Notes under the pieces: model-generated
Told to the model about the DNA's origin: nothing
The model's input: the letters and a program-made list of their open reading frames with translations, nothing else
Databases searched by the model: none
In this document: one piece after another, positions 1 through 64,000 of the stretch
Layout of the letters: each line of letters starts with the position of its first letter
How positions within the stretch are numbered: the first letter of the stretch is position 1
Assembly: GCF_019295435.1 (NCBI RefSeq)
Contig: NZ_WEKL01000010.1
Coordinates: forward strand, 1 to 64,000
Length of the DNA: 64,000 bases
From: Aquimarina litoralis
GTDB taxonomy: Bacteria; Bacteroidota; Bacteroidia; Flavobacteriales; Flavobacteriaceae
Reading direction: 5' to 3'
Made by a program: the position numbers and the translations under genes

Positions 1-31
1 GAGCTTGTAGGTTCGAGTCCTACTACTTCCA
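1..31 (+). tRNA. tRNA 3' end, cut by the window edge
   Basis: Only the T-arm (7-11 paired with 19-23, loop ttcgagt) and the 3' acceptor strand tacttcc (24-30) with discriminator A31 are inside the window. The anticodon is outside, so identity cannot be given. It shows that the tRNA array starts to the left of position 1. No CCA is encoded. Confidence 0.7.
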
Positions 32-46
32 CTTAAACAAACATAT

Positions 47-117
47 GCGCTTTTAGTGTAAGGGTAGCACGAAGGTCTCCAACACCTTTAGTCTAGGTTC
101 AAATCCTAGCGAGCGCG
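47..117 (+). tRNA. tRNA-Trp (CCA), compact form
   Basis: Acceptor strands gcgcttt (47-53) and cgagcgc (110-116) pair with wobbles and one mismatch. The anticodon stem aaggt/acctt closes a loop ctccaac with anticodon CCA, and the T-arm is ctagg-ttcaaat-cctag. Discriminator G117 fits Trp. The D-arm is short (gtgtaagggtagcac), unlike standard host tRNAs and more like phage or organelle tRNAs. CCA is not encoded. Confidence 0.85.
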
Positions 118-167
118 CTAAGTTAAATGTTGATTTATTTTAAAAGCCCCCTTTTCAAGGGAAAAAT

Positions 168-240
168 AGTATCGTAGCACAACGGCTAGTGCACCCGACT
201 GTCTCTCGGAAGGTTGCGGGTTCGAATCCCGTCGGTACTG
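168..240 (+). tRNA. tRNA-Asp (GTC)
   Basis: The acceptor agtatcg/cggtact pairs over 7 of 7 positions including wobble. The anticodon loop ctgtctc gives GTC, the T-arm gcggg-ttcgaat-cccgt is intact, and the discriminator is G, which fits Asp. Residue 37 is a pyrimidine and the outer anticodon-stem pair is mismatched, which is unusual for a working tRNA. Confidence 0.8.
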
Positions 241-312
241 CTGTAAAGAATAAAGGAATCAAACTTTATTCAGTACATCTTGTCAATCATTTCTCATTGA
301 CAAAAGAAATAA

Positions 313-455
313 GGAAGAGCAAGTCAATTGACGGTAGCCGCAGTCTTGACCCGAGCCGGGCAGGCGAACAGATGAACACTTTTATAAGTAGAACTGATGT
401 GAATAAAACTGTTAAGAGCAAATGACTTGTGTGGTTTCGACTCCCACTTCTTCCG
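313..455 (+). tRNA. interrupted tRNA-like element, enlarged anticodon loop
   Basis: The 5' acceptor ggaagag (313-319) pairs over 7 positions with ttcttcc (448-454). The T-arm gtggt-ttcgact-cccac is recognisable. A D-arm-like segment (cccgagccgggcagg, about 350-364) is followed by aacag, which pairs perfectly with ctgtt about 37 nt later instead of 7. A variable region with an aag/ctt stem follows, as in Tyr or Ser tRNAs. About 25 extra bases also separate the acceptor from the D-arm. The insert begins atgaacac, as does the T-loop insert at 1013. Either an interrupted tRNA or a decaying pseudogene; the isotype cannot be read safely. Confidence 0.45.
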
Positions 456-463
456 CTATTATT

Positions 464-628
464 CTAGAGGTATAACAATGGTAGTTTACCTGCCTTGGAC
501 GCGGGAAGTTGTAGGTTCGAAATGTGCGGCATTGGCTTCGCCGAATCTTAATTTGGCAAGCAAATCTACGATTTCATGAGTTCTAAATTATCAAATATCA
601 ATCTCACGAACTAATCCTGCTCTCTAAA
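464..628 (+). tRNA. tRNA-Pro (TGG) interrupted by 93 bases in the T-loop
   Basis: The body matches the intact tRNA-Pro at 713-784: anticodon stem cctgc/gcggg with loop cttggac (TGG), T-stem gtagg at 511-515. The T-loop ttcga is then interrupted. Its 3' part (at, then T-stem cctgc at 616-620 and acceptor tctctaa) resumes after about 93 bases. Acceptor pairing is 6 of 7. The insert has two local hairpins (near 531-546 and 551-565). Confidence 0.65.
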
Positions 629-633
629 CAACT

Positions 634-705
634 ATATCTATGGTGTAAATGGAAGCACAAGGGATTTCTAATCCCTAAGTCTAAGTTCAAGTCTTAGTAG
701 ATATA
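634..705 (+). tRNA. tRNA-Arg (TCT), compact form
   Basis: A perfect 7-bp acceptor (atatcta/tagatat), anticodon stem aggga/tccct with loop tttctaa (TCT), T-arm ctaag-ttcaagt-cttag and discriminator A. The D-arm (tggtgtaaatggaagcac) is short and the acceptor is all but one A/T. Confidence 0.85.
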
Positions 706-712
706 CTCATTT

Positions 713-784
713 CTGAGAAGATAACGATGGTTGTTTACCCGCTTTGGAAGCGGGAGGTTGTAGGTTCGAATCCTGCTTCTCAGA
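713..784 (+). tRNA. tRNA-Pro (TGG)
   Basis: A perfect 7-bp acceptor ctgagaa/ttctcag, anticodon stem cccgc/gcggg with loop tttggaa (TGG), T-arm gtagg-ttcgaat-cctgc and discriminator A784. It is the uninterrupted relative of the element at 464-628. Confidence 0.9.
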
Positions 785-790
785 CAAACT

Positions 791-863
791 GCTCTGTTCG
801 TATAATGGTTTAGTACACCTCACTTTCTATGAGGAAATAGGAGTTCGATTCTCCTACAGAGTA
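791..863 (+). tRNA. tRNA-Glu (TTC)
   Basis: The acceptor gctctgt/acagagt has one G-U pair. The anticodon stem cctca/tgagg holds loop ctttcta (TTC), and the T-arm is aggag-ttcgatt-ctcct. All arms are intact and no CCA is encoded. Confidence 0.85.
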
Positions 864-873
864 CAATTTTAAT

Positions 874-947
874 ACAGGAATGGCGGAATTGGCATACGCG
901 CTTGACTTAGAATCAAGATCCTGAGAGTTCGAATCTCTCTTCCTGTA
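874..947 (+). tRNA. tRNA-Leu (TAG) without the long variable arm
   Basis: Perfect acceptor acaggaa/ttcctgt, Leu-type D-arm (tggcggaattggcatacgc), anticodon stem cttga/tcaag with loop cttagaa (TAG), T-arm gagag-ttcgaat-ctctc, discriminator A. Only 5 nt (atcct) lie between the anticodon and T stems. Bacterial tRNA-Leu is normally class II with a long variable arm, so this is an aberrant short-armed form. Confidence 0.8.
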
Positions 948-952
948 CAAAC

Positions 953-1072
953 GCTCCGCTAGCCCAAATGGGAGAGGCATCCGGTTTAAGCCCGGCTCAG
1001 TCTTGGTTCGAAATGAACACATTCACGATTTCGTAAAACAATAGGAATTGATGAGTAATCCAAGGTGGAGTA
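953..1072 (+). tRNA. tRNA-Leu (TAA) interrupted by 46 bases in the T-loop
   Basis: Apart from 2 substitutions the body is identical to the intact copy at 1403-1476. The T-loop reads ttcgaa, then 46 extra bases (about 1013-1058), then t and T-stem ccaag. Acceptor gctccgc/gtggagt, D-arm, anticodon (TAA) and T-stem cttgg/ccaag are otherwise preserved. The insert starts atgaacac and ends gagtaa. Confidence 0.75.
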
Positions 1073-1079
1073 CAAACTT

Positions 1080-1162
1080 AGGCTCATGGTGTAAATGGAA
1101 GCACCCAAGGTTACGACCCTTGAAGTATAGGTTCCCCCGAAGTTTCGGGACTATTGAGCTTA
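1080..1162 (+). tRNA. tRNA-Arg (ACG) with a hairpin inserted in the T-loop
   Basis: Acceptor aggctca/tgagctt (7 pairs with one wobble), anticodon stem caagg/ccttg with loop ttacgac (ACG). The T-stem starts atagg and ends ctat, but the T-loop is about 18 nt. It contains the perfect hairpin cccgaa-gt-ttcggg (1136-1149) in place of the usual 7-nt loop. Confidence 0.65.
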
Positions 1163-1167
1163 CAAAT

Positions 1168-1238
1168 TGACCTGTGATGTAAAGGTAGCATCCAAGACTT
1201 TGACTCTTGGTGTAAAGGTTCGAATCCTTTCAGGTCAT
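1168..1238 (+). tRNA. tRNA-Gln (TTG)
   Basis: A perfect acceptor tgacctg/caggtca, anticodon stem caaga/tcttg with loop ctttgac (TTG), T-arm aaagg-ttcgaat-ccttt. The base after the acceptor is T, whereas Gln tRNAs normally have G at the discriminator position. The D-arm is compact. Confidence 0.85.
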
Positions 1239-1244
1239 CGTGAC

Positions 1245-1316
1245 TAAGGTATAACTCAGTGGTAGAGTACCGCGGCCATATCGCGGGAGTCTTGGGTTCG
1301 ATTCCCAATGCCTTTG
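1245..1316 (+). tRNA. tRNA-Met-like (CAT) with C33
   Basis: The D-arm is normal (actcagtggtagagt). The anticodon stem ccgcg/cgcgg closes loop gccatat, giving CAT (Met, or Ile2 if lysidine-modified). Position 33 is C where U is almost universal. The T-arm ttggg-ttcgatt-cccaa is intact, and the acceptor pairs 6 of 7 (first pair T-T). Confidence 0.7.
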
Positions 1317-1323
1317 AAATAAT

Positions 1324-1397
1324 GCTGGAATGGCAGAATAGGAATACACACTTGACTTAGCATCAAGATCCTAAAAATTCAAATCTCCATTCTCGCA
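1324..1397 (+). pseudogene. degenerate tRNA-Leu (TAG) copy
   Basis: It resembles the tRNA at 874-947: the same anticodon arm (cttga, loop cttagca, tcaag). The T-stem is destroyed (aaaaa against ctcca) and the acceptor gctggaa/ttctcgc has an internal mismatch. It is probably a decayed duplicate, unless a T-arm-less RNA is functional. Confidence 0.6.
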
Positions 1398-1402
1398 CAA
1401 AT

Positions 1403-1476
1403 GCTCCGCTAGCCCAAATGGCAGAGGCATCCGGTTTAAGCCCGGTTCAGTCTTGGTTCGAATCCAAGGTGGAGTA
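1403..1476 (+). tRNA. tRNA-Leu (TAA) without the long variable arm
   Basis: Acceptor gctccgc/gtggagt, anticodon stem ccgg/ccgg with loop tttaagc (TAA), T-arm cttgg-ttcgaat-ccaag, discriminator A. The variable region has only about 5 nt, so the Leu identity conflicts with the class I shape. It is the intact paralogue of the interrupted element at 953-1072. Confidence 0.8.
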
Positions 1477-1497
1477 CAATTTAATAAGTCGTAGTAC

Positions 1498-2352
1498 TTA
1501 TTTCTTACTACGAATTCCCAAAAATATCGCTAATCCTCCTGTAAAAAACATTAGTAAACTATAGACGGCTGGAGCAATAGCGTATGATGTACTATGTAGG
1601 ATGGCAATTGCTATCGAGATTGCAAGTGTTCCATTTTGAATACCTGACTCTATTCCTATAGAAATAGCACCTCGATGATGCACTTTTAAAAGCTTAGCAG
1701 AATAATACCCTATTGCCATGGTTAAAATATTCAATAAGAAAGCTACTAATCCAGCTTCTCGTAAATAGGAAACGAAATTGTCCTTTTCCTTAACCAAAAT
1801 ACCAATAATAACCAGTGCTAGTACGATTGCAGAGGCTATTCTGACTGGTTTTGCCATTTTCAGCGCGAAACCTTCATTATATTTTCTAATAATCATACCT
1901 ATAGAAACAGGTATAATGATAATAACAAAAATCTGGATGATTGTTTCTACGACATTCAATTGTATTGTTTGATTCTCTGATAAAAAATGAAGTAAAGAAA
2001 AATTGACTATAAATGGTATAGTAATAATAGTAATCAAACTACTAAAAGCCGTAAGTGTAACAGATAATGCAGTATCACCATGTGCCAAATGAGAGATTAA
2101 ATTAGAAGTAGCTCCGCCAGGACAAGCAGCCAATATCATAATTCCAATTGCAATTTCTGATTCTAAGGATAATACAGATACCAAAGTAAAAGCTACTAAA
2201 GGTAAAATTAAAAGTTGATTTATAAGGCCAACCAGAATGGCTTTTGGGTAGATTAGTATTCTTTTGAAGTCAGATGTAACTAATGATAATCCCATCCCTA
2301 GCATAATGATTATCAAGGATGCTGCCAATATAATAGTTGAAATGTTATCCAT
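1498..2352 (-). CDS. BASS-family (bile acid:sodium symporter-like) transporter
   Basis: A 284-residue integral membrane protein with about 9-10 hydrophobic helices. The motif ACPGGATSN at residues 76-84 is typical of the bile acid:Na+ symporter (BASS) family, which imports organic anions together with sodium. The length fits short bacterial BASS proteins. It lies alone on the - strand between + strand tRNA genes, so it interrupts the array and probably has its own promoter. Start MDNIS (ATG at 2352) leaves a 90-bp gap to tRNA-His. The substrate cannot be told from sequence, and no function linked to tRNA is evident. Confidence 0.85.
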   Translation of the reverse strand: MDNISTIILAASLIIIMLGMGLSLVTSDFKRILIYPKAILVGLINQLLILPLVAFTLVSVLSLESEIAIGIMILAACPGGATSNLISHLAHGDTALSVTLTAFSSLITIITIPFIVNFSLLHFLSENQTIQLNVVETIIQIFVIIIIPVSIGMIIRKYNEGFALKMAKPVRIASAIVLALVIIGILVKEKDNFVSYLREAGLVAFLLNILTMAIGYYSAKLLKVHHRGAISIGIESGIQNGTLAISIAIAILHSTSYAIAPAVYSLLMFFTGGLAIFLGIRSKK

Positions 2353-2442
2353 TTAGGTTGTTTTCGAATGTATAGCCTAATATAAAGATTTATTTATCAA
2401 AATGCTTAAAATCAAATAATCAAACACAAACATTTTAAATAT

Positions 2443-2515
2443 GGTGTCTCTAGCTTATCTGGTAAAGCATCTCACTGTGAATGAGAGGAACAGGGTTCGA
2501 GTCCCGGAGTACACC
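2443..2515 (+). tRNA. tRNA-His (GTG)
   Basis: Anticodon stem tctca/tgaga with loop ctgtgaa (GTG). G2443 and C2515 fit the His-specific G-1:C73 pair. The acceptor gtgtctc/agtacac has two mismatches near its base and one T-stem pair is mismatched, so this copy is also imperfect. Confidence 0.8.
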
Positions 2516-2521
2516 CAAAAA

Positions 2522-2594
2522 GGAATAGTAGCAAAGTTGGTCAATGCGGCGGATTGAAGATCCGACGATACAGGTTCGATTCCTGTCTGTTCCA
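2522..2594 (+). tRNA. tRNA-Phe (GAA)
   Basis: Acceptor ggaatag/ctgttcc (7 pairs with one wobble), anticodon loop ttgaaga (GAA), T-arm acagg-ttcgatt-cctgt, discriminator A2594. It lies 6 bp after the tRNA-His element and 22 bp before the next coding region, so all may share one transcript. Confidence 0.85.
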
Positions 2595-2616
2595 CTAATT
2601 TTTAAATTTTACAACT

Positions 2617-2937
2617 ATGAAAAATAATTTATTACAAAGGTTTTTATGTAGAACTGAAGATACAGGAAGATTCATAGTTCAATCCAAGATTACTGGTATT
2701 ACCTATTTCGTAGAACCAATAGATAATGGGAAACCAGATAAACTTTGGGGTGACCTGGATCCTGCTACCAAAAAACTTACCGGTGATTACGGTAATGTAC
2801 GAAGAGGTGCGATTAAAAAAGAAGAGTCTTTAATCTCTAAAGAAAATGGGTTTAAAAACATCTCTATTTTCAAAGGAAGTCCTTTAGGAGAAATCGATAG
2901 ACGAGATCGCGAATATGAAATATCATATAACCCGTGA
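2617..2937 (+). CDS. unknown 106-residue protein inside the tRNA array
   Basis: I do not recognise this protein. It is small, soluble and highly charged, with no signal peptide or membrane segment. It begins MKNNLLQRFLCRTEDTGRF and has a polar middle (PIDNGKPDKLWGDLDP) and a C-terminal part rich in Arg, Glu and Lys. The ATG start follows an A/T-rich leader 22 bp after tRNA-Phe. The next small gene begins 23 bp downstream, so the two are probably co-transcribed with the tRNAs. Its position between tRNA-like elements and the slipin gene suggests an RNA-related role, but this is context only. Confidence 0.6.
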   Translation: MKNNLLQRFLCRTEDTGRFIVQSKITGITYFVEPIDNGKPDKLWGDLDPATKKLTGDYGNVRRGAIKKEESLISKENGFKNISIFKGSPLGEIDRRDREYEISYNP

Positions 2938-2960
2938 GACAATTTTAAAAATTAAAAAAA

Positions 2961-3125
2961 ATGAAAACACAACATATACTTACCAAAGAAAAAACAAAAA
3001 CTGGTTTCCAATTCCTATTCTCAAAATGGGTAACGAAATATGTAGATTCCATGACAAAGGCCTTATATCCGGATACGGATACACCTAATGTAAAAAACGA
3101 CCAAAACCGAATTTTTTACAAATAA
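2961..3125 (+). CDS. unknown 54-residue basic protein
   Basis: A short frame of 54 codons plus TAA, from ATG at 2961, following the 106-residue gene by 23 bp. The product begins MKTQHILTKEKTKTGF, contains an aromatic/basic middle (FQFLFSKWVTKYVDSMTKALY) and ends NDQNRIFYK. It is Lys-rich and could bind nucleic acid. I do not recognise a family. The A-rich start context (aaaaaaaATG) resembles that of its neighbour. Short length makes it less certain than the upstream gene. Confidence 0.45.
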   Translation: MKTQHILTKEKTKTGFQFLFSKWVTKYVDSMTKALYPDTDTPNVKNDQNRIFYK

Positions 3126-3126
3126 A

Positions 3127-3266
3127 TAATTACTACGCAAATAGATTGCGCTAATACATTACACCTTTGTGTAGTAATTAAAGCAAACCCTTTTATATGG
3201 GGGAAACAAATGGGGTTTGAAGTAGTGCCCTGCTATAAAGTGAGGATGAAAATAGCAGGGCTTTTG
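3127..3266 (+). ncRNA. candidate structured RNA with three successive stems
   Basis: Three strong inverted repeats follow one another. A 10-bp closing stem TAATTACTAC/GTAGTAATTA (3127-3136 with 3171-3180) encloses two small hairpins (GCAA/TTGC and ACAC/GTGT). Next is a 7-bp stem CAAACCC/GGGTTTG (3184-3190 with 3213-3219). Last is a 9-bp stem GCCCTGCTA/TAGCAGGGC (3227-3235 with 3253-3261) followed by TTTT, a plausible terminator. Either a non-coding RNA or the structured 3' untranslated region of the small genes upstream. I cannot assign it to a known family. Confidence 0.4.
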
Positions 3267-3301
3267 ATAAAATAAAGTTGAAAGCATAAATTATTAATTA
3301 G

Positions 3302-3321
3302 ATTCCAGCCTTCGCTGGAAT
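3302..3321. repeat. short dispersed palindrome followed by GACAG
   Basis: attccagc-cttc-gctggaat forms an 8-bp stem with a 4-base loop and is followed by gacag. A similar element followed by gacag occurs at 30630-30649. Such short palindromes are common between genes in this phylum. Confidence 0.6.
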
Positions 3322-3448
3322 GACAGTATCAATCAAGTCTTGTTGGGTGTTTCTGTATAGCACTATTGTATGGAGAGTTGCAGTTTTGTATGACCTCTTT
3401 ATATACAACTTGGTTTGAAGGTTAGGCTATTAACCAAATAATAGTCAC

Positions 3449-3540
3449 ACTCTATAGGACATGGGTTCGATTCCCATCGGGACCACTAAAAACAGATACA
3501 AAATGGTCCCGTAGCTCAGTGGCTAGAGCGATAGATTTTT
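3449..3540 (+). tRNA. candidate permuted tRNA-Lys (TTT): 3' half then 5' half
   Basis: A 3' half (3449-3485: loop end ac, anticodon strand tctat, variable aggac, T-arm atggg-ttcgatt-cccat, acceptor cgggacc, discriminator A) precedes a 5' half (3505-3540: acceptor ggtcccg, ta, D-arm gctc-agtggcta-gagc, g, anticodon strand ataga, ttttt). The spacer is 19 nt. Joined as 5' half plus 3' half they give exactly 73 nt, with a perfect 7-bp acceptor, a perfect 5-bp anticodon stem and loop tttttac (TTT). No ggtcccg partner lies upstream. The alternative is remnants of two tandem tRNA-Lys copies. Confidence 0.55.
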
Positions 3541-3617
3541 TGTTCATGTGGGTTCGAGTCCCACTATCTTTTTAGAGATATGGCGGAATTGGTAAACGCA
3601 CTAGATTAGGGATCTGG
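3541..3617 (+). tRNA. candidate permuted tRNA, Leu-like 5' half (weaker case)
   Basis: A 3' half (T-arm gtggg-ttcgagt-cccac at 3548-3564, acceptor tatcttt) is followed after 2 nt by a 5' half (acceptor agagata at 3574-3580, Leu-type D-arm gcggaattggtaaacgc, anticodon stem ctaga/tctgg). The acceptor strands pair over 7 of 7 positions including one wobble. The loop ttaggga would give anticodon AGG, which conflicts with the Leu-type D-arm. The spacer is too short to hold a discriminator base, so this pair is less convincing than its neighbours. Confidence 0.35.
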
Positions 3618-3648
3618 CGAACAAGGCACTGAAAATGCCTTTTACATT

Positions 3649-3730
3649 GCATGGGTTCGAATCCCATCGAGACCACCAAATTAGGTTTCGTAGCTCAGTT
3701 AGGTAGAGCACTACACTCATAATGTAGGAT
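3649..3730 (+). tRNA. candidate permuted tRNA-Met (CAT): 3' half then 5' half
   Basis: A 3' half (T-arm atggg-ttcgaat-cccat, acceptor cgagacc, discriminator A3675) is followed after 8 nt by a 5' half (acceptor ggtttcg at 3684-3690, D-arm gctc-agttaggta-gagc, anticodon stem ctaca/tgtag with loop ctcataa, CAT). The acceptor strands pair 7 of 7 with one wobble. I see no cgagacc-like strand downstream for the 5' half. Joined in reverse order the pieces give a canonical elongator-Met-like cloverleaf with the join in the variable loop. Confidence 0.5.
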
Positions 3731-3733
3731 AAA

Positions 3734-3839
3734 AGCTAATCATCTTATAAAACTGATTGACAAAAACTGTGAACTCAAATCTGTTTTTATAGTGCTCTTG
3801 CTATAAAAACAATCTTGAAAGTACTTTGAAATATTAGCT
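3734..3839 (+). other. inverted repeats before the slipin gene
   Basis: AGCTAAT (3734-3740) is complementary to ATTAGCT (3833-3839). It encloses a perfect 11-bp hairpin TGTTTTTATAG/CTATAAAAACA (3782-3792 with 3801-3811). The structure directly follows the last tRNA 5' half, so it could be the tail of that transcript or a leader of the slipin mRNA. From 3840 to 4000 I see only A/T-rich sequence. Confidence 0.4.
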
Positions 3840-4000
3840 ATGCTATGATTGGAAATAATTACTTTTTTCTATCCAAATATGAAATTATTGTATATAAAAT
3901 ACAGATCTTTTATTTCGATATTAAAAACTACTTATGACCGATATAACATCCTATAATTTCCGTATTGGAAAGATGATTTGTTTTCACTGTTTTTTAAAAA

Positions 4001-5188
4001 ATGAAATCGATAATACCTCCGTTACAGGATTATCATCCAATTAATGTTAAATCTGTCTGTTCATTAACAGACATAAAAACTAAGAAAATGAAACGAGTAC
4101 GAATCAATGCTGGTACAGTGGGATTGGTTTTCAGGAAAGGTGACTACAATCGTGTAATTACACAAGGAACTCATTGGTTAAGATTTGATGAACGTATAAC
4201 AAAATACGATCTTTCTAAACCTTTCACGACTCCTGTAGCACTAGAGATCTTATTGAAAGATACAACATTGGAGGATATGCTACATGTGATTGAGGTAAAA
4301 GACAATGAAATTGTTTTGGTATATGAAAATGGAAATCTCAAAAGTGTTTTTCCTGCAGGTAGATATACGCTATGGAATAGTTTATACACTTATAAATTTA
4401 TAAGAATAGATCTTAGTAAAATTTATATCACAGAAAAAATTGAAAAGTCATTGTTCAGTAACTACTCCATCAGCAAGTACATTAGAACTTTTGAGGTAGC
4501 AGCCTATGAAAAAGCTGTACTTATCGTGGATGATGTATATAGTAAAACACTGAATAGTGGTACATATCGTTTCTGGAAAAATGATACAACCATTAAAATT
4601 GCCAAAGTAGATCTACGTCAATTACAACTGGAAGTAGCTGGTCAAGAGCTATTAACCAAGGATAAAGCTGCTATTCGAATCAATTTCGATGTACAGTATA
4701 AGGTAGTAGATATAGAAAAAGCTTTGCTTGATAACAAAGACTATTCAAGACAATTATATATCGCGATGCAATTAGCACTAAGAGCTTTCGTAGGAAATTA
4801 CACGTTAGATGAATTACTGGAACGTAAAGATAGTATGGCAAATGCAATACTAGAATCTACAAAAAACCAAGTAATCAAACTAGGTGTAAAAGTATTGAAT
4901 TGTGGTATCAGAGATATCATTCTGACTGGTGAAATGAAAGAAATCATGAACCAAGTTCTGATTGCACAAAAGAAAGCTCAGGCTAATACTATTACCAGAC
5001 GTGAAGAAACTGCATCAACCAGAAGTTTGCTAAATACTGCAAAGCTTATGGAGGATAATGCTATGCTCTATAAGCTAAAAGAAATGGAGTATGTAGAGAA
5101 AATTGCTGATAAAATTGGTGAAATAACAGTTTCTGGTAATGATGGTGTAGTAAAACAATTGAAGGATATATTCTCTACGAATAAATAA
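4001..5188 (+). CDS. SPFH/Band-7 domain protein (slipin)
   Basis: A 395-residue slipin-type SPFH protein. The core VRINAGTVGLVFRKGDYNRV near residue 33 and the SPFH stretch up to about residue 320 are followed by an Ala/Lys/Arg/Glu-rich helical segment (QKKAQANTITRREET) and a second helix, suited to oligomer rings. No clear membrane helix is present. In other bacteria such proteins accompany the RNA ligase RtcB and tRNA-like RNAs in proposed RNA-repair systems. No ligase is inside this window, but the array continues beyond the left edge. The ATG at 4001 follows aaaaa; an internal ATG at 4088 (MKRVRINAG) would match the usual slipin start, so the first 29 residues are uncertain. Confidence 0.8.
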   Translation: MKSIIPPLQDYHPINVKSVCSLTDIKTKKMKRVRINAGTVGLVFRKGDYNRVITQGTHWLRFDERITKYDLSKPFTTPVALEILLKDTTLEDMLHVIEVKDNEIVLVYENGNLKSVFPAGRYTLWNSLYTYKFIRIDLSKIYITEKIEKSLFSNYSISKYIRTFEVAAYEKAVLIVDDVYSKTLNSGTYRFWKNDTTIKIAKVDLRQLQLEVAGQELLTKDKAAIRINFDVQYKVVDIEKALLDNKDYSRQLYIAMQLALRAFVGNYTLDELLERKDSMANAILESTKNQVIKLGVKVLNCGIRDIILTGEMKEIMNQVLIAQKKAQANTITRREETASTRSLLNTAKLMEDNAMLYKLKEMEYVEKIADKIGEITVSGNDGVVKQLKDIFSTNK

Positions 5189-5192
5189 TACT

Positions 5193-5229
5193 AAAAAATG
5201 TGTGGATCCCTAGGGTTTACGCATTTTTT
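5193..5229. terminator. terminator after the slipin gene
   Basis: AAAAATGTGT pairs with ACGCATTTTT around a loop, followed by a T run. It lies 5 bp after the slipin stop codon and ends the island transcript. Confidence 0.7.
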
Positions 5230-5274
5230 TTATTCCTGAATAATATTCACATGAAGATTTATAAAATCATAGAA

Positions 5275-5408
5275 AAACAAAAAAGAGCGTCTCCACGCTC
5301 TTTTTCTTCACACAAATCATCTTAATTTAGGGGCTTATTCTAAAATTAAAACTCACTTTTTTAAAATTGCTTTCACCTTGGGGAAAATGAAAGCACTAAC
5401 TCATTAAC
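5275..5408 (-). ncRNA. small RNA gene, family copy 1
   Basis: About 135 nt read on the - strand. It has a promoter at 5415-5446 and ends in a strong intrinsic terminator (stem agagcg/cgctct with a T run, 5280-5305). Inside is a conserved hairpin GCTTTCA/TGAAAGC with a C-rich loop, and a second stem near the conserved aagcccct. Three near-identical copies lie at 13921-14685. No reading frame is conserved. It could belong to a described flavobacterial RNA motif such as Flavo-1, but I cannot confirm this. Confidence 0.7.
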
Positions 5409-5414
5409 TCTGGT

Positions 5415-5446
5415 GTAAAGATACAATCATTTTTTAATCCACCAAA
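5415..5446 (-). promoter_or_regulatory. promoter of small RNA copy 1
   Basis: On the - strand TTTG (5443-5446) lies 19 bases before TATCTTTAC (5415-5423), close to the phylum consensus TTTG-N17-20-TAnnTTTG. Both boxes and the spacing are the same in all four copies. Confidence 0.7.
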
Positions 5447-5828
5447 CAAAAAAGTGTATTTTATCCAAAATAAACGCTTTTTAACATTTTTAATAGCCTA
5501 AATTAATTTATTTTGTAGTCTTTTTCTTTCAAATTTAAAATATTTTGATAAAAGCCTAAATTTTGGTAGGGTATATCGCTCTTACTTTGTTTTAGAGTTG
5601 TAAATTTTATGTTAGCACCAATACAATTAAAGTTTTCTAGAAATGTGGATTTAATTTAATTTTTTCACATTGGATAACTTGACATTATGTTTTAACATTA
5701 CATAAAATGAACATTTATAACTATTAATAGAGAATTAAAGTATCTGATAAGCTATCATATTTATGATACTATTTTATCTGTGCGTACCAAATAATCTATT
5801 AACTTATAGCCAACTAAACAAAAAAGAA
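5447..5828. other. gap without a gene before the sigma factor
   Basis: A/T-rich. The first 80 bases, up to about 5530, resemble the sequence at 14723-14806 beside small RNA copy 4, so they belong to that repeat. The rest holds no frame I would call. A weak promoter-like pair near 5573-5600 may serve the sigma gene. Confidence 0.4.
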
Positions 5829-6338
5829 ATGCCGGAACAAATAAGTGTATGTGACGAAAAGGTATATGACGAATTATATAGACAACACGCTGAAAAGATA
5901 TGCTACTATATTTATTACAAATATGGTGATATGGAAAAAGCTCAAGATATAGTACAAGATAGTTTTGCAAAACTTTGGGTTAATTGTTCCAAAATTATTT
6001 TTGGTGCTGCGAAAAGCTTTTTATATAAAATAGCCAATAATGCTTCTATTAATGATGCAATACATCAAAAAACAGTATTAAAATATAAATCAACACCACA
6101 AAAAACATATACTAATGAATCTCCTGAATTTCAAATGGAAGAAAAGGAATTCATGGATAAATTAAATCATGCCATTAGTGATTTAAAAGAGGGACAAAGA
6201 GAAGTTTTTCTTCTCAATAGAATTGAAAAGAAAACCTATAAAGAGATTGCAGAATTGTTAGGAATCTCAGTAAAAGCAGTTGAGAAACGAATGCATTTGG
6301 CTTTAGTAACGCTTAGAAAAAAAATTGGAAAAATCTAG
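5829..6338 (+). CDS. ECF RNA polymerase sigma factor (FecI-like)
   Basis: A 169-residue sigma-70 family protein of the extracytoplasmic-function type. Region 2 (YDELYRQHAEKICYYIYYKY, then DMEKAQDIVQDSFAKLW) binds core enzyme and the -10 element. Region 4 (TYKEIAELLGISVKAVEKRM) is the helix-turn-helix for the -35 element. I start at the ATG at 5829 (MPEQIS) because the 22 residues encoded before it are not sigma-like. The anti-sigma gene follows after 83 bp and the TonB receptor after that, the usual order of Fec-type surface-signalling systems. It probably drives the two receptor modules downstream. Confidence 0.9.
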   Translation: MPEQISVCDEKVYDELYRQHAEKICYYIYYKYGDMEKAQDIVQDSFAKLWVNCSKIIFGAAKSFLYKIANNASINDAIHQKTVLKYKSTPQKTYTNESPEFQMEEKEFMDKLNHAISDLKEGQREVFLLNRIEKKTYKEIAELLGISVKAVEKRMHLALVTLRKKIGKI

Positions 6339-6421
6339 TCTTTTATAATTTGAGAGTGACTATTGGAATTGCATAAAAACCTGTTCATAAACAGGATAGA
6401 AAAATATAAAACATTCATTAG

Positions 6422-7342
6422 ATGAATAAAAATGATGATAATTTCTTAGGACGTTGGTTAGCAAATGACCTCTCCGAAAAAGAAAAAAAAGATTTCGAGA
6501 ACACTCCCGAATATCTTGCATATAAAGATATTCTAAAAGGCGTTGAAAAATTCGAACGTCCAGAGTTTGATATAGAAGGGAATCTGCAAAAACAGAAGGA
6601 GTATAATAATATATATACATCTGCTAAACCAGCAACAGCCAAAGTAATCAAATTACGTACTTGGTTATATACCGCTGCTGCAGTTGTTGTTATTTTGATT
6701 GGTTTGAGAACTGTGTTTTTTAATACTACAACAATCAATACGGAACTTGCAGAAACTAAGACTTGGACCTTACCTGATAACTCCATTGTGACACTTAATG
6801 CTGAATCTTCCATTGAATATGACGATCGTTCTTTTACAAAAGATCGCTCGATTATCTTAGAAGGTGAAGCTTTTTTTGATGTTGCAAAAGGATCTCAATT
6901 TACTGTTAGAACTAAAAATGGCAATATAAAAGTACTTGGTACGCAATTTAATGTGTATTCGAGAAATACCACAATAGAAGTACAGTGCTATGAAGGAAAA
7001 GTATCGGTAAGCAACCAAAAGAATGACGTTATTCTAACACCTGGCAAAGGTGTTATAGCTTCTGATAATAACAAGCTTAATTCCGTTGAAATCAAAGATT
7101 CCAAACCAAGTTGGATGCAGCAAAAAAGTACTTTTCATCAAGTGTCATTAAATCGACTTATCGAAGAACTTGAAAGGCAATATGATATTACCATAGAAAA
7201 AGGCAATGTAGACACCAATCGTCTATTCTCAGGTTTTTTCATACATACGGATCTTAGTATAGCGCTAAAAACATGTTTTGAACCTATGAATATTGACTAT
7301 AAAATCAAATCTTCAAAGACTATTGAATTGAAAAATAAGTGA
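6422..7342 (+). CDS. FecR-family anti-sigma factor
   Basis: A 306-residue protein with a cytoplasmic N-terminal part that should hold the sigma factor (1-79), one membrane helix (about 81-100), a periplasmic FecR domain (110-200, including LEGEAFFDVAKG and VLGTQFNVYS) and a C-terminal DUF4974-like domain (235-303). The last domain normally contacts the N-terminal STN domain of the partner receptor. Its stop overlaps the GTG start of the receptor gene (GTGA), showing translational coupling. Confidence 0.92.
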   Translation: MNKNDDNFLGRWLANDLSEKEKKDFENTPEYLAYKDILKGVEKFERPEFDIEGNLQKQKEYNNIYTSAKPATAKVIKLRTWLYTAAAVVVILIGLRTVFFNTTTINTELAETKTWTLPDNSIVTLNAESSIEYDDRSFTKDRSIILEGEAFFDVAKGSQFTVRTKNGNIKVLGTQFNVYSRNTTIEVQCYEGKVSVSNQKNDVILTPGKGVIASDNNKLNSVEIKDSKPSWMQQKSTFHQVSLNRLIEELERQYDITIEKGNVDTNRLFSGFFIHTDLSIALKTCFEPMNIDYKIKSSKTIELKNK

Positions 7343-10005
7343 GGGGTTTACGACTAACATTATTTTTATTTTTTTTCTGGTATAATCACATTTGTTCACA
7401 AGACGTAGTAGTAGTTACTACTTCAGAAAGACCATCATTAGTAGACGTTTTAAACGCTTTTATAGATCAACATCAATTTAGTTTTTCTTATGATGTAAAA
7501 GCTATCGAACATATTACTTTAAAACTTCCGAATACAGATATATCCTTCGAGGTTCTTCAGAAAATAATAACGCTTCAAACACCTTTCTTACTTCAAAGAG
7601 TAAGTAAAACAGACTATATATTAGTCAAGAATACAGAAAGGGTTACTATTTGTGGCGTAATTATAGATGCCTTCTCTGAATTTGAATTACCACAAGCAGA
7701 TATATTACAAAATAAGAAGACAATTGGTCTTACTAATAACAATGGAAGTTTTGAATTACAACTTCATCCATGGGATTCTATTTCGATATCGTATTTTGGT
7801 TATCAGAATAAAACTATAAAAGTTTCCGAATTTTCTTCTTCAAAATGTGACACTATTAATCTAAGACCAGAAATTCAAAATTTAGGTCAAGTTTTAGTGA
7901 AAGAATACCTTACCCAAGGAATACAAAAAAATCAAGATGCTTCTGTAAATATATCTACAAAAAAACTCCGAATCCTTCCTGGACTTGCAGAACCTGATGT
8001 ACTACAAAGTTTACAACTCATACCTGGAATCACCAGTCCTACTGAAGATCCCGCTTCACTCTATATTAGAGGAGGAACTCCAGGACAGAATTTAGTGCTT
8101 TGGGATGGAATCCGAATGTTTCAAAACGGTCATTTTTTTAATCAAATATCCTCATTTAACCCTTTTATTACGGAGAGTATCCAAGTCTATAGATCTGGAA
8201 CTAGTGTAAAATATGGAGACAATTTATCAGGAGTAATCAACATAGAATCAGACAATGATCTTACTGATAAATTACAGACCGGCAGTGGTTTAAATCTTAC
8301 TCACGGAGATCTATTTATAAAGCTGCCTTTGTCTAAAAAGTTAGGTATTCTCCTTGCTGGTCGAAGATCTACTACTGATATCTATCAAAACATTGCCTTT
8401 AACAATTTAGTTAGAAAAGTATTTCAAAATACACGCGCTGATATTCCTGAACCCAATTCACAAATAACTGCCGAAGAACGACTAAGACAAGATGACTTTT
8501 CTTTTTCAGATAGTAACTTTAAACTATTATGGAAACCAAACAAAAACAACACCATAAAGTTTAGTACAATTTTTACAGAAAACAGACTGGATAATAAAAT
8601 AACAACTCAATTACAAGAAGCTTCCGGTCTATCTGATGTACAAGATATCCTGAAGATTATTAATTGGGGTTTTAGTATAAATTGGGATAAAAAATATACT
8701 AACAACATTAGCCAAAATGTTAATTTATACGGATTATCCTATGATCAGCGATATGGTTTTGTAAATATTCCCGAAAATGATGATGATCCATTTATTGACG
8801 AAATACGCATTGACACAAGAAATGAAGTTTCCGATATAGGGTTTCGTTATGCACTGCATGTACCGATCCAAAAAAAGCATGCTATCGATGTAGGATATCA
8901 GTTTAGTAGACTTTTTACGAGGTATGAACGATTCAATAGAATTGAACCAGCAATAGGAGACTTTTCTGTATTTGGTGAAGGTAGTAATCATATCATATAT
9001 TCTCAATACAGCTATAAAACCGCAAAAAGTTTTATCAATGTTGGTATAAGAAGACTTCTTCCAACTTATTTTGGTTATAGTTACATTTCGTCAAACTATT
9101 TTGTGGAACCAAGATTATTTGCTTCACATAAATTTTCGGATACATTTACGCTAAATGGATCAGCTGAGTTAAAAACTCAACAGATTAATAGCTTCAACAC
9201 TAATGGAAGCACGAATAACTCACTACCTTCGTTACCAGTAGCTGATAATATCTGGATTCTTTCTTTTATGAACTCGGATCAAGATGCTCAAATCCCATTT
9301 ATTGAAATAGTAGAAAGTAGGCAATTTACACTTGGAGGATTATATACATACAATGGATGGCATTTTGATCTTGAAGGATATTATAAGAAAATAACGAATT
9401 TAAGTTCTTTAGGAAATCTAATTTTTAATTTTGCTGTTGAAGATAATATTGAGAATGCCTTTTTAATTGGAGAAGAAGAACGAATAGGGTTTGATCTGTT
9501 AATTAAAAAAAAATACAGAAACTATAGACTTTGGGCTGGTTATTCATTAAGTAAAACGATATCTTCATTTCCTGTAATTCAAAACACATTCTTTCCTGGT
9601 AACTTTGATCAACGTCATACGTTTAATATATCTCAAACATTGCAACTCAATAATTTTGAATTTGCTTTAGGATGGAATTATGCTACCGGAAGGCCTTTTA
9701 CAAAAATATTTAGTGATGTTAATGATGTAGATGGAGCTGTAATTGATCCTAGAGGTATTAATACCAGTCGTTTTCCAGACTATCATCGATTAGATGCTTC
9801 GGCTACATACCGCTTTTTATTAGATAGAGATAAAGATTGGAGTGGAATGATTGGACTATCTATTAGAAATATTTACAACAGAAAAAATATAATTAGTCAA
9901 GGATTCAGAGGTATTGTAGATGAAAACTTTGATAGATCAATCGAAAGTTTTGACAACCAATCCTTGCGTTTTACTCCAAACATTACGCTCAGGTTTAATT
10001 TTTAA
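7339..10005 (+). CDS. TonB-dependent outer-membrane receptor with STN signalling domain, copy 1
   Basis: An 888-residue receptor. Signal peptide at 1-20, STN domain (about 28-88), a carboxypeptidase-regulatory-like beta-sandwich (about 100-175), plug (about 190-310, with LYIRGGTPGQNLVLWDG) and a beta-barrel ending in Phe. The STN domain should pass a substrate signal to FecR and so to the sigma factor. The substrate is unknown; no SusD partner is present, so glycan uptake through a SusCD pair is unlikely. The start is GTG at 7339, overlapping the fecR stop. The receptor at 10672 is a close paralogue. Confidence 0.9.
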   Translation: MRGLRLTLFLFFFWYNHICSQDVVVVTTSERPSLVDVLNAFIDQHQFSFSYDVKAIEHITLKLPNTDISFEVLQKIITLQTPFLLQRVSKTDYILVKNTERVTICGVIIDAFSEFELPQADILQNKKTIGLTNNNGSFELQLHPWDSISISYFGYQNKTIKVSEFSSSKCDTINLRPEIQNLGQVLVKEYLTQGIQKNQDASVNISTKKLRILPGLAEPDVLQSLQLIPGITSPTEDPASLYIRGGTPGQNLVLWDGIRMFQNGHFFNQISSFNPFITESIQVYRSGTSVKYGDNLSGVINIESDNDLTDKLQTGSGLNLTHGDLFIKLPLSKKLGILLAGRRSTTDIYQNIAFNNLVRKVFQNTRADIPEPNSQITAEERLRQDDFSFSDSNFKLLWKPNKNNTIKFSTIFTENRLDNKITTQLQEASGLSDVQDILKIINWGFSINWDKKYTNNISQNVNLYGLSYDQRYGFVNIPENDDDPFIDEIRIDTRNEVSDIGFRYALHVPIQKKHAIDVGYQFSRLFTRYERFNRIEPAIGDFSVFGEGSNHIIYSQYSYKTAKSFINVGIRRLLPTYFGYSYISSNYFVEPRLFASHKFSDTFTLNGSAELKTQQINSFNTNGSTNNSLPSLPVADNIWILSFMNSDQDAQIPFIEIVESRQFTLGGLYTYNGWHFDLEGYYKKITNLSSLGNLIFNFAVEDNIENAFLIGEEERIGFDLLIKKKYRNYRLWAGYSLSKTISSFPVIQNTFFPGNFDQRHTFNISQTLQLNNFEFALGWNYATGRPFTKIFSDVNDVDGAVIDPRGINTSRFPDYHRLDASATYRFLLDRDKDWSGMIGLSIRNIYNRKNIISQGFRGIVDENFDRSIESFDNQSLRFTPNITLRFNF

Positions 10006-10045
10006 AAAAGGCAACAACTATATTACTAAAGTTATTGCCCTTTTA
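10004..10045. terminator. bidirectional terminator between convergent genes
   Basis: GGCAACAACT pairs with AGTTATTGCC (9 of 10) and is flanked by A and T runs, so it can end both the receptor and the opposing lipoprotein transcripts. Confidence 0.65.
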
Positions 10046-10058
10046 ATTTCTTTATCTT

Positions 10059-10481
10059 TTAGACTCTTGTTAATACCTGTTTAAACTCTCCTTCTTCATC
10101 ATTAATTATTACAGTCATCGTATTTCCAGAAAATGTAACTGTTGCTTCTGTTGAAGTTGCTTCGGGATCATCAGAAGTAACTTTGTACTTATTATTTCCT
10201 AGATTTTCCCAAGTACCAGTATAAGTGCCTCCCACTGTGCAACCAGAAGTTCCCATCATATAATAAGTACCGCTTAATTTCATATCATCTTTAATAATGA
10301 TAGTTTCTTCCAGATCGCAGGCTTCTTGCATAACTTCAACTCCGTTTTCAAACTCTTGTGTTATTTTCCAGGTTCCAACAAATGGATCTTGCATATCAAC
10401 AGGCCCTGCCCCATCATCATCTGATTGACAAGAAATCATTATTGTAGAAATAGCGGCAAATAATAAAACAATTTTTTTCAT
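10059..10481 (-). CDS. lipocalin-like lipoprotein, copy 1
   Basis: A 140-residue protein starting MKKIVLLFAAISTIMISC, a lipoprotein signal with Cys18 in the lipobox, followed by an acidic linker (QSDDDGAG) that is common for surface lipoproteins of this phylum. The rest is a small beta-barrel of the lipocalin-like type (DPFVGTWKITQEFENG, then GTWENLGNNKYKV and VTFSGNTMTVI). I use the ATG at 10481 rather than a longer frame because it begins the signal peptide. It is convergent with the receptor gene. The close paralogue at 13368 has the same arrangement, which suggests the pair works together, perhaps in ligand binding. Confidence 0.8.
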   Translation of the reverse strand: MKKIVLLFAAISTIMISCQSDDDGAGPVDMQDPFVGTWKITQEFENGVEVMQEACDLEETIIIKDDMKLSGTYYMMGTSGCTVGGTYTGTWENLGNNKYKVTSDDPEATSTEATVTFSGNTMTVIINDEEGEFKQVLTRV

Positions 10482-10610
10482 GCTTTTTTTTATTTTTTTA
10501 AGTTTATATTTTACATCTCCTAAAACATACAAAAGCAAAAACACCCTACTTTTTTTTCTGCTTTTAAAAGATTATTAATACTCTTCGTTTTCATAATAAA
10601 CAATGCTTTC

Positions 10611-10640
10611 TTTGAGAATCATTTATAATAGTTATCTTTG
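10611..10640 (+). promoter_or_regulatory. promoter of receptor copy 2
   Basis: TTTG (10611-10614) lies 18 bases before TATCTTTG (10633-10640), a full match to the Bacteroidota housekeeping promoter, 32 bp before the GTG start at 10672. Confidence 0.7.
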
Positions 10641-10671
10641 AAATCTTAAAAAATATAGCGCTCAGAAATAG

Positions 10672-13314
10672 GTGAAATTCTTTAAACTAACTCTATTATT
10701 ACTCTTCTTTTGTACGGCTATTTCACATTCGCAAGAAATAAGTTTACCGGAAACTACCGAGAAACAATCATTAGCTTCAATCCTTGATATTTTTGAAAAT
10801 AAGTTAAATTTTAGTTTTTCTTATGATGTAAAAGCTATTGAAGGTATTACGGTAAATATTTCTAGTACAAAACTATCGTTCAGTGACTTACAAAAAGTAG
10901 TACAGCAACAAACCTCTTTCCAGATTCAAAAAATAAGTGGAACTGACTATATTATAGTAAAGAACACAGAAACAGTTACTGTTTGCGGAGTTATCATTGA
11001 TGGGGTTTCTAAATTTGAACTACCCCAAGCAGATATAATTCAACGTAAAAAAACTATTGATCTTACCAATAATAGTGGAGCTTTTGAGTTACAACTTCAC
11101 CCATGGGATTCTATTTCTATCGCATATTTTGGTTATCATCAGAAAACTATTAAAGTCTCAGAGCTGTCTAAAACCTCATGTGATACTATTAGTTTACGTC
11201 CAGAAATTCAGAGTTTAGGACAAGTTCTAGTAAAAGAATATTTAACTGGTGGAATTCAAAAAAATCAGGATGCTTCGGTAAATATATCTACTAAAAAACT
11301 TCGTGTGTTACCTGGACTTGTAGAACCAGATGTATTACAGAGTTTACAATTATTGCCAGGTATCAATAGCCCTACTGAGGATCCCGCTGGACTTTATATA
11401 AGAGGAGGAACTCCAGGACAAAATTTGGTATTATGGGATGGTATTAAAATGTACCAAAGCGGACATTTTTTTAATCAAATATCTTCATTTAATCCTTTTA
11501 TTACTGAAAACGTTCAGGTTTATAGAGGAGGCACCAGTGTTCGCTATGGAGATCGTATATCTGGAGTAGTAGTTATTGAATCGGATAATGATCTTACCGA
11601 TGAATTACAAGTAGGTGGAGGTTTAAACTTTACTCATGGAGATGTTTATATAAAATTACCATTATCTGATAAACTAGGAATTATGTTGGCCGGACGAAGA
11701 TCTACAACGGATATTTATCAGAATATTACGTATAATAATCTGGTAAGAAAAGTTTTTCAAAACACAAGGGCCAATATCCCGGATGCCAACGATGATCCCT
11801 TGCCGAATGAAGGATCTAGAGAAGATGACTTTTCTTTTTCTGATAGCAACCTTAAAGTACTTTGGCAACCCAACGAAAATAATACGGTTAAGTTCAGTGC
11901 TATTTTTGCAGAAAACAGGTTAGATAATAATAAAAATCTACCTATTCCAGGAACAAATGAACTAACCAACATTAAAGATATTCTTAAAATAAGGAATTCC
12001 GGTTTTAGTCTTAATTGGGATAGGAAATATCAGAATGATATATCACAAAATATCAACTTCTATTTTTCATCCTATGATCAACGCTATAATTTTATCAATA
12101 GCCCTCTGGTATCCGATACTGATAATGAACAAAATTTAGCTATTAATAATGAAGTTAATGATATTGGCGGTGAATATGCACTTCATCTTCCTATTGCAAA
12201 AAAGCATAGCCTTAATTTAGGATATCAATTTACTTATAATAGAACAGAATATGAGATTATTGACAGCAATTTTCTAGATGACGATATTGGTTTAAACGGA
12301 AACGGCACGAATCATACCATTTACTCAGAATATAAGTACAAGACTCCAAAAACTTTTATAAATATTGGAGTAAGAGGTTCGCAACTAAGTAATGCCAATG
12401 CCTTTTTTGTAGAACCTAGAATGTTCTCCTCTTACCAATTATGGGATAATTTCACATTAAATACTTCGGCAGAATTAAAGAATCAACAACTTAATAATTA
12501 CCTTACTTATAACAGCACCAGTGGTGTTTTTCCTACTTTACCTGTTTCGGACAATGTTTGGATACTATCTAATAATTCTACAGAAGGTTTAGATGAAGAA
12601 GATAGATTTATTCGGGTTGTAAAGAGTATGCAATTTACCTTAGGTGGATTGTATACGTATAAAGGCTGGAATTTTGATTTAGAAGGATATTATAAAAAAA
12701 TAACTGACGTATCTTCTTTAAGTGATCTTATACTTGACTTAGCGCTACCAAATGACGACGAAAGTGATATTTTTTACGGAGAAGAAGAACGCTTTGGAAT
12801 TGACTTACTTATAAAGAAAAGAATTAATAATTATAGATTTTGGACAGGTTATTCTTATAGCAAAACAATCAGTACATTTCCTTTAGTTCAGGATTCCTAT
12901 TTTCCCGGAAATTTTGACCAAAGGCATGTGTTCAATTTTTCTCAAACACTCACCATCAATAATTTTGAATTTGCTATGGGGTGGAATTATGCTACAGGTA
13001 GACCTTTTACTAGATTGTTTAGAGATAATAATGATTTTGACGGTGTAGTTACCGATCCAAGAGGTATTAATACCAGTAGATATAAAGATTATCATCGATT
13101 AGATGTTTCAGCTTTATATCGTTTTAAACTTGATAGAGATAAGGATTGGCAGGGCATGGTAGGAGTATCGATTAGGAATCTTTACAATAGAAAAAATGTT
13201 ATTAGTCAGGGATATCGTGAAAATGTTGATGAAAACTTCAATTTCTTCATAGAAAGTTTTGACAATGAATCTCTTCGTTTTACACCTGATCTGGTTTTAC
13301 GTTTTAATTTTTAA
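10672..13314 (+). CDS. TonB-dependent outer-membrane receptor with STN domain, copy 2
   Basis: An 880-residue paralogue of the receptor at 7339, near-identical through the plug and first barrel strands and more divergent in the outer loops. Order: signal peptide (1-20), STN (about 28-86), regulatory-like sandwich, plug, barrel ending in Phe. The start is GTG at 10672. There is no second sigma/FecR pair; its own consensus promoter suggests expression that does not depend on the ECF factor. Loop divergence suggests a different but related ligand. Confidence 0.9.
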   Translation: MKFFKLTLLLLFFCTAISHSQEISLPETTEKQSLASILDIFENKLNFSFSYDVKAIEGITVNISSTKLSFSDLQKVVQQQTSFQIQKISGTDYIIVKNTETVTVCGVIIDGVSKFELPQADIIQRKKTIDLTNNSGAFELQLHPWDSISIAYFGYHQKTIKVSELSKTSCDTISLRPEIQSLGQVLVKEYLTGGIQKNQDASVNISTKKLRVLPGLVEPDVLQSLQLLPGINSPTEDPAGLYIRGGTPGQNLVLWDGIKMYQSGHFFNQISSFNPFITENVQVYRGGTSVRYGDRISGVVVIESDNDLTDELQVGGGLNFTHGDVYIKLPLSDKLGIMLAGRRSTTDIYQNITYNNLVRKVFQNTRANIPDANDDPLPNEGSREDDFSFSDSNLKVLWQPNENNTVKFSAIFAENRLDNNKNLPIPGTNELTNIKDILKIRNSGFSLNWDRKYQNDISQNINFYFSSYDQRYNFINSPLVSDTDNEQNLAINNEVNDIGGEYALHLPIAKKHSLNLGYQFTYNRTEYEIIDSNFLDDDIGLNGNGTNHTIYSEYKYKTPKTFINIGVRGSQLSNANAFFVEPRMFSSYQLWDNFTLNTSAELKNQQLNNYLTYNSTSGVFPTLPVSDNVWILSNNSTEGLDEEDRFIRVVKSMQFTLGGLYTYKGWNFDLEGYYKKITDVSSLSDLILDLALPNDDESDIFYGEEERFGIDLLIKKRINNYRFWTGYSYSKTISTFPLVQDSYFPGNFDQRHVFNFSQTLTINNFEFAMGWNYATGRPFTRLFRDNNDFDGVVTDPRGINTSRYKDYHRLDVSALYRFKLDRDKDWQGMVGVSIRNLYNRKNVISQGYRENVDENFNFFIESFDNESLRFTPDLVLRFNF

Positions 13315-13367
13315 TATAAACAAGAAATCCGCAAATTATTACGGACTCCTTATTTATCTGAATAATT

Positions 13368-13796
13368 TTAAGATCTGGTTAGTATTTCCTTCAATTCTCC
13401 ATCTTCATCATTTGTTACGATAGTCATTGTATTCCCAGAAAAAGTGATAGTAGCCTGTATTTCTTCTGCTTCTGACAAATCTGGTGTAATTTTATAGATA
13501 TTATTCCCAAGATTTTCCCAACCTCCCGTTAGGGTTCCTTGTAAAGTACAAGTTCCATTTTCTAAATCGTGAGAAGTTCCACTAAATTTCTGATCAGATG
13601 TTACGGTTAATGTGTCTTCAGCGTCGCAAGCATCTAAAGCTATTTCGACTCCATTCTCAAACTCTTGTGTTATTTTCCAAGTTCCGACAAATGGATCTTG
13701 CATATCAACTGGTCCAGGTCCAGCTCCATCATCATCTGATTTACAAGAGATCATTATTGTAGAAATTGCGGCGAATAATAAAATGATTTTTTTCAT
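13368..13796 (-). CDS. lipocalin-like lipoprotein, copy 2
   Basis: 142 residues. MKKIILLFAAISTIMISC is nearly the same signal as copy 1, with Cys18 lipidated. The acidic linker is followed by the lipocalin-like domain (DPFVGTWKITQEFENGVEI). The C-terminal half differs more from copy 1. About 55 bp of upstream sequence, including caaaagcaaaaacaccctac read on the + strand, is shared with copy 1. The gene is convergent with receptor copy 2, so receptor and lipoprotein were duplicated as one unit. Confidence 0.8.
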   Translation of the reverse strand: MKKIILLFAAISTIMISCKSDDDGAGPGPVDMQDPFVGTWKITQEFENGVEIALDACDAEDTLTVTSDQKFSGTSHDLENGTCTLQGTLTGGWENLGNNIYKITPDLSEAEEIQATITFSGNTMTIVTNDEDGELKEILTRS

Positions 13797-13920
13797 GATT
13801 GCTTTTTTATTTTTATAATTTATGTTTTACGTCTCCTAAAACATACAAAAGCAAAAACACCCTACTTTTTTATTCTTTTAAAAACCAATTACAACAGAAA
13901 ACTAAATATCAATCATAGAA

Positions 13921-14055
13921 AAACAAAAAAGAGCGTCTCCACGCTCTTTTTCTTCACACAAATCATCTTAATTTAGGGGCTTATTCTAAAATTAAAACTC
14001 ACTTTTTTTAAATTGCTTTCATCTTGGGGGGAATGAAGGCGCTAACTCATTAACT
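13921..14055 (-). ncRNA. small RNA gene, family copy 2
   Basis: Same architecture as the copy at 5275-5408. Promoter boxes TTTG (14089-14092) and TATCTTTAC (14061-14069) are 19 bases apart, and the terminator hairpin is at 13925-13950. In the first hairpin this copy has gccttcat opposite atgaaagc, a changed pair position. Confidence 0.7.
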
Positions 14056-14235
14056 CTGGTGTAAAGATACAATCATTTTTTAATCTACCAAACAAAATTA
14101 TGTATTTTATCTAAAAAATATGTTTTTTAACATACTTACTTGTTAAAAAAATATATTTTTGTAGTCTTAATACTACATATGTTAACAAACATAATTATTA
14201 CAACTCTACACTCCTAATAGCATAAAACTTTATAA

Positions 14236-14369
14236 AAACAAAAAAGAGCGTCTCCACGCTCTTTTTCTTCACACAAATCATCTTAATTTAGGGGCTTATT
14301 CTAAAATTAAAACTCACTTTTTTTAAATTGCTTTCACCTTGGGGGAATGAAAGCGCTAACTCATTAACT
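14236..14369 (-). ncRNA. small RNA gene, family copy 3
   Basis: Promoter boxes TTTG (14403-14406) and TATCTTTAC (14375-14383) at 19-base spacing. The conserved hairpin with a C-rich loop and the agagcg/cgctct terminator are present. Nearly identical to copies 2 and 4. Confidence 0.7.
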
Positions 14370-14550
14370 CTGGTGTAAAGATACGATCATTTTTTAATCT
14401 ACCAAACAAAATTGTGTATTTTATCTAAAAAATACGTTTTTTAACATATTTACTAATCAAAAAAATATCTTTTTTGTAGTCTTAATATTACATATGTTAA
14501 CAAATATGGTTATTACAACTCTACTCTTTTAATAGCATAAAACTTTATAA

Positions 14551-14685
14551 ACACAAAAAAGAGCGTCTCCACGCTCTTTTTCTTCACACAAATCATCTTA
14601 ATTTAGGGGCTTATTCTAAAATTAAAACTCACTTTTTTTAAATTGCTTTCACCTTGGGGGGAATGAAAGCGCTAACTCATTAACT
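14551..14685 (-). ncRNA. small RNA gene, family copy 4
   Basis: Promoter boxes TTTG (14719-14722) and TATCTTTAC (14691-14699) at 19-base spacing, terminator hairpin at 14555-14580. Its upstream flank differs from copies 2 and 3 and resembles that of copy 1. Confidence 0.7.
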
Positions 14686-14853
14686 CTGGTGTAAAGATAC
14701 GATCATTTTTTAATCTAACAAACAAAATCGTGTATTTTATCTAAAAAAAATGCGTTTTAACATTGTTAATGATTTAAATTAATATATTTTGTAGTCTTTT
14801 TCTTTCATTCTAAAGTTATTTTTCTAAAATATAAAATCCTACTTCTCATCAAT

Positions 14854-15783
14854 TTACAATTTTATAGTTCGTAATCCTCCCATTCCGCTATATTCAGAAA
14901 TATATAATATTTTCTTTTGCTTGTTAGAAGATATTCCGTTTGGATTGCTAAAAGAAGCTTCTTTTAAAGAGCCATCTACTTGCTTTGCCTGACCATTACC
15001 TGCTAAAATTTCTATTTCTCCTTCCATAGAGACTTTAAAAATATAGTTGACCGCTATTCCGGTCGCATAAATTACATCTTCAATAACCGTTATATATCCT
15101 ATCCCAAAATTCTGAACTATAATATTAGGGATATTTGTGATAAATGAGACTTCACCATCCGGAGTGATGGTATATATATCGGCTGTTACAAAATTTGAAA
15201 CAATAATATTTCCTTTACTATCTAAGTCTATTCCTACTCCTCCGGTTAGTCTTTTATCATTTACTAATAGAATTACTTGACCATCTGGTGTAATTTTATG
15301 TACAGTTGGCGCGGTATAATTAGATATATACAAATTATCTTCTGCATCAATAGTCATACTACTTGGCCAGCCATCAATAGTAGCTACAACTTCTCTGACT
15401 CCTGATTTTGAAATTCTTAGTATTTCTCCACGAACTGTGTTATTGTTGTTATTAATATAAAGATTCCCTTTGGAGTCTATAGCAGTTCCCATTGGACCTG
15501 ATAACCCTGCAATAGTATCTAAAATTTTTCCTTGTGGATTTATTTTAAAGACTCTAGATCCATTTCCTCCAGTATTGACATACTTGCCATATTCAGATAC
15601 ATAAATCATCCCTTCTCTATCTACAGATACAGCTCCGTTAGCTGTAAAATTCTTGATTAAAGTTTCAACTTTGAGCTCCTGACCTATACTATGATTACTA
15701 TTAAAAAATAAGCAGTAAAGGGTTATAAATTGAATACAAATTGATAAAGACCCATAATATCGTTTCCTAACTATTGTTTTCAT
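14854..15783 (-). CDS. secreted NHL-repeat beta-propeller protein
   Basis: 309 residues with an N-terminal signal (hydrophobic core about 14-30, then SIGQE). The rest is a series of propeller blades with recurring patterns such as GAVSVDREGMIYVSEYG, GTAIDSKGNLYINN, SMTIDAEDNLYISN, GIDLDSKGNIIVSN. These are NHL / SMP-30-like repeats, which form a six-bladed propeller used for binding or, in some families, lactone hydrolysis. No obvious catalytic set is visible. It stands alone, and small RNA copy 4 begins about 170 bp beyond its stop. Confidence 0.75.
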   Translation of the reverse strand: MKTIVRKRYYGSLSICIQFITLYCLFFNSNHSIGQELKVETLIKNFTANGAVSVDREGMIYVSEYGKYVNTGGNGSRVFKINPQGKILDTIAGLSGPMGTAIDSKGNLYINNNNNTVRGEILRISKSGVREVVATIDGWPSSMTIDAEDNLYISNYTAPTVHKITPDGQVILLVNDKRLTGGVGIDLDSKGNIIVSNFVTADIYTITPDGEVSFITNIPNIIVQNFGIGYITVIEDVIYATGIAVNYIFKVSMEGEIEILAGNGQAKQVDGSLKEASFSNPNGISSNKQKKILYISEYSGMGGLRTIKL

Positions 15784-15945
15784 AATCGTATGTATTTAAA
15801 GTTTTATGCAACTACTTTAAAACTGCTATGAAAATCGACCGTTTGTATATAGAATTACTAAATTCCTCAAAATTCTTACCTTCTTTTACCACCTTAGCTG
15901 ATAACAATACTTTTTCTTTTGAACTGAACTTTTGATATCGAAAAT

Positions 15946-15982
15946 AAAAAACCTCATCTTTCCTGAGATTAATGAGGTTTTT
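15946..15982. terminator. intrinsic terminator after the E1 gene
   Basis: AAAAAACCTCAT pairs with ATGAGGTTTTT. It lies about 130 bp past the stop of the gene at 16112 and before the NHL gene. The remainder of 15784-16111 shows nothing else. Confidence 0.65.
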
Positions 15983-16111
15983 ATTTAAAGTTTAAATATG
16001 TATTGTTTTGAAGAATAAATAATAATCTTCTAAAATGAGTAAAGCTGAAAAAACAAATTATAGTTGAAGGAACATCTATTGTGAAGACTAAATTCCGACA
16101 AGAAATTTTAT

Positions 16112-18220
16112 TTAATATTTCAGCAATTCCTCGATTTTATCTTTTACCTTTTCAGTTGAAGGAATCATGGTTTGTTCTAAGGTACTATTTAGTGGAATAG
16201 CTGGCATATTTTCTGATCCAATTGTCATAACAGGTGCATCCAAAGATCTAAAACATTCTTCCTGTATTTTACCTGCTAAAGCTCTAGCAAATGAATTATT
16301 TGAAGGCTCTTCTGTAACTACTAAACATTTTTTAGTTTTCCTTACAGACTCCATGATTGTATCCTCATCTATTGGGTGTAGTGTTCTCAAATCAATAATC
16401 TCTACAACCTTAGCTATTTCTTTAGAAGCATTCAGTGCCCAATGAACGCCCATACCGTAGGTAACGATGGTTATAGTTTCCTTTTCATCTTGTGCCCAGA
16501 TACGTTGTACCACATTGGCTTTTCCAAACGGTAATACATAATCTTCAGATGGTTCAATAGTTCTTGCAGCATCTGTACCTTTTACCTTTGACCAATACAA
16601 TCCTTTATGTTCAAAAATCACTACTGGATTAGGGTCATAATATGCTGCTTTCATTAAACCTTTTAAATCAGCTCCATTACTAGGATATGCAATCTTTAAT
16701 CCTCTAATATTAGTTACTACCGATTCAACTGAAGACGAATGATAGGGTCCTCCACTTCCATAAGCTCCTATCGGAACTCTCAAAATCATAGATACTGGCC
16801 ATTTACCATTAGACAAATAGCAAGAGCGACTTACTTCTGTAAATAATTGATTCAATCCTGGCCATATATAATCGGCAAACTGAACTTCTACGATTGGTTT
16901 TAAACCAACTGCAGACATCCCAACTGTGGAACCAACAATAAAAGCTTCTTGAATAGGGGTATTAAATACACGTTCATCTCCAAATTTCTGTGCCAAGGTA
17001 GCGGCTTCTCTAAAAACTCCTCCCAATCTTCCTCCTACATCCTGCCCATATAATAGACACTCTTTGTGTTTTTTCATCAGTTCTTCTACAGCGAATAAAG
17101 CACAATCTACCATTACTACTTCATCTTTATCATCAGGAGCTCGTTCACCAGATTCTTCGACGATTGGTGTGGGTGCAAAATCATGCGTAAAAAGATCCTC
17201 TGGAGTTGGATCTTCAGCTTTCATAGCTTCTTCTAAATCCTTTTTAACAGCTATTTGCGCATTTGTTTCAATTTGCTGAACTTCTTCTTCTGTAAATCCA
17301 TTTTCTAGTAATTGATTTCTAAGTACTGGATAAGGATCTCTTGATCGAGCTTCTTCCAGATCATCGCGATACCACTCCATCCGTACACCAGAAGTATGGT
17401 GATTTAATAACGGAACTTTAGCATGCACCAACATAGGTCTACGCTCTTCGCGAATTGTTTTGATAACTTCTTGAATAGCTAGATAACTTTCCATAAAATT
17501 AGCTCCGTCGATAGTAATTGCTTCTAATCCATGAAAACCCGCAGCATATTCATAAGCACTTTGTGCTCTCGTTTCCTCTTCATTAGCAGAAATATCCCAT
17601 CCATTATCTTGTACCAAATATAATATTGGTAACTGTTTCAATGCTGCCATTTGGAAAGCTTCCGCAATTTCTCCTTCAGTAACCGAGGCATCACCCAACG
17701 AGCACAGCACCAAAGGTGCGTTAGGTATATCACTCTCCATCAGGGATGGTTCTATTATCTCACTCTTGCCGGAATCGTCATGCGGAATACTTAATAACTC
17801 CTTATACTGCATCCCTAAAGCCACACCGGTAGCTGGAATTGCTTGCATTCCCGTCGCGGATGATTGATGCGGAATCTTAGGCTTATCTTCATCTCTTAAA
17901 CTTGGATGTGAGTAATACGTACGACCACCAGAAAAAGGATCATCTTTTTTTGCCAATAATTGCAACATCAAATCATACGGGCGCATTCCTATGCCCAATA
18001 ACATGGCATCATCTCTATAATAAGGAAATGCATAATCTTGTGGTAACAGTTGCATTGCTGCTGCTATTTGAATAGCTTCATGACCACGAGAGGTGGCATG
18101 TACATATTTGGATACTACTTTAAAATTATCCTCATATAATTCAGCCATAGATTTAGCTGTACACAATAGTGAAAATGCTTTTTGCAAAACTTCTTTTGCT
18201 ACTGTTGTTGATACTATCAT
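16112..18220 (-). CDS. fused alpha/beta E1 of branched-chain-type 2-oxoacid dehydrogenase
   Basis: A 702-residue fusion of E1 alpha (1-335) and E1 beta (about 365-702), which in many bacteria are separate. The thiamine-diphosphate motif starts at GDAS (176) and ends at N206 (LYLVQDN). The beta half has EAFIVGSTVGMSAVG and VIVEVQFADYIWP-like segments. E1 decarboxylates a 2-oxoacid and passes the acyl group to lipoyl-E2. It is third in the run E2-aminotransferase-E1, with an 85-bp gap before it. Branched-chain 2-oxoacids are the likely main substrates, possibly also phenylpyruvate. No E3 gene is in the window. Confidence 0.88.
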   Translation of the reverse strand: MIVSTTVAKEVLQKAFSLLCTAKSMAELYEDNFKVVSKYVHATSRGHEAIQIAAAMQLLPQDYAFPYYRDDAMLLGIGMRPYDLMLQLLAKKDDPFSGGRTYYSHPSLRDEDKPKIPHQSSATGMQAIPATGVALGMQYKELLSIPHDDSGKSEIIEPSLMESDIPNAPLVLCSLGDASVTEGEIAEAFQMAALKQLPILYLVQDNGWDISANEEETRAQSAYEYAAGFHGLEAITIDGANFMESYLAIQEVIKTIREERRPMLVHAKVPLLNHHTSGVRMEWYRDDLEEARSRDPYPVLRNQLLENGFTEEEVQQIETNAQIAVKKDLEEAMKAEDPTPEDLFTHDFAPTPIVEESGERAPDDKDEVVMVDCALFAVEELMKKHKECLLYGQDVGGRLGGVFREAATLAQKFGDERVFNTPIQEAFIVGSTVGMSAVGLKPIVEVQFADYIWPGLNQLFTEVSRSCYLSNGKWPVSMILRVPIGAYGSGGPYHSSSVESVVTNIRGLKIAYPSNGADLKGLMKAAYYDPNPVVIFEHKGLYWSKVKGTDAARTIEPSEDYVLPFGKANVVQRIWAQDEKETITIVTYGMGVHWALNASKEIAKVVEIIDLRTLHPIDEDTIMESVRKTKKCLVVTEEPSNNSFARALAGKIQEECFRSLDAPVMTIGSENMPAIPLNSTLEQTMIPSTEKVKDKIEELLKY

Positions 18221-18305
18221 ACCATTTAGATTTTTGATGTAGGATTTACGAGATACTATTACTTTTTACGTTTTACTTCGTAAATCTAAAATCGTAATTC
18301 GTAAA

Positions 18306-19379
18306 TTAACTTACCTTCTCTTCTATTTGCACCGGAATAATCCAACCGTGATTATCTGGCTGTTTTTGGGTTTTGATCTCGTCCATTGTCTTTTTCATAT
18401 CCTGACTTACCGGATTTTCAGATGGTAATGTAATTACCTCATCCTTATACCCTATTGCTTCTACCATAGCGATAGCAACTGCAGTACCGGTACCAAAAGC
18501 TTCTTCTAATTTCCCTTGTTTTGAAAATTCTATAACCTCATTAATTGTAATTGGTCGTTCTGTTACCTCAAATCCCTTATCTTTTAATAAAGTAATGGTA
18601 CTATCTCTGGTAATACCCTTCAGGATAGATCCATCTGTACGAGGAGTAATAAACTTCCCTTCTACTTTAAAGAAGATATTCATAGTTCCTACTTCTTGTA
18701 CATATTTATGTTCATTAGCATCCAGCCACAATACCTGATCATACCCTTTGGCTTTGGCTTTTTCTGTCGGTAGTATTGCTGCTGCATAATTACCAGCAGC
18801 TTTTGCTTCTCCTGTTCCTCCATCTGCTGCCCTGATGTATTCAGTTTCTGCATACAGTCTAATTTTTTTGGTAAAAAACGGTCCTGCTGGAGAACAGATC
18901 ACAATAAACTTATAACTTGTCGCTGCTCGCATTCCTATAAAAGGCTCATCTGCATACATAAATGGCCTTAGATATAGTGCACTACCTTCCATTGGTGGGA
19001 TCCAAGAATGCTCAACTCCTACAATTTTTGCTACGGCATCCACAAACAAAGATTCTGGAACTGTTGGCATTCCCATTCTTCTAGCACTATGATTAAAGCG
19101 TTTTGCGTTTTCTTCAGGTCTAAATAACAATGGGGTATTATCATTTCCTACAGTAGCTTTCATTCCTTCAAAAATAGCTTGCCCATAATGTAATGCCATA
19201 GCAGCAGGATGTGTAGGAATTAATTTTAAAGGCTCTATTCTTGGGTTATTCCAATTTCCATTTTCGTATTCACATATAAACATGTGATCCGTAAAAACTG
19301 TTCCCAAAGGAATGTTATCAAAATCAACGTCTTTTAATCTTGAATCTGAAGTTCTTGTAATTTTGATTTGTTGTTCCAT
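18306..19379 (-). CDS. ilvE: branched-chain amino acid aminotransferase
   Basis: A 357-residue class IV PLP aminotransferase (from ATG 19379, MEQQIKI; seven further residues are possible upstream but unlikely). Family signatures are HYGQAIFEGMKA, YLRPFMYA, the PLP lysine in GGTGEAKAAGNYAA and the EVGTMNIFF segment. It interconverts Leu, Ile and Val with their 2-oxoacids. Placement between E2 and E1 of the oxoacid dehydrogenase points to a catabolic role; some enzymes of this class also accept Phe. Confidence 0.9.
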   Translation of the reverse strand: MEQQIKITRTSDSRLKDVDFDNIPLGTVFTDHMFICEYENGNWNNPRIEPLKLIPTHPAAMALHYGQAIFEGMKATVGNDNTPLLFRPEENAKRFNHSARRMGMPTVPESLFVDAVAKIVGVEHSWIPPMEGSALYLRPFMYADEPFIGMRAATSYKFIVICSPAGPFFTKKIRLYAETEYIRAADGGTGEAKAAGNYAAAILPTEKAKAKGYDQVLWLDANEHKYVQEVGTMNIFFKVEGKFITPRTDGSILKGITRDSTITLLKDKGFEVTERPITINEVIEFSKQGKLEEAFGTGTAVAIAMVEAIGYKDEVITLPSENPVSQDMKKTMDEIKTQKQPDNHGWIIPVQIEEKVS

Positions 19380-19399
19380 AATTATGTTTGTTTTGGGCA

Positions 19400-19500
19400 C
19401 ATCCCACTTCGTTCCTCATGGGTCGGGCTATCCGCTTTTACTCCTCGCCTTGACTCCTTCGACAAGCTCAGGATGACAATTCTGCGGGGTAACCGCTACT
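19400..19500. repeat. dispersed intergenic repeat elements
   Basis: The gap between the aminotransferase and E2 genes contains cccacttcgttcctcatggg, gtcgggctatccgc and ccttcgacaagctcaggatg. Such strings recur between genes in this phylum. A related piece (ttcgataagctcaatgtgac) is at 61083-61102. Confidence 0.5.
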
Positions 19501-19532
19501 ATCCCTTGTGCTATATTTTTCTTACTAACTGA

Positions 19533-20855
19533 TTAAATTTCTCTATTGCTATCAAAAGCTTCTAGTTCATCTCCAACTTTTCTCAAGAAAGATCCTCCTA
19601 AGAAACCATCTACTACCCTATGGTCAAATGACAAGGATAGGTACATCATACTTCTTATGGCGATTTCATCACCTTTATCTGTAGTAATAACTTCTGGGCG
19701 TTTTTTGATAATTCCTAATGCCAGAATTGCAACTTCTGGTTGATTAATAATGGGAGTCCCCATTAAACTACCAAATGTTCCTACATTAGAAATAGTAAAT
19801 GTACTTCCTTGAATCTCCTCTGGTTTCAAACTATTGTTTCTAGCATTATCCGCTAGGTGATTTACTTGTTTTGCCAAACCTAATAGGTTTTTCTCATCTG
19901 CTTGTTTCACTACTGGCACGATCAAATTACCACTTGGCAACGCTGTGGCCATCCCTATATTAATATCTTTATGTACTACAATTTTGTTCTCATCAACAGA
20001 TACATTGATCATCGGATATTCCTGAATAGCTTTTGCTACTGCTTCTACAAAAATTGGAGTAAAGGTTAGCTTCTGTCCATATTTTTCCTGAAACTTAACT
20101 TTATGATTGTTTCTCCATTCAACCAAGTTTGTAACATCAGCTTCTATATAACTGGTTACATGAGGCGAAGTATGTTTTGAATAGACCATATGATCTGCAA
20201 TCATCTTACGCATACGATCCATCTCCACAATCCGATCTTTTCCTTCAACAAAAGAGATCGGTGGTGCTTTATAAGTAGATTTTGAAACTTGAGGTTGTTG
20301 TGGCCTACTAGGTAATGGATATTTTCTATTTTTCAAGTAGCCAATAATATCACTCTTACGAATTCGTCCTCCTTCTCCCGTTCCGGCAATATTTTGAACT
20401 TCTTCTATTGTCAGATTCTCCTTTTTTGCAATACTCATTACTAATGGAGAAAGGAAACCATCATTTTCAGAAGAACCAACTGCTTTAAATTGCCCTCGCT
20501 GTCCATTTGAAGTAGACATCTCTCCTAAAGGGAGAGAAGCTGAATTTGATTCCTTCTTTTGAACTTTCTCTATAGAGTTTTCTTCTTTTTTAATTTCTTT
20601 TTGTACCACTTCACCATCTGCATCGATAATTGCGATAATACTATCTATTGCTACTACTTCATTAGGCTCAAAAAGAATTTTAGAAATAACACCATTACAA
20701 GGAGCAGGCACTTCAGAATCTACTTTATCAGTGGCTACTTCTAGAATAGTCTCATCTTCTTCAACAGGGTCTCCTACTTTTTTCAACCAATTTAAAATGG
20801 TTGCTTCAGAAATACTTTCACCCATTTTGGGCATTTTCAATTCTATTGTCGACAT
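19533..20855 (-). CDS. dihydrolipoamide acyltransferase (E2) of 2-oxoacid dehydrogenase
   Basis: 440 residues. N-terminal lipoyl domain with the lipoylated Lys44 in TDKVDSE, a linker rich in Ser/Glu/Lys, a peripheral subunit-binding domain (FLSPLVMSIAKKENLTIEEV then GRIRKSDIIGYL), and a catalytic acyltransferase domain ending with the active-site motif DHRVVDG. It transfers the acyl group made by E1 to CoA. It is the first gene of the E2-ilvE-E1 run and has a TetR-type inverted repeat 48 bp before its start. Confidence 0.9.
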   Translation of the reverse strand: MSTIELKMPKMGESISEATILNWLKKVGDPVEEDETILEVATDKVDSEVPAPCNGVISKILFEPNEVVAIDSIIAIIDADGEVVQKEIKKEENSIEKVQKKESNSASLPLGEMSTSNGQRGQFKAVGSSENDGFLSPLVMSIAKKENLTIEEVQNIAGTGEGGRIRKSDIIGYLKNRKYPLPSRPQQPQVSKSTYKAPPISFVEGKDRIVEMDRMRKMIADHMVYSKHTSPHVTSYIEADVTNLVEWRNNHKVKFQEKYGQKLTFTPIFVEAVAKAIQEYPMINVSVDENKIVVHKDINIGMATALPSGNLIVPVVKQADEKNLLGLAKQVNHLADNARNNSLKPEEIQGSTFTISNVGTFGSLMGTPIINQPEVAILALGIIKKRPEVITTDKGDEIAIRSMMYLSLSFDHRVVDGFLGGSFLRKVGDELEAFDSNREI

Positions 20856-20902
20856 CTTTATATTACTCGATTTCTATGTATCTAAATTTACAATTTTAAA
20901 CG

Positions 20903-20920
20903 AACTAATGTTTGTTAGTT
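20903..20920. promoter_or_regulatory. candidate TetR-type operator before the E2 gene
   Basis: AACTAATGTTTGTTAGTT matches the palindrome at the paaE promoter (34432-34451) at its outer six bases on each side. Only the centre differs. It lies between the DUF3050 stop and the E2 start, where the E2 promoter should be. Confidence 0.5.
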
Positions 20921-20946
20921 TAATTAAGAAATTAAATTTTCTTATA

Positions 20947-21714
20947 CTATAGTACTGTTTTGAACACTTCCGAAATACTACTCCATAGCGTTATTCGGTT
21001 TGCTAAGGCCATCTTGCTATATAGTAATGCCTCTTCCCATTGCTGTTCAGTTTTACAAAGTGAAGAAACCATTTCTAAACTAAGTGGTCCGTGTTCATCT
21101 CCATCCAATTCTATATGCCTTTCCAAATAATACACTAGTTTTTCAAGGTTTACATCAGAATTATTTTGAATTCCTTTTACGATTTCTATAAACATATCTG
21201 GAATTAGATCTTCTCTACCAAAAGTAAACACAGCCGCTATGATATGGGGTTTGTTAGTTGCGATTACATCAAACGTAAACTTCATAAACATTTTAACGCT
21301 TTCTGAAATGACTAAATCATTTATAGCATCTTGTACTTTTTCTCCTTCAGAAACTCTTTTAATCAAGGCATTAATCTGACCAGTATCTGCTCCAACTTCT
21401 TCCATAGCATCAAGGTACATCTCAAAGTGACTAACGGATTTCCCTGATCTATCTATATCACTTTCCTCACCCAAAACGATTTCATTTACAAAACGTCTTA
21501 TTTTTGGATTACTGGAAGGTATCCATGGAAGATTTACAGTAGTTAAATGTATTTGCAGGCTTTTCAGTAAAGACATAAAATCCCAAACGGCAAAAACATG
21601 ATTCTCCATAAATACTCTGACATCTTCAACCTCCTTCATTTGATTATATAAAGGATGCTTTTCAAGTTGCATTCGTAATGGCTCTAATTCCCTTGTCAGC
21701 TGATCTATATTCAT
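20947..21714 (-). CDS. DUF3050 family protein (heme-oxygenase-like fold)
   Basis: 255 residues, soluble and helical. The sequence (QLTRELEPLRMQLEKHPLY, NHVFAVWDFMSLLKSLQ, SHFEMYLDAMEEVGAD, ERHIELDGDEHGPL) fits DUF3050, which is related to the heme-oxygenase-like diiron and heme proteins. Conserved His and Glu residues in VFAVWDFM-type and HIELDGDEHG segments could bind metal. Its start overlaps the paaY stop by 4 bp (21711-21714), so it is co-translated with paaY and likely works in the same catabolism. Its reaction is not known to me. Confidence 0.8.
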   Translation of the reverse strand: MNIDQLTRELEPLRMQLEKHPLYNQMKEVEDVRVFMENHVFAVWDFMSLLKSLQIHLTTVNLPWIPSSNPKIRRFVNEIVLGEESDIDRSGKSVSHFEMYLDAMEEVGADTGQINALIKRVSEGEKVQDAINDLVISESVKMFMKFTFDVIATNKPHIIAAVFTFGREDLIPDMFIEIVKGIQNNSDVNLEKLVYYLERHIELDGDEHGPLSLEMVSSLCKTEQQWEEALLYSKMALANRITLWSSISEVFKTVL

Positions 21715-22310
21715 CCTTTTCGTTTAAATTCTTCTAGTGTTTTATAAAAAGCTTCTTGAGTTGGTCTATTTACGGGTACTTCTCGTAACGGTTCTACTTC
21801 CTGTAAAGATTCAAAACAATCAGCAGGTAATTGCTGATATAATTGAGTCCCTTTTGTTTTCCAATGAATCATCTCATCAGATACTTCTTTGATAACTTTC
21901 GCAGGATTGCCCACAATTAAGCTCCTCTTGGGGAAAACTGTTTTCGCTTTTACAAAAGACATAGCCCCTACAATACACTCATCTCCAATTTCAGCATCAT
22001 CCATGATAACCGTATTCATGCCAATCAGACAATTACATCCTAAATTAGCACCATGAATCACTGCTCCGTGACCCACATGAGCACTTTCTTTAAGCACAAT
22101 AGATTTACCAGGAAACATATGTACAGTACAGTTTTCTTGCACATTTACTCCATCTTTTAAAATGATCTCTCCCCAATCACCACGAATAGCTGCTCCAGGG
22201 CCTATGTAACAATTTTTTCCGATAATCACATTACCAGTTACTGCAGCCAACGGGTGTACAAAACTACTTGGATGTACTATGGGTATATATCCTTTAAAAG
22301 AGTAAATCAT
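21711..22310 (-). CDS. paaY: PaaY-like hexapeptide-repeat thioesterase / gamma-carbonic-anhydrase fold
   Basis: 199 residues with a left-handed beta-helix of hexapeptide repeats (VTGNVIIGKNCYIGPGAAIRGD, IGMNTVIMDDAEIGDECIVG). Conserved His residues (HMFPG, HVGHGAVIHGAN) are the metal ligands of the gamma-carbonic-anhydrase family. PaaY is known as a thioesterase that removes dead-end CoA esters of the phenylacetate pathway. It ends with a C-terminal helix typical of PaaY. It starts 3 bp after the enoyl-CoA hydratase gene. Confidence 0.85.
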   Translation of the reverse strand: MIYSFKGYIPIVHPSSFVHPLAAVTGNVIIGKNCYIGPGAAIRGDWGEIILKDGVNVQENCTVHMFPGKSIVLKESAHVGHGAVIHGANLGCNCLIGMNTVIMDDAEIGDECIVGAMSFVKAKTVFPKRSLIVGNPAKVIKEVSDEMIHWKTKGTQLYQQLPADCFESLQEVEPLREVPVNRPTQEAFYKTLEEFKRKG

Positions 22311-22313
22311 AAT

Positions 22314-23066
22314 TTATTTAAAACGTTTCAAAGTTTCTTTTGTAAAATCACTCAGTACTAATCTACCACTGATTACTGCTCTTTCTGCTAATAAGGTATC
22401 CCAGTGTTCAGTACCTGTCCAAAATGCTTTTTTCATTTCTGACATGGCTTCAGGATTATATGTACATAGATGTTCTGCAACGGCCTTCACCTCTGCATCT
22501 AACGTTTCTGTATCTTCAAAAACTTTGGTAAATAAACCTTTATCACGAGCCCACTCTGCTTCATAAAAAGAATTTGCATCAATGGCTATTTGAGACATGG
22601 CGGATAACCCAATTTTGCGTTCTACGGCAGGACCAACTACAAAGGGGCCAATCCCAACATTTAGCTCACTTAATTTAATTGAAGCAAACTTGCTAGCCAT
22701 ACAATAATCCGTTGCAGATGCAAGTCCAACTCCTCCTCCAACTGTTTTACCTTGTACGCGACCAATAATAAATTTTGGACATTTACGCATTGCGTTTATC
22801 ACATTAGCAAAACCAGAAAAAAAGACTTTACCTGTCTCCGCATCATTAATATTGATCAACTCTTTAAAACTGGCTCCGGCACAGAAGGTTCTGTTACCAC
22901 CACTTTTCAGAACAATTACCTTTATTTGTTCATTCTCACCAGCTTCTGTAATTGTTTGTGCTAGTTTTGCCAGAATATCTCCTGGTAATGAATTATGTGC
23001 TGGATGAAAGAACTCTATCGTTCCAATTCCATTCTCTATATCGATATTTACGTAAGGTGCTGTCAT
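22314..23066 (-). CDS. enoyl-CoA hydratase/isomerase family protein (paa cluster)
   Basis: A 250-residue crotonase-fold protein. The oxyanion-hole segments are CAGASFKELI (near 63-72) and GKTVGGGVGLASATDYCMAS. This family hydrates or isomerises acyl-CoA double bonds. In this cluster, with paaG upstream, it could serve as the PaaF-type 2,3-dehydroadipyl-CoA hydratase, but sequence alone does not prove that. It precedes paaY by 3 bp. Confidence 0.82.
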   Translation of the reverse strand: MTAPYVNIDIENGIGTIEFFHPAHNSLPGDILAKLAQTITEAGENEQIKVIVLKSGGNRTFCAGASFKELININDAETGKVFFSGFANVINAMRKCPKFIIGRVQGKTVGGGVGLASATDYCMASKFASIKLSELNVGIGPFVVGPAVERKIGLSAMSQIAIDANSFYEAEWARDKGLFTKVFEDTETLDAEVKAVAEHLCTYNPEAMSEMKKAFWTGTEHWDTLLAERAVISGRLVLSDFTKETLKRFK

Positions 23067-23072
23067 AGTTTC

Positions 23073-23090
23073 TTCCCGCGGAAGCGGGAA
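23073..23090. repeat. palindrome beside the GIY-YIG gene, 3' side
   Basis: ttcccgc-ggaa-gcgggaa, a 7-bp stem. It lies just past the stop of the GIY-YIG gene and belongs with the palindromes at 23425, 31925 and 31975. Confidence 0.6.
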
Positions 23091-23112
23091 ACTTATTTTA
23101 ATTTCTAAATAT

Positions 23113-23403
23113 TTATCTTAAATCTCTGCTTAGATCATCCCAATCTGGATTATGTTCTTTAATAAGTTTAATCTTCCATTCTCTATTCCACTTTTTCATT
23201 TGTTTTTCTCGAGTATAAGCTTCTTCTTTTATACTATAATCTTCAAAATACACTAATTTATCAAGGTTGTATCTTGCAGAAAAAGTTTTTGGATGTACTT
23301 TGTTTTTATGCTGATACATCCTTCTTTTCAAATCTTTCGTAACTCCTATATAAAGAACTCCATCTTTTTTATTAGTGATTATATATACAATCCAAATTGT
23401 CAT
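23113..23403 (-). CDS. GIY-YIG nuclease domain protein
   Basis: 96 residues, the size of stand-alone UvrC-type GIY-YIG domains. The start MTIWIVYIITNKKDGVLYIG carries the YI...LYIG pair that names the family, followed by the catalytic Arg in KDLKRRMYQHK and the Glu in AYTREKQMKKW. Such small nucleases are common in this phylum, often as single mobile genes. Here it splits the paa cluster and is bracketed by two similar palindromes, which suggests insertion. A role in phenylacetate catabolism is unlikely. Confidence 0.85.
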   Translation of the reverse strand: MTIWIVYIITNKKDGVLYIGVTKDLKRRMYQHKNKVHPKTFSARYNLDKLVYFEDYSIKEEAYTREKQMKKWNREWKIKLIKEHNPDWDDLSRDLR

Positions 23404-23424
23404 TTTAGCTTTGATTCATAAAAG

Positions 23425-23444
23425 ATTCCCGTCTTCACGGGAAT
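23425..23444. repeat. palindrome beside the GIY-YIG gene, 5' side
   Basis: attcccgt-cttc-acgggaat, an 8-bp stem, just before the GIY-YIG start. Nearly the same element is at 31975-31992. Confidence 0.65.
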
Positions 23445-23455
23445 TTTTGAGCAAT

Positions 23456-25954
23456 TCAATCCAATAGATTGAATTGCTCAAAATGATGATTCATATGCTT
23501 CACATTCAATAGATCCCATTCGAACTTATTCATTTCTCCAAAAACTGCATTTTTGGTCACTGCTTCTGGATTTTCTTTAAAAAATACTTCTAGGTTATCC
23601 AATGCTTCTAGCAGTTTTGATTTAGCAGTAACCAGATCTTCATGTTTCAAAGCTTCTAGATCTCCTTTTTTCATCAAAGGATGTTGGTGTTCTCTAGGCA
23701 TTGGTTTATGATTATAGATCATCTCTTGTACTTTCTCCAAATACTCTTCTGGAGTAGCAATTTCGAAATCTTGAATTTCCCCTGCTCCTATCCGTACTGT
23801 GTATTCTAGATGTTCTACCATATGTTGCGGAGTCATCATTCCCCACTTAGGTTTCATATCATCAGTAAGCTTTGCTAAATATCCTTCAATATTTGAACGA
23901 TTCACTTGTACAAATGGTGATTTTTTTTGTACCATTGTCAAAATTGTAGCTATTGCAGCTAATTCATCTTCTTGATCGAATACTTCTACAAACCATTTTA
24001 CAATGCCACTTGGTAACTCTTTACCTCTATGATCACGATCAATCTTTTGCTTGCAAGTTAATCTTACATATACTGTATCATTATGATAAATTGGACGTAA
24101 GAATCTACATTCCTCTAATCCATAATTTGCAGCAACCGGACCTTTGTTAGGATATACAAAAAGACCTGCAGCAGCTGCTAAAATAAAGTAACCATGTGCA
24201 GTTCTTTTTTCGAAAATACTTCCCTCTAGTGATGTGATATCTGTATGGGCATAAAAGTGATCCCAAGTAAGATTTGCAAAATTTATAATATCGGTATCAG
24301 TAACTGTCCTTTTATGAGTTTTTAAAGACATTCCAGGTTCGATATCTTCCCAATGATATGCAAATGGATGCTTATCCGTTTCTTTATACTTTGAATTGGC
24401 TTGATAAATTCCGGTTACTTCAGTAAGCGTTGTTGGAGTACCTTGCACTGCACATCGCTGCATGTAATGCTTAATACCTCGCATTCCTCCCATTTCTTCT
24501 CCACCACCAGCGCGACCTGGACCTCCATGTGTTAACATCGGTAATGGAGAACCATGACCTGTACTTTGTTTTGCATTTTCACGATTTCCTACTAGAATAC
24601 GTCCATGATGTGAAGCTGCTCCTACTACAAATTCTTTGGCAATCTGATCATCATAGGTAAAAATAGAAGACACTAAAGATCCTTTACCCATATGAGCAAG
24701 AGTAATAGCATCATCTAAGGTATCATAGGGCATAATTGTAGAAACTGGTCCAAATGCTTCAATAATATGCGCTTCAGTATTCTTGAAAGGATCATCTTGT
24801 CTCATTAAAATTGGACTTACAAAGGCACCTTTTTCTGCATCAGCACCAACTGTTTCTATGGTATCCAAACTACCATACACCATTTGAGCCGTCTTTGCTA
24901 TTTCAGACACATTATTACGGAAACTTTCTACTTGTTGTTTACTAGCCAAGGCGCCCATTCTTACTTCCTTCAATCTTGGATCACCGATCGTAACTTTATC
25001 TAATTGTTGTCCCAGTGCAATTTGAACATCTTCTACCAAATTAGACGGAACAATAATTCTTCTAATAGCAGTACACTTTTGACCAGTTTTAACGGTCATT
25101 TCCTTTCTTACTTCTTTGATAAAAAGATTAAATTCTGGAGTACCTGGTATTGCATCTTTTCCTAGGACAGAGGCATTCAAAGAATCTGCTTCCATTGTAA
25201 AAGGAACTGACTCTTCAATTAATCTAGGATGCGCTTTTAACAATTTACCTGTATGCGCTGATCCTGTAAAGGTGACTACATCTTGAGATTCTACAGTATC
25301 CAAAATATTTTTGGTCATACCACTTAGCAATTGCAAAGAGCCTTCTGGTAAAATTCCAGAATCAATAATTACACGCACCACAGCTTCAGTCAAATATGCT
25401 GTCTGCGGTGCTGGTAAAACTACTGCAGGCATACCAGCCATCCAGTTCACTGCGCATTTTTCTAACATACCCCAAATAGGAAAGTTAAATGCATTTATAT
25501 GAACCGCAACACCTCGTTTTGGCACCAAAATATGATGTGCCATAAATCGTCCTCCTCTAGATAAATCCACAGGATCTCCTTCTACATGATAGGATTGATT
25601 AGGAAACAATTTTCTTAACGAAGCATTGGCAAACAAGTTTCCGAATCCTCCTTCTATATCTATCCAACTATCTATACGAGTAGCTCCAGTGCGATAGCTT
25701 ATCTCATAAAATTCTTCTTTACGCTTGGTCAGGTACAATGCTAATTTTTTAAGCATATTTCCTCTTTCCTGAAAGGTCATTTTTCTTAAAACCTCTCCTC
25801 CTTTACTTCTTCCGTATTGTAATACCGATGGAATATCTAATCCATCAGTTGTAGAACGACCAATTACATCTCCTGTTACTGCATCATGCATAATGATACC
25901 ATCACCAGCTCCTTCTGCCCACGTTCCGTTGATATAGCTTTGTAGTGTTTTCAT
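23456..25954 (-). CDS. paaZ: PaaZ: bifunctional oxepin-CoA hydrolase / semialdehyde dehydrogenase, C-terminally extended
   Basis: 832 residues. The N-terminal aldehyde dehydrogenase (1-515) has MEADSLN and the catalytic Cys in VKTGQKCTAIRR. A MaoC-like hydratase follows (about 535-680; GYFILAAAAGLFVY). PaaZ opens the oxepin ring and oxidises the resulting aldehyde. The usual length is about 680; here about 145 extra residues follow (KPKWGMMTPQHMVEHLEYTV, MNHHFEQFNLLD), resembling a DUF1569/DinB-like helical bundle with His residues. I see no stop or frameshift between the parts, so this is a true fusion. Confidence 0.9.
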   Translation of the reverse strand: MKTLQSYINGTWAEGAGDGIIMHDAVTGDVIGRSTTDGLDIPSVLQYGRSKGGEVLRKMTFQERGNMLKKLALYLTKRKEEFYEISYRTGATRIDSWIDIEGGFGNLFANASLRKLFPNQSYHVEGDPVDLSRGGRFMAHHILVPKRGVAVHINAFNFPIWGMLEKCAVNWMAGMPAVVLPAPQTAYLTEAVVRVIIDSGILPEGSLQLLSGMTKNILDTVESQDVVTFTGSAHTGKLLKAHPRLIEESVPFTMEADSLNASVLGKDAIPGTPEFNLFIKEVRKEMTVKTGQKCTAIRRIIVPSNLVEDVQIALGQQLDKVTIGDPRLKEVRMGALASKQQVESFRNNVSEIAKTAQMVYGSLDTIETVGADAEKGAFVSPILMRQDDPFKNTEAHIIEAFGPVSTIMPYDTLDDAITLAHMGKGSLVSSIFTYDDQIAKEFVVGAASHHGRILVGNRENAKQSTGHGSPLPMLTHGGPGRAGGGEEMGGMRGIKHYMQRCAVQGTPTTLTEVTGIYQANSKYKETDKHPFAYHWEDIEPGMSLKTHKRTVTDTDIINFANLTWDHFYAHTDITSLEGSIFEKRTAHGYFILAAAAGLFVYPNKGPVAANYGLEECRFLRPIYHNDTVYVRLTCKQKIDRDHRGKELPSGIVKWFVEVFDQEDELAAIATILTMVQKKSPFVQVNRSNIEGYLAKLTDDMKPKWGMMTPQHMVEHLEYTVRIGAGEIQDFEIATPEEYLEKVQEMIYNHKPMPREHQHPLMKKGDLEALKHEDLVTAKSKLLEALDNLEVFFKENPEAVTKNAVFGEMNKFEWDLLNVKHMNHHFEQFNLLD

Positions 25955-26006
25955 TATTATATTTTTTCTGTATTCGTAAAAATATCAGCTCTTATATTTG
26001 GTATTA

Positions 26007-27212
26007 TTATACTCTTTCGATTACACATGCGTATCCTTGACCAACTCCAACACACATAGTAATCAACGCATATCGTTTGTTTTGTTCTTGTAATTCTAAA
26101 GCAGCAGAATACGCAATTCTAGTTCCTGTTACTCCAAGAGGGTGACCGATCGCAATAGATCCCCCATTCGGATTAATTCTAGGGTCATCGTCTTTCAATC
26201 CCCATTCTCTTATACAAGCTAATGCTTGCGATGCAAAAGCTTCGTTTAATTCTATAACGTCAATATCATCCATAGTAATCCCTGCTTTTTCTAAGGCTTT
26301 GTTGGAAGCTTGTACAGGGCCTATTCCCATAATTCTTGGCTCCACCCCAACTACTGCCGAACTAACTATTCTTGCAATCGGATTCAACCCATATTGTTGA
26401 ACGGCATCTTCTGAAGCAATAATGGTCGCCGCTGCTCCATCATTAAGACCTGAAGAGTTACCAGCAGTAACACTACCTTCTTTCTTAAAAGCGGGGCGTA
26501 GTTTTGCTAATACCTCTTTTGTTGTCGTTGGTTTTATAAATTCATCTGCGGAAAACAGGATTGGGTCTTTTTTACGTTGTGGAATTTCTACTGTAGTAAT
26601 TTCTTTTGCTAACCTTCCAGATTCTCTGGCTTTTGTAGCTTTCATCTGACTCCAATATGCAAATGCATCTTGATCTTCTCGTGAGATATTATATTTCTCC
26701 ACTAGATTCTCAGCTGTATTCCCCATACCATCAGTTCCATACAGTTCATGCATTTTTTTATTCACAAATCGCCAACCAAAACTGGAATCATACATTTTAG
26801 AATCGTTACCAAATGCCGAAGATGGTTTTGCAATTACGTACGGCCCTCGAGTCATATTTTCTACTCCACCAGAAATAAAAAGATCTCCATCTCCTGCCTT
26901 GATTGCACGATTAGCATGAATAATTGCTGATAATCCTGAACTACATAAACGATTTACAGTTTCTCCGGGAACGGTAAAAGGTAAGCCTGCTAACAAAGAG
27001 CACATTCTAGCTACATTTCTATTATCTTCACCTGCCTGATTAGCACAACCCATTATGACATCATCATACGCTTCTTTTGGAATATTAGGATTATTTTCTA
27101 CTAATTTTTGAATTACCAAAGCGCCTAAATCATCTGTTCTAACAGCTGAAAGTGTTCCTTTGTAATTACCTATTGGAGTTCTTACTCCATCAATGATATA
27201 AGCTTCTTTCAT
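26007..27212 (-). CDS. paaJ: acetyl-CoA acyltransferase (3-oxoadipyl-CoA thiolase)
   Basis: A 401-residue thiolase. The acyl-accepting Cys90 is in VNRLCSSGLSA, the base His in GGSIAIGHPLGVTGTR, and the second Cys in TMCVGVGQGYA. The length and C-terminus fit the PcaF/PaaJ type, which cleaves 3-oxoadipyl-CoA to succinyl-CoA and acetyl-CoA and also acts on the 3-oxo-5,6-didehydrosuberyl-CoA intermediate. It sits between paaZ and a lipoprotein gene in the - strand run. Confidence 0.9.
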   Translation of the reverse strand: MKEAYIIDGVRTPIGNYKGTLSAVRTDDLGALVIQKLVENNPNIPKEAYDDVIMGCANQAGEDNRNVARMCSLLAGLPFTVPGETVNRLCSSGLSAIIHANRAIKAGDGDLFISGGVENMTRGPYVIAKPSSAFGNDSKMYDSSFGWRFVNKKMHELYGTDGMGNTAENLVEKYNISREDQDAFAYWSQMKATKARESGRLAKEITTVEIPQRKKDPILFSADEFIKPTTTKEVLAKLRPAFKKEGSVTAGNSSGLNDGAAATIIASEDAVQQYGLNPIARIVSSAVVGVEPRIMGIGPVQASNKALEKAGITMDDIDVIELNEAFASQALACIREWGLKDDDPRINPNGGSIAIGHPLGVTGTRIAYSAALELQEQNKRYALITMCVGVGQGYACVIERV

Positions 27213-27218
27213 GTGTTT

Positions 27219-27770
27219 TTATTCTTTCAATTTTGCTGATAGCACCGATTTTTCTATCAACGGTAAATATTTAGATTCTTCAGATTTCATATAATAAGAA
27301 GAAATCATAATTGTTTTATTCTCTCCGGCAGCAAACGCATGCATCATCATCATCATCTCTTCTCCAGTTTCATCTTTTGTTGTAGACTTTTGAACTAGAA
27401 CTGTTTTTCCTCTCAGATCTACTTCTTCTATTCCTAGAGAAGTAACTCCATTTTGCTCTTCAGGTTCTTGTTGCATTCTTGCTTTAAAAGCTTCATATGG
27501 TTGTGGAGCCACCATTTTCATTATACCAGCAGACATATCTTCATTGGCACGGTTCGTTCCATTATCAATTACGAAAACTGATTCATCAATCTCCATGTCT
27601 ATTTGGTCATTAAACAGATCCCCCAAAGCACTTTCTACTTCCTCTGAAGTTTGTTCTGCAGTTTCAGAAGTAATAGATTCTGTCCCCTCTAGTATTTCCT
27701 TTTTAGACTTTGTTTCCTTCCCACAAGAAAGAAATGATAACAGGATTACTGCTGCTAATAATATTCTCAT
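27219..27770 (-). CDS. unknown lipoprotein within the paa cluster
   Basis: 183 residues. MRILLAAVILLSFLSC is a lipoprotein signal with the lipidated Cys at 16. A Glu/Ser/Thr-rich linker (about 20-50) is followed by a soluble domain with VEDLR-like strands and a Met-rich run (EEMMMMMHAFAAG). I do not recognise the family. It starts 30 bp after paaI and ends 6 bp before the thiolase, so it is probably part of the same transcript, although an envelope lipoprotein has no obvious place in the cytoplasmic Paa pathway. Confidence 0.7.
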   Translation of the reverse strand: MRILLAAVILLSFLSCGKETKSKKEILEGTESITSETAEQTSEEVESALGDLFNDQIDMEIDESVFVIDNGTNRANEDMSAGIMKMVAPQPYEAFKARMQQEPEEQNGVTSLGIEEVDLRGKTVLVQKSTTKDETGEEMMMMMHAFAAGENKTIMISSYYMKSEESKYLPLIEKSVLSAKLKE

Positions 27771-27800
27771 TTGTTTGTGTGTATGATAGTTAGTTATAAA

Positions 27801-28208
27801 CTATTCCCAATCTTTATTCGTTCTATAAACGACTCCTTTAAAAAGTGCTACAATTTGCTCTCCTCTTTTTACTTCTACAATATTAAATCCAACTTTTGTT
27901 TTTGAAATATCCGTAACTGCTTCGGCAGTTAAATAATCACCTTTTTCTAGTGCTTCTATATGGTTAATGGATGTTTCGATAGAAACCGCATATTTTCCAT
28001 GTGTATTTGCTGAAAAACCAAAAGCAGTGTCAGCCAAACTATAGGATATTCCACCATGTGCTTTCCCCATACTATTCAACATTTCGTTTCGTATAGTCAT
28101 CCCAACTTTGCATCTACCCTTTTCTACCTCTAAAACTTCAATCCCTAGCCATTGACTAAAGGGGTCAAGGCTTATCATTTTATGCGGTATATCAATTCCT
28201 TTAATCAT
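27801..28208 (-). CDS. paaI: PaaI-type hotdog thioesterase
   Basis: 135 residues with the hotdog-fold motif NSMGKAHGGISYSLADTAFG, which carries the catalytic Asn/Gly/Asp arrangement of PaaI thioesterases. PaaI hydrolyses hydroxylated phenylacetyl-CoA side products and frees CoA. The start overlaps the paaH stop by 8 bp, showing translational coupling. Confidence 0.88.
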   Translation of the reverse strand: MIKGIDIPHKMISLDPFSQWLGIEVLEVEKGRCKVGMTIRNEMLNSMGKAHGGISYSLADTAFGFSANTHGKYAVSIETSINHIEALEKGDYLTAEAVTDISKTKVGFNIVEVKRGEQIVALFKGVVYRTNKDWE

Positions 28209-29400
28209 TAAAAAATTGCTTATTTTCTTCCAACATTCTTCTTAGTATAGGACTACAGCGATATCGATCTTCATGATATTCGTTGTATAGTTTGTCTAGT
28301 TTATTAACACACCAATCAATACCTTTTTGATCAGCCCAAGCTAACAATCCTTTAGGATAATTAACGCCTTTGGTCATTGCATTATCAATATCTTCAGCAG
28401 AAGCTATGTTCCAAAACAGTGCATCAGCAGCTTCATTGATTAACATAACTAAAACTCGATTGAATATATATTGAGGAAGTTCTTCTTTAGATATTTTTTC
28501 AGTTCTATTAGAACTTGAAGCGCCACCTACATTTTGTGAAGTTACTCTTCCACCATCGTCATAATTGTAATACCCTTTTCCTGATTTTCTTCCAAGATAC
28601 CCAGCTTCAGATAATCTTTTTTGAGTAAAAGAAGGTTTGTATCGAGGATCATAATAAAAAGCAGTGAATACAGTTTCCGTAACCGTATAATTGACATCAT
28701 TCCCAATAAAATCCATCAACTCAAATGGTCCCATTCTAAAACCTCCTAGTTCTTTTAAACTTTGATCTATAGTAGAAATATCCGCAATACCTTCTTCAAA
28801 AATTCTTAATGATTCTCCATAAAACGGTCTAGCAACCCTATTGACAATAAATCCTGGTGTATCTTTTGCCAATGCCACTACTTTTTTCCAATCAGTAATA
28901 ATACTTACAACTTTTTTAGTAATATCTTCTGAGGTCTGTACTGCTGGAATTACCTCAACCAACTTCATTAATGGAGCAGGATTAAAGAAGTGAATTCCGA
29001 TGCATCTTTCAGGTTTTTTTAAGGAAGCTGCAATGGAAGCGATTGACAAAGAGGAAGTATTAGATGCTATGATGGTCTCTTCTGAAACATATGACTCCAA
29101 TTCTGAAAATACTTTTTGTTTGATTTCCAGATTCTCGATAATAGCTTCAATTACCAAATCAGTATCGCTTAAGTCTTGTAAAGAATCAACATATTGGATA
29201 TTACCTTGAATATTACTTTTATCGCCTTCTGTTATTCTTCCTTTTTCTATAAGACGAGATAATATTTTTTCTAACGCTAGTTTGCTTTTTTCTAAAGCTT
29301 CTTTTTTAGTATCAAATACTTTTACAGCATTACCAGCTGTGGCAGCTACTTGCGCAATACCACTACCCATTGTTCCGGACCCTATAATTCCTACTACCAT
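28201..29400 (-). CDS. paaH: 3-hydroxyacyl-CoA dehydrogenase (PaaH type)
   Basis: 399 residues. The N-terminal Rossmann motif is GIIGSGTMGSGIAQ (4-17). The catalytic-domain signature includes IGIHFFNPAPLMKLVEVI and GFIVNRVARPFYGE, and a second C-terminal half completes the PaaH/PaaC layout. It oxidises 3-hydroxyadipyl-CoA to 3-oxoadipyl-CoA with NAD+. The gene abuts paaG directly (29400/29401). Confidence 0.88.
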   Translation of the reverse strand: MVVGIIGSGTMGSGIAQVAATAGNAVKVFDTKKEALEKSKLALEKILSRLIEKGRITEGDKSNIQGNIQYVDSLQDLSDTDLVIEAIIENLEIKQKVFSELESYVSEETIIASNTSSLSIASIAASLKKPERCIGIHFFNPAPLMKLVEVIPAVQTSEDITKKVVSIITDWKKVVALAKDTPGFIVNRVARPFYGESLRIFEEGIADISTIDQSLKELGGFRMGPFELMDFIGNDVNYTVTETVFTAFYYDPRYKPSFTQKRLSEAGYLGRKSGKGYYNYDDGGRVTSQNVGGASSSNRTEKISKEELPQYIFNRVLVMLINEAADALFWNIASAEDIDNAMTKGVNYPKGLLAWADQKGIDWCVNKLDKLYNEYHEDRYRCSPILRRMLEENKQFFND

Positions 29401-30180
29401 TTACTTTCCTTTAAAAACAGGTTTTCTTTTTTCTATAAATGCGTTTACTCCTTCTGCATAATCTTCAGTTTCCGCAGACTCTATTTGAAGGTCGGATTCT
29501 AGAGAGAGTTGTTGCTCTAGATTATTAACCATAGATTGATTAAGTAGTCTTTTTGTCAACCCTAAAGCTTTGGTTGGCATTACTGCCATTTTATTTGCTA
29601 TTTTTCCGACTTCTTCCACAAAACTTTCTACTGGAGCTACTTTGTAAACCATTCCTAAAGATTCTGCATCGTTAGCGGAAACTTTATCTCCTAACATCAT
29701 CAAAGCTGAAGCTTTTTGAAAACCAATTAGTCTTGGTAAAAAGAATGTACCTGCACTGTCAGGGATTAAACCAATTTTACTAAATGCTTGAATAAAACTA
29801 GAGGCTTCTGAAGCAATCACAATATCACAAGCCAATGCAATATTTGCTCCTGCTCCCGCTGCAACTCCATTTAATGCAGCAATGATTGGTTTTTCAATAC
29901 TTCTTATTCGCTGTACAATTGGGTTATAGTGTTCTTCTAAAATCTTTCTAAAACCAGGGTTTAATTCTGGAGATGTAACTTCTTTCAAATCCTGTCCTGC
30001 ACAAAAAGCTTTACCATTTCCAGTTAATACAATAGCTCTTACCTCATCATTACTTTTGCAATCATCTAGTGTACTTTGAAGAGAAAGTGCCATTTCTCTG
30101 TTAAAACTGTTGAATGTTTCCGGGCGATTTAGTGTAATCCAGGCAACTCCGTTTTCTATTTTTATTTGTATTGAACTCAT
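29401..30180 (-). CDS. paaG: 1,2-epoxyphenylacetyl-CoA isomerase (PaaG)
   Basis: A 259-residue crotonase-family enzyme. GKAFCAGQDLKEV and AAGAGANIALACDIVIASEAS form the oxyanion hole, and the Asp in GLIPDSAGTFFLPRL fits PaaG. PaaG isomerises the ring epoxide to the oxepin and also shifts a later double bond. It is followed directly by paaH. Confidence 0.88.
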   Translation of the reverse strand: MSSIQIKIENGVAWITLNRPETFNSFNREMALSLQSTLDDCKSNDEVRAIVLTGNGKAFCAGQDLKEVTSPELNPGFRKILEEHYNPIVQRIRSIEKPIIAALNGVAAGAGANIALACDIVIASEASSFIQAFSKIGLIPDSAGTFFLPRLIGFQKASALMMLGDKVSANDAESLGMVYKVAPVESFVEEVGKIANKMAVMPTKALGLTKRLLNQSMVNNLEQQLSLESDLQIESAETEDYAEGVNAFIEKRKPVFKGK

Positions 30181-30236
30181 AGATTATTGATCCTCATTTT
30201 CCACAAAAAGAGAAATTCTTAAGGATTATTTTTTGG

Positions 30237-30608
30237 TTATTGTGTTTCTATTTTAAAGTACGGATTATATATAATTCCGATGATATTACCCCAAGGACAT
30301 TTTACAGTAGCTACCATTAGCTCACCTCCAACATTCGTTGGTTTTTCATGAGATATTGCTCCTAAATCGATAAGTTTTTGATATGCTTTCTCTATATCCT
30401 CAACTCCCCAATAAGAAAGTACATTTTCAGTTTTATTAGTAGCACTATTCTCTTCTGGTTGGAGACCTAATTCGAATCCACCAATATTTAAGCCCACATA
30501 ATATGGTTCATCAAAATAAGGTTTTACTTCAAAAGCTTTTGCATACCACTCTTTGGCTTTATCCAGATCACTTACTTTATATATGGTAGTCCTGAGTCCT
30601 AGTATCAT
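30237..30608 (-). CDS. VOC (glyoxalase/bleomycin-resistance) fold protein
   Basis: 123 residues. A single vicinal-oxygen-chelate domain: MILGLRTTIYKVSDLDKAKEWYAKAF starts the first beta-alpha-beta-beta-beta unit and CPWGNIIGIIYNP the last. Several metal-ligand positions of glyoxalase I are not clear, so it may not be a classical glyoxalase. It lies between paaD and paaG, so it may act on an intermediate or side product of the pathway. Confidence 0.75.
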   Translation of the reverse strand: MILGLRTTIYKVSDLDKAKEWYAKAFEVKPYFDEPYYVGLNIGGFELGLQPEENSATNKTENVLSYWGVEDIEKAYQKLIDLGAISHEKPTNVGGELMVATVKCPWGNIIGIIYNPYFKIETQ

Positions 30609-30629
30609 CTTGTCTTACATAACATTGGG

Positions 30630-30649
30630 ATCCTGATTTGCATCAGGAT
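30630..30649. repeat. short palindrome followed by GACAG
   Basis: atcctgat-ttgc-atcaggat, an 8-bp stem, followed by gacag as at 3302-3321. It sits in the gap between paaD and the VOC gene. Confidence 0.55.
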
Positions 30650-30661
30650 GACAGCAAGCTG

Positions 30662-31168
30662 TCATTTTAAACATTTAAAATAATCAAAAGGTTCTAAACA
30701 ATCTTCGCATTGAAATAGTGCTTTGCAAGCTGTAGAACCAAACTGACTAATCATTTTGGTATTGGTTGAACCGCAATTTGTGCACTTTACCATCTTTTTT
30801 CCTTCTAATAAGACTGCTTTATCGGCTTCTTCTTCAAGAGGTGCAGCAACACCATATTCTTCAAGTGCTTTTCTTCCTTTAGGTGTAATCCAATCGGTTG
30901 TCCAAGCTGGTGAAAGAACTAATTGCACATTAGCATTGATTTTCTCCTTTTCGAAGGCACTAACAATATCATCTCCAATCACATCCATTGCAGGGCATCC
31001 ACTATATGTTGGAGTAATTTTTATTTGAGCCACGTTATCAATCATTATTGCAGAACGCACCACTCCCATATCCAAAATTCCTAAAACAGGAATTTCAGGG
31101 TCATGAACCTTCTCCAGAATTGGAATCAGTTTTGGATCGATATGTGGTTGCAACTGTATGGTCACCAC
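30662..31168 (-). CDS. paaD: phenylacetyl-CoA epoxidase accessory protein PaaD
   Basis: 168 residues: an N-terminal MIP18/DUF59 domain (PHIDPKLIPILEKVHDPEIP, YSGCPAMDVIGDDI) and a C-terminal zinc-ribbon-like segment with CTNCGS and CEDC pairs. PaaD is thought to help iron-sulfur or metal maturation of the epoxidase. It overlaps the end of paaC by 7 bp. Confidence 0.9.
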   Translation of the reverse strand: MVTIQLQPHIDPKLIPILEKVHDPEIPVLGILDMGVVRSAIMIDNVAQIKITPTYSGCPAMDVIGDDIVSAFEKEKINANVQLVLSPAWTTDWITPKGRKALEEYGVAAPLEEEADKAVLLEGKKMVKCTNCGSTNTKMISQFGSTACKALFQCEDCLEPFDYFKCLK

Positions 31169-31917
31169 TTCATATTTGGATAGGATCGTTGCATATATTG
31201 TAGATCAGATAATAAATACCCCATGTGCTCACTATGAATTCCTTGTTTACCTCCTTTTTGGTAATATTTTATTTCTGGAATAGTCAATGTTGATTCTTCA
31301 AGAATTTCTCCTACTATTCTAAAATAATCACTTCTTAACTGACTAACATCGATTCCTACTCCTTCATTTGCAGCAATAGTATCATTATCTGTCATGTGAA
31401 AAAGTTCGTCTGTAAATCTCCATAAATCATTAACTGCTTCCTGAACTTTATGATGACTCACTTCTGTTCCATCTCCCAATCTTTTCATCCAATCAGAAGA
31501 GAATCTTCTATGATAACTAACTTCTTTTATTCCTTTTTTGGCAATTGCAGCTAATGTTTCATCTTTACTATTTTGCAATTGTTGAAGCAATAAAAGATGA
31601 AAAACATCGAATAAGAATTGTCTCGTTATCACATACCCAAAATGGTTATTAGGCTGTTCTACCAGCAATACATTTTTGTATTGCCTTTCTGTTCGTAGAA
31701 ATGCTATGTCATCTTCCGTTTTTCCTTCACCAACCAAACTTGCTGCATATTGGTAATAACTACGAGTTTGACCTAACAGATCTAAAGCTATATTGGTACC
31801 TGCGATGTCCGTTTCTAAATTAGGACCATGACCACATAGTTCTGACAAGCGTTGACCTAAGATTAGCGCATTATCTGCTATTCCGTATATATATTGAACT
31901 AAATTTTCGTTTTTCAT
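31162..31917 (-). CDS. paaC: phenylacetyl-CoA epoxidase subunit PaaC
   Basis: 251 residues of the ferritin-like, non-catalytic structural subunit: LGQRLSELCGHGPNLETDIAGTNIALDLLGQ and EVSYHRRFSSDWMKRLGDGT are typical. PaaA and PaaC form the core of the multicomponent monooxygenase that makes the ring epoxide of phenylacetyl-CoA. It overlaps paaD by 7 bp and is separated from paaB by a 99-bp gap with two palindromes. Confidence 0.92.
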   Translation of the reverse strand: MKNENLVQYIYGIADNALILGQRLSELCGHGPNLETDIAGTNIALDLLGQTRSYYQYAASLVGEGKTEDDIAFLRTERQYKNVLLVEQPNNHFGYVITRQFLFDVFHLLLLQQLQNSKDETLAAIAKKGIKEVSYHRRFSSDWMKRLGDGTEVSHHKVQEAVNDLWRFTDELFHMTDNDTIAANEGVGIDVSQLRSDYFRIVGEILEESTLTIPEIKYYQKGGKQGIHSEHMGYLLSDLQYMQRSYPNMKW

Positions 31918-31924
31918 GATACTG

Positions 31925-31992
31925 CCCGCAAAAGCGGGTATCTTTTAATTAACGTCAAAATTCACTTTAAAAGTTTCCCGTCTTCACGGGAA
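31925..31992. repeat. two palindromes between paaB and paaC
   Basis: cccgc-aaaa-gcggg (31925-31938) and ttcccgt-cttc-acgggaa (31975-31992). The second is almost the same as the one at 23425-23444. They could form stem-loops in the paa mRNA and alter relative expression. Confidence 0.6.
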
Positions 31993-32016
31993 TTGTAATT
32001 ATTGTATTCACAATAA

Positions 32017-32301
32017 TTACATATGTTTTACCTCATCTGGTAATTCATAAAAAGTAGGATGTCTATAGATTTTATCATGAGCTGGTTCAAAAAGTTCTCC
32101 ATTATTATCTGGATTTGAAGCATTAATATGCTTTGATTCCACAACCCAAATACTTACTCCTTCACTTCTTCTTGTATACACATCTCTGGCATTTTCTAAA
32201 GCCATTTCTGCATCAGCAGCATGTAAGCTTCCAAAGTGTCTATGTTCTAAGCCATTTTTACTTCTAACAAACACTTCCCAAAGTGGCCAATTATTCTTCA
32301 T
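32017..32301 (-). CDS. paaB: phenylacetyl-CoA epoxidase subunit PaaB
   Basis: 94 residues, the usual size. WPLWEVFVRSKNGLEHRHFGSLHAADAEMAL and DVYTRRSEGVSIWVV are characteristic of PaaB, the small subunit bridging PaaAC heterodimers. It starts 10 bp after the paaA stop. Confidence 0.92.
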   Translation of the reverse strand: MKNNWPLWEVFVRSKNGLEHRHFGSLHAADAEMALENARDVYTRRSEGVSIWVVESKHINASNPDNNGELFEPAHDKIYRHPTFYELPDEVKHM

Positions 32302-32311
32302 TTCTTATGTT

Positions 32312-33268
32312 TTAGATTGCTGCTTTCAATTTTTTATCTTCTTTCTTTTTTGCATACGCCATTGCGGCATCTCTTACCCATTCTCCTTTTTCCCAAGCAT
32401 TTACTCTAGCATTCATACGTTCTTTATTGCATGGGCCATGACCTTTTACTACCTGCCAGAACTCTTCCCAATCAATTTCACCAAAATCATAATGTCCCGT
32501 TTCTTCATTCCATTTTAAATCTGGATCTGGAACTGTAAGACCAATCAAATCAGCTTGCGGTACTGTTTGATCAATAAACTGCTGACGTAATTCGTCATTA
32601 GTTTTGCGTTTCAATTTCCACTTCATTGATTGTTCTGTATGCACTGATTCTGCATCCGTAGGCCCAAGCATCATTAAAGAAGGCCACCACCAACGATTTA
32701 AGGCGTCCTGCGCCATTTCTTTTTGTTCTGGAGTTCCCTTAGCCAAAGTCATCATTATCTCAAAACCCTGTCTTTGATGAAAGCTCTCTTCTTTACATAC
32801 TCTAATCATAGCTCTTGCATAGGGTCCATAAGAAGTACTACATAAGGGTACTTGATTGATAATGGCAGCTCCATCTACCAACCACCCTATTGCTCCAATA
32901 TCAGCCCAAGTAATGGTTGGATAATTGAAAATACTGGAATATTTAGCTTTTCCTGTATGTAACTGATCGTATAATTCATCTCTTGAAATGCCTAAAGTCT
33001 CGCATGCGCTGTATAGATACAATCCATGTCCAGCTTCATCCTGCACTTTTGCTAGCAAAGCTACTTTTCTTCTTAAAGAGGGAGCTCTGGTAATCCAATT
33101 ACCTTCTGGTAACATCCCTACTATTTCTGAATGTGCATGCTGAGATATCTGACGAATATGTGTCTTTCTATATTTCTCTGGCATCCAATCTTTCGGTTCA
33201 ATCTTTTCGTCTCTAGCAATCTTTTCTTCAAAGATTTCTTCGAGGTTTTTTATTTCCTTTTCACTCAT
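32312..33268 (-). CDS. paaA: phenylacetyl-CoA epoxidase catalytic subunit PaaA
   Basis: A 318-residue diiron ferritin-fold protein. The metal-binding helices are visible as [17 protein letters not shown] and [15 protein letters not shown], giving the two EXXH-type pairs. It inserts one oxygen atom into the ring of phenylacetyl-CoA. It is the second gene of the epoxidase run, 57 bp after paaE. Confidence 0.93.
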
Positions 33269-33325
33269 AACAACAGTTTTTATTATGATTTAGACTCCAT
33301 TATCTCTAAGAGTCACTACTAATTT

Positions 33326-34399
33326 TTAGACATCAAAATCTACTACTACTTTTTCTGTAGTAGGAACAGCTTGACAAGAAAGCACCAAACCTTTTGCTAC
33401 CTCATCTTCTTCTAGCGCGTAATTAATTTTCATCTCTACAGCACCATCTACAACTTTACACTTACAGGTACTACAAACCCCTCCTTTGCATGCAAACGGA
33501 AGATCCGCACCTGCGGCAATTGCTCCATCAAGAATATTATCATGATCATCATCCATGGCGAAATGAAATTCTTTTCCTCCATCGATAATCGTTACTTCGG
33601 TACCGTCAAATTTCTGTTCAAGTACTTTTGCTACTTTTTTCTGATCACCTTCAGTAGTACCAGAGAAGAAAAGCTCATAATGAATTTTTTCTTTAGACAA
33701 GCCTGCTTTTACGAGACCATCTCTTATCAGAAATATCATTTCTTCGGGACCGCAAATAAAGCAATCATCGATCGAATTTACATCGAAGACTTTGGAGGTT
33801 AATTCTTCTATTTTTTCTTCAGTAAACCTTCCATTTAAAAGCGGTATATCTCGATGTTCTTTGGTCAATAAATAGAATATTTCTAATCGACCAAAATACT
33901 TGTTGCGTAAAGCTTCTATCTCTTCCTTAAAGATAATAGATTTCACATTGCGATTCAAGTAAAACAACTTGAATGAACTATTGGGTTCTAATGCAAGATG
34001 CGTTTTTATAATGGATAGTATTGGAGTAATTCCACTGCCTGCAGCAAAAACAATATAGTTTTTGGGTTTTGTAACATCTGTTTCCACATAAAAATTTCCT
34101 GCAGGTGGCATTACGTCTAGAATATCTCCAGAACTAAGTTCGTTATTCGCAAAACTTGAAAAAAGTCCTCCTTCAATTTGTTTTACCGCAACTTGCCATT
34201 TATCCTCCACAGGACTTGAACATAAGGAATACGACCTTCTTACATCTTCTCCATTAATTGAAGTTTTGAGTGTAAGATATTGACCTTGCTTATATTGAAA
34301 TAAAGATTTTAATTCTTCTGGAATCTCAAAAGTAATTGCTACGCAATCCTTAGTTTCTTTCTGAGTTTTAGCAACTTTTAAACTATAAAAATCAGTCAT
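33326..34399 (-). CDS. paaE: phenylacetyl-CoA epoxidase reductase subunit PaaE
   Basis: 357 residues from the ATG at 34399 (MTDFYSLKV). A 14-residue longer form is possible but would start inside the promoter leader. FAD-binding (RRSYSLCSSP), NAD-binding (FAAGSGITPILSIIK, CGPEEMIF) and a C-terminal plant-type 2Fe-2S domain (CKGGVCSTCKCKV and LSCQ) pass electrons from NAD(P)H to PaaA. It is the first gene after the regulator and has a TetR-type operator over its promoter. Confidence 0.9.
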   Translation of the reverse strand: MTDFYSLKVAKTQKETKDCVAITFEIPEELKSLFQYKQGQYLTLKTSINGEDVRRSYSLCSSPVEDKWQVAVKQIEGGLFSSFANNELSSGDILDVMPPAGNFYVETDVTKPKNYIVFAAGSGITPILSIIKTHLALEPNSSFKLFYLNRNVKSIIFKEEIEALRNKYFGRLEIFYLLTKEHRDIPLLNGRFTEEKIEELTSKVFDVNSIDDCFICGPEEMIFLIRDGLVKAGLSKEKIHYELFFSGTTEGDQKKVAKVLEQKFDGTEVTIIDGGKEFHFAMDDDHDNILDGAIAAGADLPFACKGGVCSTCKCKVVDGAVEMKINYALEEDEVAKGLVLSCQAVPTTEKVVVDFDV

Positions 34400-34429
34400 A
34401 ATCAATTTTACTACAACGTTATAGTGAAA

Positions 34430-34461
34430 CAAAACTAACAATTGTTAGTTTGAGAAACAAA
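34430..34461 (-). promoter_or_regulatory. paaE promoter with overlapping palindromic operator
   Basis: On the - strand TTTG (34458-34461) lies 20 bases before TAGTTTTG (34430-34437), a full consensus promoter. A perfect 20-bp palindrome AAACTAACAATTGTTAGTTT (34432-34451) fills the spacer and covers most of the -7 box, so a bound repressor would block RNA polymerase. The TetR gene just upstream is the obvious candidate. Confidence 0.75.
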
Positions 34462-34501
34462 TAATTATTTGTTAATTCTGAAAACCCAGCCTTATACTTT
34501 A

Positions 34502-35077
34502 TCAAATGACCCCTTTTAAGAGTACTGATATCATATCTTTTTTGAGAATATTAGCATCTATATCTTTCTGTTTAGGATACCACAAATAAAGAGTTCTTAG
34601 CGTAGAAAGTGTTGAAAAAACAATAATTTCAATATTGTATGGTTTTATTTCGTTTGTGTCAACTCCTTTTTTCACAATATCTCTAAAATTCTCTTCATAG
34701 TCTTGTCGCATTTTTTCGAAATAAATAAGATTATCTTCTTCAAGATGCATCCAATCATTGTTTAGAGATGCTAAACCATCAGCATTTCTCAAAGTAACGT
34801 CAATATGAAGGTCTATGATATTTTCTAACTTTTGAACGGTTGTTTTTTCTGAGTCTACAATCTGATTCATTCCTGTAGTAAACTCTTCTGCCAATTCTAT
34901 AATAATGGTAGCTAAAATTTCTTGTTTAGATTGAATATGATTATAAAGACTCGCTGCTTTAATACCCATTGCAGTAGCAAGATCTCTCATTGTAACCGCA
35001 CTGTAGCCTTTTTCTTTAAAAAGAATAGCTGCTGCATTTATAATTTCTTGCTTTCTACTTTCCTGTTTCATAGGCAT
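34502..35077 (-). CDS. TetR-family regulator of the paa genes
   Basis: 191 residues. N-terminal helix-turn-helix (ILFKEKGYSAVTMRDLATAMGIKAASLYNHIQSK split over about 15-50) and a ligand domain behind it. It lies directly upstream of paaE in the same direction. Regulators of this type (PaaR) release DNA when they bind phenylacetyl-CoA. The palindrome at 34432-34451 is the probable site. A second ATG two codons in (MKQESRK) could also be the start. Confidence 0.85.
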   Translation of the reverse strand: MPMKQESRKQEIINAAAILFKEKGYSAVTMRDLATAMGIKAASLYNHIQSKQEILATIIIELAEEFTTGMNQIVDSEKTTVQKLENIIDLHIDVTLRNADGLASLNNDWMHLEEDNLIYFEKMRQDYEENFRDIVKKGVDTNEIKPYNIEIIVFSTLSTLRTLYLWYPKQKDIDANILKKDMISVLLKGVI

Positions 35078-35222
35078 AAGGGGTTTATTGCTTTTTTACA
35101 GAACAAATATTACGTTCTAATCTACATTCTCATAAGTGATAAAAAACTAAAAATATAATAAATTTGTTATATTCGAAATAAAATCACATCTCTTTGATGT
35201 TCCACTTTAAAACCAAATCATC

Positions 35223-35648
35223 ATGAAGCAAGTAGGCTTATTATTATGCTGTCTTTTTTTGTTCGCTAATTGCAACAGTACAAAAAACACTAATTCTGAA
35301 AACAACATCAATAAAAACCAATCAGAACCAAAAGGAACTTATGATGTTATAACCCTATATGGTGAAAATGTTTCTGAGCATAAACTCACTATCATTATTG
35401 ATCCTGAAAACAAAACGATGTCTGGCTTTTCTGGATGTAATACATATACATGTGATTATACAGTAAAAGAAAAGGTGTATTCTGCAGGTTTCCCAATGGC
35501 AACTAAACGATATTGTGAAAAAAGCGGTAATGTGGAAAAACAATTTTTTAAGGCATTATCTGAACTACAAACATGCAATACAGACAATAAATCATTAGTT
35601 TTTAATGATGCAAATAAAAAAGAAATCATTACTGCAAAAGAACAGTAA
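35223..35648 (+). CDS. META-domain lipoprotein
   Basis: 141 residues. MKQVGLLLCCLFLFANC is a lipoprotein signal (Cys17), followed by an Asn-rich linker and a META/HslJ-like domain (LTIIIDPENKTMSGFSGCNTY, FPMATKRYCEKSGNVEKQFF). Four cysteines in the domain may form disulfides. META domains occur in envelope stress and heat-shock proteins, but the role here is unknown. It stands alone on the + strand. Confidence 0.8.
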   Translation: MKQVGLLLCCLFLFANCNSTKNTNSENNINKNQSEPKGTYDVITLYGENVSEHKLTIIIDPENKTMSGFSGCNTYTCDYTVKEKVYSAGFPMATKRYCEKSGNVEKQFFKALSELQTCNTDNKSLVFNDANKKEIITAKEQ

Positions 35649-35657
35649 TTATATAAA

Positions 35658-35713
35658 ATATGCTATTAAAAAAGGGTTTTTAGATATCTAAAAACCCTTT
35701 TTTAATAGCATAT
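35658..35713. terminator. long bidirectional terminator
   Basis: A perfect 56-bp inverted repeat centred on agatatct, containing aaaaaaggg and ccctttttt runs. It separates the convergent META-lipoprotein and serine protease genes. Confidence 0.85.
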
Positions 35714-35728
35714 TTTCTTTTAATAATT

Positions 35729-37375
35729 TTACTTATTGATCACTACTTTCTTACTTATTGTAGCGCTATTTGAAGTATTTGTAATTGTCACAAAATATAC
35801 ACCACTAACATTAGATGACATATTAAGCACAGTATTTTCATCAGCAATCTCTCCTGCTCCTACCTTTTTACCCGTGATACTAAAGACAGTATATGTTAAT
35901 TTGCTTCCAGAATTGTTAGCAACATTAAAAATACCATTGGAAGGGTTAGGATAGAATGTAGTCTCACTGTCCAATTTGTTTTCTTCAACACCTAAAACAG
36001 TGTTATAAGAAATAGAGTTAAGCACTGTTACTCCTGTATTATCTGGATCTAACCAATTAGAAAGTCTTGTTGCATCTGTAGTACCAAAATTCCAAGATAT
36101 ATCAAAACGTCCGTAAACATCAAACTGATTATTATCATTAGTTCCATTACACGCTGCAGCACCTCCTGCTAACTGACCTATAATTCTTCCATTAGAATCA
36201 AAAAGCGCAGAACCAGACGAACCTCCTTCAGTCACACCCAAATCCCAGTCAGCTACATTCCACATTTCGGTCGAAGTGTTTCCATTAAAATTTATAGCTG
36301 TTTTAGTAACGGGATTATTTTCTCTACATACTTTCATGATATCCCCACTTGGATGATGTATTCCAATTGTAAAACTTGGAGGAGTATTTCCTGATCGATC
36401 CCATCCAGCAAATTCTAAATCCCAAAGATCATTTAGTCCACCATCTAATCGTAATAACCGAACATCAGATTCTGAATTGGTAGCTAATCTAGTTGCACCA
36501 CTTGTGGTTTGGTTCACAGGTGCATCGGTACTTGGTGTTGTTGTTGAACAAGAAGGATTTGGACTTATCCAATTAAAACGGAATGCCCAAGTTGATTCTG
36601 GACCAGCATCACAGTGATTCGCTGTTAAAAAGTAAGGAGTTCCATCATTATTCACATTATTTATTAAATTACCCGAACATACAAACCCTTGCATGATAAT
36701 AAAAGCAACAGAATGCTTTAAACGATCTTTGATATCATCAAAATCTGCACCTACAGGACAATCTACATCTTGGTTACAGTCTCCAGAATCATTTAGTGCT
36801 TTTTCCTGAACATCAGCATCTGTAATAGATCTATATCCATGGATAACTCTTCCTAAATTCAAATCTCCCTGACCGATCACATTTTTAGGCTCTCTGTATT
36901 CTATCCATACTTTCTCTCCAGCAACCATCCAAGTTCCTAGCATTTCATCAGCCCTATTAAACACATTGGTATAGGCTCCTAACACATCGCTTTTATCATC
37001 ATTATATAGATAGATGGTAGCACCAGTAGGAACTTTATATTTATTAAAAACAAAGTTTAATGTTTTTGCTCCTTTCGAATAAATTCCTAATCTGTATACA
37101 TGGTCTCCGTTAGGCAACACATCTAGAGTTCCTTCTTTCTTAATATTCAAATCTACCTTAAACTCATGACCAAACCTGTACGGCTTACCCATGATTTGAT
37201 CATTCACTTTGTCTTCTTCCTTAATTTTTTCTAAATCAAAAGAGGGCATACTGATTTCAGAAGCCGTTTTTTGAAGAACCATGGAGAAACTAGCTGGATT
37301 TCCTTGATTAGTAACTTGTGCCTTAACAATGAAACTACAAAGACATAATGCAGCGAAAAAGATAATTTTTTTCAT
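35729..37375 (-). CDS. secreted trypsin-like serine protease with T9SS sorting domain
   Basis: 548 residues. Signal peptide at 1-19 (VKAQ), a prodomain (20-200), then a chymotrypsin-fold protease with the triad in LTANHCD, ESDVRLLRL and EGGSSGSALFDSNGRI. A C-terminal T9SS type A domain (FYPNPSNGIFNV ... SKKVVINK) directs it across the outer membrane. The layout resembles lysyl-endopeptidase-type enzymes. It stands alone, convergent with the META gene. Confidence 0.88.
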   Translation of the reverse strand: MKKIIFFAALCLCSFIVKAQVTNQGNPASFSMVLQKTASEISMPSFDLEKIKEEDKVNDQIMGKPYRFGHEFKVDLNIKKEGTLDVLPNGDHVYRLGIYSKGAKTLNFVFNKYKVPTGATIYLYNDDKSDVLGAYTNVFNRADEMLGTWMVAGEKVWIEYREPKNVIGQGDLNLGRVIHGYRSITDADVQEKALNDSGDCNQDVDCPVGADFDDIKDRLKHSVAFIIMQGFVCSGNLINNVNNDGTPYFLTANHCDAGPESTWAFRFNWISPNPSCSTTTPSTDAPVNQTTSGATRLATNSESDVRLLRLDGGLNDLWDLEFAGWDRSGNTPPSFTIGIHHPSGDIMKVCRENNPVTKTAINFNGNTSTEMWNVADWDLGVTEGGSSGSALFDSNGRIIGQLAGGAAACNGTNDNNQFDVYGRFDISWNFGTTDATRLSNWLDPDNTGVTVLNSISYNTVLGVEENKLDSETTFYPNPSNGIFNVANNSGSKLTYTVFSITGKKVGAGEIADENTVLNMSSNVSGVYFVTITNTSNSATISKKVVINK

Positions 37376-37566
37376 AATATTTTTATAATTAGTGAATTTG
37401 ACTTTTAATTTTAAAATTCAAAATAACAAATAGCTTTTTAATAATAACAGTGAATATCATCAAAACCCTACCGATTCTTAACAAAATTAGTTAATTAATT
37501 CTAATCTTAGCTTTAAAACTAGTACTTTTCGGAATCCGAAATTAGCTCACAAAATTTAATTAACAA

Positions 37567-39327
37567 ATGTCATCACAAATAGAATCTAATCCTTTACTTG
37601 ACAGACTACCACCTCATCTTAAGCAATTCATCAAACCACAGAATTATGATGAATACACGCCTATTGATCAAGCTGTATGGAGATATGTGATGCGTAAAAA
37701 TATTGCTTCATTAAGTAAAGTAGCACATAAATCTTATTTAAAAGGATTAGAGAAAACAGGAATCTCTATTAATGAAATACCTAGCATGTACGGCATGAAT
37801 AGAATCTTAAAGGAAATTGGGTGGGCAGCCGTTGCGGTAGATGGGTTTATTCCTCCGAATTCCTTTATGGAATTTCAGGCGTACAATATTTTAGTGATAG
37901 CTTCAGATATTAGACAACTTGAAAATATAGAATATACTCCTGCTCCTGATATCATACATGAAGCCGCCGGACATGCTCCTATTATTGCAAATCCAGATTA
38001 TGCTGAATATTTACGCCGTTTTGGAAAAATAGGTTGTAAAGCTATTTCTTCAAAGAAGGATTATGATATGTATGATGCAGTTCGAACACTTTCCATATTA
38101 AAAGAATCTTCAGATACAGATCCTAAGGACATTGAAAATGCAGAAAACAGAGTCAATGAATTGCAAAACCAAAAATCAGAACCTTCTGAGATGGCTCTGA
38201 TCAGAAATCTACATTGGTGGACTGTTGAATATGGATTGATTGGAGCTGTTGATGATCCAAAAATTTATGGTGCTGGATTACTTTCTTCAATTGGAGAAAG
38301 TGAATGGTGTATGACAGATAATGTGGTTAAATTACCATATCATCCAGATGCTGCTTTTCAGGATTTTGATATTACAAAACCACAACCTCAACTATTTGTT
38401 ACTCCAGATTTCGCATATTTATGTCAGGTATTGGAAGAGTTTGCAGATACGATGGCATTACGAAAAGGAGGTCATCGAGGGCTTGCAAAATTGATTGAAT
38501 CCCAAAACCTTGGAACTATCGAATTAAGTACTGGATTACAGGTTTCAGGCGTTTTTACTCGAATGATCAAAAACGAGGATAATGAAGTTATTTATTTCGA
38601 AACTGAAGGGCCAACTGCACTTTCTTTTAGAGAAAAGGAATTAATTGGTCAAGGAATCGATGCTCATCCAAATGGTTTTAGATCTCCTTTAGGCAAACTT
38701 AAAGGGATTAATCTGGCTATAGAAAATATGTCTCCAAGAGACTTGAAAGCCTATAATTTTTATGATGGAGAATATATTGAGTTTGAGTTTGAAAGTGGTA
38801 TCACTGTTGCTGGAATTAATATTACTGGAATGCGTAACATCAAAGGAGAACTTATTCTTATTCAGTTCAAAAAATGTACTATAAAATACAAAGATGAATT
38901 CTTATTCGAACCGGAATGGGGAACTTTTGATCTTGCAGTAGGAAAAGAAATTGTCTCTGCTTTTTCGGGTCCAGCAGACGATTATTCTTTTGATTTGATT
39001 ACTCATAATCCAAATATGAATACCATTAAAAGGATTTATACAGACCAAGAAAAAGAACTACATTCCTTATACCAAGCTGTCAAAAATGTTAGAAATGGAG
39101 AGAACACTAAATTTTCTTTAGAAGCTGTTTTTGCGATTATTAAAAAAGATCATTCTGAAGATTGGTTATTACCTATTGAGATATATGAGCTTATTCATGA
39201 TCGAGACCCCAATTTTGCGGATCATATTTTAAAACATCTAGGTCATATTAAAACAGCAAAGCCTTCTATAACGCATTTGATTGATAGCGGCATTGAAATT
39301 ATTACCAAAAAAGCATTAATCAGTTAA
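37567..39327 (+). CDS. phhA: phenylalanine 4-hydroxylase (long form)
   Basis: 586 residues. The aromatic amino acid hydroxylase core has the iron ligands His and His in IIHEAAGHAP and Glu in WWTVEYGLIG, and turns Phe into Tyr with a pterin cofactor. Short bacterial PhhA proteins have about 265-300 residues. Here about 230 extra residues follow the core (from about 345), including a small beta-rich stretch. Long forms of this kind are known in this phylum. It is not linked by operon to the paa genes, but both handle aromatic amino acid carbon. Confidence 0.88.
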   Translation: MSSQIESNPLLDRLPPHLKQFIKPQNYDEYTPIDQAVWRYVMRKNIASLSKVAHKSYLKGLEKTGISINEIPSMYGMNRILKEIGWAAVAVDGFIPPNSFMEFQAYNILVIASDIRQLENIEYTPAPDIIHEAAGHAPIIANPDYAEYLRRFGKIGCKAISSKKDYDMYDAVRTLSILKESSDTDPKDIENAENRVNELQNQKSEPSEMALIRNLHWWTVEYGLIGAVDDPKIYGAGLLSSIGESEWCMTDNVVKLPYHPDAAFQDFDITKPQPQLFVTPDFAYLCQVLEEFADTMALRKGGHRGLAKLIESQNLGTIELSTGLQVSGVFTRMIKNEDNEVIYFETEGPTALSFREKELIGQGIDAHPNGFRSPLGKLKGINLAIENMSPRDLKAYNFYDGEYIEFEFESGITVAGINITGMRNIKGELILIQFKKCTIKYKDEFLFEPEWGTFDLAVGKEIVSAFSGPADDYSFDLITHNPNMNTIKRIYTDQEKELHSLYQAVKNVRNGENTKFSLEAVFAIIKKDHSEDWLLPIEIYELIHDRDPNFADHILKHLGHIKTAKPSITHLIDSGIEIITKKALIS

Positions 39328-39340
39328 TCTTATATACATT

Positions 39341-39377
39341 ATCAGACCAAGTTTCTTTTTCTAAAACTTGGTCTGAT
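39341..39377. terminator. bidirectional terminator
   Basis: ATCAGACCAAGTTT pairs with AAACTTGGTCTGAT around a T-rich loop between convergent genes phhA and the 39385 gene. Confidence 0.75.
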
Positions 39378-39384
39378 AGTATAA

Positions 39385-39993
39385 TCAATTTATTCGGACT
39401 CCAATACCAACATTATGAGTCACGGTTGAAAGTTGATTAAAATTCATTCTGTAGCTTATAAACCATTTTCCTTTTCGATTATACTGCAATCCCAAACCAA
39501 TATTACTAAACCGTTCTTGATTTCCTCCAGCTTCTGCAAAACCATACAAACCACTGCGATATGTTTTTGGATGTTCTATTGTTGTAGTCGTTTTAATTTC
39601 GCGAGGTACTTTTAATTTGTAAGATAGACTACTAGACAGCAATTCTCCTTTTAATAAATTATAACTATAAATTTCCAAATCATCATTTTCTAAAGTATCC
39701 AGATACTCTCTGGCTTCTTCAAATAAATACAATTCTGTTGCTTTCGGTGCTTTCTTTGTCTTAATTTTGGATTCAGAAAATTCATTAGGAACATTTTTAG
39801 GCACATACACCGTTTTATATTTTTCAGTCTGAAGATAAAAAGTATCTATTTTTATCTGATAAATAGTATCACGTTCGATTGTAATCTTAGTGCTTTTTGA
39901 TACTGTTTTTTGATCCGAAGCACATTGTTTTTGCGCTAATATGTATATAGATAATATTGCAATAATAAGTATCATCACCTTATTGCTGGACAT
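39385..39993 (-). CDS. unknown membrane-anchored protein at the end of the lysis cassette
   Basis: 202 residues from the ATG at 39993 (MSSNKVMILII; four more residues possible). One N-terminal hydrophobic segment (about 5-20) is followed by a periplasm-type region rich in Thr and Lys (KSTKITIERDTIYQIKIDTF), a Glu-rich middle, and a beta-strand-rich C-terminus (GLYGFAEAGGNQERF ... THNVGIGVRIN) that looks like an outer-membrane or porin-like tail. I do not recognise the family. Its place after fibre, holin and endolysin genes suggests a role in envelope disruption, by context only. Confidence 0.6.
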   Translation of the reverse strand: MSSNKVMILIIAILSIYILAQKQCASDQKTVSKSTKITIERDTIYQIKIDTFYLQTEKYKTVYVPKNVPNEFSESKIKTKKAPKATELYLFEEAREYLDTLENDDLEIYSYNLLKGELLSSSLSYKLKVPREIKTTTTIEHPKTYRSGLYGFAEAGGNQERFSNIGLGLQYNRKGKWFISYRMNFNQLSTVTHNVGIGVRIN

Positions 39994-40031
39994 TTTATAC
40001 CACATTTTCCAAAAATTTTAAATTAGAAATT

Positions 40032-40063
40032 AACCAGGTTGAAATCATTCAACCTGGTTTTTT
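40032..40063. terminator. stem-loop between the 39385 and 40096 genes
   Basis: AACCAGGTTGAA pairs with TTCAACCTGGTT, followed on the + strand by a T run. On the - strand it would be a weak terminator, perhaps partly separating the last gene. Confidence 0.5.
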
Positions 40064-40095
40064 CATGATCTATTAGACCAATACAGCAGTACAGT

Positions 40096-41070
40096 TTAAA
40101 TCACATTATCTAAAGCAATCTTCAAACTCTTAAGAGAGATTTGAGCCACTATTTTTCTAGGATTTGTTGCCGTAGTTAGTTGTAAATTACCATTTACAAT
40201 ATCTATATTTTCTATAGCACGATCTTTTATGGACGCAATTTCATCTACTCCTGTTTCAATATGTATTAACTCAAATTTTAAAGACACATCTTCCAGAAGC
40301 TTATTGGTAATTGGACCACTATATGATTGCATTCTATATCCCGTATAATTGCTATAAGAAACTGTTTCCTTTGTGGTATCTACAATTAAAGAGAGAGGAT
40401 GCCTATTTGCTCTAATCTTAATTTTACCTTTGTTTTTAAAATAAGCAAATGCTCCTGTAGACGATGAGTATACATTTTTCACAAAGAAAAAACTTCCTAA
40501 GGATTTCCCATCAGTATCCAATAATTTATCCACTTCAATAAAATCCTTATCGAATGTAATTTCGTCTGCTTTTACATTTGCATAGGTTCTTACATCATGT
40601 TTTAAAACAGAATTCTTTAATGCTCTGTATTCTCCATCATTAATAGAAACTTTATTATTTAGTGCTGTAGTAATCGCGTTATTTCGAACAGGATTTAAAG
40701 ACGCATCAGATAACGTGCTATCAACAGTGATATTTCCTCCTGTAGATGACAAGGAGGCTAATTTTTGTTTTTCAACAGTTGTAAAATCATTAGACGATAA
40801 CCCTTTTCCATCTTCAGTCGTTACTTTATTGGAAAGTGCTTCTAACAATCCATTCACTTGATCAATATCCCAAAACTTAGGGATATTCAATGAATTACCG
40901 TTTGTAAATTCAATGATAACAGCTTCATCATTATCCTTTACTACTTTTTTAACCAGTTCTCCTTCATTCTTATGGTAAAAACCATCTATCAACTCCTCAT
41001 ATTGCTGTTCTGTAGGAATATCTCCAGTTTCGAAATATGATTTTAGTTCTTCTTTTGTTTTTATAGACAT
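40096..41070 (-). CDS. phage tail-fibre-like protein
   Basis: 324 residues. The N-terminus (TKEELKSYFETGDIPTEQQY then EELIDGFYHKNEG) and the middle motif DSTLSDASLNPVRNNAITTALNNKV are typical of phage receptor-binding or fibre proteins of this phylum. The rest is beta-rich with no enzymatic motif. It lies 189 bp after the holin gene on the - strand. Without tail-tube or baseplate genes nearby it looks like part of a remnant or of a small particle. Confidence 0.6.
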   Translation of the reverse strand: MSIKTKEELKSYFETGDIPTEQQYEELIDGFYHKNEGELVKKVVKDNDEAVIIEFTNGNSLNIPKFWDIDQVNGLLEALSNKVTTEDGKGLSSNDFTTVEKQKLASLSSTGGNITVDSTLSDASLNPVRNNAITTALNNKVSINDGEYRALKNSVLKHDVRTYANVKADEITFDKDFIEVDKLLDTDGKSLGSFFFVKNVYSSSTGAFAYFKNKGKIKIRANRHPLSLIVDTTKETVSYSNYTGYRMQSYSGPITNKLLEDVSLKFELIHIETGVDEIASIKDRAIENIDIVNGNLQLTTATNPRKIVAQISLKSLKIALDNVI

Positions 41071-41259
41071 TCTTTATGTATTGTTTCGTTATTATATGTG
41101 GTTTGTAAAAACCACTACACTTTGATTCATTTCCATTTTAGAATAATCATATAATTATCCACGCAACCACCTGCCAGGTCTTGCATATTTGCTAATGCTC
41201 ATTAAAATGAAATATTCTAAATCTACATCCTCAAAAGTGTAGTGATTATAATTATCTCA

Positions 41260-41670
41260 CTATTTTTTTCCTTCTTTGGAGATGGTATTTATAGTTTCAG
41301 AAAGCCCTCCCAATTTTAGCATACTTACTAATGCTTTAAAAAGGTCTATACCATAAATTTTATTGAAGTTTTCTAAAATTGATTTTATCTCTGTAATGGC
41401 AATAAAACCAGCAATTATTCTAAGAAAAGGAACTTCATTTACAATAAAAGTTTCCAATAAAAAAGATGCTAGAATTACCAAATTATAGATAAAAAACTTA
41501 GAGATCGTATTACTTATTCGTTCACTACTTATAGGAACTTTGTTTTTATAGGAAGCATACGAACCAGTAATGAAATCTACCAAAATTAGGAAGACCATAG
41601 TCATCATTACCCCATTTACGGGTGATAGGATCGCAAGTAACCAAAATAATATATTTATAATTTTATCCAT
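41260..41670 (-). CDS. phage-type holin
   Basis: 136 residues, with three to four hydrophobic helices and a charged C-terminus (KLGGLSETINTISKEGKK). Motifs such as VFLILVDFITGSYASYKNK and ITEIKSILENFNKIYG fit the phage_holin_4 / toxin-secretion holin family, which makes pores in the inner membrane. Its start overlaps the end of the endolysin gene by 8 bp. Confidence 0.85.
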   Translation of the reverse strand: MDKIINILFWLLAILSPVNGVMMTMVFLILVDFITGSYASYKNKVPISSERISNTISKFFIYNLVILASFLLETFIVNEVPFLRIIAGFIAITEIKSILENFNKIYGIDLFKALVSMLKLGGLSETINTISKEGKK

Positions 41671-42091
41671 TTTTAGTTAATTTTTTATACTCTAAAACTC
41701 GATTTTTAGGATATGCTTGAATACATACCTTATTGTTTTGATTTCCTCCAAGAACATATACAAATCCCTTCGTTTCTTTAATAAAAAAACCAACATGGCC
41801 TTTCCAACTGGTTCGGCTTTCTCTCCATAGAACGACAACATCTCCCACACCTGGAGTGTTTGTAGATTGTCCAACATTGAGCCAACTTCTAGCATTAAGC
41901 TTACCAGAATAGGAATAACCAGATTTTTTTGCTACCCAATTAGCAAATGCACTGCACCAAGCAGTTTCATCATGCAATTGAGCGCCATCAAAGCCAAGTT
42001 CATTAAAATAGGAAATGATCTGTGGATGATCTTTGGAGCCATTAATCTCCGTAACGCCATACTGAGATAGCGCCATTTCTAAAATATTCAT
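41663..42091 (-). CDS. endolysin-like amidase (TIGR02594 / CHAP type)
   Basis: 142 residues with a single cysteine-peptidase/amidase domain. The catalytic Cys is in DETAWCSAFANWVAKKSGY, the His in WKGHVGFFI, and the end has the usual VLGGNQNNKV. No signal peptide, so release through the overlapping holin is expected, as in phage lysis modules. Confidence 0.82.
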   Translation of the reverse strand: MNILEMALSQYGVTEINGSKDHPQIISYFNELGFDGAQLHDETAWCSAFANWVAKKSGYSYSGKLNARSWLNVGQSTNTPGVGDVVVLWRESRTSWKGHVGFFIKETKGFVYVLGGNQNNKVCIQAYPKNRVLEYKKLTKNG

Positions 42092-42700
42092 CTGTTTTTT
42101 ATTTTTTTAGTTTATTTGACTATCATACCATCTCTAATATTAAATTACCCAGTTAAAATGTGTCTTTTTGCACTCTACTTCAAAATAAAAATGACTCGTA
42201 GCTATGGCTATGACTAATTTTTCTTTTTACTATATCACAAAAATCCATTATTTCCCTTTTGTATAATTTAATATCAGAACTGGCATCAGATGTAATTTGC
42301 CATAAACTATGTAGCTATCTATCGACATAGTAGTCATGGCTTATTTCACATGTTAAAAATGTTTTGATTACTTCCACGTAAATAATTATGTTCAAAAAAA
42401 CATCTAATACACTCCGAAAATTGGTGATAGGTTTGCCTTTTTTTTGAATCGTTTTAATTACGTAGAACTTGGTTAATTGTACTTAAAAGAGTAAAGATTT
42501 TCAGGCTTAATTATAATACCTGCAGGAGCCTAAAAACCCTTTCTTTTTTTGTACATCATACAGTAAACTGTTAGCGTACTTTATTCATTGACATGTCATC
42601 AAAATCAATGATTTACAGTACTTTGAAAAGCGTATACAAAGATACGAATACACCAAGGTTTTAAGAAGAAAATTACCTATTAGCTACTGCAACTACGGGA
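42092..42700. other. gap without a gene upstream of the lysis cassette
   Basis: A/T-rich, with no frame I would call on either strand. It must hold the promoter of the endolysin-holin genes, but I cannot point to clear boxes. No repeats seen. Confidence 0.4.
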
Positions 42701-42703
42701 CAA

Positions 42704-42750
42704 AAAAAGGTCAAAATTCAAAAGAAAAACACTTTGAATTTTGACCTTTC
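42704..42750. terminator. terminator after the M14 carboxypeptidase gene
   Basis: AAAGGTCAAAATTCAAAG pairs with CTTTGAATTTTGACCTTT, flanked on the left by an A run (T run on the - strand). Confidence 0.8.
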
Positions 42751-42786
42751 TAAAAAAGATTTTTTTACTATTTACCTATAGCAAAA

Positions 42787-45700
42787 TTATTGCACTACAA
42801 ACCGTTCAATTCTTTTAGTAGAATTATCTCCAACTTGCAATAAATATAAACCGTTGGATAAGTTACTTACATCTATTTTTCCATTGTTAAATTTTGAATG
42901 TATTAGTTTTTGACCTGCATAATTATAAATCGTAATTTCTGTTTCTGAATCAGTAACTCCATCAATAAAAAGGGTTCCATTCGTTACAGGATTAGGATAT
43001 AATCGAAGTTTTGTATTACTATCAAAGCTATCAGCATTACCAATAGTTGTTGAAGCTTTTGTACTACCAATATTTACTGTATAATCCTCTACCTCTCCAT
43101 ACGTAAATGTTTCACAAGGAGTTGCAGTAGCATTGTATTTCAAGGTTACTCTCATTCTAGTTGTTCCAGATAATGCGCTAGAAGGCACTGTGAAATCATA
43201 GGATTGATTTGCATCACTTCTGGTAGACTCTGACACGATTTTTTCTGAGCTTTCAAAAGTTCCACTTTTATCATAATCTATCCACACGTTCCAATATTCT
43301 GTATATACTGTACCGGTATAATTCAGGCTTAATATGATCGTATTTTGACCGTAGGCAATAGCTCCTGTTTGATTTGTAAAATCAGAATATCCAGTAGTTG
43401 CTGCAGAAACATTGTCGATTCCTCCTATACTTACATAATCAATAAATTCATCGTTCACATTATTCCCTTGACTATCACAATACGTGATGACTACTCCTGT
43501 TGTTGTAATAGTAACTTCATTACTTTCGGTTGAGCTATTACCAGCTGCATCTTTTGCTATCACCACGAATGTGTAGGTTGTATTAGGGTTTAGTCCACTT
43601 ACGGTAGTGTTTACAGAGCTTGAAGTAGCAAAAAGTGTTGTTCCTTGATAAATTTCATATTCAGACACTCCAATATCATCGGTAGATGGGTTCCAAGATA
43701 AATCTACTGTAGTTCCTGTAACATTTGATGCTGTAAGATTGGTTGGTGCAGAAGGAGCTTGTGTATCTGGTATGCTAGACATAATTGCAAAATCATCAAT
43801 TGCTATATCACTTCTGAATCCATTTCCTGTTGTACCTTTAAACTGAAACTCAATTACTGAACCTGCATACGAAGACAAATCTATAGAAGCCTGATTCCAC
43901 TGATTTCCTTGACTTCCATTTATTGTCCATATCGTTGTATAACTTGCTCCTTCGTCAGAACTGACTAGGACTTCTAAAGATCCCATATTCGTACCGTTCA
44001 TATGATAGGCAAACTCTAAAGTGGCACCACTTAGGTTCCCTAAATCTATACAAGGACTATTTAACAAGGCAACTTTTCCCGGATATCCACTTCCATTCCC
44101 AGAAGCTTCTGTGAACAGATAAAAAGATCCTTCCTGAGCAGAGGATGGTCCAGTACCATTCGACGGAGTCCCATTACTATCTCGTGTCCAATTAATATCA
44201 TCATTATTGGCATTTACCCAAACACCCAAATTAGTTTCAAACCCTTCTGTATATGGGAATGTATTAATTCCAGCACAAGCTGGAGTTACGGTTGTCGTAA
44301 ATGATATTGCATCACTATACGGAGATGTAGTAGCTCCAGAACAAATGCTACGAACTTGGGCTTCATAAGTAGTCTCTGATGATAATCCTGTGAGCGTAGT
44401 TGTATTTGTAGATAGGTTGATTACTGTCCAATTCGTAGTTCCTATTTCTCTATATCTAAGATCAAAAGTAGCTCCGGCACTGCCCGTCCAGCTTAAACTA
44501 GCACTACTAGACTGCACTGCAGATGCTGTTAATCCTGTTGGCGCTACTGCTCCAATCGGAGTTAGCTGCACATTTTGAATAACCGCTTGATCATCTGCAA
44601 TCACAACATTTGTAATGGTTTTAGACTCATAACATTCTGCTTCATAAAGTACATCATATACTCCAGCTTTGATTGGTCTATAATAATCCCCTTCCGGCAA
44701 TTCTGTAGGAGTCCAAGTCTCATAATTTTCTTTTCCAACTACCGTTATTTTAGCATCAATAGCCTGATTAGTCACAGCATCGGTGACAACACCTCGAATT
44801 CCATAATTGACTTGTTTCAAAAATCCGATAAGTGCTTCCTGATTATAATTCCAAAAATTGACTAATTGATTTGCTGGTGGAGCTTTTGTATTGGAAAGCT
44901 CTACTGTTACTTCTCTTCCTTTCTGAAAATACACCTGATAATCCTGTCTTCCTCCTTGTACTTCAAACCAAGCATATCCATTTGTAATTCCATTATTTAA
45001 AGCATCAAAATATCCGTTAGGACTATTTTCCTGGCAAAAATCTCTGTACTCTTCAGAAATATGAATGAAATAATCTTCATCTGGATGCGCTCCAGCGTAA
45101 GTATCCCATGGATAATTAATAAGTTCAATCCCTCCATGAAAATTTGCAGATAACACAAAATGTTTGGAATCGGCAAAGTCCATAAAACGCTGCGTTTCTA
45201 CTTGATAACTATTTCCATCTGGATTAGGTCCATCGTCTGGATCTGGATAATTTCTATTCAGATCTACATTATTTGCATTTCCTCTTGTAGCATTAGCTAC
45301 TGAGGTATTACTAGCGCTATTTCGATAGGTTCCATCTGGATTAGCCAATGGATTTATCCATACTTCGTTATTATCTAATAATTCTTTTATTTCCAGATGT
45401 CTTGGGTGCGAAGTATCGTTATAGGTGTTCAATAAAAAGTCAATTAAATTAAGCATCATTGGGTATCCTGCGATTTCATCTCCATGCATAGAAGAAGTAT
45501 ACATCACTCGCGGTTCTTGCTCATTGGCAGCAACATTATCCGAAAGTTTCACAAAAAGTATTGATTTATCACCTTCTGTGGTGGTTCCAATATTTTCTAC
45601 CTGGCAAATAGTAGGATTATTACTTGCAAACTCATTCATCATACTCACATAATCCGCGTAGGTTGGATAAGCTGTTAAGGGATACGTAGCTGCTTTTACC

Positions 45701-46023
45701 GAAAGGTCGGATGTCATGGTTCGATATCCTATGATATTTTCTTCTTTATTGACCGTAAACGGAATATTTCTTTGCAAAAATTGCTCAAATTGTGATCGAT
45801 CTGCCATGAGTTTCAAAACTCCGGTTATTTCATCATAATGAATCATGGAAACACCTGGAGTAATGGACTGGATCTGTAGCGGGTTTTTTACGACTATATC
45901 AAATATTACCTCTCCTTTTAGATTTAAATACTCAATAGCCTGTTCTTTTGGAGTTTGCTGTGCAAATGCTGGATAACTTAGGATCATACAGACCCATAAG
46001 ATAAACGGTAGTGTTTTCTTCAT
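42787..46023 (-). CDS. secreted M14 zinc carboxypeptidase, multidomain, T9SS-sorted
   Basis: 1078 residues. Signal peptide (1-21), then an M14 peptidase (about 115-410) with zinc ligands in SMHGDEIAGY and SANFHGG and the catalytic Glu in VTVELSNTK. Next come a carboxypeptidase-regulatory-like domain (410-490), a fibronectin III domain (about 495-585), a MAM-like jelly roll (590-755), another fibronectin III domain (757-845), a GEVED-type domain (FTYGEVEDYTVNI) and a T9SS type A domain (LRLYPNPVTNGTLF). It should degrade proteins or peptides outside the cell. Its place between the lysis cassette and the toxin operon may be accidental. Confidence 0.88.
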   Translation of the reverse strand: MKKTLPFILWVCMILSYPAFAQQTPKEQAIEYLNLKGEVIFDIVVKNPLQIQSITPGVSMIHYDEITGVLKLMADRSQFEQFLQRNIPFTVNKEENIIGYRTMTSDLSVKAATYPLTAYPTYADYVSMMNEFASNNPTICQVENIGTTTEGDKSILFVKLSDNVAANEQEPRVMYTSSMHGDEIAGYPMMLNLIDFLLNTYNDTSHPRHLEIKELLDNNEVWINPLANPDGTYRNSASNTSVANATRGNANNVDLNRNYPDPDDGPNPDGNSYQVETQRFMDFADSKHFVLSANFHGGIELINYPWDTYAGAHPDEDYFIHISEEYRDFCQENSPNGYFDALNNGITNGYAWFEVQGGRQDYQVYFQKGREVTVELSNTKAPPANQLVNFWNYNQEALIGFLKQVNYGIRGVVTDAVTNQAIDAKITVVGKENYETWTPTELPEGDYYRPIKAGVYDVLYEAECYESKTITNVVIADDQAVIQNVQLTPIGAVAPTGLTASAVQSSSASLSWTGSAGATFDLRYREIGTTNWTVINLSTNTTTLTGLSSETTYEAQVRSICSGATTSPYSDAISFTTTVTPACAGINTFPYTEGFETNLGVWVNANNDDINWTRDSNGTPSNGTGPSSAQEGSFYLFTEASGNGSGYPGKVALLNSPCIDLGNLSGATLEFAYHMNGTNMGSLEVLVSSDEGASYTTIWTINGSQGNQWNQASIDLSSYAGSVIEFQFKGTTGNGFRSDIAIDDFAIMSSIPDTQAPSAPTNLTASNVTGTTVDLSWNPSTDDIGVSEYEIYQGTTLFATSSSVNTTVSGLNPNTTYTFVVIAKDAAGNSSTESNEVTITTTGVVITYCDSQGNNVNDEFIDYVSIGGIDNVSAATTGYSDFTNQTGAIAYGQNTIILSLNYTGTVYTEYWNVWIDYDKSGTFESSEKIVSESTRSDANQSYDFTVPSSALSGTTRMRVTLKYNATATPCETFTYGEVEDYTVNIGSTKASTTIGNADSFDSNTKLRLYPNPVTNGTLFIDGVTDSETEITIYNYAGQKLIHSKFNNGKIDVSNLSNGLYLLQVGDNSTKRIERFVVQ

Positions 46024-46241
46024 GGTTTTAAGAGAATTTGTGTAAGTTCTGCTTTGGTTAAGAAGCAGTGTTTAATTTTAAATTGGTTTAATCATCCTAA
46101 AGATAGGATAAAAAAAGTCAAAAATCGCTCAACAAAATTCAATCTTTTCAACTACACACACCCCACTAAATCAATAGATTAACTATTAAAACCATTCATT
46201 AACAGCTATAAAAACAGCCATCAATCAAAGGGAAATATCAT

Positions 46242-46270
46242 AAAAAAACCGCTCTATTAGAGCGGTTTTT
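46242..46270. terminator. terminator after the immunity gene
   Basis: AAAAACCGCTCT pairs with AGAGCGGTTTTT around loop ATT. It ends the - strand toxin/immunity operon, 21 bp after the stop. Confidence 0.8.
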
Positions 46271-46290
46271 GAGACTATAATTTTGTTTTA

Positions 46291-46695
46291 TTACAGCTCT
46301 TGTTCTTCACTTAAACCTTTGATAAACTCTTTAAAAGAGTTAGCTAGAAAATTAGTTTGACCATCGGAATAGGTTATATATATTTTACCGTTATCCTTTT
46401 TGTTCAAAGCCATATAAATAAACCCTCCTGTACTGTAAGCAAAAGGAATGGATTGATCTGGTAAAAATTCCGATAATGAATCTATATCATCTTCCACTTT
46501 ATGATTCCCGTATTTAATAGATCTAAAGCCATCAATTGGATATCTATCAAAATAAACATCATTTTCTGGATAACCTCCATTAAACACTAACATATGATTA
46601 ATGTACTCTTGCGGTAGTTTAACATTATATTTTTTCTCAAAAACTAAAATATCTTCTGGAAATAACTTTTGTTTTATATTTTCAAATCCTATCAT
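46291..46695 (-). CDS. SMI1/KNR4 (SUKH) family immunity protein
   Basis: 134 residues. The SUKH-type sequence (FEKKYNVKLPQEYINHMLVFNGGYPENDVYF and IPFAYSTGGFIYMAL) matches this immunity superfamily, often paired with HNH-type nuclease toxins. The start is 2 bp after the stop of the toxin gene, so both are made together. It probably binds and blocks the C-terminal nuclease of its neighbour. Confidence 0.88.
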   Translation of the reverse strand: MIGFENIKQKLFPEDILVFEKKYNVKLPQEYINHMLVFNGGYPENDVYFDRYPIDGFRSIKYGNHKVEDDIDSLSEFLPDQSIPFAYSTGGFIYMALNKKDNGKIYITYSDGQTNFLANSFKEFIKGLSEEQEL

Positions 46696-46697
46696 TC

Positions 46698-49304
46698 TTA
46701 CAAATAATTTTCAATGTTTAATAATTCTGTAAATTGTTTTGCAGATCCTAAATGCGTTAAGGTATCTCGATGAGCAGTACTTAAAACAAGTTGCATAGTG
46801 CACTCTAGGTTTTCATCTAGATCATCTAAATGATGCCAGGTAAACTCTTCATTTATTCTTTTAATTAATTTACGATCTGTGATCCCCATTTTTTCAAAGG
46901 CTAACGCAAAATCTGCATCTCTTGAACCTGTAACTTTTATTTTTACTTTTCCAAATTTATCATTTCCTTTATACAAATACTCAATCAGCCCATCAAAATC
47001 TGGAGAAGTTCCACTCTTGCTAATTGGTATATCGTATCCTTTATCAATAGCACTTTGACGATTGTATTTTCTTGGATTAGATTTAAGATTTTTTTTCATC
47101 AAGGATATCAACCTCCTTCTTTCTTCCAATGATTTATTAATAAACTCCAAAAATTTCGGCACATCATCCGGCAAACCTCTAAATACAATCTTACCATTAC
47201 GATCCACTACATCTAAGGTTTTTGTTGCTCTTGGTTTTCTTTCTACTTTTAGTTTTTTCTTTTTAAGAATTGAAAGCATTTCTTCATTTAATCCAGAAGC
47301 AATTTCATCCAAACGCTGTTTCAGTTGGTTTCGATTAACTCCTGCTTTTTTATTAAAATCCGTTAAAGCATCAAAGAAATTCTGAAATGGTCCTTCGTAA
47401 ATAACATCTCCATATTGGGTTACAACCGCTCTTTCCGTTCCATTGAGTAGGGTTCTAGCAATATCTACTCCTAAATCCTTTAGTGCTCTTACCAAACCTT
47501 TAGCAAATTGGGCATAAGCATCTATTTTCTTCCCCACTTGCAAAACCTCATCCAACCATTTTCCTAAATCATCTAAAAGCTTTGGAAAGTTGTTCAGCTG
47601 TTTTTGTATTTCTTTGATAATGGTTAAAATGCCATCAATAGTAAATTTGATAGTCCTTTTGGTTGCGCGATATACGCCCCTAACTAAACTTTTATACGAA
47701 TCTGCAGCCAGTTTTAAGGCAGTTCCTACTGTTTTTGCACCTCCTGTAAGTATTGCAAAAACTACTTCTTCGATAATAAATCCAATTAAATATCCTATTC
47801 CATACCCTAATTTATCAGAAGAAATAGATGGTGGAGACGTCAGGAATTTCACAAAAAGCCCAATCATAAACTTAAAGAACGCTTTGATATTTTTTAGCGT
47901 AAATAACTTCGCAGTCGTTTCCATGGTATTTTCGAAAAGCTCTACAAATAGGCTAAACATGGATGCCGGAGTTTTGGCTGTTTGCTCTTGTGCTTTATTG
48001 ATCCCAATGACAATCTTGCAGATCAAACCAATTAGATCAAAAATTCCTTTGATTACATCAACTAGACTATTGATCAATCCTACTAAAAAAGAATTTAGAA
48101 AAATGAAATAGCTTTTCGTAAAAGACAATATCTGTGACGCTACTTCTTTTAAAAAGGATTTCCCTTCATCGATAAAATCAAAAAGAACACTTACTTTTTC
48201 TTTTACAAAATCACGAATTAGCTGAAATGGTATTTCATCAATTCCTGTTTGTAACTGACTTTCTAAAGCATCTAACTTTTGGGTAAATCCACTTAATAAT
48301 TGATCATAATCGGTCTTTTCATTTACTATTTCTAATTTTTCTATCAATTCAAAACCTGGAAGTATTGGACTATAGGTTTTTTCTGGATTCCCATCTTGAT
48401 CGTAAGCCTTCCAATATTTATTTCCAATTTTTAGATTATCTTCAATTCCTTTAGCAACTGCATCCATCGCATCTGCTACTTTTTCTAAGGCAAAATTGGC
48501 AGGAATATTTACTACTTCAATCCCTTTTTGAAATACATTTCGAATTAGGTAAAAAATACTGTCTTTATCTTTTACATGATCTTCTAATACTTCTTTAACT
48601 GCTGAAGAATTAACACCGATTTCAAAGGTTTTGGTCAATTTCGCAATGTCATTGTATGGAATATCGGTACTTTCAGTAATAGCTTCACCTGAATTTACAC
48701 GAATTACAGAACCAAAGGTGTTGTAAGCATCATCTTTTTCTACAAACATGACAATCTCATTTGCACCAAACTGATCAATTTTCTGATAAGCACGTTCTAA
48801 TTTTGCTCCATCTTTGGTAACAAATAAAATAACGGACAATTCTGAACCCTGTAATTGTTCGTTTAACAAGGTTAGATCTGGTGGAAACTTTTTCTTATTC
48901 CCCGTTCCTTTAGCAGTGACTACTACCTCATCTAAAATCACAATTTCAGGATTGAAAACGAAATAGTTTCCTTTAAACTCAAACACTTCTCTTTGCGATG
49001 AAAACCCAACAATATTTCTTATTTCTCCCGTAGAAGAAAATTGACCGAATTTCTGCAAATATTCTTTTACAAAAAGATCAGAATATTCAATTCCAGAAGT
49101 CGTAATTCTTGCGTAGGAATCATTATTCTCATCTAATGTAACTTGTTTGTAAATAAGGACTTCTGAAAATAATGAATTCGATTGATCTAATACTTCAATT
49201 TGATCGTTGAAAACAGTTATATTGGGAAAGGGTTGATATTTTTTATCAAAATTCCTAACCCCATAATCATATGCATACATACTTATTTTCTTTTGTATTA
49301 ACAC
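46698..49304 (-). CDS. polymorphic toxin with C-terminal WHH nuclease
   Basis: 868 residues. The N-terminal part (1-150) is beta-rich and has an LDEVVVTAKG motif. The middle (about 370-560) holds hydrophobic helices (FLVGLINSLVDVIKGIFDLI, GYGIGYLIGFIIEEVVFAIL) that could help cross membranes. The last 130 residues form an HNH/EndoVII-type nuclease with FTWHHLDDLDENLECTMQLV and STAHRDTLTHLG, the WHH family. The immunity gene follows. No signal peptide or T9SS domain is seen, so export may rely on the lysis cassette or the 1144-residue neighbour. An internal ATG at 49280 (MYAYDYG) is an alternative start. Confidence 0.82.
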   Translation of the reverse strand: MLIQKKISMYAYDYGVRNFDKKYQPFPNITVFNDQIEVLDQSNSLFSEVLIYKQVTLDENNDSYARITTSGIEYSDLFVKEYLQKFGQFSSTGEIRNIVGFSSQREVFEFKGNYFVFNPEIVILDEVVVTAKGTGNKKKFPPDLTLLNEQLQGSELSVILFVTKDGAKLERAYQKIDQFGANEIVMFVEKDDAYNTFGSVIRVNSGEAITESTDIPYNDIAKLTKTFEIGVNSSAVKEVLEDHVKDKDSIFYLIRNVFQKGIEVVNIPANFALEKVADAMDAVAKGIEDNLKIGNKYWKAYDQDGNPEKTYSPILPGFELIEKLEIVNEKTDYDQLLSGFTQKLDALESQLQTGIDEIPFQLIRDFVKEKVSVLFDFIDEGKSFLKEVASQILSFTKSYFIFLNSFLVGLINSLVDVIKGIFDLIGLICKIVIGINKAQEQTAKTPASMFSLFVELFENTMETTAKLFTLKNIKAFFKFMIGLFVKFLTSPPSISSDKLGYGIGYLIGFIIEEVVFAILTGGAKTVGTALKLAADSYKSLVRGVYRATKRTIKFTIDGILTIIKEIQKQLNNFPKLLDDLGKWLDEVLQVGKKIDAYAQFAKGLVRALKDLGVDIARTLLNGTERAVVTQYGDVIYEGPFQNFFDALTDFNKKAGVNRNQLKQRLDEIASGLNEEMLSILKKKKLKVERKPRATKTLDVVDRNGKIVFRGLPDDVPKFLEFINKSLEERRRLISLMKKNLKSNPRKYNRQSAIDKGYDIPISKSGTSPDFDGLIEYLYKGNDKFGKVKIKVTGSRDADFALAFEKMGITDRKLIKRINEEFTWHHLDDLDENLECTMQLVLSTAHRDTLTHLGSAKQFTELLNIENYL

Positions 49305-49417
49305 TTATTTTAAGGCATACAGCATCCCTATCCCCAAGAATAGGGACACTTGTATGCGATGAATAGCAAACCATTTTTCAGGTTTTATAATTCATCATTC
49401 CTTTATAATTGTTGAGA

Positions 49418-52400
49418 TTATGAAACTGCCGTTTCTCCAATAATATCAGCACCCACTCCTTGTGAAGTCTCGTTTCCACCAATAAGATCATCTGTTTGCT
49501 GGATAGGATTACGATCAGAGTCAAACTGAGTCCAATCTGCACACTCATCATCACATGGTAATCCTTCAACATTTAATCCTATAGACCCAGCTTGAATTAC
49601 TGTAAGTGAAGTTGGCACTCTAGTTTCCCAGGTTTCTTCTACCACGCTTTCAGGATTACGTAATTCCTCCACGATAGATACAAACTCTGGATCATCAATT
49701 GTTGGTACTTGACCACCATTCCAGATTTGTCCTGTAGCGAGATACCAGTTGACCATTTCTTCGAATCCTGGTCTCACTGTTACAATAACTCTCGCCATAC
49801 CACTTTGTAAGAAAGCTTTAAATAATGGATCATTATTTTCAATAATGTATCGCTTTGACCAATTATTCTTACTTGCCCAATAGAACGGATAAAATTGATA
49901 GCTCATAATATCCCATTCGAAAGCTTGTTCGAAGAATTTTACTTTAGCAGCATAAGCATCTAATCGATCGTTGGTATGATCTGGACGATATTCATCTAGC
50001 TTATTCTGGTTACCGGTAAACATATTGAGTCCCATATTCTCATGACCTAATAAATATGTGACGCAATTTTTACGTAAAACAGTCTTCTCAATTTGACGAT
50101 AAAATCCTGGATTGGTTTTAAAAGTATCTTCTTGTAATTGTTTCTGTTCTGCTAATTTTTCTTCATATTCTGCTAACTTTGCTTCATATGCTTCGATAAT
50201 TTTAGCAAAAGAATCCATTTGCCATTGCTGTTTAGCTTTTTCAGTTAAAACACATCTAGCAACAACGTTTACACGAATCCCTCCAACATCTGAGCCTATT
50301 ACAGAAACTCCTAGTTCATTTTCTATTCCAGTAAAATAAAATGTTCTTCGCTGATCCCAATTTGCTCTACCCGTAACTCCGAAATTCTGATCTCCTACAG
50401 AAATTGTTGCATAACTTAGCTCAATTCTGTTCGGGACAAAAACATAACCACCATTCACATTAGCTCTTGTAGCCTTATAACCTTCTGGAATTCTGAGACT
50501 AAAATCACTTGCTCCAGGATAGTTATGAGCGCTTAAATAACTGGTTCCAGTCACACTGAATGAATCAGAAACATTTATTTCATCCGAAATACTATCAACT
50601 TCTACATTGTAGATTCCAGCCCAATGTGCTAGTGTATTATTAGTGATTTTTCGAAAATCTTTTAGATTCATTGATCCTGATGCTGTTCTTGGATCTAAAG
50701 GTTTTACCAATACTTCTGAATCGCTATCCCCTTTTAGTTTCACCGCTAAATCGTGAAAAGCAGCTGGCTCAGGAACCATAAACTCATACATTAATCGCTT
50801 CCCATAATTTAGGATTCTATTATTGTAGATTTTATCAACCCATCTGTATACCCCAGAAATGTGTTTGTCTCCTTTTCTGTTATCGAAGCCATGTGAACTA
50901 TTTTCTTCGTATTCTTCAATTACCTTAGTAACTCGTTCTTCTCTTACTTTTTGAACCACACGATCTAAAGCTCGTTCAGTAATTTCTCTTGCCTGACTCA
51001 CAGCTTGGATATCAGATTCTTCTTTGCTTGTATTACTTGCAAAACTTGCGTTAGCACTAGCACTAAAACCAGCATTTGAATAGGATACTCCAGCGGCAGC
51101 AGAAAATGATCTATCTTCAGCAAGAACGGAAGCAACTTCTTGATTCATCTCAAAACGACTGGTAGAAGTAGTTTCTGTTAACGTTTCTAATTCCTGCTCT
51201 GTAGCAACTGTAACAGTATCTTCTTGTCTTCGTAATCTTCGGGTAGATTTCTCCTTGTACTCGCGTGCCATAATATTCTCGATATGAGAAACTTCCCCAG
51301 GCACATAACAGCAAACCTCTTGTTCTACTTTACGATAGTCAGCAATTCCTAATCGTTGAATTCCAAAACCATTCGGCGCTTCATCTACAGGATTACCAGA
51401 ATCATCTCCTCCTGAAACAAGGCTTAAAGAACCTATAGCACACTGTGTTGGTGTAAAGTTCTGGATATTGAATTTATATTTCGCACCATTTGAGAATGTT
51501 ATATTCCCTTTAAAATTGCTCACAGGTTTATCTATTACAATACCGGAGTACAGACTCAATGAGATACTGTTATTCAACTTTCGTTGTCTAAAAAATCCAT
51601 TGGTATTAGAGGTCCCATCAGCAAAATTCATATGATATAGAGTACTAGTTACATCTAATGATGTATCTGGAACTTTGATCGTCATGATTACAGAGTATCT
51701 GTTGCTTCCAACTTCTCCCAAAGAACAACAACTAAAGGTAAATGCTTGTCCAGGATTGATTTCAGATACCGGTAAAGTAGCTCCCAACACACTTACTTGC
51801 TTGGTTCCCGATGAAGTATTTTCGGAAATAATCGTATCATTTTCCATGATTTCATTATTTATTACTTCCTTTACTTCTTCTAATGAATCAACTGCAAAAT
51901 CTGTTACTAACGAATCAATATAGCTTTTACTTTTATCTCCTAATAAAGCCAACACCTTTGGATCTTCCAACTCATTAGATGTTGTAAAATCATATTCTGG
52001 AATGATCAGGTTGTCATATTCCTTAACCACAATGTTATTTCCAGATTCTGGATCTTCAATTATTTTATCAATAATCGTAGCATCTTTATACGCTTTAGAA
52101 ATCAATCCATCATAATCTTTCTGATAAAGTTCTCTGGCTTTCTGACTCTCTTTGGCATATACTATTTCTGCGCGTTCTACCTCTTTCAAAATTAAGTGAA
52201 GCTCTTCGTTTTTCTCTATAGCCACGGCTATATCCATTTCTTTCTGAAAATCTTTTTCCATCACTACTGTAGTGGGAAGAGGGCCAGATCCATCTCCATC
52301 ATCATCATTCTGCTCAAACAAAGATTTATCAATAATCACCCGTGATTTTGCTATTTTTCGATAAGCTTCATCTGTTTTTTCCAATCGTACGGAACGTTTA

Positions 52401-52852
52401 ATGAAATAATCTGCTACGATAATTGAAAGTAATAAATCTCTTAGATACGGTGAACCGCCTGTAAGGATACTATTATGTAAATCATCCCAAACTGATTTTA
52501 AAGCTGAGTTTGATAAGGTTTCACCTGCTACATCAATAACTTTGGCATCAGTTTCTTCAACTGTTAATTTGGTTCGATTTGTAATTAACCATTTTGCAAA
52601 CTCCGCTAAATCCGGGAATGCTTTTTTAACGTCTTCAATAGTTCGAAACTTCGGAATATATACTGAAGTGGGATTTGCCACTTCTGGAGCAATATCTGCG
52701 CTATCTTGAGCTCTCACAACCGCTTCTATTGCAGTATCGGTTTGGGAATCTGGATAACTAATAAATCCAACTCTTTTTTCCTCATCTCCAATTAGCTCAG
52801 CAGAGCGCATAGTAACAAATCGATACAGTGTATTCTTAATGTTTTGACTCAT
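49418..52852 (-). CDS. large unknown protein encoded upstream of the nuclease toxin
   Basis: 1144 residues, soluble and acidic, with no signal peptide. Long helical stretches (190-270, and a Glu/Arg/Lys-rich region about 600-650 with QAREITERALDRVVQKVREE) flank a short Gly/Ser/Ala segment (AAAGVSYSNAGFSASANASF). A strong motif (HISGVYRWVDKIYNNRILNY) and an aromatic-rich C-terminal part follow. I do not recognise a family. Its position between a small HTH gene and the toxin suggests a carrier, shell or translocation partner. It begins 2 bp after the small upstream gene and ends 113 bp before the toxin. Confidence 0.7.
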   Translation of the reverse strand: MSQNIKNTLYRFVTMRSAELIGDEEKRVGFISYPDSQTDTAIEAVVRAQDSADIAPEVANPTSVYIPKFRTIEDVKKAFPDLAEFAKWLITNRTKLTVEETDAKVIDVAGETLSNSALKSVWDDLHNSILTGGSPYLRDLLLSIIVADYFIKRSVRLEKTDEAYRKIAKSRVIIDKSLFEQNDDDGDGSGPLPTTVVMEKDFQKEMDIAVAIEKNEELHLILKEVERAEIVYAKESQKARELYQKDYDGLISKAYKDATIIDKIIEDPESGNNIVVKEYDNLIIPEYDFTTSNELEDPKVLALLGDKSKSYIDSLVTDFAVDSLEEVKEVINNEIMENDTIISENTSSGTKQVSVLGATLPVSEINPGQAFTFSCCSLGEVGSNRYSVIMTIKVPDTSLDVTSTLYHMNFADGTSNTNGFFRQRKLNNSISLSLYSGIVIDKPVSNFKGNITFSNGAKYKFNIQNFTPTQCAIGSLSLVSGGDDSGNPVDEAPNGFGIQRLGIADYRKVEQEVCCYVPGEVSHIENIMAREYKEKSTRRLRRQEDTVTVATEQELETLTETTSTSRFEMNQEVASVLAEDRSFSAAAGVSYSNAGFSASANASFASNTSKEESDIQAVSQAREITERALDRVVQKVREERVTKVIEEYEENSSHGFDNRKGDKHISGVYRWVDKIYNNRILNYGKRLMYEFMVPEPAAFHDLAVKLKGDSDSEVLVKPLDPRTASGSMNLKDFRKITNNTLAHWAGIYNVEVDSISDEINVSDSFSVTGTSYLSAHNYPGASDFSLRIPEGYKATRANVNGGYVFVPNRIELSYATISVGDQNFGVTGRANWDQRRTFYFTGIENELGVSVIGSDVGGIRVNVVARCVLTEKAKQQWQMDSFAKIIEAYEAKLAEYEEKLAEQKQLQEDTFKTNPGFYRQIEKTVLRKNCVTYLLGHENMGLNMFTGNQNKLDEYRPDHTNDRLDAYAAKVKFFEQAFEWDIMSYQFYPFYWASKNNWSKRYIIENNDPLFKAFLQSGMARVIVTVRPGFEEMVNWYLATGQIWNGGQVPTIDDPEFVSIVEELRNPESVVEETWETRVPTSLTVIQAGSIGLNVEGLPCDDECADWTQFDSDRNPIQQTDDLIGGNETSQGVGADIIGETAVS

Positions 52853-52854
52853 GT

Positions 52855-53010
52855 TTAGTCTTTTAAAATATTATAAATTGTTTTTTCGGAAATGAAAAGC
52901 TGTTCAATCAGCTCTTCAACGATGACTTTCATTTGTTTTTCTGAATTGTTTTGAACATAATTCTGAACAAACTGTTTACGCTTTTCTAATAACAGTTTAC
53001 TTCTTTGCAT
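52855..53010 (-). CDS. 51-residue HTH-like protein at the head of the toxin operon
   Basis: A short frame, ATG at 53010 to TAA at 52855. The N-terminal part is basic (MQRSKLLLEKRKQFVQNYV) and the C-terminal part VEELIEQLFISEKTIYNILK looks like the second and third helices of a helix-turn-helix. The stop is 2 bp before the ATG of the 1144-residue gene, so the two are coupled. It could regulate its own operon. The family is not recognised. Confidence 0.6.
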   Translation of the reverse strand: MQRSKLLLEKRKQFVQNYVQNNSEKQMKVIVEELIEQLFISEKTIYNILKD

Positions 53011-53049
53011 AGGTCTTTTATTTTAAAATTAGACACAAAAACACCCCCC

Positions 53050-53071
53050 TATTCAAACAAAAGTTTGAATA
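53050..53071. promoter_or_regulatory. palindrome in the leader of the toxin operon
   Basis: TATTCAAAC-AAAA-GTTTGAATA (53050-53071). A second perfect palindrome CTAAAGT-G-ACTTTAG is at 53081-53095. Both lie in the transcribed leader 40-85 bp before the 51-residue gene. Operators or attenuator stems are possible. Confidence 0.5.
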
Positions 53072-53195
53072 GTTACCCGTCTAAAGTGACTTTAGCACGA
53101 CGTCTTATACTATTTCACCTGAAAATGTTGCAATAAGATTAATACAAATGTTTGATTATGAATTCTTTTTCGTACTTTAGCAGCTAATTACAGTA

Positions 53196-53226
53196 CAAAT
53201 ATACAACATTTTACAGAAAAACACAA
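53196..53226 (-). promoter_or_regulatory. toxin-operon promoter and candidate repressor sites
   Basis: On the - strand TATATTTG (53196-53203) fits the -7 box and TTGT (53223-53226) lies 19 bases upstream. An inverted pair ACATTTTAC (53206-53214) and GTAAAATGT (53246-53254) flanks this promoter and the TAATTTTG box (53256-53263) of the divergent repressor gene, as expected for a CI-like control region. Confidence 0.55.
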
Positions 53227-53299
53227 CAAAATACAGAAATATTCCGTAAAATGTTTAATTTTGTTTTCATCATATGTTTTTAACAAAAAGAGTGGGAAA

Positions 53300-54103
53300 A
53301 TGGTAGAAATCGACACAAAAATAAGGGAAATAATAGATTTTTTCGGATTAAACAATCATTCTTTTGCCAAACGCATAGGAGTCACCAGCACAACTATAGA
53401 CAGCATTACCACAGGAAGACTACAGTCAGACGGGTCTAGAAAAAGAACTAAACCTGGTTACGATTTATTAGAACGTATGATCGATGAATTTTCTATAGAT
53501 CCAGAATACCTTTTTGGTAAGAGCAACCAAATTTTAAAACAAAAACAACAAGAAATTACAACATATGGTGGAATTCCTCAAGTTGTTGCTGTAAATCAAG
53601 AAGGAGATGAAAATGTGGTGTATGTACCTATCAAAGCTCGAGCTGGTTACTTAGATGGATATGGAGATACTGAATTCATAGAAACGCTCCCTTCCTTTAA
53701 TATGCCGCATCTTACAAATGGAACTTTTAGATGTTTTGAAGTACAAGGGAATTCTATGGTTCGTACTTTTTTTGATGGAGATTTGGTTTTTGGTAAATAT
53801 GTCGAAGATTTACAAGACATAAAAGACGGCAGAGTATATGTAATTGTAAGCAAAAATGACGGTATTGTATTGAAGCGTGTGATTAACCGAATTGAAGAAC
53901 GTGGTAAGCTTATTCTAAAATCTGACAATAAGGATGGTAACTACCCTACCTATACTATTAATTCTGAAGAAATCATGGAAGCCTGGTATGTAACTATGTT
54001 TGCTTCCAAACAAATGCCAGAGCCTGTTGATGTTTATGACCGATTACATGATTTAGAGACTAAAATTGTCTTATTAGAAGAAGAATTACGCAGGACTCAT
54101 TAG
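53300..54103 (+). CDS. CI/LexA-like repressor (XRE HTH plus S24 peptidase)
   Basis: 267 residues from ATG 53300 (MVEIDTK). An XRE-type HTH (NNHSFAKRIGVTSTTIDSI) is followed by an S24 self-cleaving domain: nucleophile Ser in CFEVQGNSMVRT and base Lys in DGIVLKRVINRI. The C-terminus adds a short coiled coil (LHDLETKIVLLEEELRR). Upstream in-frame codons exist from TTG 53261, but that start would lie inside the likely promoter. Repressors of this kind hold prophage and tailocin genes silent until DNA damage. It is divergent to the toxin operon. Confidence 0.85.
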   Translation: MVEIDTKIREIIDFFGLNNHSFAKRIGVTSTTIDSITTGRLQSDGSRKRTKPGYDLLERMIDEFSIDPEYLFGKSNQILKQKQQEITTYGGIPQVVAVNQEGDENVVYVPIKARAGYLDGYGDTEFIETLPSFNMPHLTNGTFRCFEVQGNSMVRTFFDGDLVFGKYVEDLQDIKDGRVYVIVSKNDGIVLKRVINRIEERGKLILKSDNKDGNYPTYTINSEEIMEAWYVTMFASKQMPEPVDVYDRLHDLETKIVLLEEELRRTH

Positions 54104-54295
54104 ATAAAGATCGGGCACAACCACCGTAGCTATAACCCGATCTCACGTAAAAAAACCTCACAATAAAGACTTTTATACTTATATCTATCCACTCTTTTGT
54201 CTTTCTTAAAATCAAAAGGTTAACATTTATACTGTATATTTATGGAATATTTTTTGATGCATCTTTTTTCTACAAAATCTGCTAATCTTTGAAGT

Positions 54296-54718
54296 ATGAA
54301 AAATTCTAAATTTTTATTCTGTGTAATATGCCTTATTTGTATTCAAATGTTACATGCTCAATCTATACAACATCCTTCTTTAACTAAGAAAAAAGCCATT
54401 CAAAAAACGTTAATTATAGATTCCATACCGGTTTCTGTAGCCAAGAACTATCAATTAACGGGAATCAGCAATGATAATGTAGACTACCGATTGTTTTTTG
54501 GTGCCTCAAGAATTTCTGACTACCCAGTTTTTGGAATCTCAAGATCTCGTCCTTTTGTAGCTGTAACTAGAAATGCATTTACACACGAATTCCTATTTGA
54601 TCCATTCACATCTTATTCTGTAGATCGAAGAAATTGGGATAATCCATACAACACTTCTTCTCTTGGTGCTGGGATATTAGCAGGCAGTTTACAATTATTA
54701 TCTAGTTTTTTTAACTAA
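54296..54718 (+). CDS. unknown secreted protein
   Basis: 140 residues. Signal peptide at about 1-21 (cut after LHAQ). The mature part has no recognised domain; it has YRLFFGASRISDYPVFGISRSRPF and a Tyr/Arg/Asn-rich section, and ends with a weak hydrophobic stretch (SSLGAGILAGSLQLLSSFF). It sits alone on the + strand and its stop is 7 bp from the convergent GSCFA gene. Confidence 0.55.
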   Translation: MKNSKFLFCVICLICIQMLHAQSIQHPSLTKKKAIQKTLIIDSIPVSVAKNYQLTGISNDNVDYRLFFGASRISDYPVFGISRSRPFVAVTRNAFTHEFLFDPFTSYSVDRRNWDNPYNTSSLGAGILAGSLQLLSSFFN

Positions 54719-54724
54719 CCCAGT

Positions 54725-55672
54725 TTAAAACTTAATAAAAGAATATTGCTGCTGGATTTGTTGCTTTTTCTGTTCTAGTTTTTGAAGAAATGCATTATGC
54801 TGCTCACTATTAGGATTAAAAGGTCTATGTGCCATCCCATTCTGAATATCATTCACCTGATCCATTATTGTTAAAGCATTTTCAGAAATCCAAGTTTGTT
54901 TGAAACGTTCCCATATATAATCAATAGCTAGTGAACTAGGATGAATCATATCTTCTTTATAGAATCTATAATCCCTAAGCTCATCCATCATAATCTCGTA
55001 AGAAGGAAAGTAAGTACTATTTTGATCAACACCAATAACTTCATGTATTGCTGTGATAAGATGTGATTTGCTCTGATTATTTTCTATAAAACCGTCTTTA
55101 TGATGCCTAACAGGAGACACTGTAAATAGAATTTGAACATCGGGATTCAAACTCCTAATTAAACCAATACAATTATGCAAACATTGACTGATTTCATCAA
55201 CAGATAATATTTCTTTAGAAAATTCCTTTTGTGAAACTTTATGGCAATTGGCCACAATCATATCCAGAGCCTGTAAACGGTATACCCAAGCTGTTCCTAA
55301 GGTAATACTTATATGAGTTGCTGATTGAATATTCTTATAAGTCTTTTCTAACCCTTCGTTTAAGGCATTTAAAACTATTTTCTGATCTGAATTACTTAAC
55401 CTAGAATGCGCATCAAAACAATGCCATTGCTCATTATGAAAAAACAAATCCGTTTCGGTATACTTTTCCTGCTGAGTAGCCATCCATAAAAAAGTTTCTA
55501 TTGCTTTGGGATGAAAAAGTATACCGAAAGGATTTATTAATGATTTATATTTAAAGTATGAGAACTTCTCTCCAATGTTTTCAGCAAAACATGACCCTAA
55601 TAACACTAGATTTGCATCATAGTCTATTTTAGGTTGCTGAGGTTTTAAGGGTATTTTGGTTTGTAAGTTCAT
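54725..55672 (-). CDS. GSCFA domain protein
   Basis: 315 residues. The family name motif GSCFAENIGEKFSYFKY is at about 32-48, followed by NPFGILFHP. GSCFA proteins belong to the SGNH/GDSL-like hydrolase group; ITLGTAWVYR, TVSPVRHHKDGF and MIHPSSLAIDYIWERF are the further blocks. It is a widespread, uncharacterised protein in this phylum. The gene lies 46 bp after alaS in the same direction, so it may be co-transcribed. Confidence 0.85.
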   Translation of the reverse strand: MNLQTKIPLKPQQPKIDYDANLVLLGSCFAENIGEKFSYFKYKSLINPFGILFHPKAIETFLWMATQQEKYTETDLFFHNEQWHCFDAHSRLSNSDQKIVLNALNEGLEKTYKNIQSATHISITLGTAWVYRLQALDMIVANCHKVSQKEFSKEILSVDEISQCLHNCIGLIRSLNPDVQILFTVSPVRHHKDGFIENNQSKSHLITAIHEVIGVDQNSTYFPSYEIMMDELRDYRFYKEDMIHPSSLAIDYIWERFKQTWISENALTIMDQVNDIQNGMAHRPFNPNSEQHNAFLQKLEQKKQQIQQQYSFIKF

Positions 55673-55718
55673 AGGCTATCCAGTACAACTACAAAAAGAG
55701 TACTGGTATTGTATTTGG

Positions 55719-58349
55719 TTACAAATATTCTTTTACTTTTTCTAAGGCCTCATCGATCCCTGCTGGATTTTTACCTCCTGCAGTTGCAAAAAACGGCTGA
55801 CCGCCTCCACCTCCTTGAATATATTTTCCAAGTTCGCGAACCACTTGACCTGCATTCAAGCCTTTCTCTTCAACAAGATTTTTAGAAATATAACAAGACA
55901 ATAATGCTTTACCATTATTATTTGCTCCAAAAAGCATAAAAGCATTAGCGACTTCGCCTCCTAATTCAAAGGAAAGATCTTTGATTCCTGCAGGATCTAG
56001 ATCTACTTTTTTACTTAAAAACTGGATTCCGTTTACCTCTTCAAACTCAGCTTTAAGATCTCCTTTTAGATTTTTAGCTTTGTCTTTAAGAAGTGCTTCT
56101 ATTTGTTTTTTAAGGCTAGCATTTTCTTCTTGCAAACTGGTAATTGCTTTTACGGGATCTTTTGCATTTTTCAATACAGCTTTTACCTCAGAAAATGCTT
56201 CTGATTGATTGGTAAAATAATCCTTAGCAGCATCACTTGTAATCGCCTCAATTCTTCGTATTCCTGCAGCAACAGCACTTTCAGAAGTTATTTTAAAATG
56301 CCAAATATCACTTGTGTTTTGCACATGGATTCCTCCACATAATTCCATTGATTCTCCAAAACGAATCGCTCTTACCGAATCTCCATATTTCTCTCCAAAC
56401 AGTGCTATTGCTCCTTCTGCAATTGCTTGATCATAGGATATATTTCGCTTTTCTTCTAACGGTAAACCTTCTCTTATTCGTGCATTTACAAAGTCTTCTA
56501 CTTGTTGTAATTCATCTGCGGACACTTTAGAAAAATGAGAAAAATCAAATCTCAAATTTCCACTATGTACCATTGATCCTTTTTGAGCCACATGCGTTCC
56601 TAAAACTGTACGCAATGCCTGATGCAATAAATGCGTAGCAGTATGATTAGAAGCGGTTCTTGTACGTTGTTTTGTATCTACAACAGCCTTATAGGTTTCT
56701 CCTAAATGTTTAGGTAAACTTTTAGCGAAATGGATAATCAGGTTATTCTCTTTTTTAGTATCTATGATATACACCACATCTCCATTGGCAACTTCTAAAT
56801 ATCCTTTATCACCCACTTGGCCACCGCCTTCAGGGTAAAATGGAGTTTGATCTAATACTAATTGATATAATTCTCCATCTTTCTTACTATTTACTTTTCG
56901 GTAACGAGAGATTTTAGCATCTCCGATGGTATGGTCATATCCGATAAATGCTTCTTCAGCGTCTGGCAATAAAATTTCCCAGTCTCCTGCTTTTACTTCA
57001 GAAGCTGCTCTAGAACGATCTTTTTGTTTTTGCAGTTCTGCTTTAAAAACATCCTTTTCATACTCATATCCTTGCTCTGATAAAATCAAAGCTGTAAGAT
57101 CTTCAGGAAAACCATATGTATCATATAATTCAAATACTTTTTCTCCCGAAACTACTTCACCTTTGGTGTTTTTAATAACATTATCTAACAATACCAATCC
57201 TTGATCTAATGTTCTAAGGAAAGAGTTTTCTTCTTCCTTAATTACATTTACAATTAAGTTTTTTTGAGACTTCAACTCTGGAAAAGCATCGCTCATCTGA
57301 TTACTCAGTGTATCCACCAATTTATAGATAAAAGGTTCTTTAGTATTTAAAAACGTAAAACCATATCTAATAGCTCTTCTTAAGATTCTTCGAATTACAT
57401 ATCCAGCTCCTGTATTACTAGGCAACTGCCCATCTGCAATCGAAAAAGATACTGCTCTTAGATGATCTGCAATTACCCGTATAGCAACACTCACCTTACC
57501 ACTCTCTTCAGTTGGGATACTATCTTTATCGTAAGTGCTATTCGTAATCGTTTCAATTTCTCGTATCAACGGAGTAAAAACGTCCGTATCATAATTGGAT
57601 TTAACGTCTTGTAATGCCATACACAAACGCTCAAATCCCATTCCAGTATCCACATGTTGCGCAGGCAACTTTTCTAGAGAACCATTGGCTTTGCGATTAA
57701 ACTGCATAAAAACCAGATTCCAGATCTCTACAACTAATGGATCATCTTGATTTACTAAATCGCGTCCTGGAACTTTTGCTTTTTCTTCTTCAGATCTTAG
57801 ATCGACATGAATTTCAGAACAAGGTCCGCAAGGTCCTTGATCTCCCATCTCCCAGAAGTTATCTTTCTTATTTCCCATGATAATACGATCTTCAGGAACT
57901 ATATTTTTCCATAAATCGTATGCTTCTTGATCCATTTCAAGGTTTTCATCCTTAGCACCTTCAAAAACAGAAACATAAAGAATGTCTTTATCAATCCCGA
58001 ATACATCTGTTAACAATTCCCACGCCCACTCAATTGCTTCTTTCTTAAAATAATCCCCAAAGCTCCAGTTCCCTAACATTTCGAACATGGTATGGTGATA
58101 GGTATCCATTCCTACCTCTTCTAGGTCATTATGTTTACCACTTACTCGCAAGCATTTTTGTGTGTCAGCAATTCTATTATTTTTTGGAGTTCCGTTTCCT
58201 AAAAAGAACTCTTTAAACTGGTTCATCCCAGCATTGGTAAACATCAGTGTAGGATCGTCTTTGATCACCATCGGTGCAGAAGGCACTATGCTATGTTTTT
58301 TGGATTCAAAAAACGCTAAAAATTGGTTTCTGATGTCTTGGGATTTCAT
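55719..58349 (-). CDS. alaS: alanyl-tRNA synthetase
   Basis: 876 residues, full length. Class II catalytic core at the N-terminus ([35 protein letters not shown]), a tRNA-recognition region, the editing domain with [12 protein letters not shown] and the zinc Cys in ELCGGIH, and the C-Ala part with the Gly-rich [16 protein letters not shown]. It charges tRNA-Ala and clears mischarged Ser or Gly. It is divergent to the M23 gene. Confidence 0.97.
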
Positions 58350-58524
58350 TTTTTTCTATTTTATTTCTTATCAGTTAGTTATCGCTAGTTTTTACTTCCC
58401 TTTACTATCGATAATTGTCAGTTTTTTCTGGACTTTGCGACAATTTACTATATTTGTTGCAGCCTCAAAGTATAAATCAGCCTATTTTCGGCTAACATCC
58501 TGCAAAAATAGTATATTTTAGATT

Positions 58525-59502
58525 ATGTCAAAGGTTAAATATTACTACGATAGCGAGACGCTATCTTATCGTAGAATTGAGCAAAAAAAGGGACGTAAAT
58601 TTGGTTTTGCCATTTTAGGTGTTCTCGGTGCTTTTTTAGCCGGTTTTATCCTACTCGTAATTTATCTAAATATTCCACAATTAGAAACTCCAAAAGAAAA
58701 AGCATACAAAAGGGAGTTAGATAATATGAAATTGCAATATGAACTCATGAACAAGCAATTGAAAAAGGATCATGCGGTTCTAGCTGAGATTGCAGAAAGA
58801 GATGATAATATTTATCGTTTGTATTTTGGTGCACCACCAATTCCTGAAGAAGTACGAGGTGCTGGATTTGGAGGAGTTAACAGGTACAAAGGTTATGAAG
58901 GTTATGATAATTCTGAAATGATTATCGAAAGCCAAAAACAAATTGACAAATTGACAAAGCAAATTGCAGTTCAATCTATATCCTTAGATGAAATAAAAGA
59001 ATTGGCAGAACAAAAAGAAGAATTGCTTGCTACAATTCCTGCAATCCAACCTATTCAAAATTCTGATCTAAAACGTATGGCTTCTGGATATGGATGGAGA
59101 AGTGATCCATTTACCAAAGCGCGAAAGTTTCATTATGGAATGGATTTCTCTGCCGCAACGGGAACTCCCATTTACGCTTCTGGAAATGGTACAGTTACAC
59201 GTGCTGATGCCAATTCTAGTGGATACGGTAAACATATAAGAATTGACCACGGTTTTAATTATATAAGCCTGTATGCGCATTTAAGCAAATACAATGTAAA
59301 GAAAGGACAGAAAGTTAAACGTGGAGATATTATTGGTTTTGTAGGTAGTACAGGTCGATCTGTTGCTCCGCATCTTCATTATGAAATATTTAAAGATGGT
59401 GAACGTATCAATCCTCGAAACTTTTACTATGGAAGTTTAACTTCTAAGGAATTTAATGAAATGCTAAAAGCTTCTTCTCTTATTAATGAAACTCTAGACT
59501 AG
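58525..59502 (+). CDS. M23 family metallopeptidase, membrane-anchored
   Basis: 325 residues. One N-terminal membrane helix (about 27-50), a coiled coil (about 58-165), and a C-terminal LytM/M23 domain with zinc ligands in FHYGMDFSA and APHLHYEIF. It probably cuts or remodels peptidoglycan during growth or division. It is followed by the CapA-like gene after 5 bp and then a MerR gene 2 bp further, forming one operon. Confidence 0.92.
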   Translation: MSKVKYYYDSETLSYRRIEQKKGRKFGFAILGVLGAFLAGFILLVIYLNIPQLETPKEKAYKRELDNMKLQYELMNKQLKKDHAVLAEIAERDDNIYRLYFGAPPIPEEVRGAGFGGVNRYKGYEGYDNSEMIIESQKQIDKLTKQIAVQSISLDEIKELAEQKEELLATIPAIQPIQNSDLKRMASGYGWRSDPFTKARKFHYGMDFSAATGTPIYASGNGTVTRADANSSGYGKHIRIDHGFNYISLYAHLSKYNVKKGQKVKRGDIIGFVGSTGRSVAPHLHYEIFKDGERINPRNFYYGSLTSKEFNEMLKASSLINETLD

Positions 59503-59507
59503 TTTAT

Positions 59508-60626
59508 ATGCGCAAAGCACTTCTTTTTGTAATTCTAATCGGTTTTAGTTATACAATACAAGCTCAGAAATTTTCAAAAGAAGCTATCGACTCGATGACC
59601 ACTATTGTGGAAGATTTCAAACTAGAAATGGAAAGACTTTCTGCCCCCAAAAGCATCAAACTAATGGCTGTTGGGGATATTATGATGGGCACCAATTTTC
59701 CTAACGACAGTTATTTACCTCCTAAAGACAAGGGACCTTTTGATGATGTCAATGTTGTTTTACAACAAGCAGATATCCTTTTTGGAAATTTGGAAGGTAC
59801 ACTGACCGATACTGGAGAAAATGCAAAACGTTGTTCTGACCCTTCCAAATGTTATTCGTTTCGATCTCCAGAATTTTTTGGTGAATATTTAGAAGAAAGT
59901 GGATTTGATGTGATGAGTATTGCTAACAATCATATAGGTGATTTTGGTGCTATCGGTATTAAAAACACTGCCAAAACCTTAGAGAAACACAATATCGCCT
60001 ATGCTGGAATTTTTGCACAAGAATCTACCATTTTCGAAAAAAATGGAATCACGTATGGATTTTGTGCCTTTGCCCCAAACAAAGATTGCGTAAAAATTCA
60101 TAACTTAACCAAAGCAAAAAGGATAGTAACGGAACTGAAGGAAAAAGCAGACATTGTAATTGTTTCTTTCCATGGTGGTGCAGAAGGATCAGATCACACG
60201 CATGTTCCCAGAAAAACAGAACGTTTTTATGGAGAGGATCGCGGTAACGTCTACCTATTTGCGCATACATTAATCGATGCTGGAGCAGATATTATTTTGG
60301 GGCATGGACCTCATGTATCCAGAGCATTCGAAGTATATAATAATAAGTTCATCGCATATAGTTTAGGTAATTTTTGTACGTATTCCAGATTTAATTTAAC
60401 TGGAATTAAAGGATATGCTCCTATCGCAGAGATAGAAATAGATCCTAAAGGTAATTTTATCCAAGGCAAGTTACATTCTGCTAAACAGATCGATGAAATC
60501 TATCCATTTATGGATGATAAAAAAAGAGCATTAAAAGAAATTAAAAAATTGACAGAGGAAGATTTTCCAGAAAGCAATTTGGTATTTAAAGAAGACGGGA
60601 GTTTTACCCAACAAAAAGAGAACTAA
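59508..60626 (+). CDS. CapA-family protein (poly-gamma-glutamate synthesis-like metallophosphatase fold)
   Basis: 372 residues with a signal peptide (1-20, YTIQAQ). CapA-like motifs: LMAVGDIMMGTNFP, FGNLEGTLTD, SIANNHIGDFG, IILGHGPHVSRAFEVY. This family has a calcineurin-like fold and takes part in polymer or capsule handling. The gene starts 5 bp after the M23 gene and ends 2 bp before the MerR gene. Confidence 0.85.
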   Translation: MRKALLFVILIGFSYTIQAQKFSKEAIDSMTTIVEDFKLEMERLSAPKSIKLMAVGDIMMGTNFPNDSYLPPKDKGPFDDVNVVLQQADILFGNLEGTLTDTGENAKRCSDPSKCYSFRSPEFFGEYLEESGFDVMSIANNHIGDFGAIGIKNTAKTLEKHNIAYAGIFAQESTIFEKNGITYGFCAFAPNKDCVKIHNLTKAKRIVTELKEKADIVIVSFHGGAEGSDHTHVPRKTERFYGEDRGNVYLFAHTLIDAGADIILGHGPHVSRAFEVYNNKFIAYSLGNFCTYSRFNLTGIKGYAPIAEIEIDPKGNFIQGKLHSAKQIDEIYPFMDDKKRALKEIKKLTEEDFPESNLVFKEDGSFTQQKEN

Positions 60627-60628
60627 CT

Positions 60629-60958
60629 ATGTACGTAGACTTACCAAAAAAACTGTATTATGGTATTGGTGAAGTAGCTGATGCATTTAATGTAAATGCT
60701 TCTCTTATTCGTTTTTGGGAAAAGGAATTCGATATTATCAAACCGAAAAAAAATGCCAAAGGTAATCGGAAATTTACTCCAGAAGATATCAAAAACCTAG
60801 AACTTATTTATCATTTGGTAAAAGAACGTGGTTTTACTTTAGAAGGCGCTAAAATTCATCTCAAAGAGCAAAAACAGGAAGCTTTAGACAGCTTTGATAT
60901 CATCCGAAAATTAGAGTCCATTCGCGCTCAGTTATTAAAAATCAAAGAACAGTTGTAG
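60629..60958 (+). CDS. MerR-family transcriptional regulator
   Basis: 109 residues. An N-terminal winged HTH (YGIGEVADAFNVNASLIRFWEKEFDII) and a helical end (SIRAQLLKIKEQL) suited to dimerisation. No metal-binding Cys. Small MerR proteins of this type follow M23 peptidase genes in many relatives. It is the last gene of the operon. Confidence 0.88.
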   Translation: MYVDLPKKLYYGIGEVADAFNVNASLIRFWEKEFDIIKPKKNAKGNRKFTPEDIKNLELIYHLVKERGFTLEGAKIHLKEQKQEALDSFDIIRKLESIRAQLLKIKEQL

Positions 60959-61166
60959 TATCACAAATCTAAATAACTTCCTTTCTCAATTATATAGACG
61001 GAAGTCAGAGGTCAGAAGAAAAACATCTGTCTAAAAAAAACATTCAACACCTAACCCAATTAAAAGAAATTCTAAAAAGCATTTCGATAAGCTCAATGTG
61101 ACACAAATCCTTCGAAGTTGCAAACTTCGAATAGCTTGTAGTTAAAGTGAAAATTGGACTAGTAGT

Positions 61167-61781
61167 CTATTTTTGTTTTCTCAAATACTCTTTATAGATA
61201 TCTGATTCGATACTGGAAACATCTGATTGCATTTGGGTAAGTTTCGTAATGCTCGCTACTAATGGAAAGTCTTTAAAATTATAGATTAGCCAATTATGTT
61301 TTTTTCCTGATCTATCAATCACATCATTTGTGCTTATTTTTTCAGAGATAGTAGTTTTTATATCAGTATCATCTACACTTTTCAGTATTTCTTCTCTAAA
61401 CTGATTGATTTTATTTAGGAATTCTTTTCCTTTTTCAGAAAAGCCATTTTCCGTAAAAAACATATTGTTAGCCTGATCCATTTTTTCATAATCTGTAGGA
61501 TTTTTAATTCCCAACATTTCTTCTTTAATAGACTCCAGATATTTTTTAAAATTATCAACTAAAGTATCTACCTCTTTAGCTTTTAGTATATGTTCTTCAT
61601 CTTTTATCAGAGTTAATAAAGAATCGTTATCTTTTGCTACAGAAGTGGAATGAGTTTCTAATCTACTATTCATTGTACCAAAAGCAGTCAACACTTCTCG
61701 TGAAGCATACATACCAAACCAGATCAAACCGGTAACAACAATAATGCTAAACACCAAGAAAATCAATGTAGATCTCTTCAT
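61167..61781 (-). CDS. GldM N-terminal-domain-like protein (short)
   Basis: 204 residues: one membrane helix at about 5-26 and then a periplasmic domain. It closely follows the N-terminal part of GldM, the T9SS/gliding motor stalk protein: SREVLTAFGTMNSRLE, ENGFSEKGKEFLNKINQFRE and FKDFPLVASITKLTQMQSDV. The three downstream GldM domains are missing, as the protein ends at YLRKQK. GldM has about 510 residues, so this is a truncated or specialised paralogue. It begins 9 bp after der, perhaps in one transcript. Confidence 0.7.
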   Translation of the reverse strand: MKRSTLIFLVFSIIVVTGLIWFGMYASREVLTAFGTMNSRLETHSTSVAKDNDSLLTLIKDEEHILKAKEVDTLVDNFKKYLESIKEEMLGIKNPTDYEKMDQANNMFFTENGFSEKGKEFLNKINQFREEILKSVDDTDIKTTISEKISTNDVIDRSGKKHNWLIYNFKDFPLVASITKLTQMQSDVSSIESDIYKEYLRKQK

Positions 61782-61790
61782 TTCTAGGAT

Positions 61791-63098
61791 TTATTTTTTC
61801 CTAAAATATACAGCAACAGGTACTCCATGAAAATCAAATTGTTTGCGCAATTGATTTTCGATAAATCGCTTGTAAGGATCTCTGATGTATTGTGGTAGAT
61901 TACAGAAAAATGCAAACTGTGGCTGAGGTGTTGGCAATTGCATACAGTATTTAATCTTTACATATTTTCCTTTGTACGCTGGCGGAGGATTATGCTCTAT
62001 AATAGGGAGCATAGTATCGTTCATAACACTCGTTTTGATCTTCTTAGAACGATTTTTATATACTTCTACCGCTGTTTCTATCGCTTTAAAGATACGTTGC
62101 TTGGTTAATGCAGAGATAAATACAATAGGTACATCTGTAAATGGCTCTATTTGTTTCCGGATATATTTTTCAAAATCTTTAAGTGTATTGCTTTCCTTAT
62201 TTTCGATGAGATCCCACTTATTTACCAGAATCACAATTCCTTTTCGGTTACGTTCTGCTAACCAAAATATATTCTGTACTTGCGAATCAAATCCTCGTGT
62301 CGCATCTAGCAATAATAAACAGACATCACTATGCTCTATAGCTCTTACAGATCTCATTACGGAATAAAACTCCAAATCTTCTTTCACCTTTGATTTACGA
62401 CGTATTCCTGCAGTATCTACTAGGTTAAATTCAAATCCAAAGCGATTGTACTTAGTATCAATAGCGTCTCTAGTCGTTCCGGCAATATCGGTAACGATGT
62501 ATCGATCTTCGCCTATAAGAGCATTGATAAATGAGGATTTTCCTGCATTTGGCCTTCCTACTACAGCAAAACGTGGTAGTTCAGAAACCTCTTCTTCTTC
62601 CTGTTCTGGCAAGGCCTCTACTAATGCATCTAGTAATTCTCCAGTACCACTTCCATTTATACTAGCGATGGTATAATATTCTCCTAATCCCAGATTATAG
62701 AACTCAACAGCATCGGCAGCTCTTTTGGCATTATCGACCTTATTTACAGCTACAAAAATGGGCTTATCTACTTTACGTAAAAGATTAGCCACTTCTTCAT
62801 CCATACCAGTAATACCAGATTCTACATCTACCATAAAGATGATAGCATCTGCTTCATCAATAGCAAGTTCTACTTGTTTATCGATCTCTGCTTCGAAGAT
62901 ATCATCACTACCTACTACATAACCACCTGTATCGATCAAAGAGAATTCTTTTCCATTCCAATCACTCTTACCATAGTGACGATCACGAGTAACTCCGCTC
63001 ACCGCATCTACGATAGCTTCTCTCCGTTGGATCAGTCTATTAAAAAAAGTAGATTTTCCTACATTAGGTCTCCCTACAATTGCCACTATATTGCTCAT
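61791..63098 (-). CDS. der: ribosome-assembly GTPase Der (EngA)
   Basis: 435 residues with two tandem GTPase domains and a C-terminal KH-like domain. P-loops are [14 protein letters not shown] (8-21) and [18 protein letters not shown] and DTAG G3 motifs and NKVD / NKWD G4 motifs are present in both. Der is essential for assembly of the large ribosomal subunit. Confidence 0.97.
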
Positions 63099-63205
63099 TA
63101 TCCTGAATTTCTAAAATTTGTGCAAAATTAGTCTTTTTATTCTTCCTAAACTATTGATCCTGTAAGATGAAGTAAATAAAATGTGATGAAATAGGTACAA
63201 AAAAC

Positions 63206-63248
63206 GAAAAAGCTCAACGGTCAGCGCATCGACCTATTGAACTTTTTC
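63206..63248. terminator. terminator after the choice-of-anchor I gene
   Basis: GAAAAAGCTCAA pairs with TTGAACTTTTTC (one internal mismatch), with an inner GGTC/GACC stem. It lies about 100 bp past the stop at 63350. Confidence 0.7.
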
Positions 63249-63349
63249 ATAATTGATAGTCAGTCAGTGAAATAATTACTTATCTCAAAGATATAAACAA
63301 ATCTATATAAGTTGGTTACTGTAAAACATCAAAATTTTTATGGACGTTT

Positions 63350-64000
63350 TTATTTCACTTCATAAATCGCTACAGAGTTTGAAACTTCATGTGTAACAAT
63401 CACTAAAGCATTACCTGTTGGGCTATCTTCAGCTTTTACAGTAATTAATCCTTCTGGAGAGATATCTGATGCATCTCGTAACCAATCTATAAATCTAGGA
63501 CTAATTGGGTTAGAAATATCATATACCATTATACCTCCTGTTCTTTCTAATCCTACAAACAACAATGTGTTTCCATCAACTTTTAGCACCTCTACAGCTT
63601 CTGGTTCTGCACCCTTATCATCGGATCTATTATCTACTCCGCTACCTTCATTACTATTAAAAACACTAGGATCAAATTCAAACACAGTTCTAGCAATCTG
63701 ATCACCACTATCGTATACCTTCACTCCTGTTGTTGTCCAAATAGTAAAAGATCTTCCTCCATATGCATAGATTTGATCAATATCACCATCACCGTCCGTA
63801 TCACCATTAGCAGTAGTAGTTTTTAAACGCCCAAGATTTTCATCTAATTGTAATGTTTCAGCATCTGGATATGCGATTGGATCCAAAGTTAAATCCTTAA
63901 CTCTTTCTTCTTCTGAGTATCCATCATAATCTCTGGCATCACCTTCATTTGCAGTAATTAAAAATCTTGCTCCTCTTATTTTGGCAAAAGTCATAGCATC
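63350..64000 (-). CDS. choice-of-anchor I family protein, C-terminal part
   Basis: The frame continues through the right edge of the window, so the start is not seen (at least 217 codons are present). Motifs are FLITANEGDARDYDGYSEEERV, GRLKTTTANGDTDGDGDID and GLERTGGIMVYDISNP, typical of the choice-of-anchor I / LVIVD-type propeller domain of secreted proteins, often near alkaline phosphatase or esterase-like genes. The end VAIYEVK carries no T9SS domain. Confidence 0.8.
   Translation of the reverse strand, partial: DAMTFAKIRGARFLITANEGDARDYDGYSEEERVKDLTLDPIAYPDAETLQLDENLGRLKTTTANGDTDGDGDIDQIYAYGGRSFTIWTTTGVKVYDSGDQIARTVFEFDPSVFNSNEGSGVDNRSDDKGAEPEAVEVLKVDGNTLLFVGLERTGGIMVYDISNPISPRFIDWLRDASDISPEGLITVKAEDSPTGNALVIVTHEVSNSVAIYEVK

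What the first reader, a model, noticed from the sequence alone, without database searches (positions are those of the whole stretch)
464..628. tRNA-Pro copy interrupted by about 93 nt at the same T-loop position
The intact relative at 713-784 shows the break lies after ttcga, as in the Leu copy. The inserts differ in length, but the octamer acgatttc occurs in both, both start with atg at the break, and both end with taa or ctaa. Two different isotypes interrupted at the same loop position suggest one mechanism.
Basis: seen in the sequence. Interest (0 to 1): 0.75.

Follow-up and report, generated by a model that had tools for sequence, protein, structure and literature searches.

The report
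Loop-inserted mini hairpins in tRNA genes
A tiny hairpin-shaped piece of DNA, about 45-60 letters long, sits in the loops of spare transfer-RNA genes in this marine bacterium and in many of its relatives, which suggests an undescribed loop-seeking mobile element and raises the question of whether the interrupted genes still work.

Summary
The tRNA-Pro copy is split by 93 nt (520-612) and the Leu copy by 46 nt (1011-1056) at the same T-loop place, after G57. Two more array tRNAs are interrupted: Ser (313-456) and Arg (1081-1163). The shared octamer is weak evidence (7% by chance, out of register), but Pro and Leu inserts belong to one family, G|AAATG-hairpin-CATTC-[AC or GT]-GA...GA-[GT or AC]|AA. 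It occurs in T-loops of Aquimarina and over ten other Flavobacteriia genera. The bracketed bases covary (47 of 49 Watson-Crick; 28 and 24 expected).

In tRNA genes this family was found only in T- and anticodon loops, although 56% of G|AAW sites lie in stems or at loop edges. Orientation follows the strand carrying G|AAW: T-loops 46 sense, 0 antisense; anticodon loops 9 and 9. That points to a DNA-level element rather than an intron. Host genes are mostly spare array copies; some are decayed. In 14 of 20 genomes with the insert, the array lies within 40 kb of an RtcB RNA-ligase gene.

Best reading: an undescribed loop-seeking mobile hairpin that usually inactivates back-up tRNAs. RtcB-dependent removal from the RNA is not excluded. 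The mover is unknown.

The parts
464..519 (+). tRNA-Pro(UGG) 5' exon, up to G57 of the T-loop
   Evidence: split alignment and coordinates
520..612 (+). 93-nt insert: mobile hairpin core with a nested 40-nt repeat piece at 534-573
613..629 (+). tRNA-Pro 3' exon
953..1010 (+). tRNA-Leu(UAA) 5' exon
1011..1056 (+). 46-nt insert, same family, same T-loop junction
1057..1073 (+). tRNA-Leu 3' exon
350..404 (+). 55-nt insert in the anticodon loop of a tRNA-Ser copy (exons 313-349 and 405-456); only its 3' part resembles the family (by eye); the copy has a broken T-stem pair
1135..1150 (+). 16-nt hairpin replacing part of the T-loop of a tRNA-Arg copy (1081-1163); not of the main family
713..785 (+). 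intact tRNA-Pro, the comparison copy
1403..1477 (+). intact tRNA-Leu, the comparison copy
4001..5188 (+). slipin-like gene (Band 7 / SPFH) beside the array
   Evidence: Pfam PF01145

Best explanation
The inserts are copies of one short mobile hairpin element of about 45-60 nt, sometimes lengthened by other repeat pieces. It has a 5' hairpin with a nearly free three-base loop (AATGC-NNN-GCATT) and a second stem whose closing bases covary, with GA conserved on both sides. It enters DNA at G|AAW where that motif lies in a loop of a tRNA gene, in the orientation set by the strand that carries G|AAW. The hosts are mostly spare tRNA genes of a back-up array, where loss of one copy is tolerated. Most interrupted genes are therefore probably silent or decaying copies. 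Shown: the family, the site, the orientation rule, the covariation, and redundancy in one complete genome. Inferred: movement through single-stranded or hairpin DNA, and loss of tRNA function. Unknown: the enzyme.
For: One family in many isotypes and genera. Presence or absence at the same tRNA in related genomes, e.g. Gln is filled in G006, G018, G020, G026, G066 and intact in G009, G014, G029. Only T- and anticodon loops are hit by the family (64 of 64 rows typed as family at these sites) although 378 of 675 G|AAW sites in 421 intact array tRNAs lie in stems or edges. Orientation matches strand availability: T-loops 154 sense and 3 antisense sites, 46 and 0 inserts; anticodon loops 53 and 47 sites, 9 and 9 inserts. 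Off-array copies exist. Stem covariation 47 of 49 at each of two pairs. G020 has intact non-array copies of the isotypes it has interrupted. Five T-loop-interrupted genes have a changed U33 or anticodon. 39 of 55 pattern sites in 46 loci have at least 3 intact tRNA genes within 1 kb.
Against: No mobilising enzyme was found: the Y1 transposase loci checked carry no copy of the family. Off-array sites show no enrichment in predicted hairpin loops (7 of 45 against 63 of 400 controls; the site finder was loose). Many interrupted genes have intact stems (34 of 46 with at most 2 of 21 pairs broken; intact genes 399 of 446), and exons vary less than inserts in 9 of 11 shared groups, as if still under selection.
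Confidence: 0.6

Rival explanations
1. The sense-oriented inserts are small bacterial tRNA introns: the precursor is cut at both ends of the insert and RtcB joins the halves, so that the back-up tRNAs become usable, perhaps only under stress.
For: Precise restoration of a 7-nt T-loop by removal; all 46 T-loop family rows are sense; exons often nearly perfect across genera; RtcB in 20 of 20 genomes with the insert against 10 of 20 others, and within 40 kb of the array in 14 of 20; a slipin gene adjoins; tRNAs with two inserts in Kordia, Mangrovimonas, Winogradskyella, Bizionia, Psychroserpens.
Against: Antisense inserts in anticodon loops with good exons (e.g. Glu of G023, 21 of 21 pairs). Tyr anticodon-loop inserts do not give back GUA on clean removal. 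Decay of U33, anticodon or stems in several. No archaeal-type splicing endonuclease in 18 of 18 genomes. Sense orientation in T-loops is already explained by target availability. RtcB is not near the array in the six order-mates outside the family, and the RtcB difference is confounded by lineage and genome size.
Confidence: 0.2
2. The hairpin is a recombination site of a site-specific recombinase (like an integron attC), and the inserts are payload-free cassettes; the 148-bp units after a tRNA-Thr in a Cytophagaceae genome are the same site with a payload.
For: No clear target duplication, fixed cut G|AA, folded site with covarying closing bases; tandem units carrying the tRNA 3' end in L214 and one such copy after tRNA-Cys in L208.
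Against: No recombinase was linked to it; the core lacks the conserved AAC/GTT of attC in the T-loop class (my recollection of attC); the tandem units can also be simple duplications.
Confidence: 0.1
3. One old T-loop insertion was copied between tRNA genes by gene conversion through the shared GGTTCGA/ATCC flanks.
For: All T-loop inserts are sense and share flanks.
Against: Anticodon-loop inserts in both orientations and off-array copies need separate events.
Confidence: 0.08

Closest known systems
Repetitive hairpin-forming elements of mitochondrial DNA (sponge RHE, PMC2800124: passages read; Allomyces double-hairpin elements: recalled)
   Same: Short hairpin elements, stems conserved and loops variable, scattered in intergenic DNA and in structural RNA genes
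   Different: Here in bacteria, in tRNA loops, at one target motif, shared by many genera
REP/RAYT repeats and Rickettsia palindromic elements (recalled)
   Same: Short bacterial palindromic repeats without their own genes
   Different: No Y1 transposase linked; site-specific for G|AAW in tRNA loops
Archaeal tRNA introns cut at bulge-helix-bulge motifs (recalled)
   Same: Small inserts, also at the T-loop, in tRNA genes; RtcB nearby here
   Different: No EndA-type enzyme found; antisense copies; presence in spare genes
Stress-induced tRNA operon of Anabaena (PMC10272220, passages read)
   Same: Extra tRNA array besides housekeeping tRNAs; linked with rtcB and slipin (there by co-regulation)
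   Different: Here the link is by genome position and the array carries hairpin inserts; expression untested

Membership tests
Group I or group II intron | Recognisable intron core of some hundred nt | tested here: not met
   Inserts are 46 and 93 nt; no intron family among Rfam matches at E up to 1 over 1-6000
Archaeal-type tRNA intron | Splicing endonuclease of the EndA family in the genome | tested here: not met
   PF01974: 0 of 18 genomes; archaeal controls positive
Archaeal-type tRNA intron | Bulge-helix-bulge at the exon-insert junctions | not tested
   Not scored
tRNA intron of any kind | Removed from the RNA and halves joined | not testable with these tools
   No RNA data
Circularly permuted tRNA gene | 3' half lies upstream of the 5' half | tested here: not met
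   5' half precedes 3' half in Pro and Leu
REP/RAYT repeat | Copies flank the Y1 transposase gene | tested here: inconclusive
   15 Y1 loci in 7 of 8 genomes; no convincing family copy beside them
MITE | Clear target-site duplication | tested here: inconclusive
   Ends are runs of A; 2-3 nt duplications cannot be told from element ends
Back-up tRNA array | Redundant with a full housekeeping tRNA set | tested here: met
   Shown for one relative, G020; not done for the window's genome

The most novel reading that the evidence does not exclude
The T-loop class is a new type of bacterial tRNA intron of about 50 nt, cut out by an unknown nuclease and joined by the nearby RtcB, so that an RNA-repair island switches on its own back-up tRNAs under stress; antisense copies would be selfish spill-over.
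Probability: 0.15. Interest if true: 0.95.

Novelty: new variant of a known kind. Interest (0 to 1): 0.7.

Why it matters
If right, this is a bacterial mobile hairpin that enters tRNA genes at one motif presented in a loop and is spread across Flavobacteriia, with an unidentified mover. It also offers a natural test of whether bacteria that keep RtcB beside tRNA arrays can splice or repair interrupted tRNAs.

Tried and rejected
A permissive cloverleaf scan gave mostly false hits and was replaced by split alignment to intact tRNAs. Off-array copies as integron cassettes: in the two loci looked at, spacing and ORFs did not look like a cassette array; no integrase search was made. The shared octamer as evidence: 7% by chance and out of register. 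Off-array preference for hairpin loops: none. RAYT as mover: no convincing copy beside 15 Y1 loci. Viral contigs: 4 loci, all with near-identical non-tRNA context, read as chance. RNAalifold found only the 5' hairpin; the second stem was counted by a rule set after seeing the sequences.

Limits: blast-trimmed exons inflate broken-pair counts for at least G026 Gln, Cellulophaga Gln, C. oryctis Gln and G025 Leu. Of the 43 rows at least one is false (G067 Phe); of the 78 rows several are false. In one search, 28 of 92 rows are other hairpins, untyped or false rows, and eight loci taken as duplicates of genomes already counted (L197, L202, L210, L223, L225, L232, L234, L235) and loci without an assigned name were left out. 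In one search, 47 of 86 sites pass the tRNA score; by eye L054, L066, L192, L214 (two) and L198 are not sense T-loop genes. Inserts shared by descent are counted more than once, so no formal p-value is claimed.

Ten paper searches: the listings showed no report of such inserts in bacterial tRNA genes. Passages were read in PMC10272220, PMC7790460, PMC6582537 and PMC2800124 only.

Full report
What is there. The window begins inside an extra tRNA array; the contig starts at base 1, and tRNAs at one end of contig C65 of the same genome may continue it. Four array tRNAs are interrupted: Ser 313-456 (anticodon loop), Pro 464-629, Leu 953-1073 and Arg 1081-1163 (T-loops). Pro and Leu break after G57. 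The Pro insert is 93 nt because a 40-nt piece (534-573) is nested in an element of the usual length; that piece also precedes other copies of the core. The Arg insert is a different short hairpin.

One family. In 26 loci of 24 genomes, mostly of the window's genus, the split search listed 43 interrupted tRNAs, at least one of them false. Record titles of matching contigs name the genus Aquimarina. The family reads AAATG-NNNN(N)-CATTC-N1N2-GA..GA-M1(C)M2-AA. A pattern scan of the genome collection (one genome per species) gave 40 stretches. Most are T-loops of array tRNAs, in Chryseobacterium, Epilithonimonas, Winogradskyella, Psychroserpens, Mangrovimonas, Kordia, Tenacibaculum, Flavobacterium, Bizionia, Flaviramulus and Hyunsoonleella among others. 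In an even draw of 395 genomes of the order, 13 have the looser pattern, six or more of them outside tRNAs. Some tRNAs carry two inserts: Ser in Kordia algicida (L231), Tyr in Mangrovimonas (L201) and Winogradskyella costae (L230).

Structure. Among 49 distinct T-loop-type elements the pairs N1-M2 and N2-M1 are Watson-Crick in 47 of 49 each (shuffle means 28.1 and 24.4, maxima 41 and 37 in 10,000 shuffles), and all 49 fit if G-T is allowed. AC with GT, GT with AC and AT with A(C)T all occur. The rule was set after inspection and relatedness is not controlled. The three-base loop of the first hairpin is nearly free.

Where it inserts. In one search, 46 rows are T-loop sense, 9 anticodon sense and 9 anticodon antisense; none is T-loop antisense. 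In 421 intact array tRNAs G|AAW occurs 154 times sense and 3 times antisense in T-loops, 53 and 47 times in anticodon loops, and 378 of 675 times in stems or at loop edges. So orientation follows the sequence, while restriction to loops needs a further cause: loop-seeking insertion or selection. Because antisense loops are used, the target is most simply DNA. Off-array copies also follow G|AAA-like sites, in palindromic intergenic repeats, but folding did not show a preference for hairpin loops there (7 of 45 against 63 of 400).

Are the genes alive? For: 34 of 46 T-loop-interrupted genes have at most 2 of 21 pairs broken (intact genes 399 of 446), and in shared insertions exons often vary less than inserts. 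Against: five have a changed U33 or anticodon (C. binzhouense Tyr, Chryseobacterium Leaf404 Pro, G029 His, F. haoranii Pro, Winogradskyella E3R09 Pro) and others broken stems; Tyr anticodon-loop inserts do not restore GUA on clean removal; antisense inserts occur in genes with equally good exons (Glu G023, 21 of 21 pairs). In the complete genome G020 the isotypes interrupted by the family (Ser UGA, Gln UUG, Pro UGG, Phe GAA) all have intact non-array copies. Good exons therefore do not prove function.

Setting. A slipin-like gene adjoins the array. RtcB is present in 20 of 20 tested genomes with the insert and in 10 of 20 others, and lies within 40 kb of the array in 14 of the 20, all of the window's family; in the six of another family (Chryseobacterium-like) it does not. 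Beside RtcB in two islands (G257, G000) is a release-factor-like gene; in G312 the island has a Ro60/TROVE gene and an OLD-type ATPase with a UvrD helicase. In Anabaena a silent tRNA operon is co-regulated with rtcB and a slipin gene under translation stress (PMC10272220, passages). This makes the intron reading worth testing, but no archaeal-type splicing endonuclease was found (0 of 18).

Verdict. One undescribed family of loop-inserted hairpins, most likely a mobile DNA element that inactivates back-up tRNAs; splicing is possible but less likely; the mover is unknown.

Noticed in passing
L214:3964-4650: Cytophagaceae genome: intact tRNA-Thr followed by four tandem units of about 148 bp, each ending in the tRNA 3' end with the insert in its T-loop, then a terminator. 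Ekhidna lutea L208 has one such unit after tRNA-Cys.
   Followed up: partly
L243:405-13817 (G312): RNA-repair and defence-like island: TROVE/Ro60, RtcB, TatD, OLD-AAA plus UvrD (Gabija-like, recalled), tRNA array, slipin.
   Followed up: partly
L241:3316-5544 (contig C65 of the window's genome): RtcB next to a release-factor-like protein (PrfH-like, recalled), about 32 kb from array tRNAs on the same contig.
   Followed up: partly
window 2617-2937: 106-aa ORF between the Phe tRNA and the slipin gene, no Pfam match; similar DNA appears beside the array of G009 (L002).
   Followed up: no
L036, L125, L226, L228, L233: Array Leu(UAA) genes in Aquimarina, Tenacibaculum and Flaviramulus carry a different insert between D-arm and anticodon stem.
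   Followed up: no
L042, L044, L122, L123, L207, L231: Other palindromic repeats (CCTGCCCG..CGGGCGG-like and AGCCTGT..CAGTA-like) also sit in T-loops, at other junctions.
   Followed up: no
window 3431-3558: Sub-threshold match to YrlA Y RNA (43 bits, cut-off 69) at the end of the array.
   Followed up: no
L138, L193: tRNA-like genes with a four-base anticodon by ARAGORN (ctta, ttta).
   Followed up: no

Follow-up and report, generated by a model that had tools for sequence, protein, structure and literature searches.

Structure of the interrupted tRNA-Leu gene

The question raised by this locus is whether 46 extra nucleotides in the T-loop of a tRNA-Leu(UAA) gene are an intron of a working tRNA or a piece of DNA that moved into the gene. 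The window, i.e., the whole 64,000-nucleotide stretch that was analysed, begins at base 1 of its contig in an Aquimarina genome of 6.3 Mb. Bases 1 to 2600 form a dense tRNA array that is redundant in tRNA genes, and further tRNA-like pieces extend up to 3755. A syntenic array is present in approximately 10 congeners, and a Band-7 (SPFH) gene, located at 4001-5188 beyond the 3' end of the window array, adjoins the array in 18 of the 24 loci tested, including one in another genus. The array tRNA-Leu genes (874-948, 953-1073, and 1403-1477) are without the long variable arm that the canonical chromosomal tRNA-Leu has. Comparison of the array with phages gave matches of tRNA length only, and a phage origin was rejected on this ground.

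The interrupted gene occupies 953-1073 on the + strand, on which the other tRNA genes of the window described below also lie. Its 5' part (953-1011) ends with CTTGG TTCGA, which reaches A58 of the T-loop, and its 3' part (1058-1073, ATCCAAGGTGGAGTAC) starts from N59. Between A58 and N59 lies a 46-nt element of type A (1012-1057, AATGAACACATTCACGATTTCGTAAAACAATAGGAATTGATGAGTA), and the remainder of the gene is intact. The terminal hairpin of the element, P2, is formed by 1012-1023 (here AATG AACA CATT) and is supported by covariation. A second, uninterrupted tRNA-Leu(UAA) copy, with two substitutions (GGG/GGC and GGC/GGT), lies at 1403-1477 and is found by ARAGORN, whereas the interrupted copy is missed; when 1012-1057 is deleted in silico, ARAGORN calls a normal tRNA-Leu(taa) at 953-1073. 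The initial annotation, which described the gene as the intact copy with two substitutions and a 46-nt T-loop insert, is confirmed, but its hint of a permuted tRNA is not supported, as the two halves lie in normal order, 5' before 3'. Array tRNAs carrying T-loop inserts are overlooked by tRNA finders. The insertion point in tRNA-Leu itself is ambiguous by 1-2 nt because AA is present on both flanks of the insert; in relatives whose T-loops read differently (e.g., tRNA-Arg, TCCGA[..]GTCC), the insert follows A58.

Three further interrupted tRNAs, absent from the initial annotation, are located in the same array. The tRNA-Pro(UGG) gene is interrupted at the same T-loop point, with its 5' part at 464-520, a 93-nt insert of the same family at 521-613 (type B with an extra hairpin-bearing segment), and its 3' part at 614-629. 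The tRNA-Ser(UGA) gene (313-456) bears an insert of approximately 55 nt at 350-404 in the anticodon loop after CTTGA, which has the same insertion geometry but only a weak sequence relation to the element family; a related interruption is present in G009, the closest relative. The T-loop of tRNA-Arg(ACG) (1080-1163) contains a short unrelated palindrome, CCCCGAAGTTTCGGGA, at 1135-1150. In G026, the tRNA-Leu(taa) gene (L024 6771-6896) carries a different insertion in the D-arm region, and array tRNAs therefore suffer unrelated insertions too.

The element family

In G009, the same tRNA-Leu in the same array has no insert. On the other hand, homologous inserts interrupt tRNA-Leu at the same point in G029, G023, G086, and G014 (a truncated copy), and other tRNAs carry homologous inserts as well. 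The insert is not due to chance, given the empty gene in G009 and the recurrence in other genomes. Congeneric orthologues are likewise empty for several other interrupted tRNA genes.

The family has the consensus AATGCnnnGCATTCACGA-N~20-TGARYTA with a terminal hairpin and a length of about 46-54 nt, the exceptions being the tRNA-Pro insert of the window (93 nt) and the truncated G014 copy (36 nt). T-loop inserts start with AATGCnnnGCATTC and end with TGARYTA. In most copies, P2 is AATGC NNN GCATT with a hypervariable three-base loop. Its pairing is maintained by covariation in the wider element set, in which three pairs are changed on both sides; the tRNA-only set gave no additional covariation signal, and an inner hairpin of type B, P4, was dropped because covariation gives it no support. 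The element has precise boundaries, and several dispersed copies share their ends. No clear inverted repeat was found between the two ends, repeats at the junctions do not exceed 1-2 nt (A/AA), and neither a parent transposon nor an autonomous copy of the element was found. Rfam contains no non-tRNA family matching the window insert or those of the relatives, and no account of this element was found in the open-access literature.

Model R2 detected the family in 90 of 397 genomes of the bacterial family at E ≤ 0.01, and model R3 in 75 of 397 at E ≤ 1e-4, with ten or more copies in the genomes where they are most numerous. Since R3 includes a few flanking bases, it favours the T-loop, as do pattern searches containing GTTYGA, and both were used for the range only and not for enrichment. 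Further T-loop insertions were found in Winogradskyella, Psychroserpens, Bizionia, Maribacter, Cellulophaga, and Chryseobacterium. Many pattern matches in Desulfovibrio and Rhodobacteraceae are due to chance, as the full element is missing; the only exact match in viral contigs (L439), which is rich in GC and does not extend to the element's 3' end, also looks like chance. Many copies are intergenic, with the flanks GGATGCCGC and ATCCCTAACGC. In five genera (L249, L252, L258, L264, and L269), the element is found where orfA meets orfB in transposase genes of the IS3 type, and some of these copies leave the orfB frame open.

Target site

More than 10 tRNA species carry the element at T-loop position 58/59. 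Scans combining in silico excision with ARAGORN found inserts in Leu(taa), Leu(tag), Pro, Gln, Phe, and Arg; Ser, Cys, Val, Ile, and Arg(tct) came from a covariance model, and His was recognised by eye. Every T-loop insert of this kind is in the sense orientation and is placed at 58/59, and 27 of them yield an ARAGORN tRNA upon excision. Free of any tRNA flank, the pattern AATGCNNNGCATTCRYGA from the 5' hairpin of the element gave 19 exact matches in 66 congeneric genomes (its reversed control gave 1), of which 16 lie in tRNA arrays, which take up a few kb in a genome of 5-6 Mb. Fifteen of these 16 are at T-loop 58/59, as assigned by eye and by the excision/ARAGORN scans, and the 3 matches outside the arrays lie upstream of an RNase H gene.

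Anticodon-loop sites are a minority, and several are antisense to the tRNA. An antisense element is present in the anticodon loop of tRNA-Arg(tct) in G029, G327, and G439, in that of tRNA-Glu in G029, and in those of Trp and Arg in other genera; in the antisense cases, the loop reads TTAGA^AA or ATAGA^AA on the bottom strand. Sense copies in the anticodon loops of Ser (CTTGA^AA), Cys (TTGCA^AA), and Tyr come from a subfamily with a different, still self-complementary P2, and Ser(tga) of G449 is interrupted in both loops. One rule covers nearly all sites: the element enters a 7-nt loop, on either DNA strand, between its fifth and sixth positions, at (C/G)A^A. The T-arm equivalent is TTCGA^A (A58/N59), and the orientation of the element is set by the strand bearing GA^A. 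The proposal in the initial annotation that the insertion was a targeted event is strongly supported, as members of one element family occupy an identical T-loop position in many genera and many kinds of tRNA.

A probable mobile element inserted at the DNA level

We consider the insert to represent a non-autonomous mobile DNA element whose copies enter 7-nt hairpin loops of tRNA genes by a DNA-level process, a reading drawn from sequence comparison to which we assign a probability of about 0.74. It accounts for a family with precise bounds, a shared target point, an orientation that follows the GA^A strand, empty orthologues, and redundant arrays. In the proposed mechanism, a trans-acting enzyme would recognise both the terminal hairpin of the element and the loop of the target hairpin, perhaps in single-stranded DNA at the replication fork, and would join the element to the loop with no obvious target duplication. 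The interrupted tRNA would be non-functional, and its loss would be tolerated owing to canonical copies elsewhere. A broader proposition, on which we would not bet at even odds, is that elements of approximately 50 nt are mobilised throughout the family by an enzyme that recognises DNA hairpins and cuts the 7-base loop between bases 5 and 6 on either strand, so that tRNA genes folded as DNA may serve as landing pads.

No transposase that mobilises the element was found. Y1_Tnp (PF01797) genes are present in 12 of the 14 genomes tested, but the element was absent from the examined flanks of the Y1/RAYT genes. RAYT was accordingly rejected as the mobiliser. Also weighing against the main reading are the intact cloverleafs of most insert-bearing tRNAs (only the G014 copy is clearly decayed), which could point to function being kept, and the division into types A and B and into T-loop and anticodon-loop subfamilies, which might stem from functional selection. 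Recombination through the homology that T-loops share could spread the inserts too.

Along the Band-7 gene tree, the inserted state is patchy, which calls for multiple gains, multiple losses, or segment exchange between arrays. The array segment of G029 is nearer to the window than its own flanks are. The Gln insert is kept in a clade of four species, within which divergence is too low to gauge purifying selection on the insert-bearing tRNAs.

Selection for function and splicing as alternatives

An unlikely alternative reading is that insert-bearing tRNAs of the array serve as non-coding RNAs or decoys (e.g., for anticodon nucleases, or in the manner of Y RNA/Ro) and that selection keeps the element as a functional RNA module. 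The conserved ends and P2 hairpin, the Band-7 gene beside the array, weak YrlA (Y RNA) matches at the array 3' end, and the retention of the Gln insert in four species are in its favour. However, presence is patchy even among close relatives, many tRNAs and both orientations are affected, and free intergenic copies occur. At 3431-3755 of the window, matches to YrlA (bacterial Y RNA) and tRNA that fall below threshold lie just ahead of the Band-7 gene, and this arrangement of a YrlA-like/tRNA-like array end with a Band-7 gene is seen again in relatives.

Less probable still is an intron removed by bacterial splicing, or by a nuclease-plus-RtcB route, to give a functional tRNA. Archaeal tRNA introns occur in both the T-loop and the anticodon loop, and the precise boundaries, the conserved end motifs (TGARYTA and AATGC..GCATTC), and the mostly intact cloverleafs would suit such a reading. 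The loop rule, on the other hand, holds on either DNA strand and therefore indicates insertion at the DNA level; an intron would be expected neither antisense within tRNA loops (Arg, Glu, and Trp) nor in intergenic DNA and IS genes. The tRNA splicing endonuclease (PF01974) was found in none of the 66 congeners, whereas four archaeal controls were positive. The full interrupted Leu transcript is predicted to fold with loss of the T-stem. Finally, the genome of the window also has intact, canonical genes for Leu(taa) and Pro(tgg), and the interrupted array copies of the closed genome G020 are accompanied by canonical Pro(tgg), Gln(ttg), Phe(gaa), and Ser(gct); the interrupted genes therefore have no need to work. 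The "intron-like" reading of the initial annotation is thus very probably wrong, and most likely the element disables its host tRNA gene rather than being spliced out. The self-cleaving fold that the annotation had proposed looking for fared no better: a hammerhead-like ribozyme (GAAA/TGATGAG) was rejected because its core motifs are lost in relatives and Rfam gives no match.

Recombination as an alternative

It is very doubtful that the inserts are remnants of site-specific recombination by a tyrosine integrase at tRNA T-loops. A T-loop is known as the attB crossover site of Ms6 (PMC1762012), and Cys and Asp tRNAs of these arrays have their 3' ends repeated from position 59 after a payload of 48-75 nt. 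However, no tRNA 3' end is duplicated in the inserts themselves, which have only 1-2 nt in common with the target, are of near-fixed length, and also occur as antisense copies in anticodon loops. That one old insertion reached the other tRNA genes through gene conversion or through exchange between arrays is scarcely credible: array segments such as that of G029 look exchanged and T-loops have GTTCGAATC in common, but different tRNAs share only approximately 9 nt of homology around the site, insert types differ, and antisense and intergenic copies need insertion anyway.

Relation to known systems

On the preferred reading, the element is a variant of the known mobile palindromic repeats of very small size, and its target is unusually sharp and structure-like. 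Very small repeats are common in bacteria, but a mechanism of movement is known for few of them. In the present case, one base position of a defined 7-base loop serves as the landing site in many tRNA species, with empty orthologues, and the questions of which enzyme mobilises such repeats and whether it recognises DNA hairpins are therefore directly testable.

The palindromic elements of Rickettsia (RPE) and other MITE-like repeats of bacteria are similarly small, non-autonomous, hairpin-forming, and dispersed in and between genes, and RPE, of approximately 150 bp, is known for inserting in frame into many protein genes (PMC10969869). The presence of copies inside transposase genes adds to the likeness, but the present element, at 47-54 nt, is directed to a single base position within the hairpin loops of tRNAs. 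Small dispersed repeats of cyanobacteria were reportedly treated by Elhai in 2008. Dispersed repeats of approximately 20 bp in cyanobacteria might be mobile (PMC2884548). They are likewise very small and thought to move without a known enzyme, but differ in sequence and phylum, and are set apart here by description only. To our knowledge, they have no point specificity for the T-loop.

In the REP/RAYT system of Y1 HUH transposases, recognition of single-stranded hairpins offers a natural route to hairpin-loop targeting, and Bacteroidetes subclass 2.6 has atypical REPs (PMC6006769). REP repeats carry GTAG/CGTC (PMC3733652), whereas neither tag was found in the aligned elements, and the RAYT genes examined here lack the element in their flanks. 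Archaeal/eukaryotic tRNA introns and bacterial group I tRNA introns also interrupt the gene at a fixed loop position; the element differs in the absence of a splicing endonuclease from the congeners, in being far too short for group I, and in its antisense copies.

Two further repeat arrangements were observed. In G393 (L177 15300-18600), a tandem intergenic repeat of approximately 600 bp has units with and without the element; an integron attC was considered from this spacing and rejected, as the series is a tandem repeat with no cassettes. The Cys and Asp tRNAs with payloads, present in several Aquimarina arrays (L022 6432-6600, L025 4888-5050, L029 7232-7370, and L129 6374), are attL/attR-like and stand in tandem in G060.

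What the first reader, a model, noticed from the sequence alone, without database searches (positions are those of the whole stretch)
3449..3730. tRNA halves in permuted order (3' half before 5' half) in a bacterium
Three successive 3'-half/5'-half pairs have complementary acceptor strands only when read in reverse order: cgggacc with ggtcccg (perfect), tatcttt with agagata, cgagacc with ggtttcg (7 of 7 with wobble). No contiguous partner is visible on either side for the first 3' half or the last 5' half. The first pair reassembles into a 73-nt tRNA-Lys(TTT) with every arm the standard length, the third into a tRNA-Met(CAT). Permuted tRNA genes are known from some archaea and algae; I know of none established in bacteria. 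The middle pair is weaker (2-nt spacer, anticodon reads AGG). A simpler alternative is decay of tandem duplicates, but that would have to happen the same way three times.
Basis: partly seen in the sequence, partly recalled or inferred. Interest (0 to 1): 0.92.

Follow-up and report, generated by a model that had tools for sequence, protein, structure and literature searches.

The report
Noncoding RNA of permuted tRNA mimics
The backwards tRNA halves are not tRNA genes: they are two to four tRNA look-alike modules inside an apparently undescribed structured RNA that sits beside a membrane-scaffold-type (SPFH/slipin) protein gene in bacterial RNA-repair loci, so this may be a new kind of RNA-protein partnership in repairing or guarding damaged tRNA.

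Summary
The three 3'-half/5'-half pairs belong to one conserved noncoding RNA (about window 3326-3995). It has a 5' domain with a covarying pseudoknot, then a chain of circularly permuted tRNA-like modules (T arm, 3' acceptor strand, short loop, 5' acceptor strand, D arm), then a conserved 3' domain. In 74 modules from 32 relatives the permuted acceptor pairs 6.5 of 7, against 2.4 of 7 for contiguous pairing. The would-be anticodons are not conserved, and the genome has ordinary tRNA-Lys, -Leu and -Met genes. These are therefore not permuted tRNA genes and not decay. In 299 Flavobacteriaceae genomes the RNA occurs in 29 and the downstream slipin gene in 29; 28 genomes have both, always adjacent. 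Loci repeatedly include RtcB, PrfH, RlaP, TROVE or tRNA arrays. The modules resemble those of Y RNA (YrlA), but Rfam scores fall below threshold and 27 of 29 hosts lack the Ro60/TROVE partner. Best reading: a tRNA-mimic scaffold or decoy RNA of a slipin-RtcB RNA-repair system. RNA and linkage are shown; the mechanism is inferred.

The parts
3326..3450 (+). 5' domain of the RNA: closing helix, two hairpins, and an H-type pseudoknot (GGTT...AACC)
   Evidence: Alignment A1 of 32 relatives; 43 pairs (5' domain plus first T arm), 97.3% of cells paired, 18 pairs with double-sided changes (shuffles 9.4), slid controls about 40% paired. The pseudoknot swaps GGTT/AACC for ACCA/TGGT in L052 and L055.
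3451..3535 (+). permuted tRNA-like module 1: AC3' 3451-3455, T arm 3461-3477, acc3' 3478-3484, loop, acc5' 3505-3511, D arm 3514-3529, AC5' 3531-3535
   Evidence: Acceptor covaries in both sets: distinct pairs 6.05/7 observed, shuffled partners 3.9 (max 4.95) and 3.6 (max 4.52). AC stem 4.57/5 against shuffled maximum 4.39. YrlA model 43.3 bits over 3431-3558.
3548..3617 (+). permuted tRNA-like module 2, Leu-like D arm, with its own anticodon arm
   Evidence: T arm 3548-3564, acceptor 3565-3571 with 3574-3580
3651..3727 (+). permuted tRNA-like module 3 with anticodon stem-loop (loop CTCATAA)
   Evidence: T arm 3651-3667, acceptor 3668-3674 with 3684-3690; YrlA model 32.4 bits; the anticodon varies among relatives
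3728..3995 (+). conserved 3' domain ending in ATTTCCGTATTGGAAAGATGATTTG...CTGTTTTTT (3' end of RNA inferred)
   Evidence: Conserved blocks in 21 relatives, 33 of 65 predicted pairs with double-sided changes on an unrefined alignment; terminal motif in many relatives
4088..5188 (+). slipin-like SPFH/Band_7 protein, 366 aa: three five-stranded beta repeats, SPFH domain, 64-residue helix
   Evidence: Pfam PF01145 3.8e-28; AlphaFold2 mean pLDDT 81; same gene downstream, same strand, in every intact relative
47..2595 (+). array of ten tRNA genes upstream, with remnants of others
   Evidence: ARAGORN; tRNA arrays at the same place in many relatives
2617..2937 (+). 106-aa protein of unknown function, recurrent in these RNA-repair loci
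   Evidence: tblastn co-occurrence with RtcB, PrfH and slipin in relatives fetched with it

Best explanation
This is one conserved noncoding RNA of about 670 nt in the window genome. It carries a chain of circularly permuted tRNA-like modules (three here, two to four elsewhere) between a pseudoknotted 5' domain and a conserved 3' domain. It forms a two-gene unit with the slipin (SPFH) gene directly downstream and lies in RtcB/PrfH/RlaP-type RNA-repair loci together with tRNA arrays. Each module presents a tRNA elbow (T and D loops) but has its acceptor end closed by a short loop, so it cannot be charged. I propose that the RNA is a tRNA mimic: it either baits tRNA-cleaving nucleases and tRNA-binding factors, or scaffolds them onto slipin oligomers (which may be cage-like), so that RtcB-type repair acts on real damaged tRNAs. 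Shown: the RNA, its structure, its linkage to slipin, and the RNA-repair context. Inferred: transcription as a separate RNA, binding to slipin, and the decoy or scaffold action.
For: Permuted acceptor pairing 6.47/7 in 74 units from 32 relatives against 2.36/7 contiguous; 46 distinct acceptor pairs; independent set 6.06 against 2.77. The model that found the independent set ended at the T arm, so acceptors and D arms were not selected for. 5' domain and pseudoknot covariation. RNA in 29 and slipin in 29 of 299 genomes, 28 shared, Fisher p about 5e-37; adjacency 620-1200 nt, same strand. Joint loss: G091 keeps only the 5' domain and has lost modules and slipin; G255 has a broken slipin and no RNA. 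Modules also upstream of nearly all full-length slipins in other Bacteroidota families. RtcB in 24 of 29 RNA-positive genomes against 41 of 270 others, p about 1e-13. Citrobacter: rtcR - slipin - nucleotidyltransferase. Published: an SPFH protein lies within the P. aeruginosa rtc locus (PMC13086221); slipin, rtcB and a tRNA array are under the repressor TrcR in Anabaena (PMC10272220); YrlA is proposed as a competitive inhibitor of an anticodon nuclease (PMC7790460).
Against: No expression data. The 3' end and promoter are not defined, and the sigma-70 scan was no better than shuffles. The RNA always lies upstream of slipin on the same strand, so a cis-acting leader is not excluded. No RNA-protein interaction was tested. 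RtcB is not in every locus: in the window genome it is on other contigs, and 5 of 29 RNA-positive genomes gave no RtcB match.
Confidence: 0.6

Rival explanations
1. Cis-acting leader: the RNA is the 5' untranslated region of the slipin mRNA. Its tRNA-like modules compete with tRNA for a sensor protein and so switch slipin expression when tRNAs are damaged.
For: Always upstream and same strand, 620-1200 nt before the ATG. tRNA-like leaders controlling genes are known (E. coli thrS, own knowledge). No strong terminator was found between the RNA and slipin.
Against: Two to four tandem modules and a pseudoknotted domain are more than a simple leader needs. The spacing from the end motif to the ATG varies widely, roughly 60-510 nt. 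A U-rich tract follows the conserved terminal motif in many relatives.
Confidence: 0.25
2. Genuine circularly permuted tRNA genes, spliced and ligated (perhaps by RtcB) into functional tRNAs.
For: Permuted order with perfect acceptors; RtcB ligase often nearby. A permuted archaeal tRNA with a 1-nt intervening sequence is known (PMC3978253).
Against: Anticodons not conserved; unit number varies and acceptor loops are down to 0 nt; ordinary tRNAs for the same amino acids exist; a non-tRNA 5' domain is conserved with the modules.
Confidence: 0.03
3. A Y RNA (YrlA) that works with the Ro60 protein Rsr.
For: Same permuted module architecture; YrlA model E 3e-8. TROVE gene in the window genome, and in G134 at the same locus.
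Against: Below Rfam's gathering score (43.3 against 69). TROVE in only 2 of 29 RNA-positive genomes. The window genome has a separate Y-RNA-like array next to its TROVE gene.
Confidence: 0.06
4. Decayed tandem tRNA genes.
For: The neighbouring array holds decayed tRNA pieces.
Against: Dozens of compensatory changes across many genera.
Confidence: 0.01

Closest known systems
YrlA, bacterial Y RNA (Rfam RF02553)
   Same: tRNA-like module with T arm, closed acceptor stem and D arm in permuted order; found in RNA-repair operons with rtcB (PMC7790460, PMC8394870)
   Different: Two to four modules in a chain; a different, pseudoknotted 5' domain; slipin instead of Rsr as the constant partner; sub-threshold score
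Circularly permuted tRNA genes of algae and archaea (PMC3978253)
   Same: 3' half precedes 5' half; acceptors pair across a short intervening sequence
   Different: No conserved anticodon; modules embedded in a longer conserved RNA; bacterial; ordinary tRNAs also present
tmRNA (RF00023), including two-piece permuted tmRNA
   Same: tRNA mimicry combined with pseudoknots
   Different: Scores 18 bits against a cutoff of 47; a true tmRNA lies elsewhere in the genome
Slipin/SPFH proteins of rtc loci and major vault protein
   Same: SPFH domain; the three beta repeats, SPFH domain and long helix of the model align in order with MVP residues 323-721
   Different: Far shorter than MVP; the match is from a predicted monomer with large rmsd; no cage has been shown

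Membership tests
Circularly permuted tRNA genes | 3' half before 5' half with complementary acceptor strands | tested here: met
   7/7 in all three units; 6.47/7 on average in relatives
Circularly permuted tRNA genes | conserved anticodon or isotype | tested here: not met
   25 would-be anticodons in unit 1 and 14 in the last unit among relatives
Circularly permuted tRNA genes | BHB splicing motif at the junction | not tested
   no formal BHB search was run
Circularly permuted tRNA genes | circular intermediate and mature tRNA | not testable with these tools
   needs RNA
YrlA (bacterial Y RNA) | score above Rfam gathering cutoff | tested here: not met
   43.3 and 32.4 bits against 69; 32-46 bits in relatives
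YrlA (bacterial Y RNA) | tRNA-like module with permuted T arm, closed acceptor, D arm | tested here: met
   cmscan alignment and covariation
YrlA (bacterial Y RNA) | Rsr/Ro60 (TROVE) partner in the genome | tested here: not met
   2 of 29 RNA-positive genomes
YrlA (bacterial Y RNA) | basal stem of 5' and 3' ends that binds Rsr | tested here: inconclusive
   the 5' domain closes on itself; pairing with the far 3' end was not tested separately
tmRNA | tmRNA model above cutoff | tested here: not met
   18.2 bits against 47; true tmRNA at C102 with 145.8 bits
SPFH/Band_7 protein (partner gene) | Band_7 domain | tested here: met
   PF01145 99 bits
Major vault protein-like | beta repeats, SPFH shoulder and long cap helix in order | tested here: inconclusive
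   predicted model 3-351 aligns to MVP 323-721, Z 11.9, rmsd 7.7; other SPFH proteins match better over the SPFH part alone
RNA-repair locus component | linkage to RtcB, PrfH, RlaP or RtcR | tested here: met

The most novel reading that the evidence does not exclude
A vault-like ribonucleoprotein of bacteria: the slipin (beta repeats, SPFH, cap helix) forms a cage that holds the RNA of permuted tRNA mimics and, in some hosts, a TROVE protein, paralleling the eukaryotic vault (MVP, TEP1 with a TROVE domain, vault RNA) and acting in tRNA repair.
Probability: 0.12. Interest if true: 0.95.

Novelty: new variant of a known kind. Interest (0 to 1): 0.78.

Why it matters
It adds an apparently undescribed RNA family (absent from Rfam 15) in which circularly permuted tRNA modules are strung together and are almost strictly co-inherited with one SPFH protein. 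It gives bacterial RNA repair a tRNA-mimic RNA that does not depend on Ro60, and it makes the role of slipins in rtc loci, and of the tRNA arrays beside them, directly testable. It also explains why tRNA finders report broken or backwards tRNAs at such loci.

Tried and rejected
ARAGORN sees nothing in the region, and no ORF of 80 aa or more lies in 3200-4000. Permuted or two-piece tmRNA: weak partial scores only. Y RNA with Ro60: TROVE is missing in 27 of 29 hosts. Phage origin: a distant search of phage records gave only tRNA matches. My first tblastn of slipin used a shifted frame; it was redone in frame. The first anticodon-stem test with a fixed variable-loop length was inconclusive; allowing 4 or 5 nt gave a clear result. 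Single-sequence MFE folding of 3326-3725 is more stable than shuffles (z -2.73) but does not recover the conserved fold. Promoter and terminator scan uninformative. The key papers on YrlA (Chen 2014, Sim and Wolin 2018) and on RNA repair (Burroughs and Aravind 2016) are not in the library, so prior description there cannot be ruled out.

Full report
What is there. The window is the start of a contig of an Aquimarina genome (G000:C105:1-64000; relatives named Aquimarina). ARAGORN reports ten ordinary tRNAs at 47-2595 and none in 3449-3730.

One conserved RNA. A DNA search of 56 genomes (the window's own and relatives) found the whole stretch at 77-91% identity in five other species of the genus, and parts in others. 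Loci fetched through a neighbouring 106-aa gene, not through the RNA, showed the same RNA in Tenacibaculum, Kordia, Winogradskyella and Psychroserpens. An alignment of 32 distinct 5' domains (A1) folds into a closing helix, two hairpins and an H-type pseudoknot. 97.3% of cells are paired, 18 pairs have double-sided changes, and the covariation score is 0.283 against 0.150 in shuffles and at most 0.081 when slid. In L052 and L055 the pseudoknot has swapped GGTT/AACC for ACCA/TGGT with pairing kept.

The modules. Downstream lies a chain of units: T arm, 3' acceptor strand, loop, 5' acceptor strand, D arm. Acceptor strands were placed by position next to the T and D arms, not by pairing. On that basis 74 units from 32 relatives pair 6.47 of 7 in permuted order and 2.36 of 7 in contiguous order, with 46 distinct acceptor sequences. 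Model R1, built on the 5' domain and first T arm only, found further relatives. In that independent set (27 loci, most from other genera) 50 units pair 6.06 of 7 against 2.77. Observed partners beat every shuffle of partners for the unit 1 acceptor stem and, with 4 or 5 nt of variable loop allowed, for its anticodon stem (4.57 of 5 against a shuffled maximum of 4.39 in the combined set). So unit 1 is a closed cloverleaf rooted on its anticodon stem, with its acceptor end capped by a loop.

Not tRNA genes. Unit 1's would-be anticodon takes 25 values and the last unit's 14 values among relatives. Loops between acceptor strands are mostly 0-5 nt. The genome has contiguous tRNA-Lys(TTT), tRNA-Leu and tRNA-Met genes. 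A short intervening sequence alone is not fatal, since one archaeal permuted tRNA has 1 nt (PMC3978253); the anticodon variation and the conserved flanking domains are the stronger arguments. A formal search for a BHB splicing motif was not run.

The partner gene. Directly downstream is a 366-aa slipin-like SPFH protein (4088-5188; Band_7). In the same 299 Flavobacteriaceae genomes the RNA is found in 29 and slipin in 29; 28 have both (Fisher p about 5e-37), always adjacent and on the same strand. The two exceptions are informative. G091 keeps only the 5' domain and has lost modules and slipin together. G255 has a slipin fragment with a stop and no RNA. Slipin profile A2 over 395 Bacteroidota genomes found 20 full-length members, including other families and orders. 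R1 or permuted modules lie upstream of nearly all of them.

The setting. Around the pair are RtcB ligase, PrfH, RlaP nucleotidyltransferase, a TPR/lysine-rich protein, a WYL-type regulator (named from its sequence, not by a family search), the 106-aa protein, in G134 a TROVE protein, and tRNA arrays of up to 18 genes. RtcB occurs in 24 of 29 RNA-positive genomes against 41 of 270 others. Outside the phylum, a Citrobacter slipin homologue lies between rtcR and a nucleotidyltransferase gene, and an SPFH protein has been reported inside the P. aeruginosa rtc locus (PMC13086221). In Anabaena, slipin, rtcB and a tRNA array share a repressor, TrcR (PMC10272220). T-arm-bearing elements also lie 190-400 nt upstream of slipin homologues in E. 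coli, Citrobacter, Burkholderia, Photobacterium and Subdoligranulum, in contiguous tRNA-like form in some. This last point is a lead, not a worked-out result.

Relation to Y RNA. The module is the kind known from YrlA (permuted T arm, capped acceptor, D arm). Rfam's YrlA model finds it at 43.3 bits, E 3e-8, below the 69-bit cutoff. The defining partner Rsr/Ro60 is missing from 27 of 29 hosts. The window genome does have a TROVE gene elsewhere, followed by its own array of Y-RNA-like genes with a different repeated motif. The RNA therefore works like a Y RNA in mimicking tRNA but is not placed in that family.

Mechanism. The modules show a tRNA elbow but have no free acceptor end. In an RNA-repair locus the likeliest uses are a decoy for tRNA-cleaving nucleases or tRNA-binding factors, an idea already proposed for YrlA (PMC7790460), or a scaffold that brings such factors to slipin. 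SPFH proteins form rings and cages. The AlphaFold2 model (pLDDT 81) has three beta repeats, the SPFH domain and a 64-residue helix, in the order seen in the major vault protein (Foldseek E about 1e-9; VIA Z 11.9, rmsd 7.7 over residues 3-351). A vault-like particle is a speculation worth testing. The chief rival is a cis-acting leader of slipin.

Limits. No transcript data; the 3' end (about 3995) rests on conservation. Genome sets are samples, and key papers on Y RNA and RNA repair could not be read, so novelty rests on absence from Rfam 15 and from the searched full texts.

Noticed in passing
L066 6880-8170 (- strand), G000:C82: Downstream of the genome's TROVE/Ro60 gene lies an array of about seven Y-RNA-like genes sharing the motif GTGTCGTA...GTTACTTCG ... 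TTTTTGCCTT, each with a different tRNA-like insert or remnant.
   Followed up: partly
L231 about 5800-5850, L232 about 5800-5850: Citrobacter and E. coli slipin genes have a T arm with a capped acceptor hairpin about 190 nt upstream; the stretch upstream of slipin is in 1624 of 5426 complete E. coli genomes, with only the slipin gene annotated there in the records shown.
   Followed up: partly
L236 5632-5769, L234 about 5600-5700, L235 4998-5070: Photobacterium and Burkholderia slipin genes are preceded by two tandem contiguous tRNA-like units instead of permuted ones.
   Followed up: no
window 420-520, 955-1010, 1080-1140: The tRNA array contains truncated tRNA pieces interrupted by unrelated sequence, as if the array is rapidly rearranging.
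   Followed up: no
window 3301-3325: A small palindromic repeat (attccagccttcgctggaatgacag), matched weakly by the Rfam FtrB model on the minus strand, abuts the 5' end of the RNA in this species and its closest relative (L002), not in most others.
   Followed up: no
L147 4025-4150: In G091 the RNA is cut off right after the pseudoknot stem; modules and slipin are gone while RtcB, PrfH and RlaP remain.
   Followed up: yes
L147 about 4026, L052 and L055 about 10550: The RNA's 5' end directly abuts the 3' end of a tRNA-Tyr gene, suggesting that tRNA processing could free its 5' end.
   Followed up: no
window 1498-2352: An SBF-type transporter gene on the minus strand sits within the tRNA array.
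   Followed up: no

Follow-up and report, generated by a model that had tools for sequence, protein, structure and literature searches.

The 64,000-nucleotide stretch of Aquimarina litoralis DNA analysed here (positions 1 to 64,000 of contig NZ_WEKL01000010.1, hereafter the window) carries four copies of a putative small-RNA (sRNA) gene, all on the minus strand. Three of these units lie in tandem at 315-bp spacing and the fourth is found ~8.6 kb from the nearest tandem copy. A 141-base query matched them at 14560-14700, 14245-14384, 13930-14070 and 5284-5424 (-) with 97-100% identity (best BLAST E = 1.5e-68), bearing out the three tandem 315-bp units and one distant copy described in the first-pass annotation. 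Folding z values of the four units ranged from -3.1 to -3.8. These E values and folding scores, in combination with covariation in 54 copies from relatives, show that the repeat pattern is not due to chance. The features of the units and of their surroundings are as follows:

14555-14686, minus strand: sRNA copy T3, predicted transcript to the end of the T-run, start approximate (147.9 bits with covariance model R1)
14240-14371, minus strand: sRNA copy T2 (R1, 144.3 bits)
13925-14056, minus strand: sRNA copy T1 (R1, 147.5 bits)
5279-5410, minus strand: distant sRNA copy D (R1, 150.6 bits)
14692-14722, minus strand: promoter of T3, TTTG, 19 bases, TATCTTTA (sequence)
14376-14406, 14062-14092 and 5416-5446, minus strand: promoters TTTG-19-TATCTTTA of T2, T1 and D
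14731-14761, minus strand: phased upstream element pair of T3 (pattern search)
14415-14445, 14101-14131 and 5455-5485, minus strand: phased element pairs of T2, T1 and D
14647-14668, minus strand: hairpin 1 of T3, with C-rich loop (folding, covariation and pattern)
14584-14596, minus strand: conserved linker AUGAUUUGUGUGA of T3, probable seed (target tests, conservation)
14269-14281, 13954-13966 and 5308-5320, minus strand: linker AUGAUUUGUGUGA in T2, T1 and D
14555-14581, minus strand: terminator hairpin and T-run of T3 (sequence, folding, covariation)
4001-5188: Band_7/SPFH (slipin-type) gene, 395 aa, followed by copy D
5763-6338, plus strand: ECF sigma (FecI-type) gene (Sigma70_r4_2, Sigma70_r2), neighbour divergent from copy D
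6422-7342, plus strand: FecR-type anti-sigma gene (Pfam), neighbour
7339-13796: two TonB receptor genes (plus strand), each with a Lipocalin_4 lipoprotein gene (minus strand), between copies D and T1

Several further claims of the first-pass annotation held on inspection. The Band_7/SPFH gene does precede copy D, which had been placed directly after the slipin terminator, and of the three tandem flanks the one of the last copy is indeed the most similar to that of D (89% over 293 bases, vs 83% and 66% for the others). The promoter boxes match, with exactly 19 bases between TTTG and TATCTTTA in all four units, and each unit has the hairpin with a C-rich loop as well as the same terminator, GAGCGTGGAGACGCTC. 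The repeat is likewise a complete predicted transcription unit, every copy having its own promoter and terminator. The count of four copies is correct for the window but not for the genome, where BLAST and the covariance search both give eight: four in the window, three on contig C37 and one on C70. The ECF sigma, FecR and receptor genes of the window are neighbours of the sRNA copies and, judged from sequence, putative system members at most. The receptor and Lipocalin_4 pair (7339-13796) is a tandem duplication of about 3.3 kb with segments 68-90% alike. A long run of tRNA genes with 14 Rfam matches occupies 47-3755; three of these matches are near threshold (30-32 bits) and may be degenerate or unusual.

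The predicted promoter is of the housekeeping Bacteroidetes type (-33 TTTG, -7 TAnnTTTA/G). Above it lie two upstream elements spaced 20-21 bp apart; four such phased pairs were found in the window, with none expected by shuffling. Allowing up to three mismatches, the element pattern occurred at nine sites in the 6.3-Mb genome, seven of them at sRNA copies, and its reversed control had no match in the same genome. Both elements were detected by script in 112 of 147 Aquimarina copies, nearly all at 20-21 bp, the distance to the -33 box being more scattered; in 33 cases from other genera the two are spaced by 20-21 bp, with 19-21 to the -33 box. The elements are probably the binding sites of one dimeric activator, for which a LytTR-type protein is perhaps a candidate. 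The same phased pair also occurs at L181 (G000:C60:50892-50922), roughly 150 bp before a tRNA-like gene (anticodon TCC by eye), and the element may consequently not be private to the sRNA. At L186 (G000:C49 around 37,546), on the strand opposite to the pattern match, there is a different sRNA-like unit with promoter-like boxes, two CCCCC stretches (TTTGCCCCCGCAAA hairpin) and a GAGCCTC..GAGGCTTTTTT terminator; its upstream elements are similar, and it may be a second C-rich sRNA.

The sRNA, about 130 nt in length, comprises two hairpins and then the terminator. In a structural alignment of 54 chosen copies from relatives, 96.5% of the cells were paired and 57 two-sided changes were counted, compared to 16.6 in shuffled alignments; none of 500 shuffles reached the observed paired share, two-sided changes or covariation score. 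Covariation is seen in helix 1, which bears the C-rich loop, and in helix 3, the terminator, and helix 2 hardly varies at all. Conservation over an unbroken stretch is strongest in the 3' half. As this half is interrupted by a two-base gap in one genome, a peptide reading is disfavoured. In the alignments the loop sequences are CCCCAA and GCCCCUAA. Among the 147 Aquimarina copies, the linker ATGATTTGTGTGA is intact in 139 and CCCCA/G is present in hairpin 1 of 126, and in some copies the C-rich loop has been lost with the linker kept. The mean unpaired probability of the linker is 0.42, i.e. it is predicted to be partly paired, versus 0.94-0.97 for the C-rich loops; a weak outer helix may therefore have to open.

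A covariance search did not support assignment to a known Rfam family, for which Flavo-1 and other motifs had been suggested: apart from tRNA no family reached its gathering score in the window, the 21 matches of a relaxed search of 13800-14900 were all below threshold, and the loci of 20 relatives gave no match. No published description was found in the open-access journal articles searched. The sRNA would constitute an undescribed family.

Matches were obtained in 32 of 56 relatives' genomes, namely 32 of 33 Aquimarina (window genome included) and 0 of 23 from other genera. An exact pattern run over 84,980 species returned 89 stretches; among the 80 of these that were listed, all are Aquimarina by name except one uncultured Flavobacteriaceae. 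From the 32 genomes 147 copies were collected, 1-10 per genome (median 4), and 118 of them have a tandem neighbour within 450 bp, an amplification that lends support to the dosage-type reading put forward earlier. Mean identity between copies was 0.785 within a locus and 0.699 between genomes. Plasmid and viral collections contained no match to the sRNA.

Running the hairpin-1 pattern over 397 family genomes gave ten matches outside Aquimarina, of which only L218 and L221, in two other genera, are intergenic units; the other eight were rejected as lying within long open frames, and the reversed control word matched in 4 genomes. A third unit, L193, was located on the strand opposite to a weak R1 match. 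Weak R1 matches in other genera at L190, L191 and L192 showed by eye little beyond terminators. Both L218 and L221 are flanked on one side by a divergent ECF sigma gene and on the other by an MsbA-like gene, of which the 3' end faces them. In the window genome the orthologous sigma gene is found directly beside the C37 array, and in all nine Aquimarina stretches containing the sigma gene the sRNA copies adjoin it divergently, with an MsbA gene recognised on their far side in seven. Other Aquimarina copies lie beside a DUF456 gene or, where annotated (window, L251, L241), TonB receptor genes.

Of 149 family genomes, 133 encode a relative of the sigma factor at E <= 1e-45. Outside Aquimarina 69 sigma loci were inspected and the MsbA end adjoined in 60, with CCCCAA present on the sRNA strand of 41 of the 60 gaps (40 in a hairpin by a loose rule). 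The motif was found in 41 of the 44 gaps of at least 230 bp and in none of the 16 shorter ones; seven control words occurred in 0-5 of the 60. In a set of 29 short units passing a promoter and terminator filter, from which the two longest forms, L262 and L266, had been dropped before the count, an invariant CCCCAA loop is carried on a covarying stem. Tandem multiplication looks recurrent, since five gaps (L308, L309, L315, L316 and L320) hold two or three CCCCAA motifs each, about 220-250 bp apart. Several short gaps lacking the sRNA, L265, L282 and L295 among them, keep a terminator hairpin between the sigma and MsbA genes, a pattern that would fit loss of the sRNA body. The L271 gap has the sRNA plus extra sequence. 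By eye, a TTAAACTTTT...TAGTC-like stretch stands 5' of the ECF sigma gene in many genera (L256-L284), resembling an ECF-type autoregulated promoter.

The long and short RNAs do not match one another by covariance score, and model R2, built on the short forms, gave E 3.5 on the window units, which is not above noise. From position, promoter and loop rather than sequence score we infer that the two forms belong to one gene lineage, helped by the hairpin 1 of L218 and L193, which is almost that of Aquimarina. Of 346 genomes, R2 matched 43 at E 0.01 or less and 9 below 1e-4, the latter all Flavobacteriaceae. Two matches outside this family were inspected (L334, L336) and rejected as terminators without a unit. 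As most Flavobacteriaceae genomes in the R2 search had no match and 19 of the 60 gaps no CCCCAA, either the RNA is not present throughout or many cases escape the model. By its recurrence in the ECF sigma / MsbA gap, the home locus of the sRNA is placed there and the receptor-cluster copies appear secondary; the window copies share promoter and hairpin with the home copies, not position. The idea that the family framed or was duplicated around the receptor cluster is not supported by this comparison, the home locus lying elsewhere and being kept across genera.

Start-region statistics drew on two Aquimarina genomes, the window genome (13% covered) and another (7% covered), with gene starts called as the first ATG of the longest frame, and were accompanied by one genome-wide word search. 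Three parts of the RNA were tested as seeds, i.e. the two C-rich loops and the linker. The complement of the C-rich loops was not enriched at start regions, the loop segments being at or below shuffles, and TTGGGG was present at 3 starts, within the range of its permutations. Conversely, the complement of the linker was enriched, and the C-rich loop is hence not upheld as the target-pairing part it had been taken for. An initial, rough test of the linker gave a weak signal: with 9-mers, 20 of 200 shuffles scored as high. Sliding all 112 13-mers of the RNA over 1,002 start regions of the two Aquimarina genomes gave z 4.4-5.1 for linker windows 86, 89, 91 and 92, with 0 of 200 shuffles as high; at up to two mismatches the linker complement occurred in 9 of the 1,002 regions vs 1.89 in shuffles, the best of the 112 windows. 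The shuffle null is not perfect, as z exceeded 2.5 in 14 of the 112 windows, some with counts of 1-2 only. With up to three mismatches the excess was not clear (76 and 225 of 1000 shuffles as high). In another genus, whose RNA is without the linker, 0 of 329 start regions matched at up to two mismatches where 0.55 were expected, which makes a weak control; the short-form seed in one non-Aquimarina genome showed nothing enriched, at low power.

Genome-wide, the linker word with up to one mismatch occurred at 26 sites, 7 of them in sRNA genes; the remaining 19 compare with 13 for the reversed control, a mild excess. At nine of the 19 a long sense frame starts 11-30 nt downstream, as against 12 of 476 sites (2.5%) for shuffled words measured over 849 kb. 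The nominal P of 3e-10 is too small, because the linker word was chosen after a first look. The nine candidate targets comprise a GH18, a GH16, two GH5 with Por secretion tails, a SusC/RagA receptor, a redoxin-domain lipoprotein-like protein, a Sortilin/BNR protein, a short family-less lipoprotein-like protein and a LysE transporter. Eight of them look exported by eye, compared to 34% of genes by a crude rule, and predicted linker-target duplex energies range from -16 to -21 kcal/mol. The linker targets do not include the receptor genes beside the window copies. The seed is thus likely to be the linker AUGAUUUGUGUGA after hairpin 2 and not the C-rich loop, and the complement's presence at several start regions favours the multi-target sRNA proposed in the first-pass annotation.

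The account we find somewhat the better bet is that of one multicopy trans-acting sRNA of about 130 nt, which by means of its linker seed would repress translation of exported glycan-use proteins. Each copy would act as an independent transcription unit, consisting of the housekeeping-type promoter, two phased elements, the RNA and an intrinsic terminator. In its ancestral setting the gene would have occupied the gap between the ECF sigma gene, from which it diverges, and the MsbA-like ABC transporter gene, which faces it, usually single and shorter, as in many Flavobacteriaceae genera; in Aquimarina a longer form would have been multiplied in tandem at the home locus and dispersed elsewhere, e.g. 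to the FecIR/TonB receptor cluster of the window. The targets would be mRNAs of exported glycan-use and envelope proteins (GH5, GH16, GH18, SusC, lipoproteins), with the linker AUGAUUUGUGUGA predicted to pair 10-30 bases upstream of their start codons. Such pairing would block ribosome entry, a translation block at the start region being the simplest mechanism, and tandem copies would raise the dosage.

Three other readings were weighed against this account. The C-rich loops could be the working part, pairing with G-rich sites or binding protein, as a titrator or C-loop antisense, and the linker kept for folding or protein. The CCCCAA hairpin is the one RNA feature common to long and short forms across genera, CCCCA/G stands in hairpin 1 of 126 of the 147 Aquimarina copies, and the loops are the most open parts of the RNA. 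However, the loop complements lack enrichment at gene starts and some Aquimarina copies without the C-rich loop retain the linker, and we regard this reading as rather unlikely. The RNA might instead act locally in an ECF sigma / MsbA (envelope stress) circuit, regulating or regulated by the neighbouring sigma gene, for which the enterobacterial sigma-E sRNAs provide a precedent of an sRNA tied to a sigma factor. Its fixed position beside the sigma gene, the presence of a divergent ECF sigma gene beside distant copy D as well, and the mostly exported predicted targets would fit such a role, which is in part compatible with the linker-seed account; with a housekeeping-type promoter and its own elements kept wherever a copy sits, and many copies away from any sigma gene, it is nevertheless improbable as the main explanation. 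That the units are mobile or passive repeats (MITE- or REP-like), carrying promoter and terminator by chance, would agree with the dispersed copies, the tandem arrays and the genus-limited long form, but is hard to reconcile with a home locus kept across genera, compensatory changes in the helices of both forms, the fixed spacing of the promoter elements and the lack of matches in viral or plasmid collections. It is considered very improbable.

Flavobacteriaceae are major degraders of algal polysaccharides, and to our knowledge their post-transcriptional control has been little studied. The analysis provides this sRNA lineage with a fixed address, a promoter signature, a predicted seed and a short candidate target list of two GH5, one GH16, one GH18 and one SusC. 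Should the linker-seed account hold, two distant Bacteroidota groups regulate glycan use through multicopy sRNAs, by different RNAs and in one of them without an RRM partner, and sRNA copy number is itself a tuned trait. A broader proposal, tentative and on balance doubtful, is that a widespread Flavobacteriaceae sRNA beside the ECF sigma gene serves as a global RRM-independent controller of proteins exported for glycan use and of envelope proteins, with a constant CCCCAA hairpin, a seed changing between lineages and tuning by tandem amplification. Provisionally, the RNA is classed as a new family within a known type of sRNA.

Among known systems, the CcsR/cuckoo RNAs have the loop motif CCUCCUCCC. 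The loops of the Aquimarina and short forms, unlike these, read CCCCAA and GCCCCUAA, although the Aquimarina copies too are tandem homologous sRNAs with C-rich loops. CcsR1-4 of Alphaproteobacteria are cut from one transcript shared with a DUF1127 gene (PMC10253847), whereas every Aquimarina copy, in another phylum, has its own promoter and terminator, and DUF1127 was absent from the neighbours scanned with Pfam. LhrC of Listeria is reported to be a multicopy sRNA that responds to cell envelope stress and is governed by a two-component system (PMC4132741); the multiplicity is shared, but phylum and sequence differ. Closer by taxonomy is Rfp18 of Flavobacterium psychrophilum, a structured, genus-conserved sRNA reported to affect secreted proteases, with pairing predicted in its third stem-loop (PMC9723704). 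Both are structured sRNAs conserved within a genus of the same family, and Rfp18 could correspond to the short unit as it occurs in Flavobacterium.

The nearest parallel is FopS of Bacteroides thetaiotaomicron, a group of 14 paralogous sRNAs of about 65-70 nt in which a single-stranded 5' seed is followed by the terminator; they bind to the RRM protein RbpB and are stated as deposited in Rfam (PMC11697453). FopS and GibS have housekeeping promoters and predicted or shown pairing at the starts of SusC and glycoside hydrolase mRNAs (PMC11697453, PMC7366714). The Aquimarina sRNA, with its eight copies here, is similarly multicopy, from Bacteroidota and under a predicted housekeeping promoter, and has predicted candidate sites at SusC and GH starts. 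In contrast to FopS, its RNA measures about 130 nt, places two hairpins ahead of the terminator and has a predicted seed 3' of hairpin 2, and its genes form tandem arrays; RRM_1 was not matched in the Aquimarina genome, the Bacteroides control being positive. The window and the loci of 20 relatives had no Rfam match other than tRNA, though the Rfam copy searched may not hold FopS. The best reading is that the Aquimarina sRNA works like Bacteroides FopS, yet is not a member of the FopS family.
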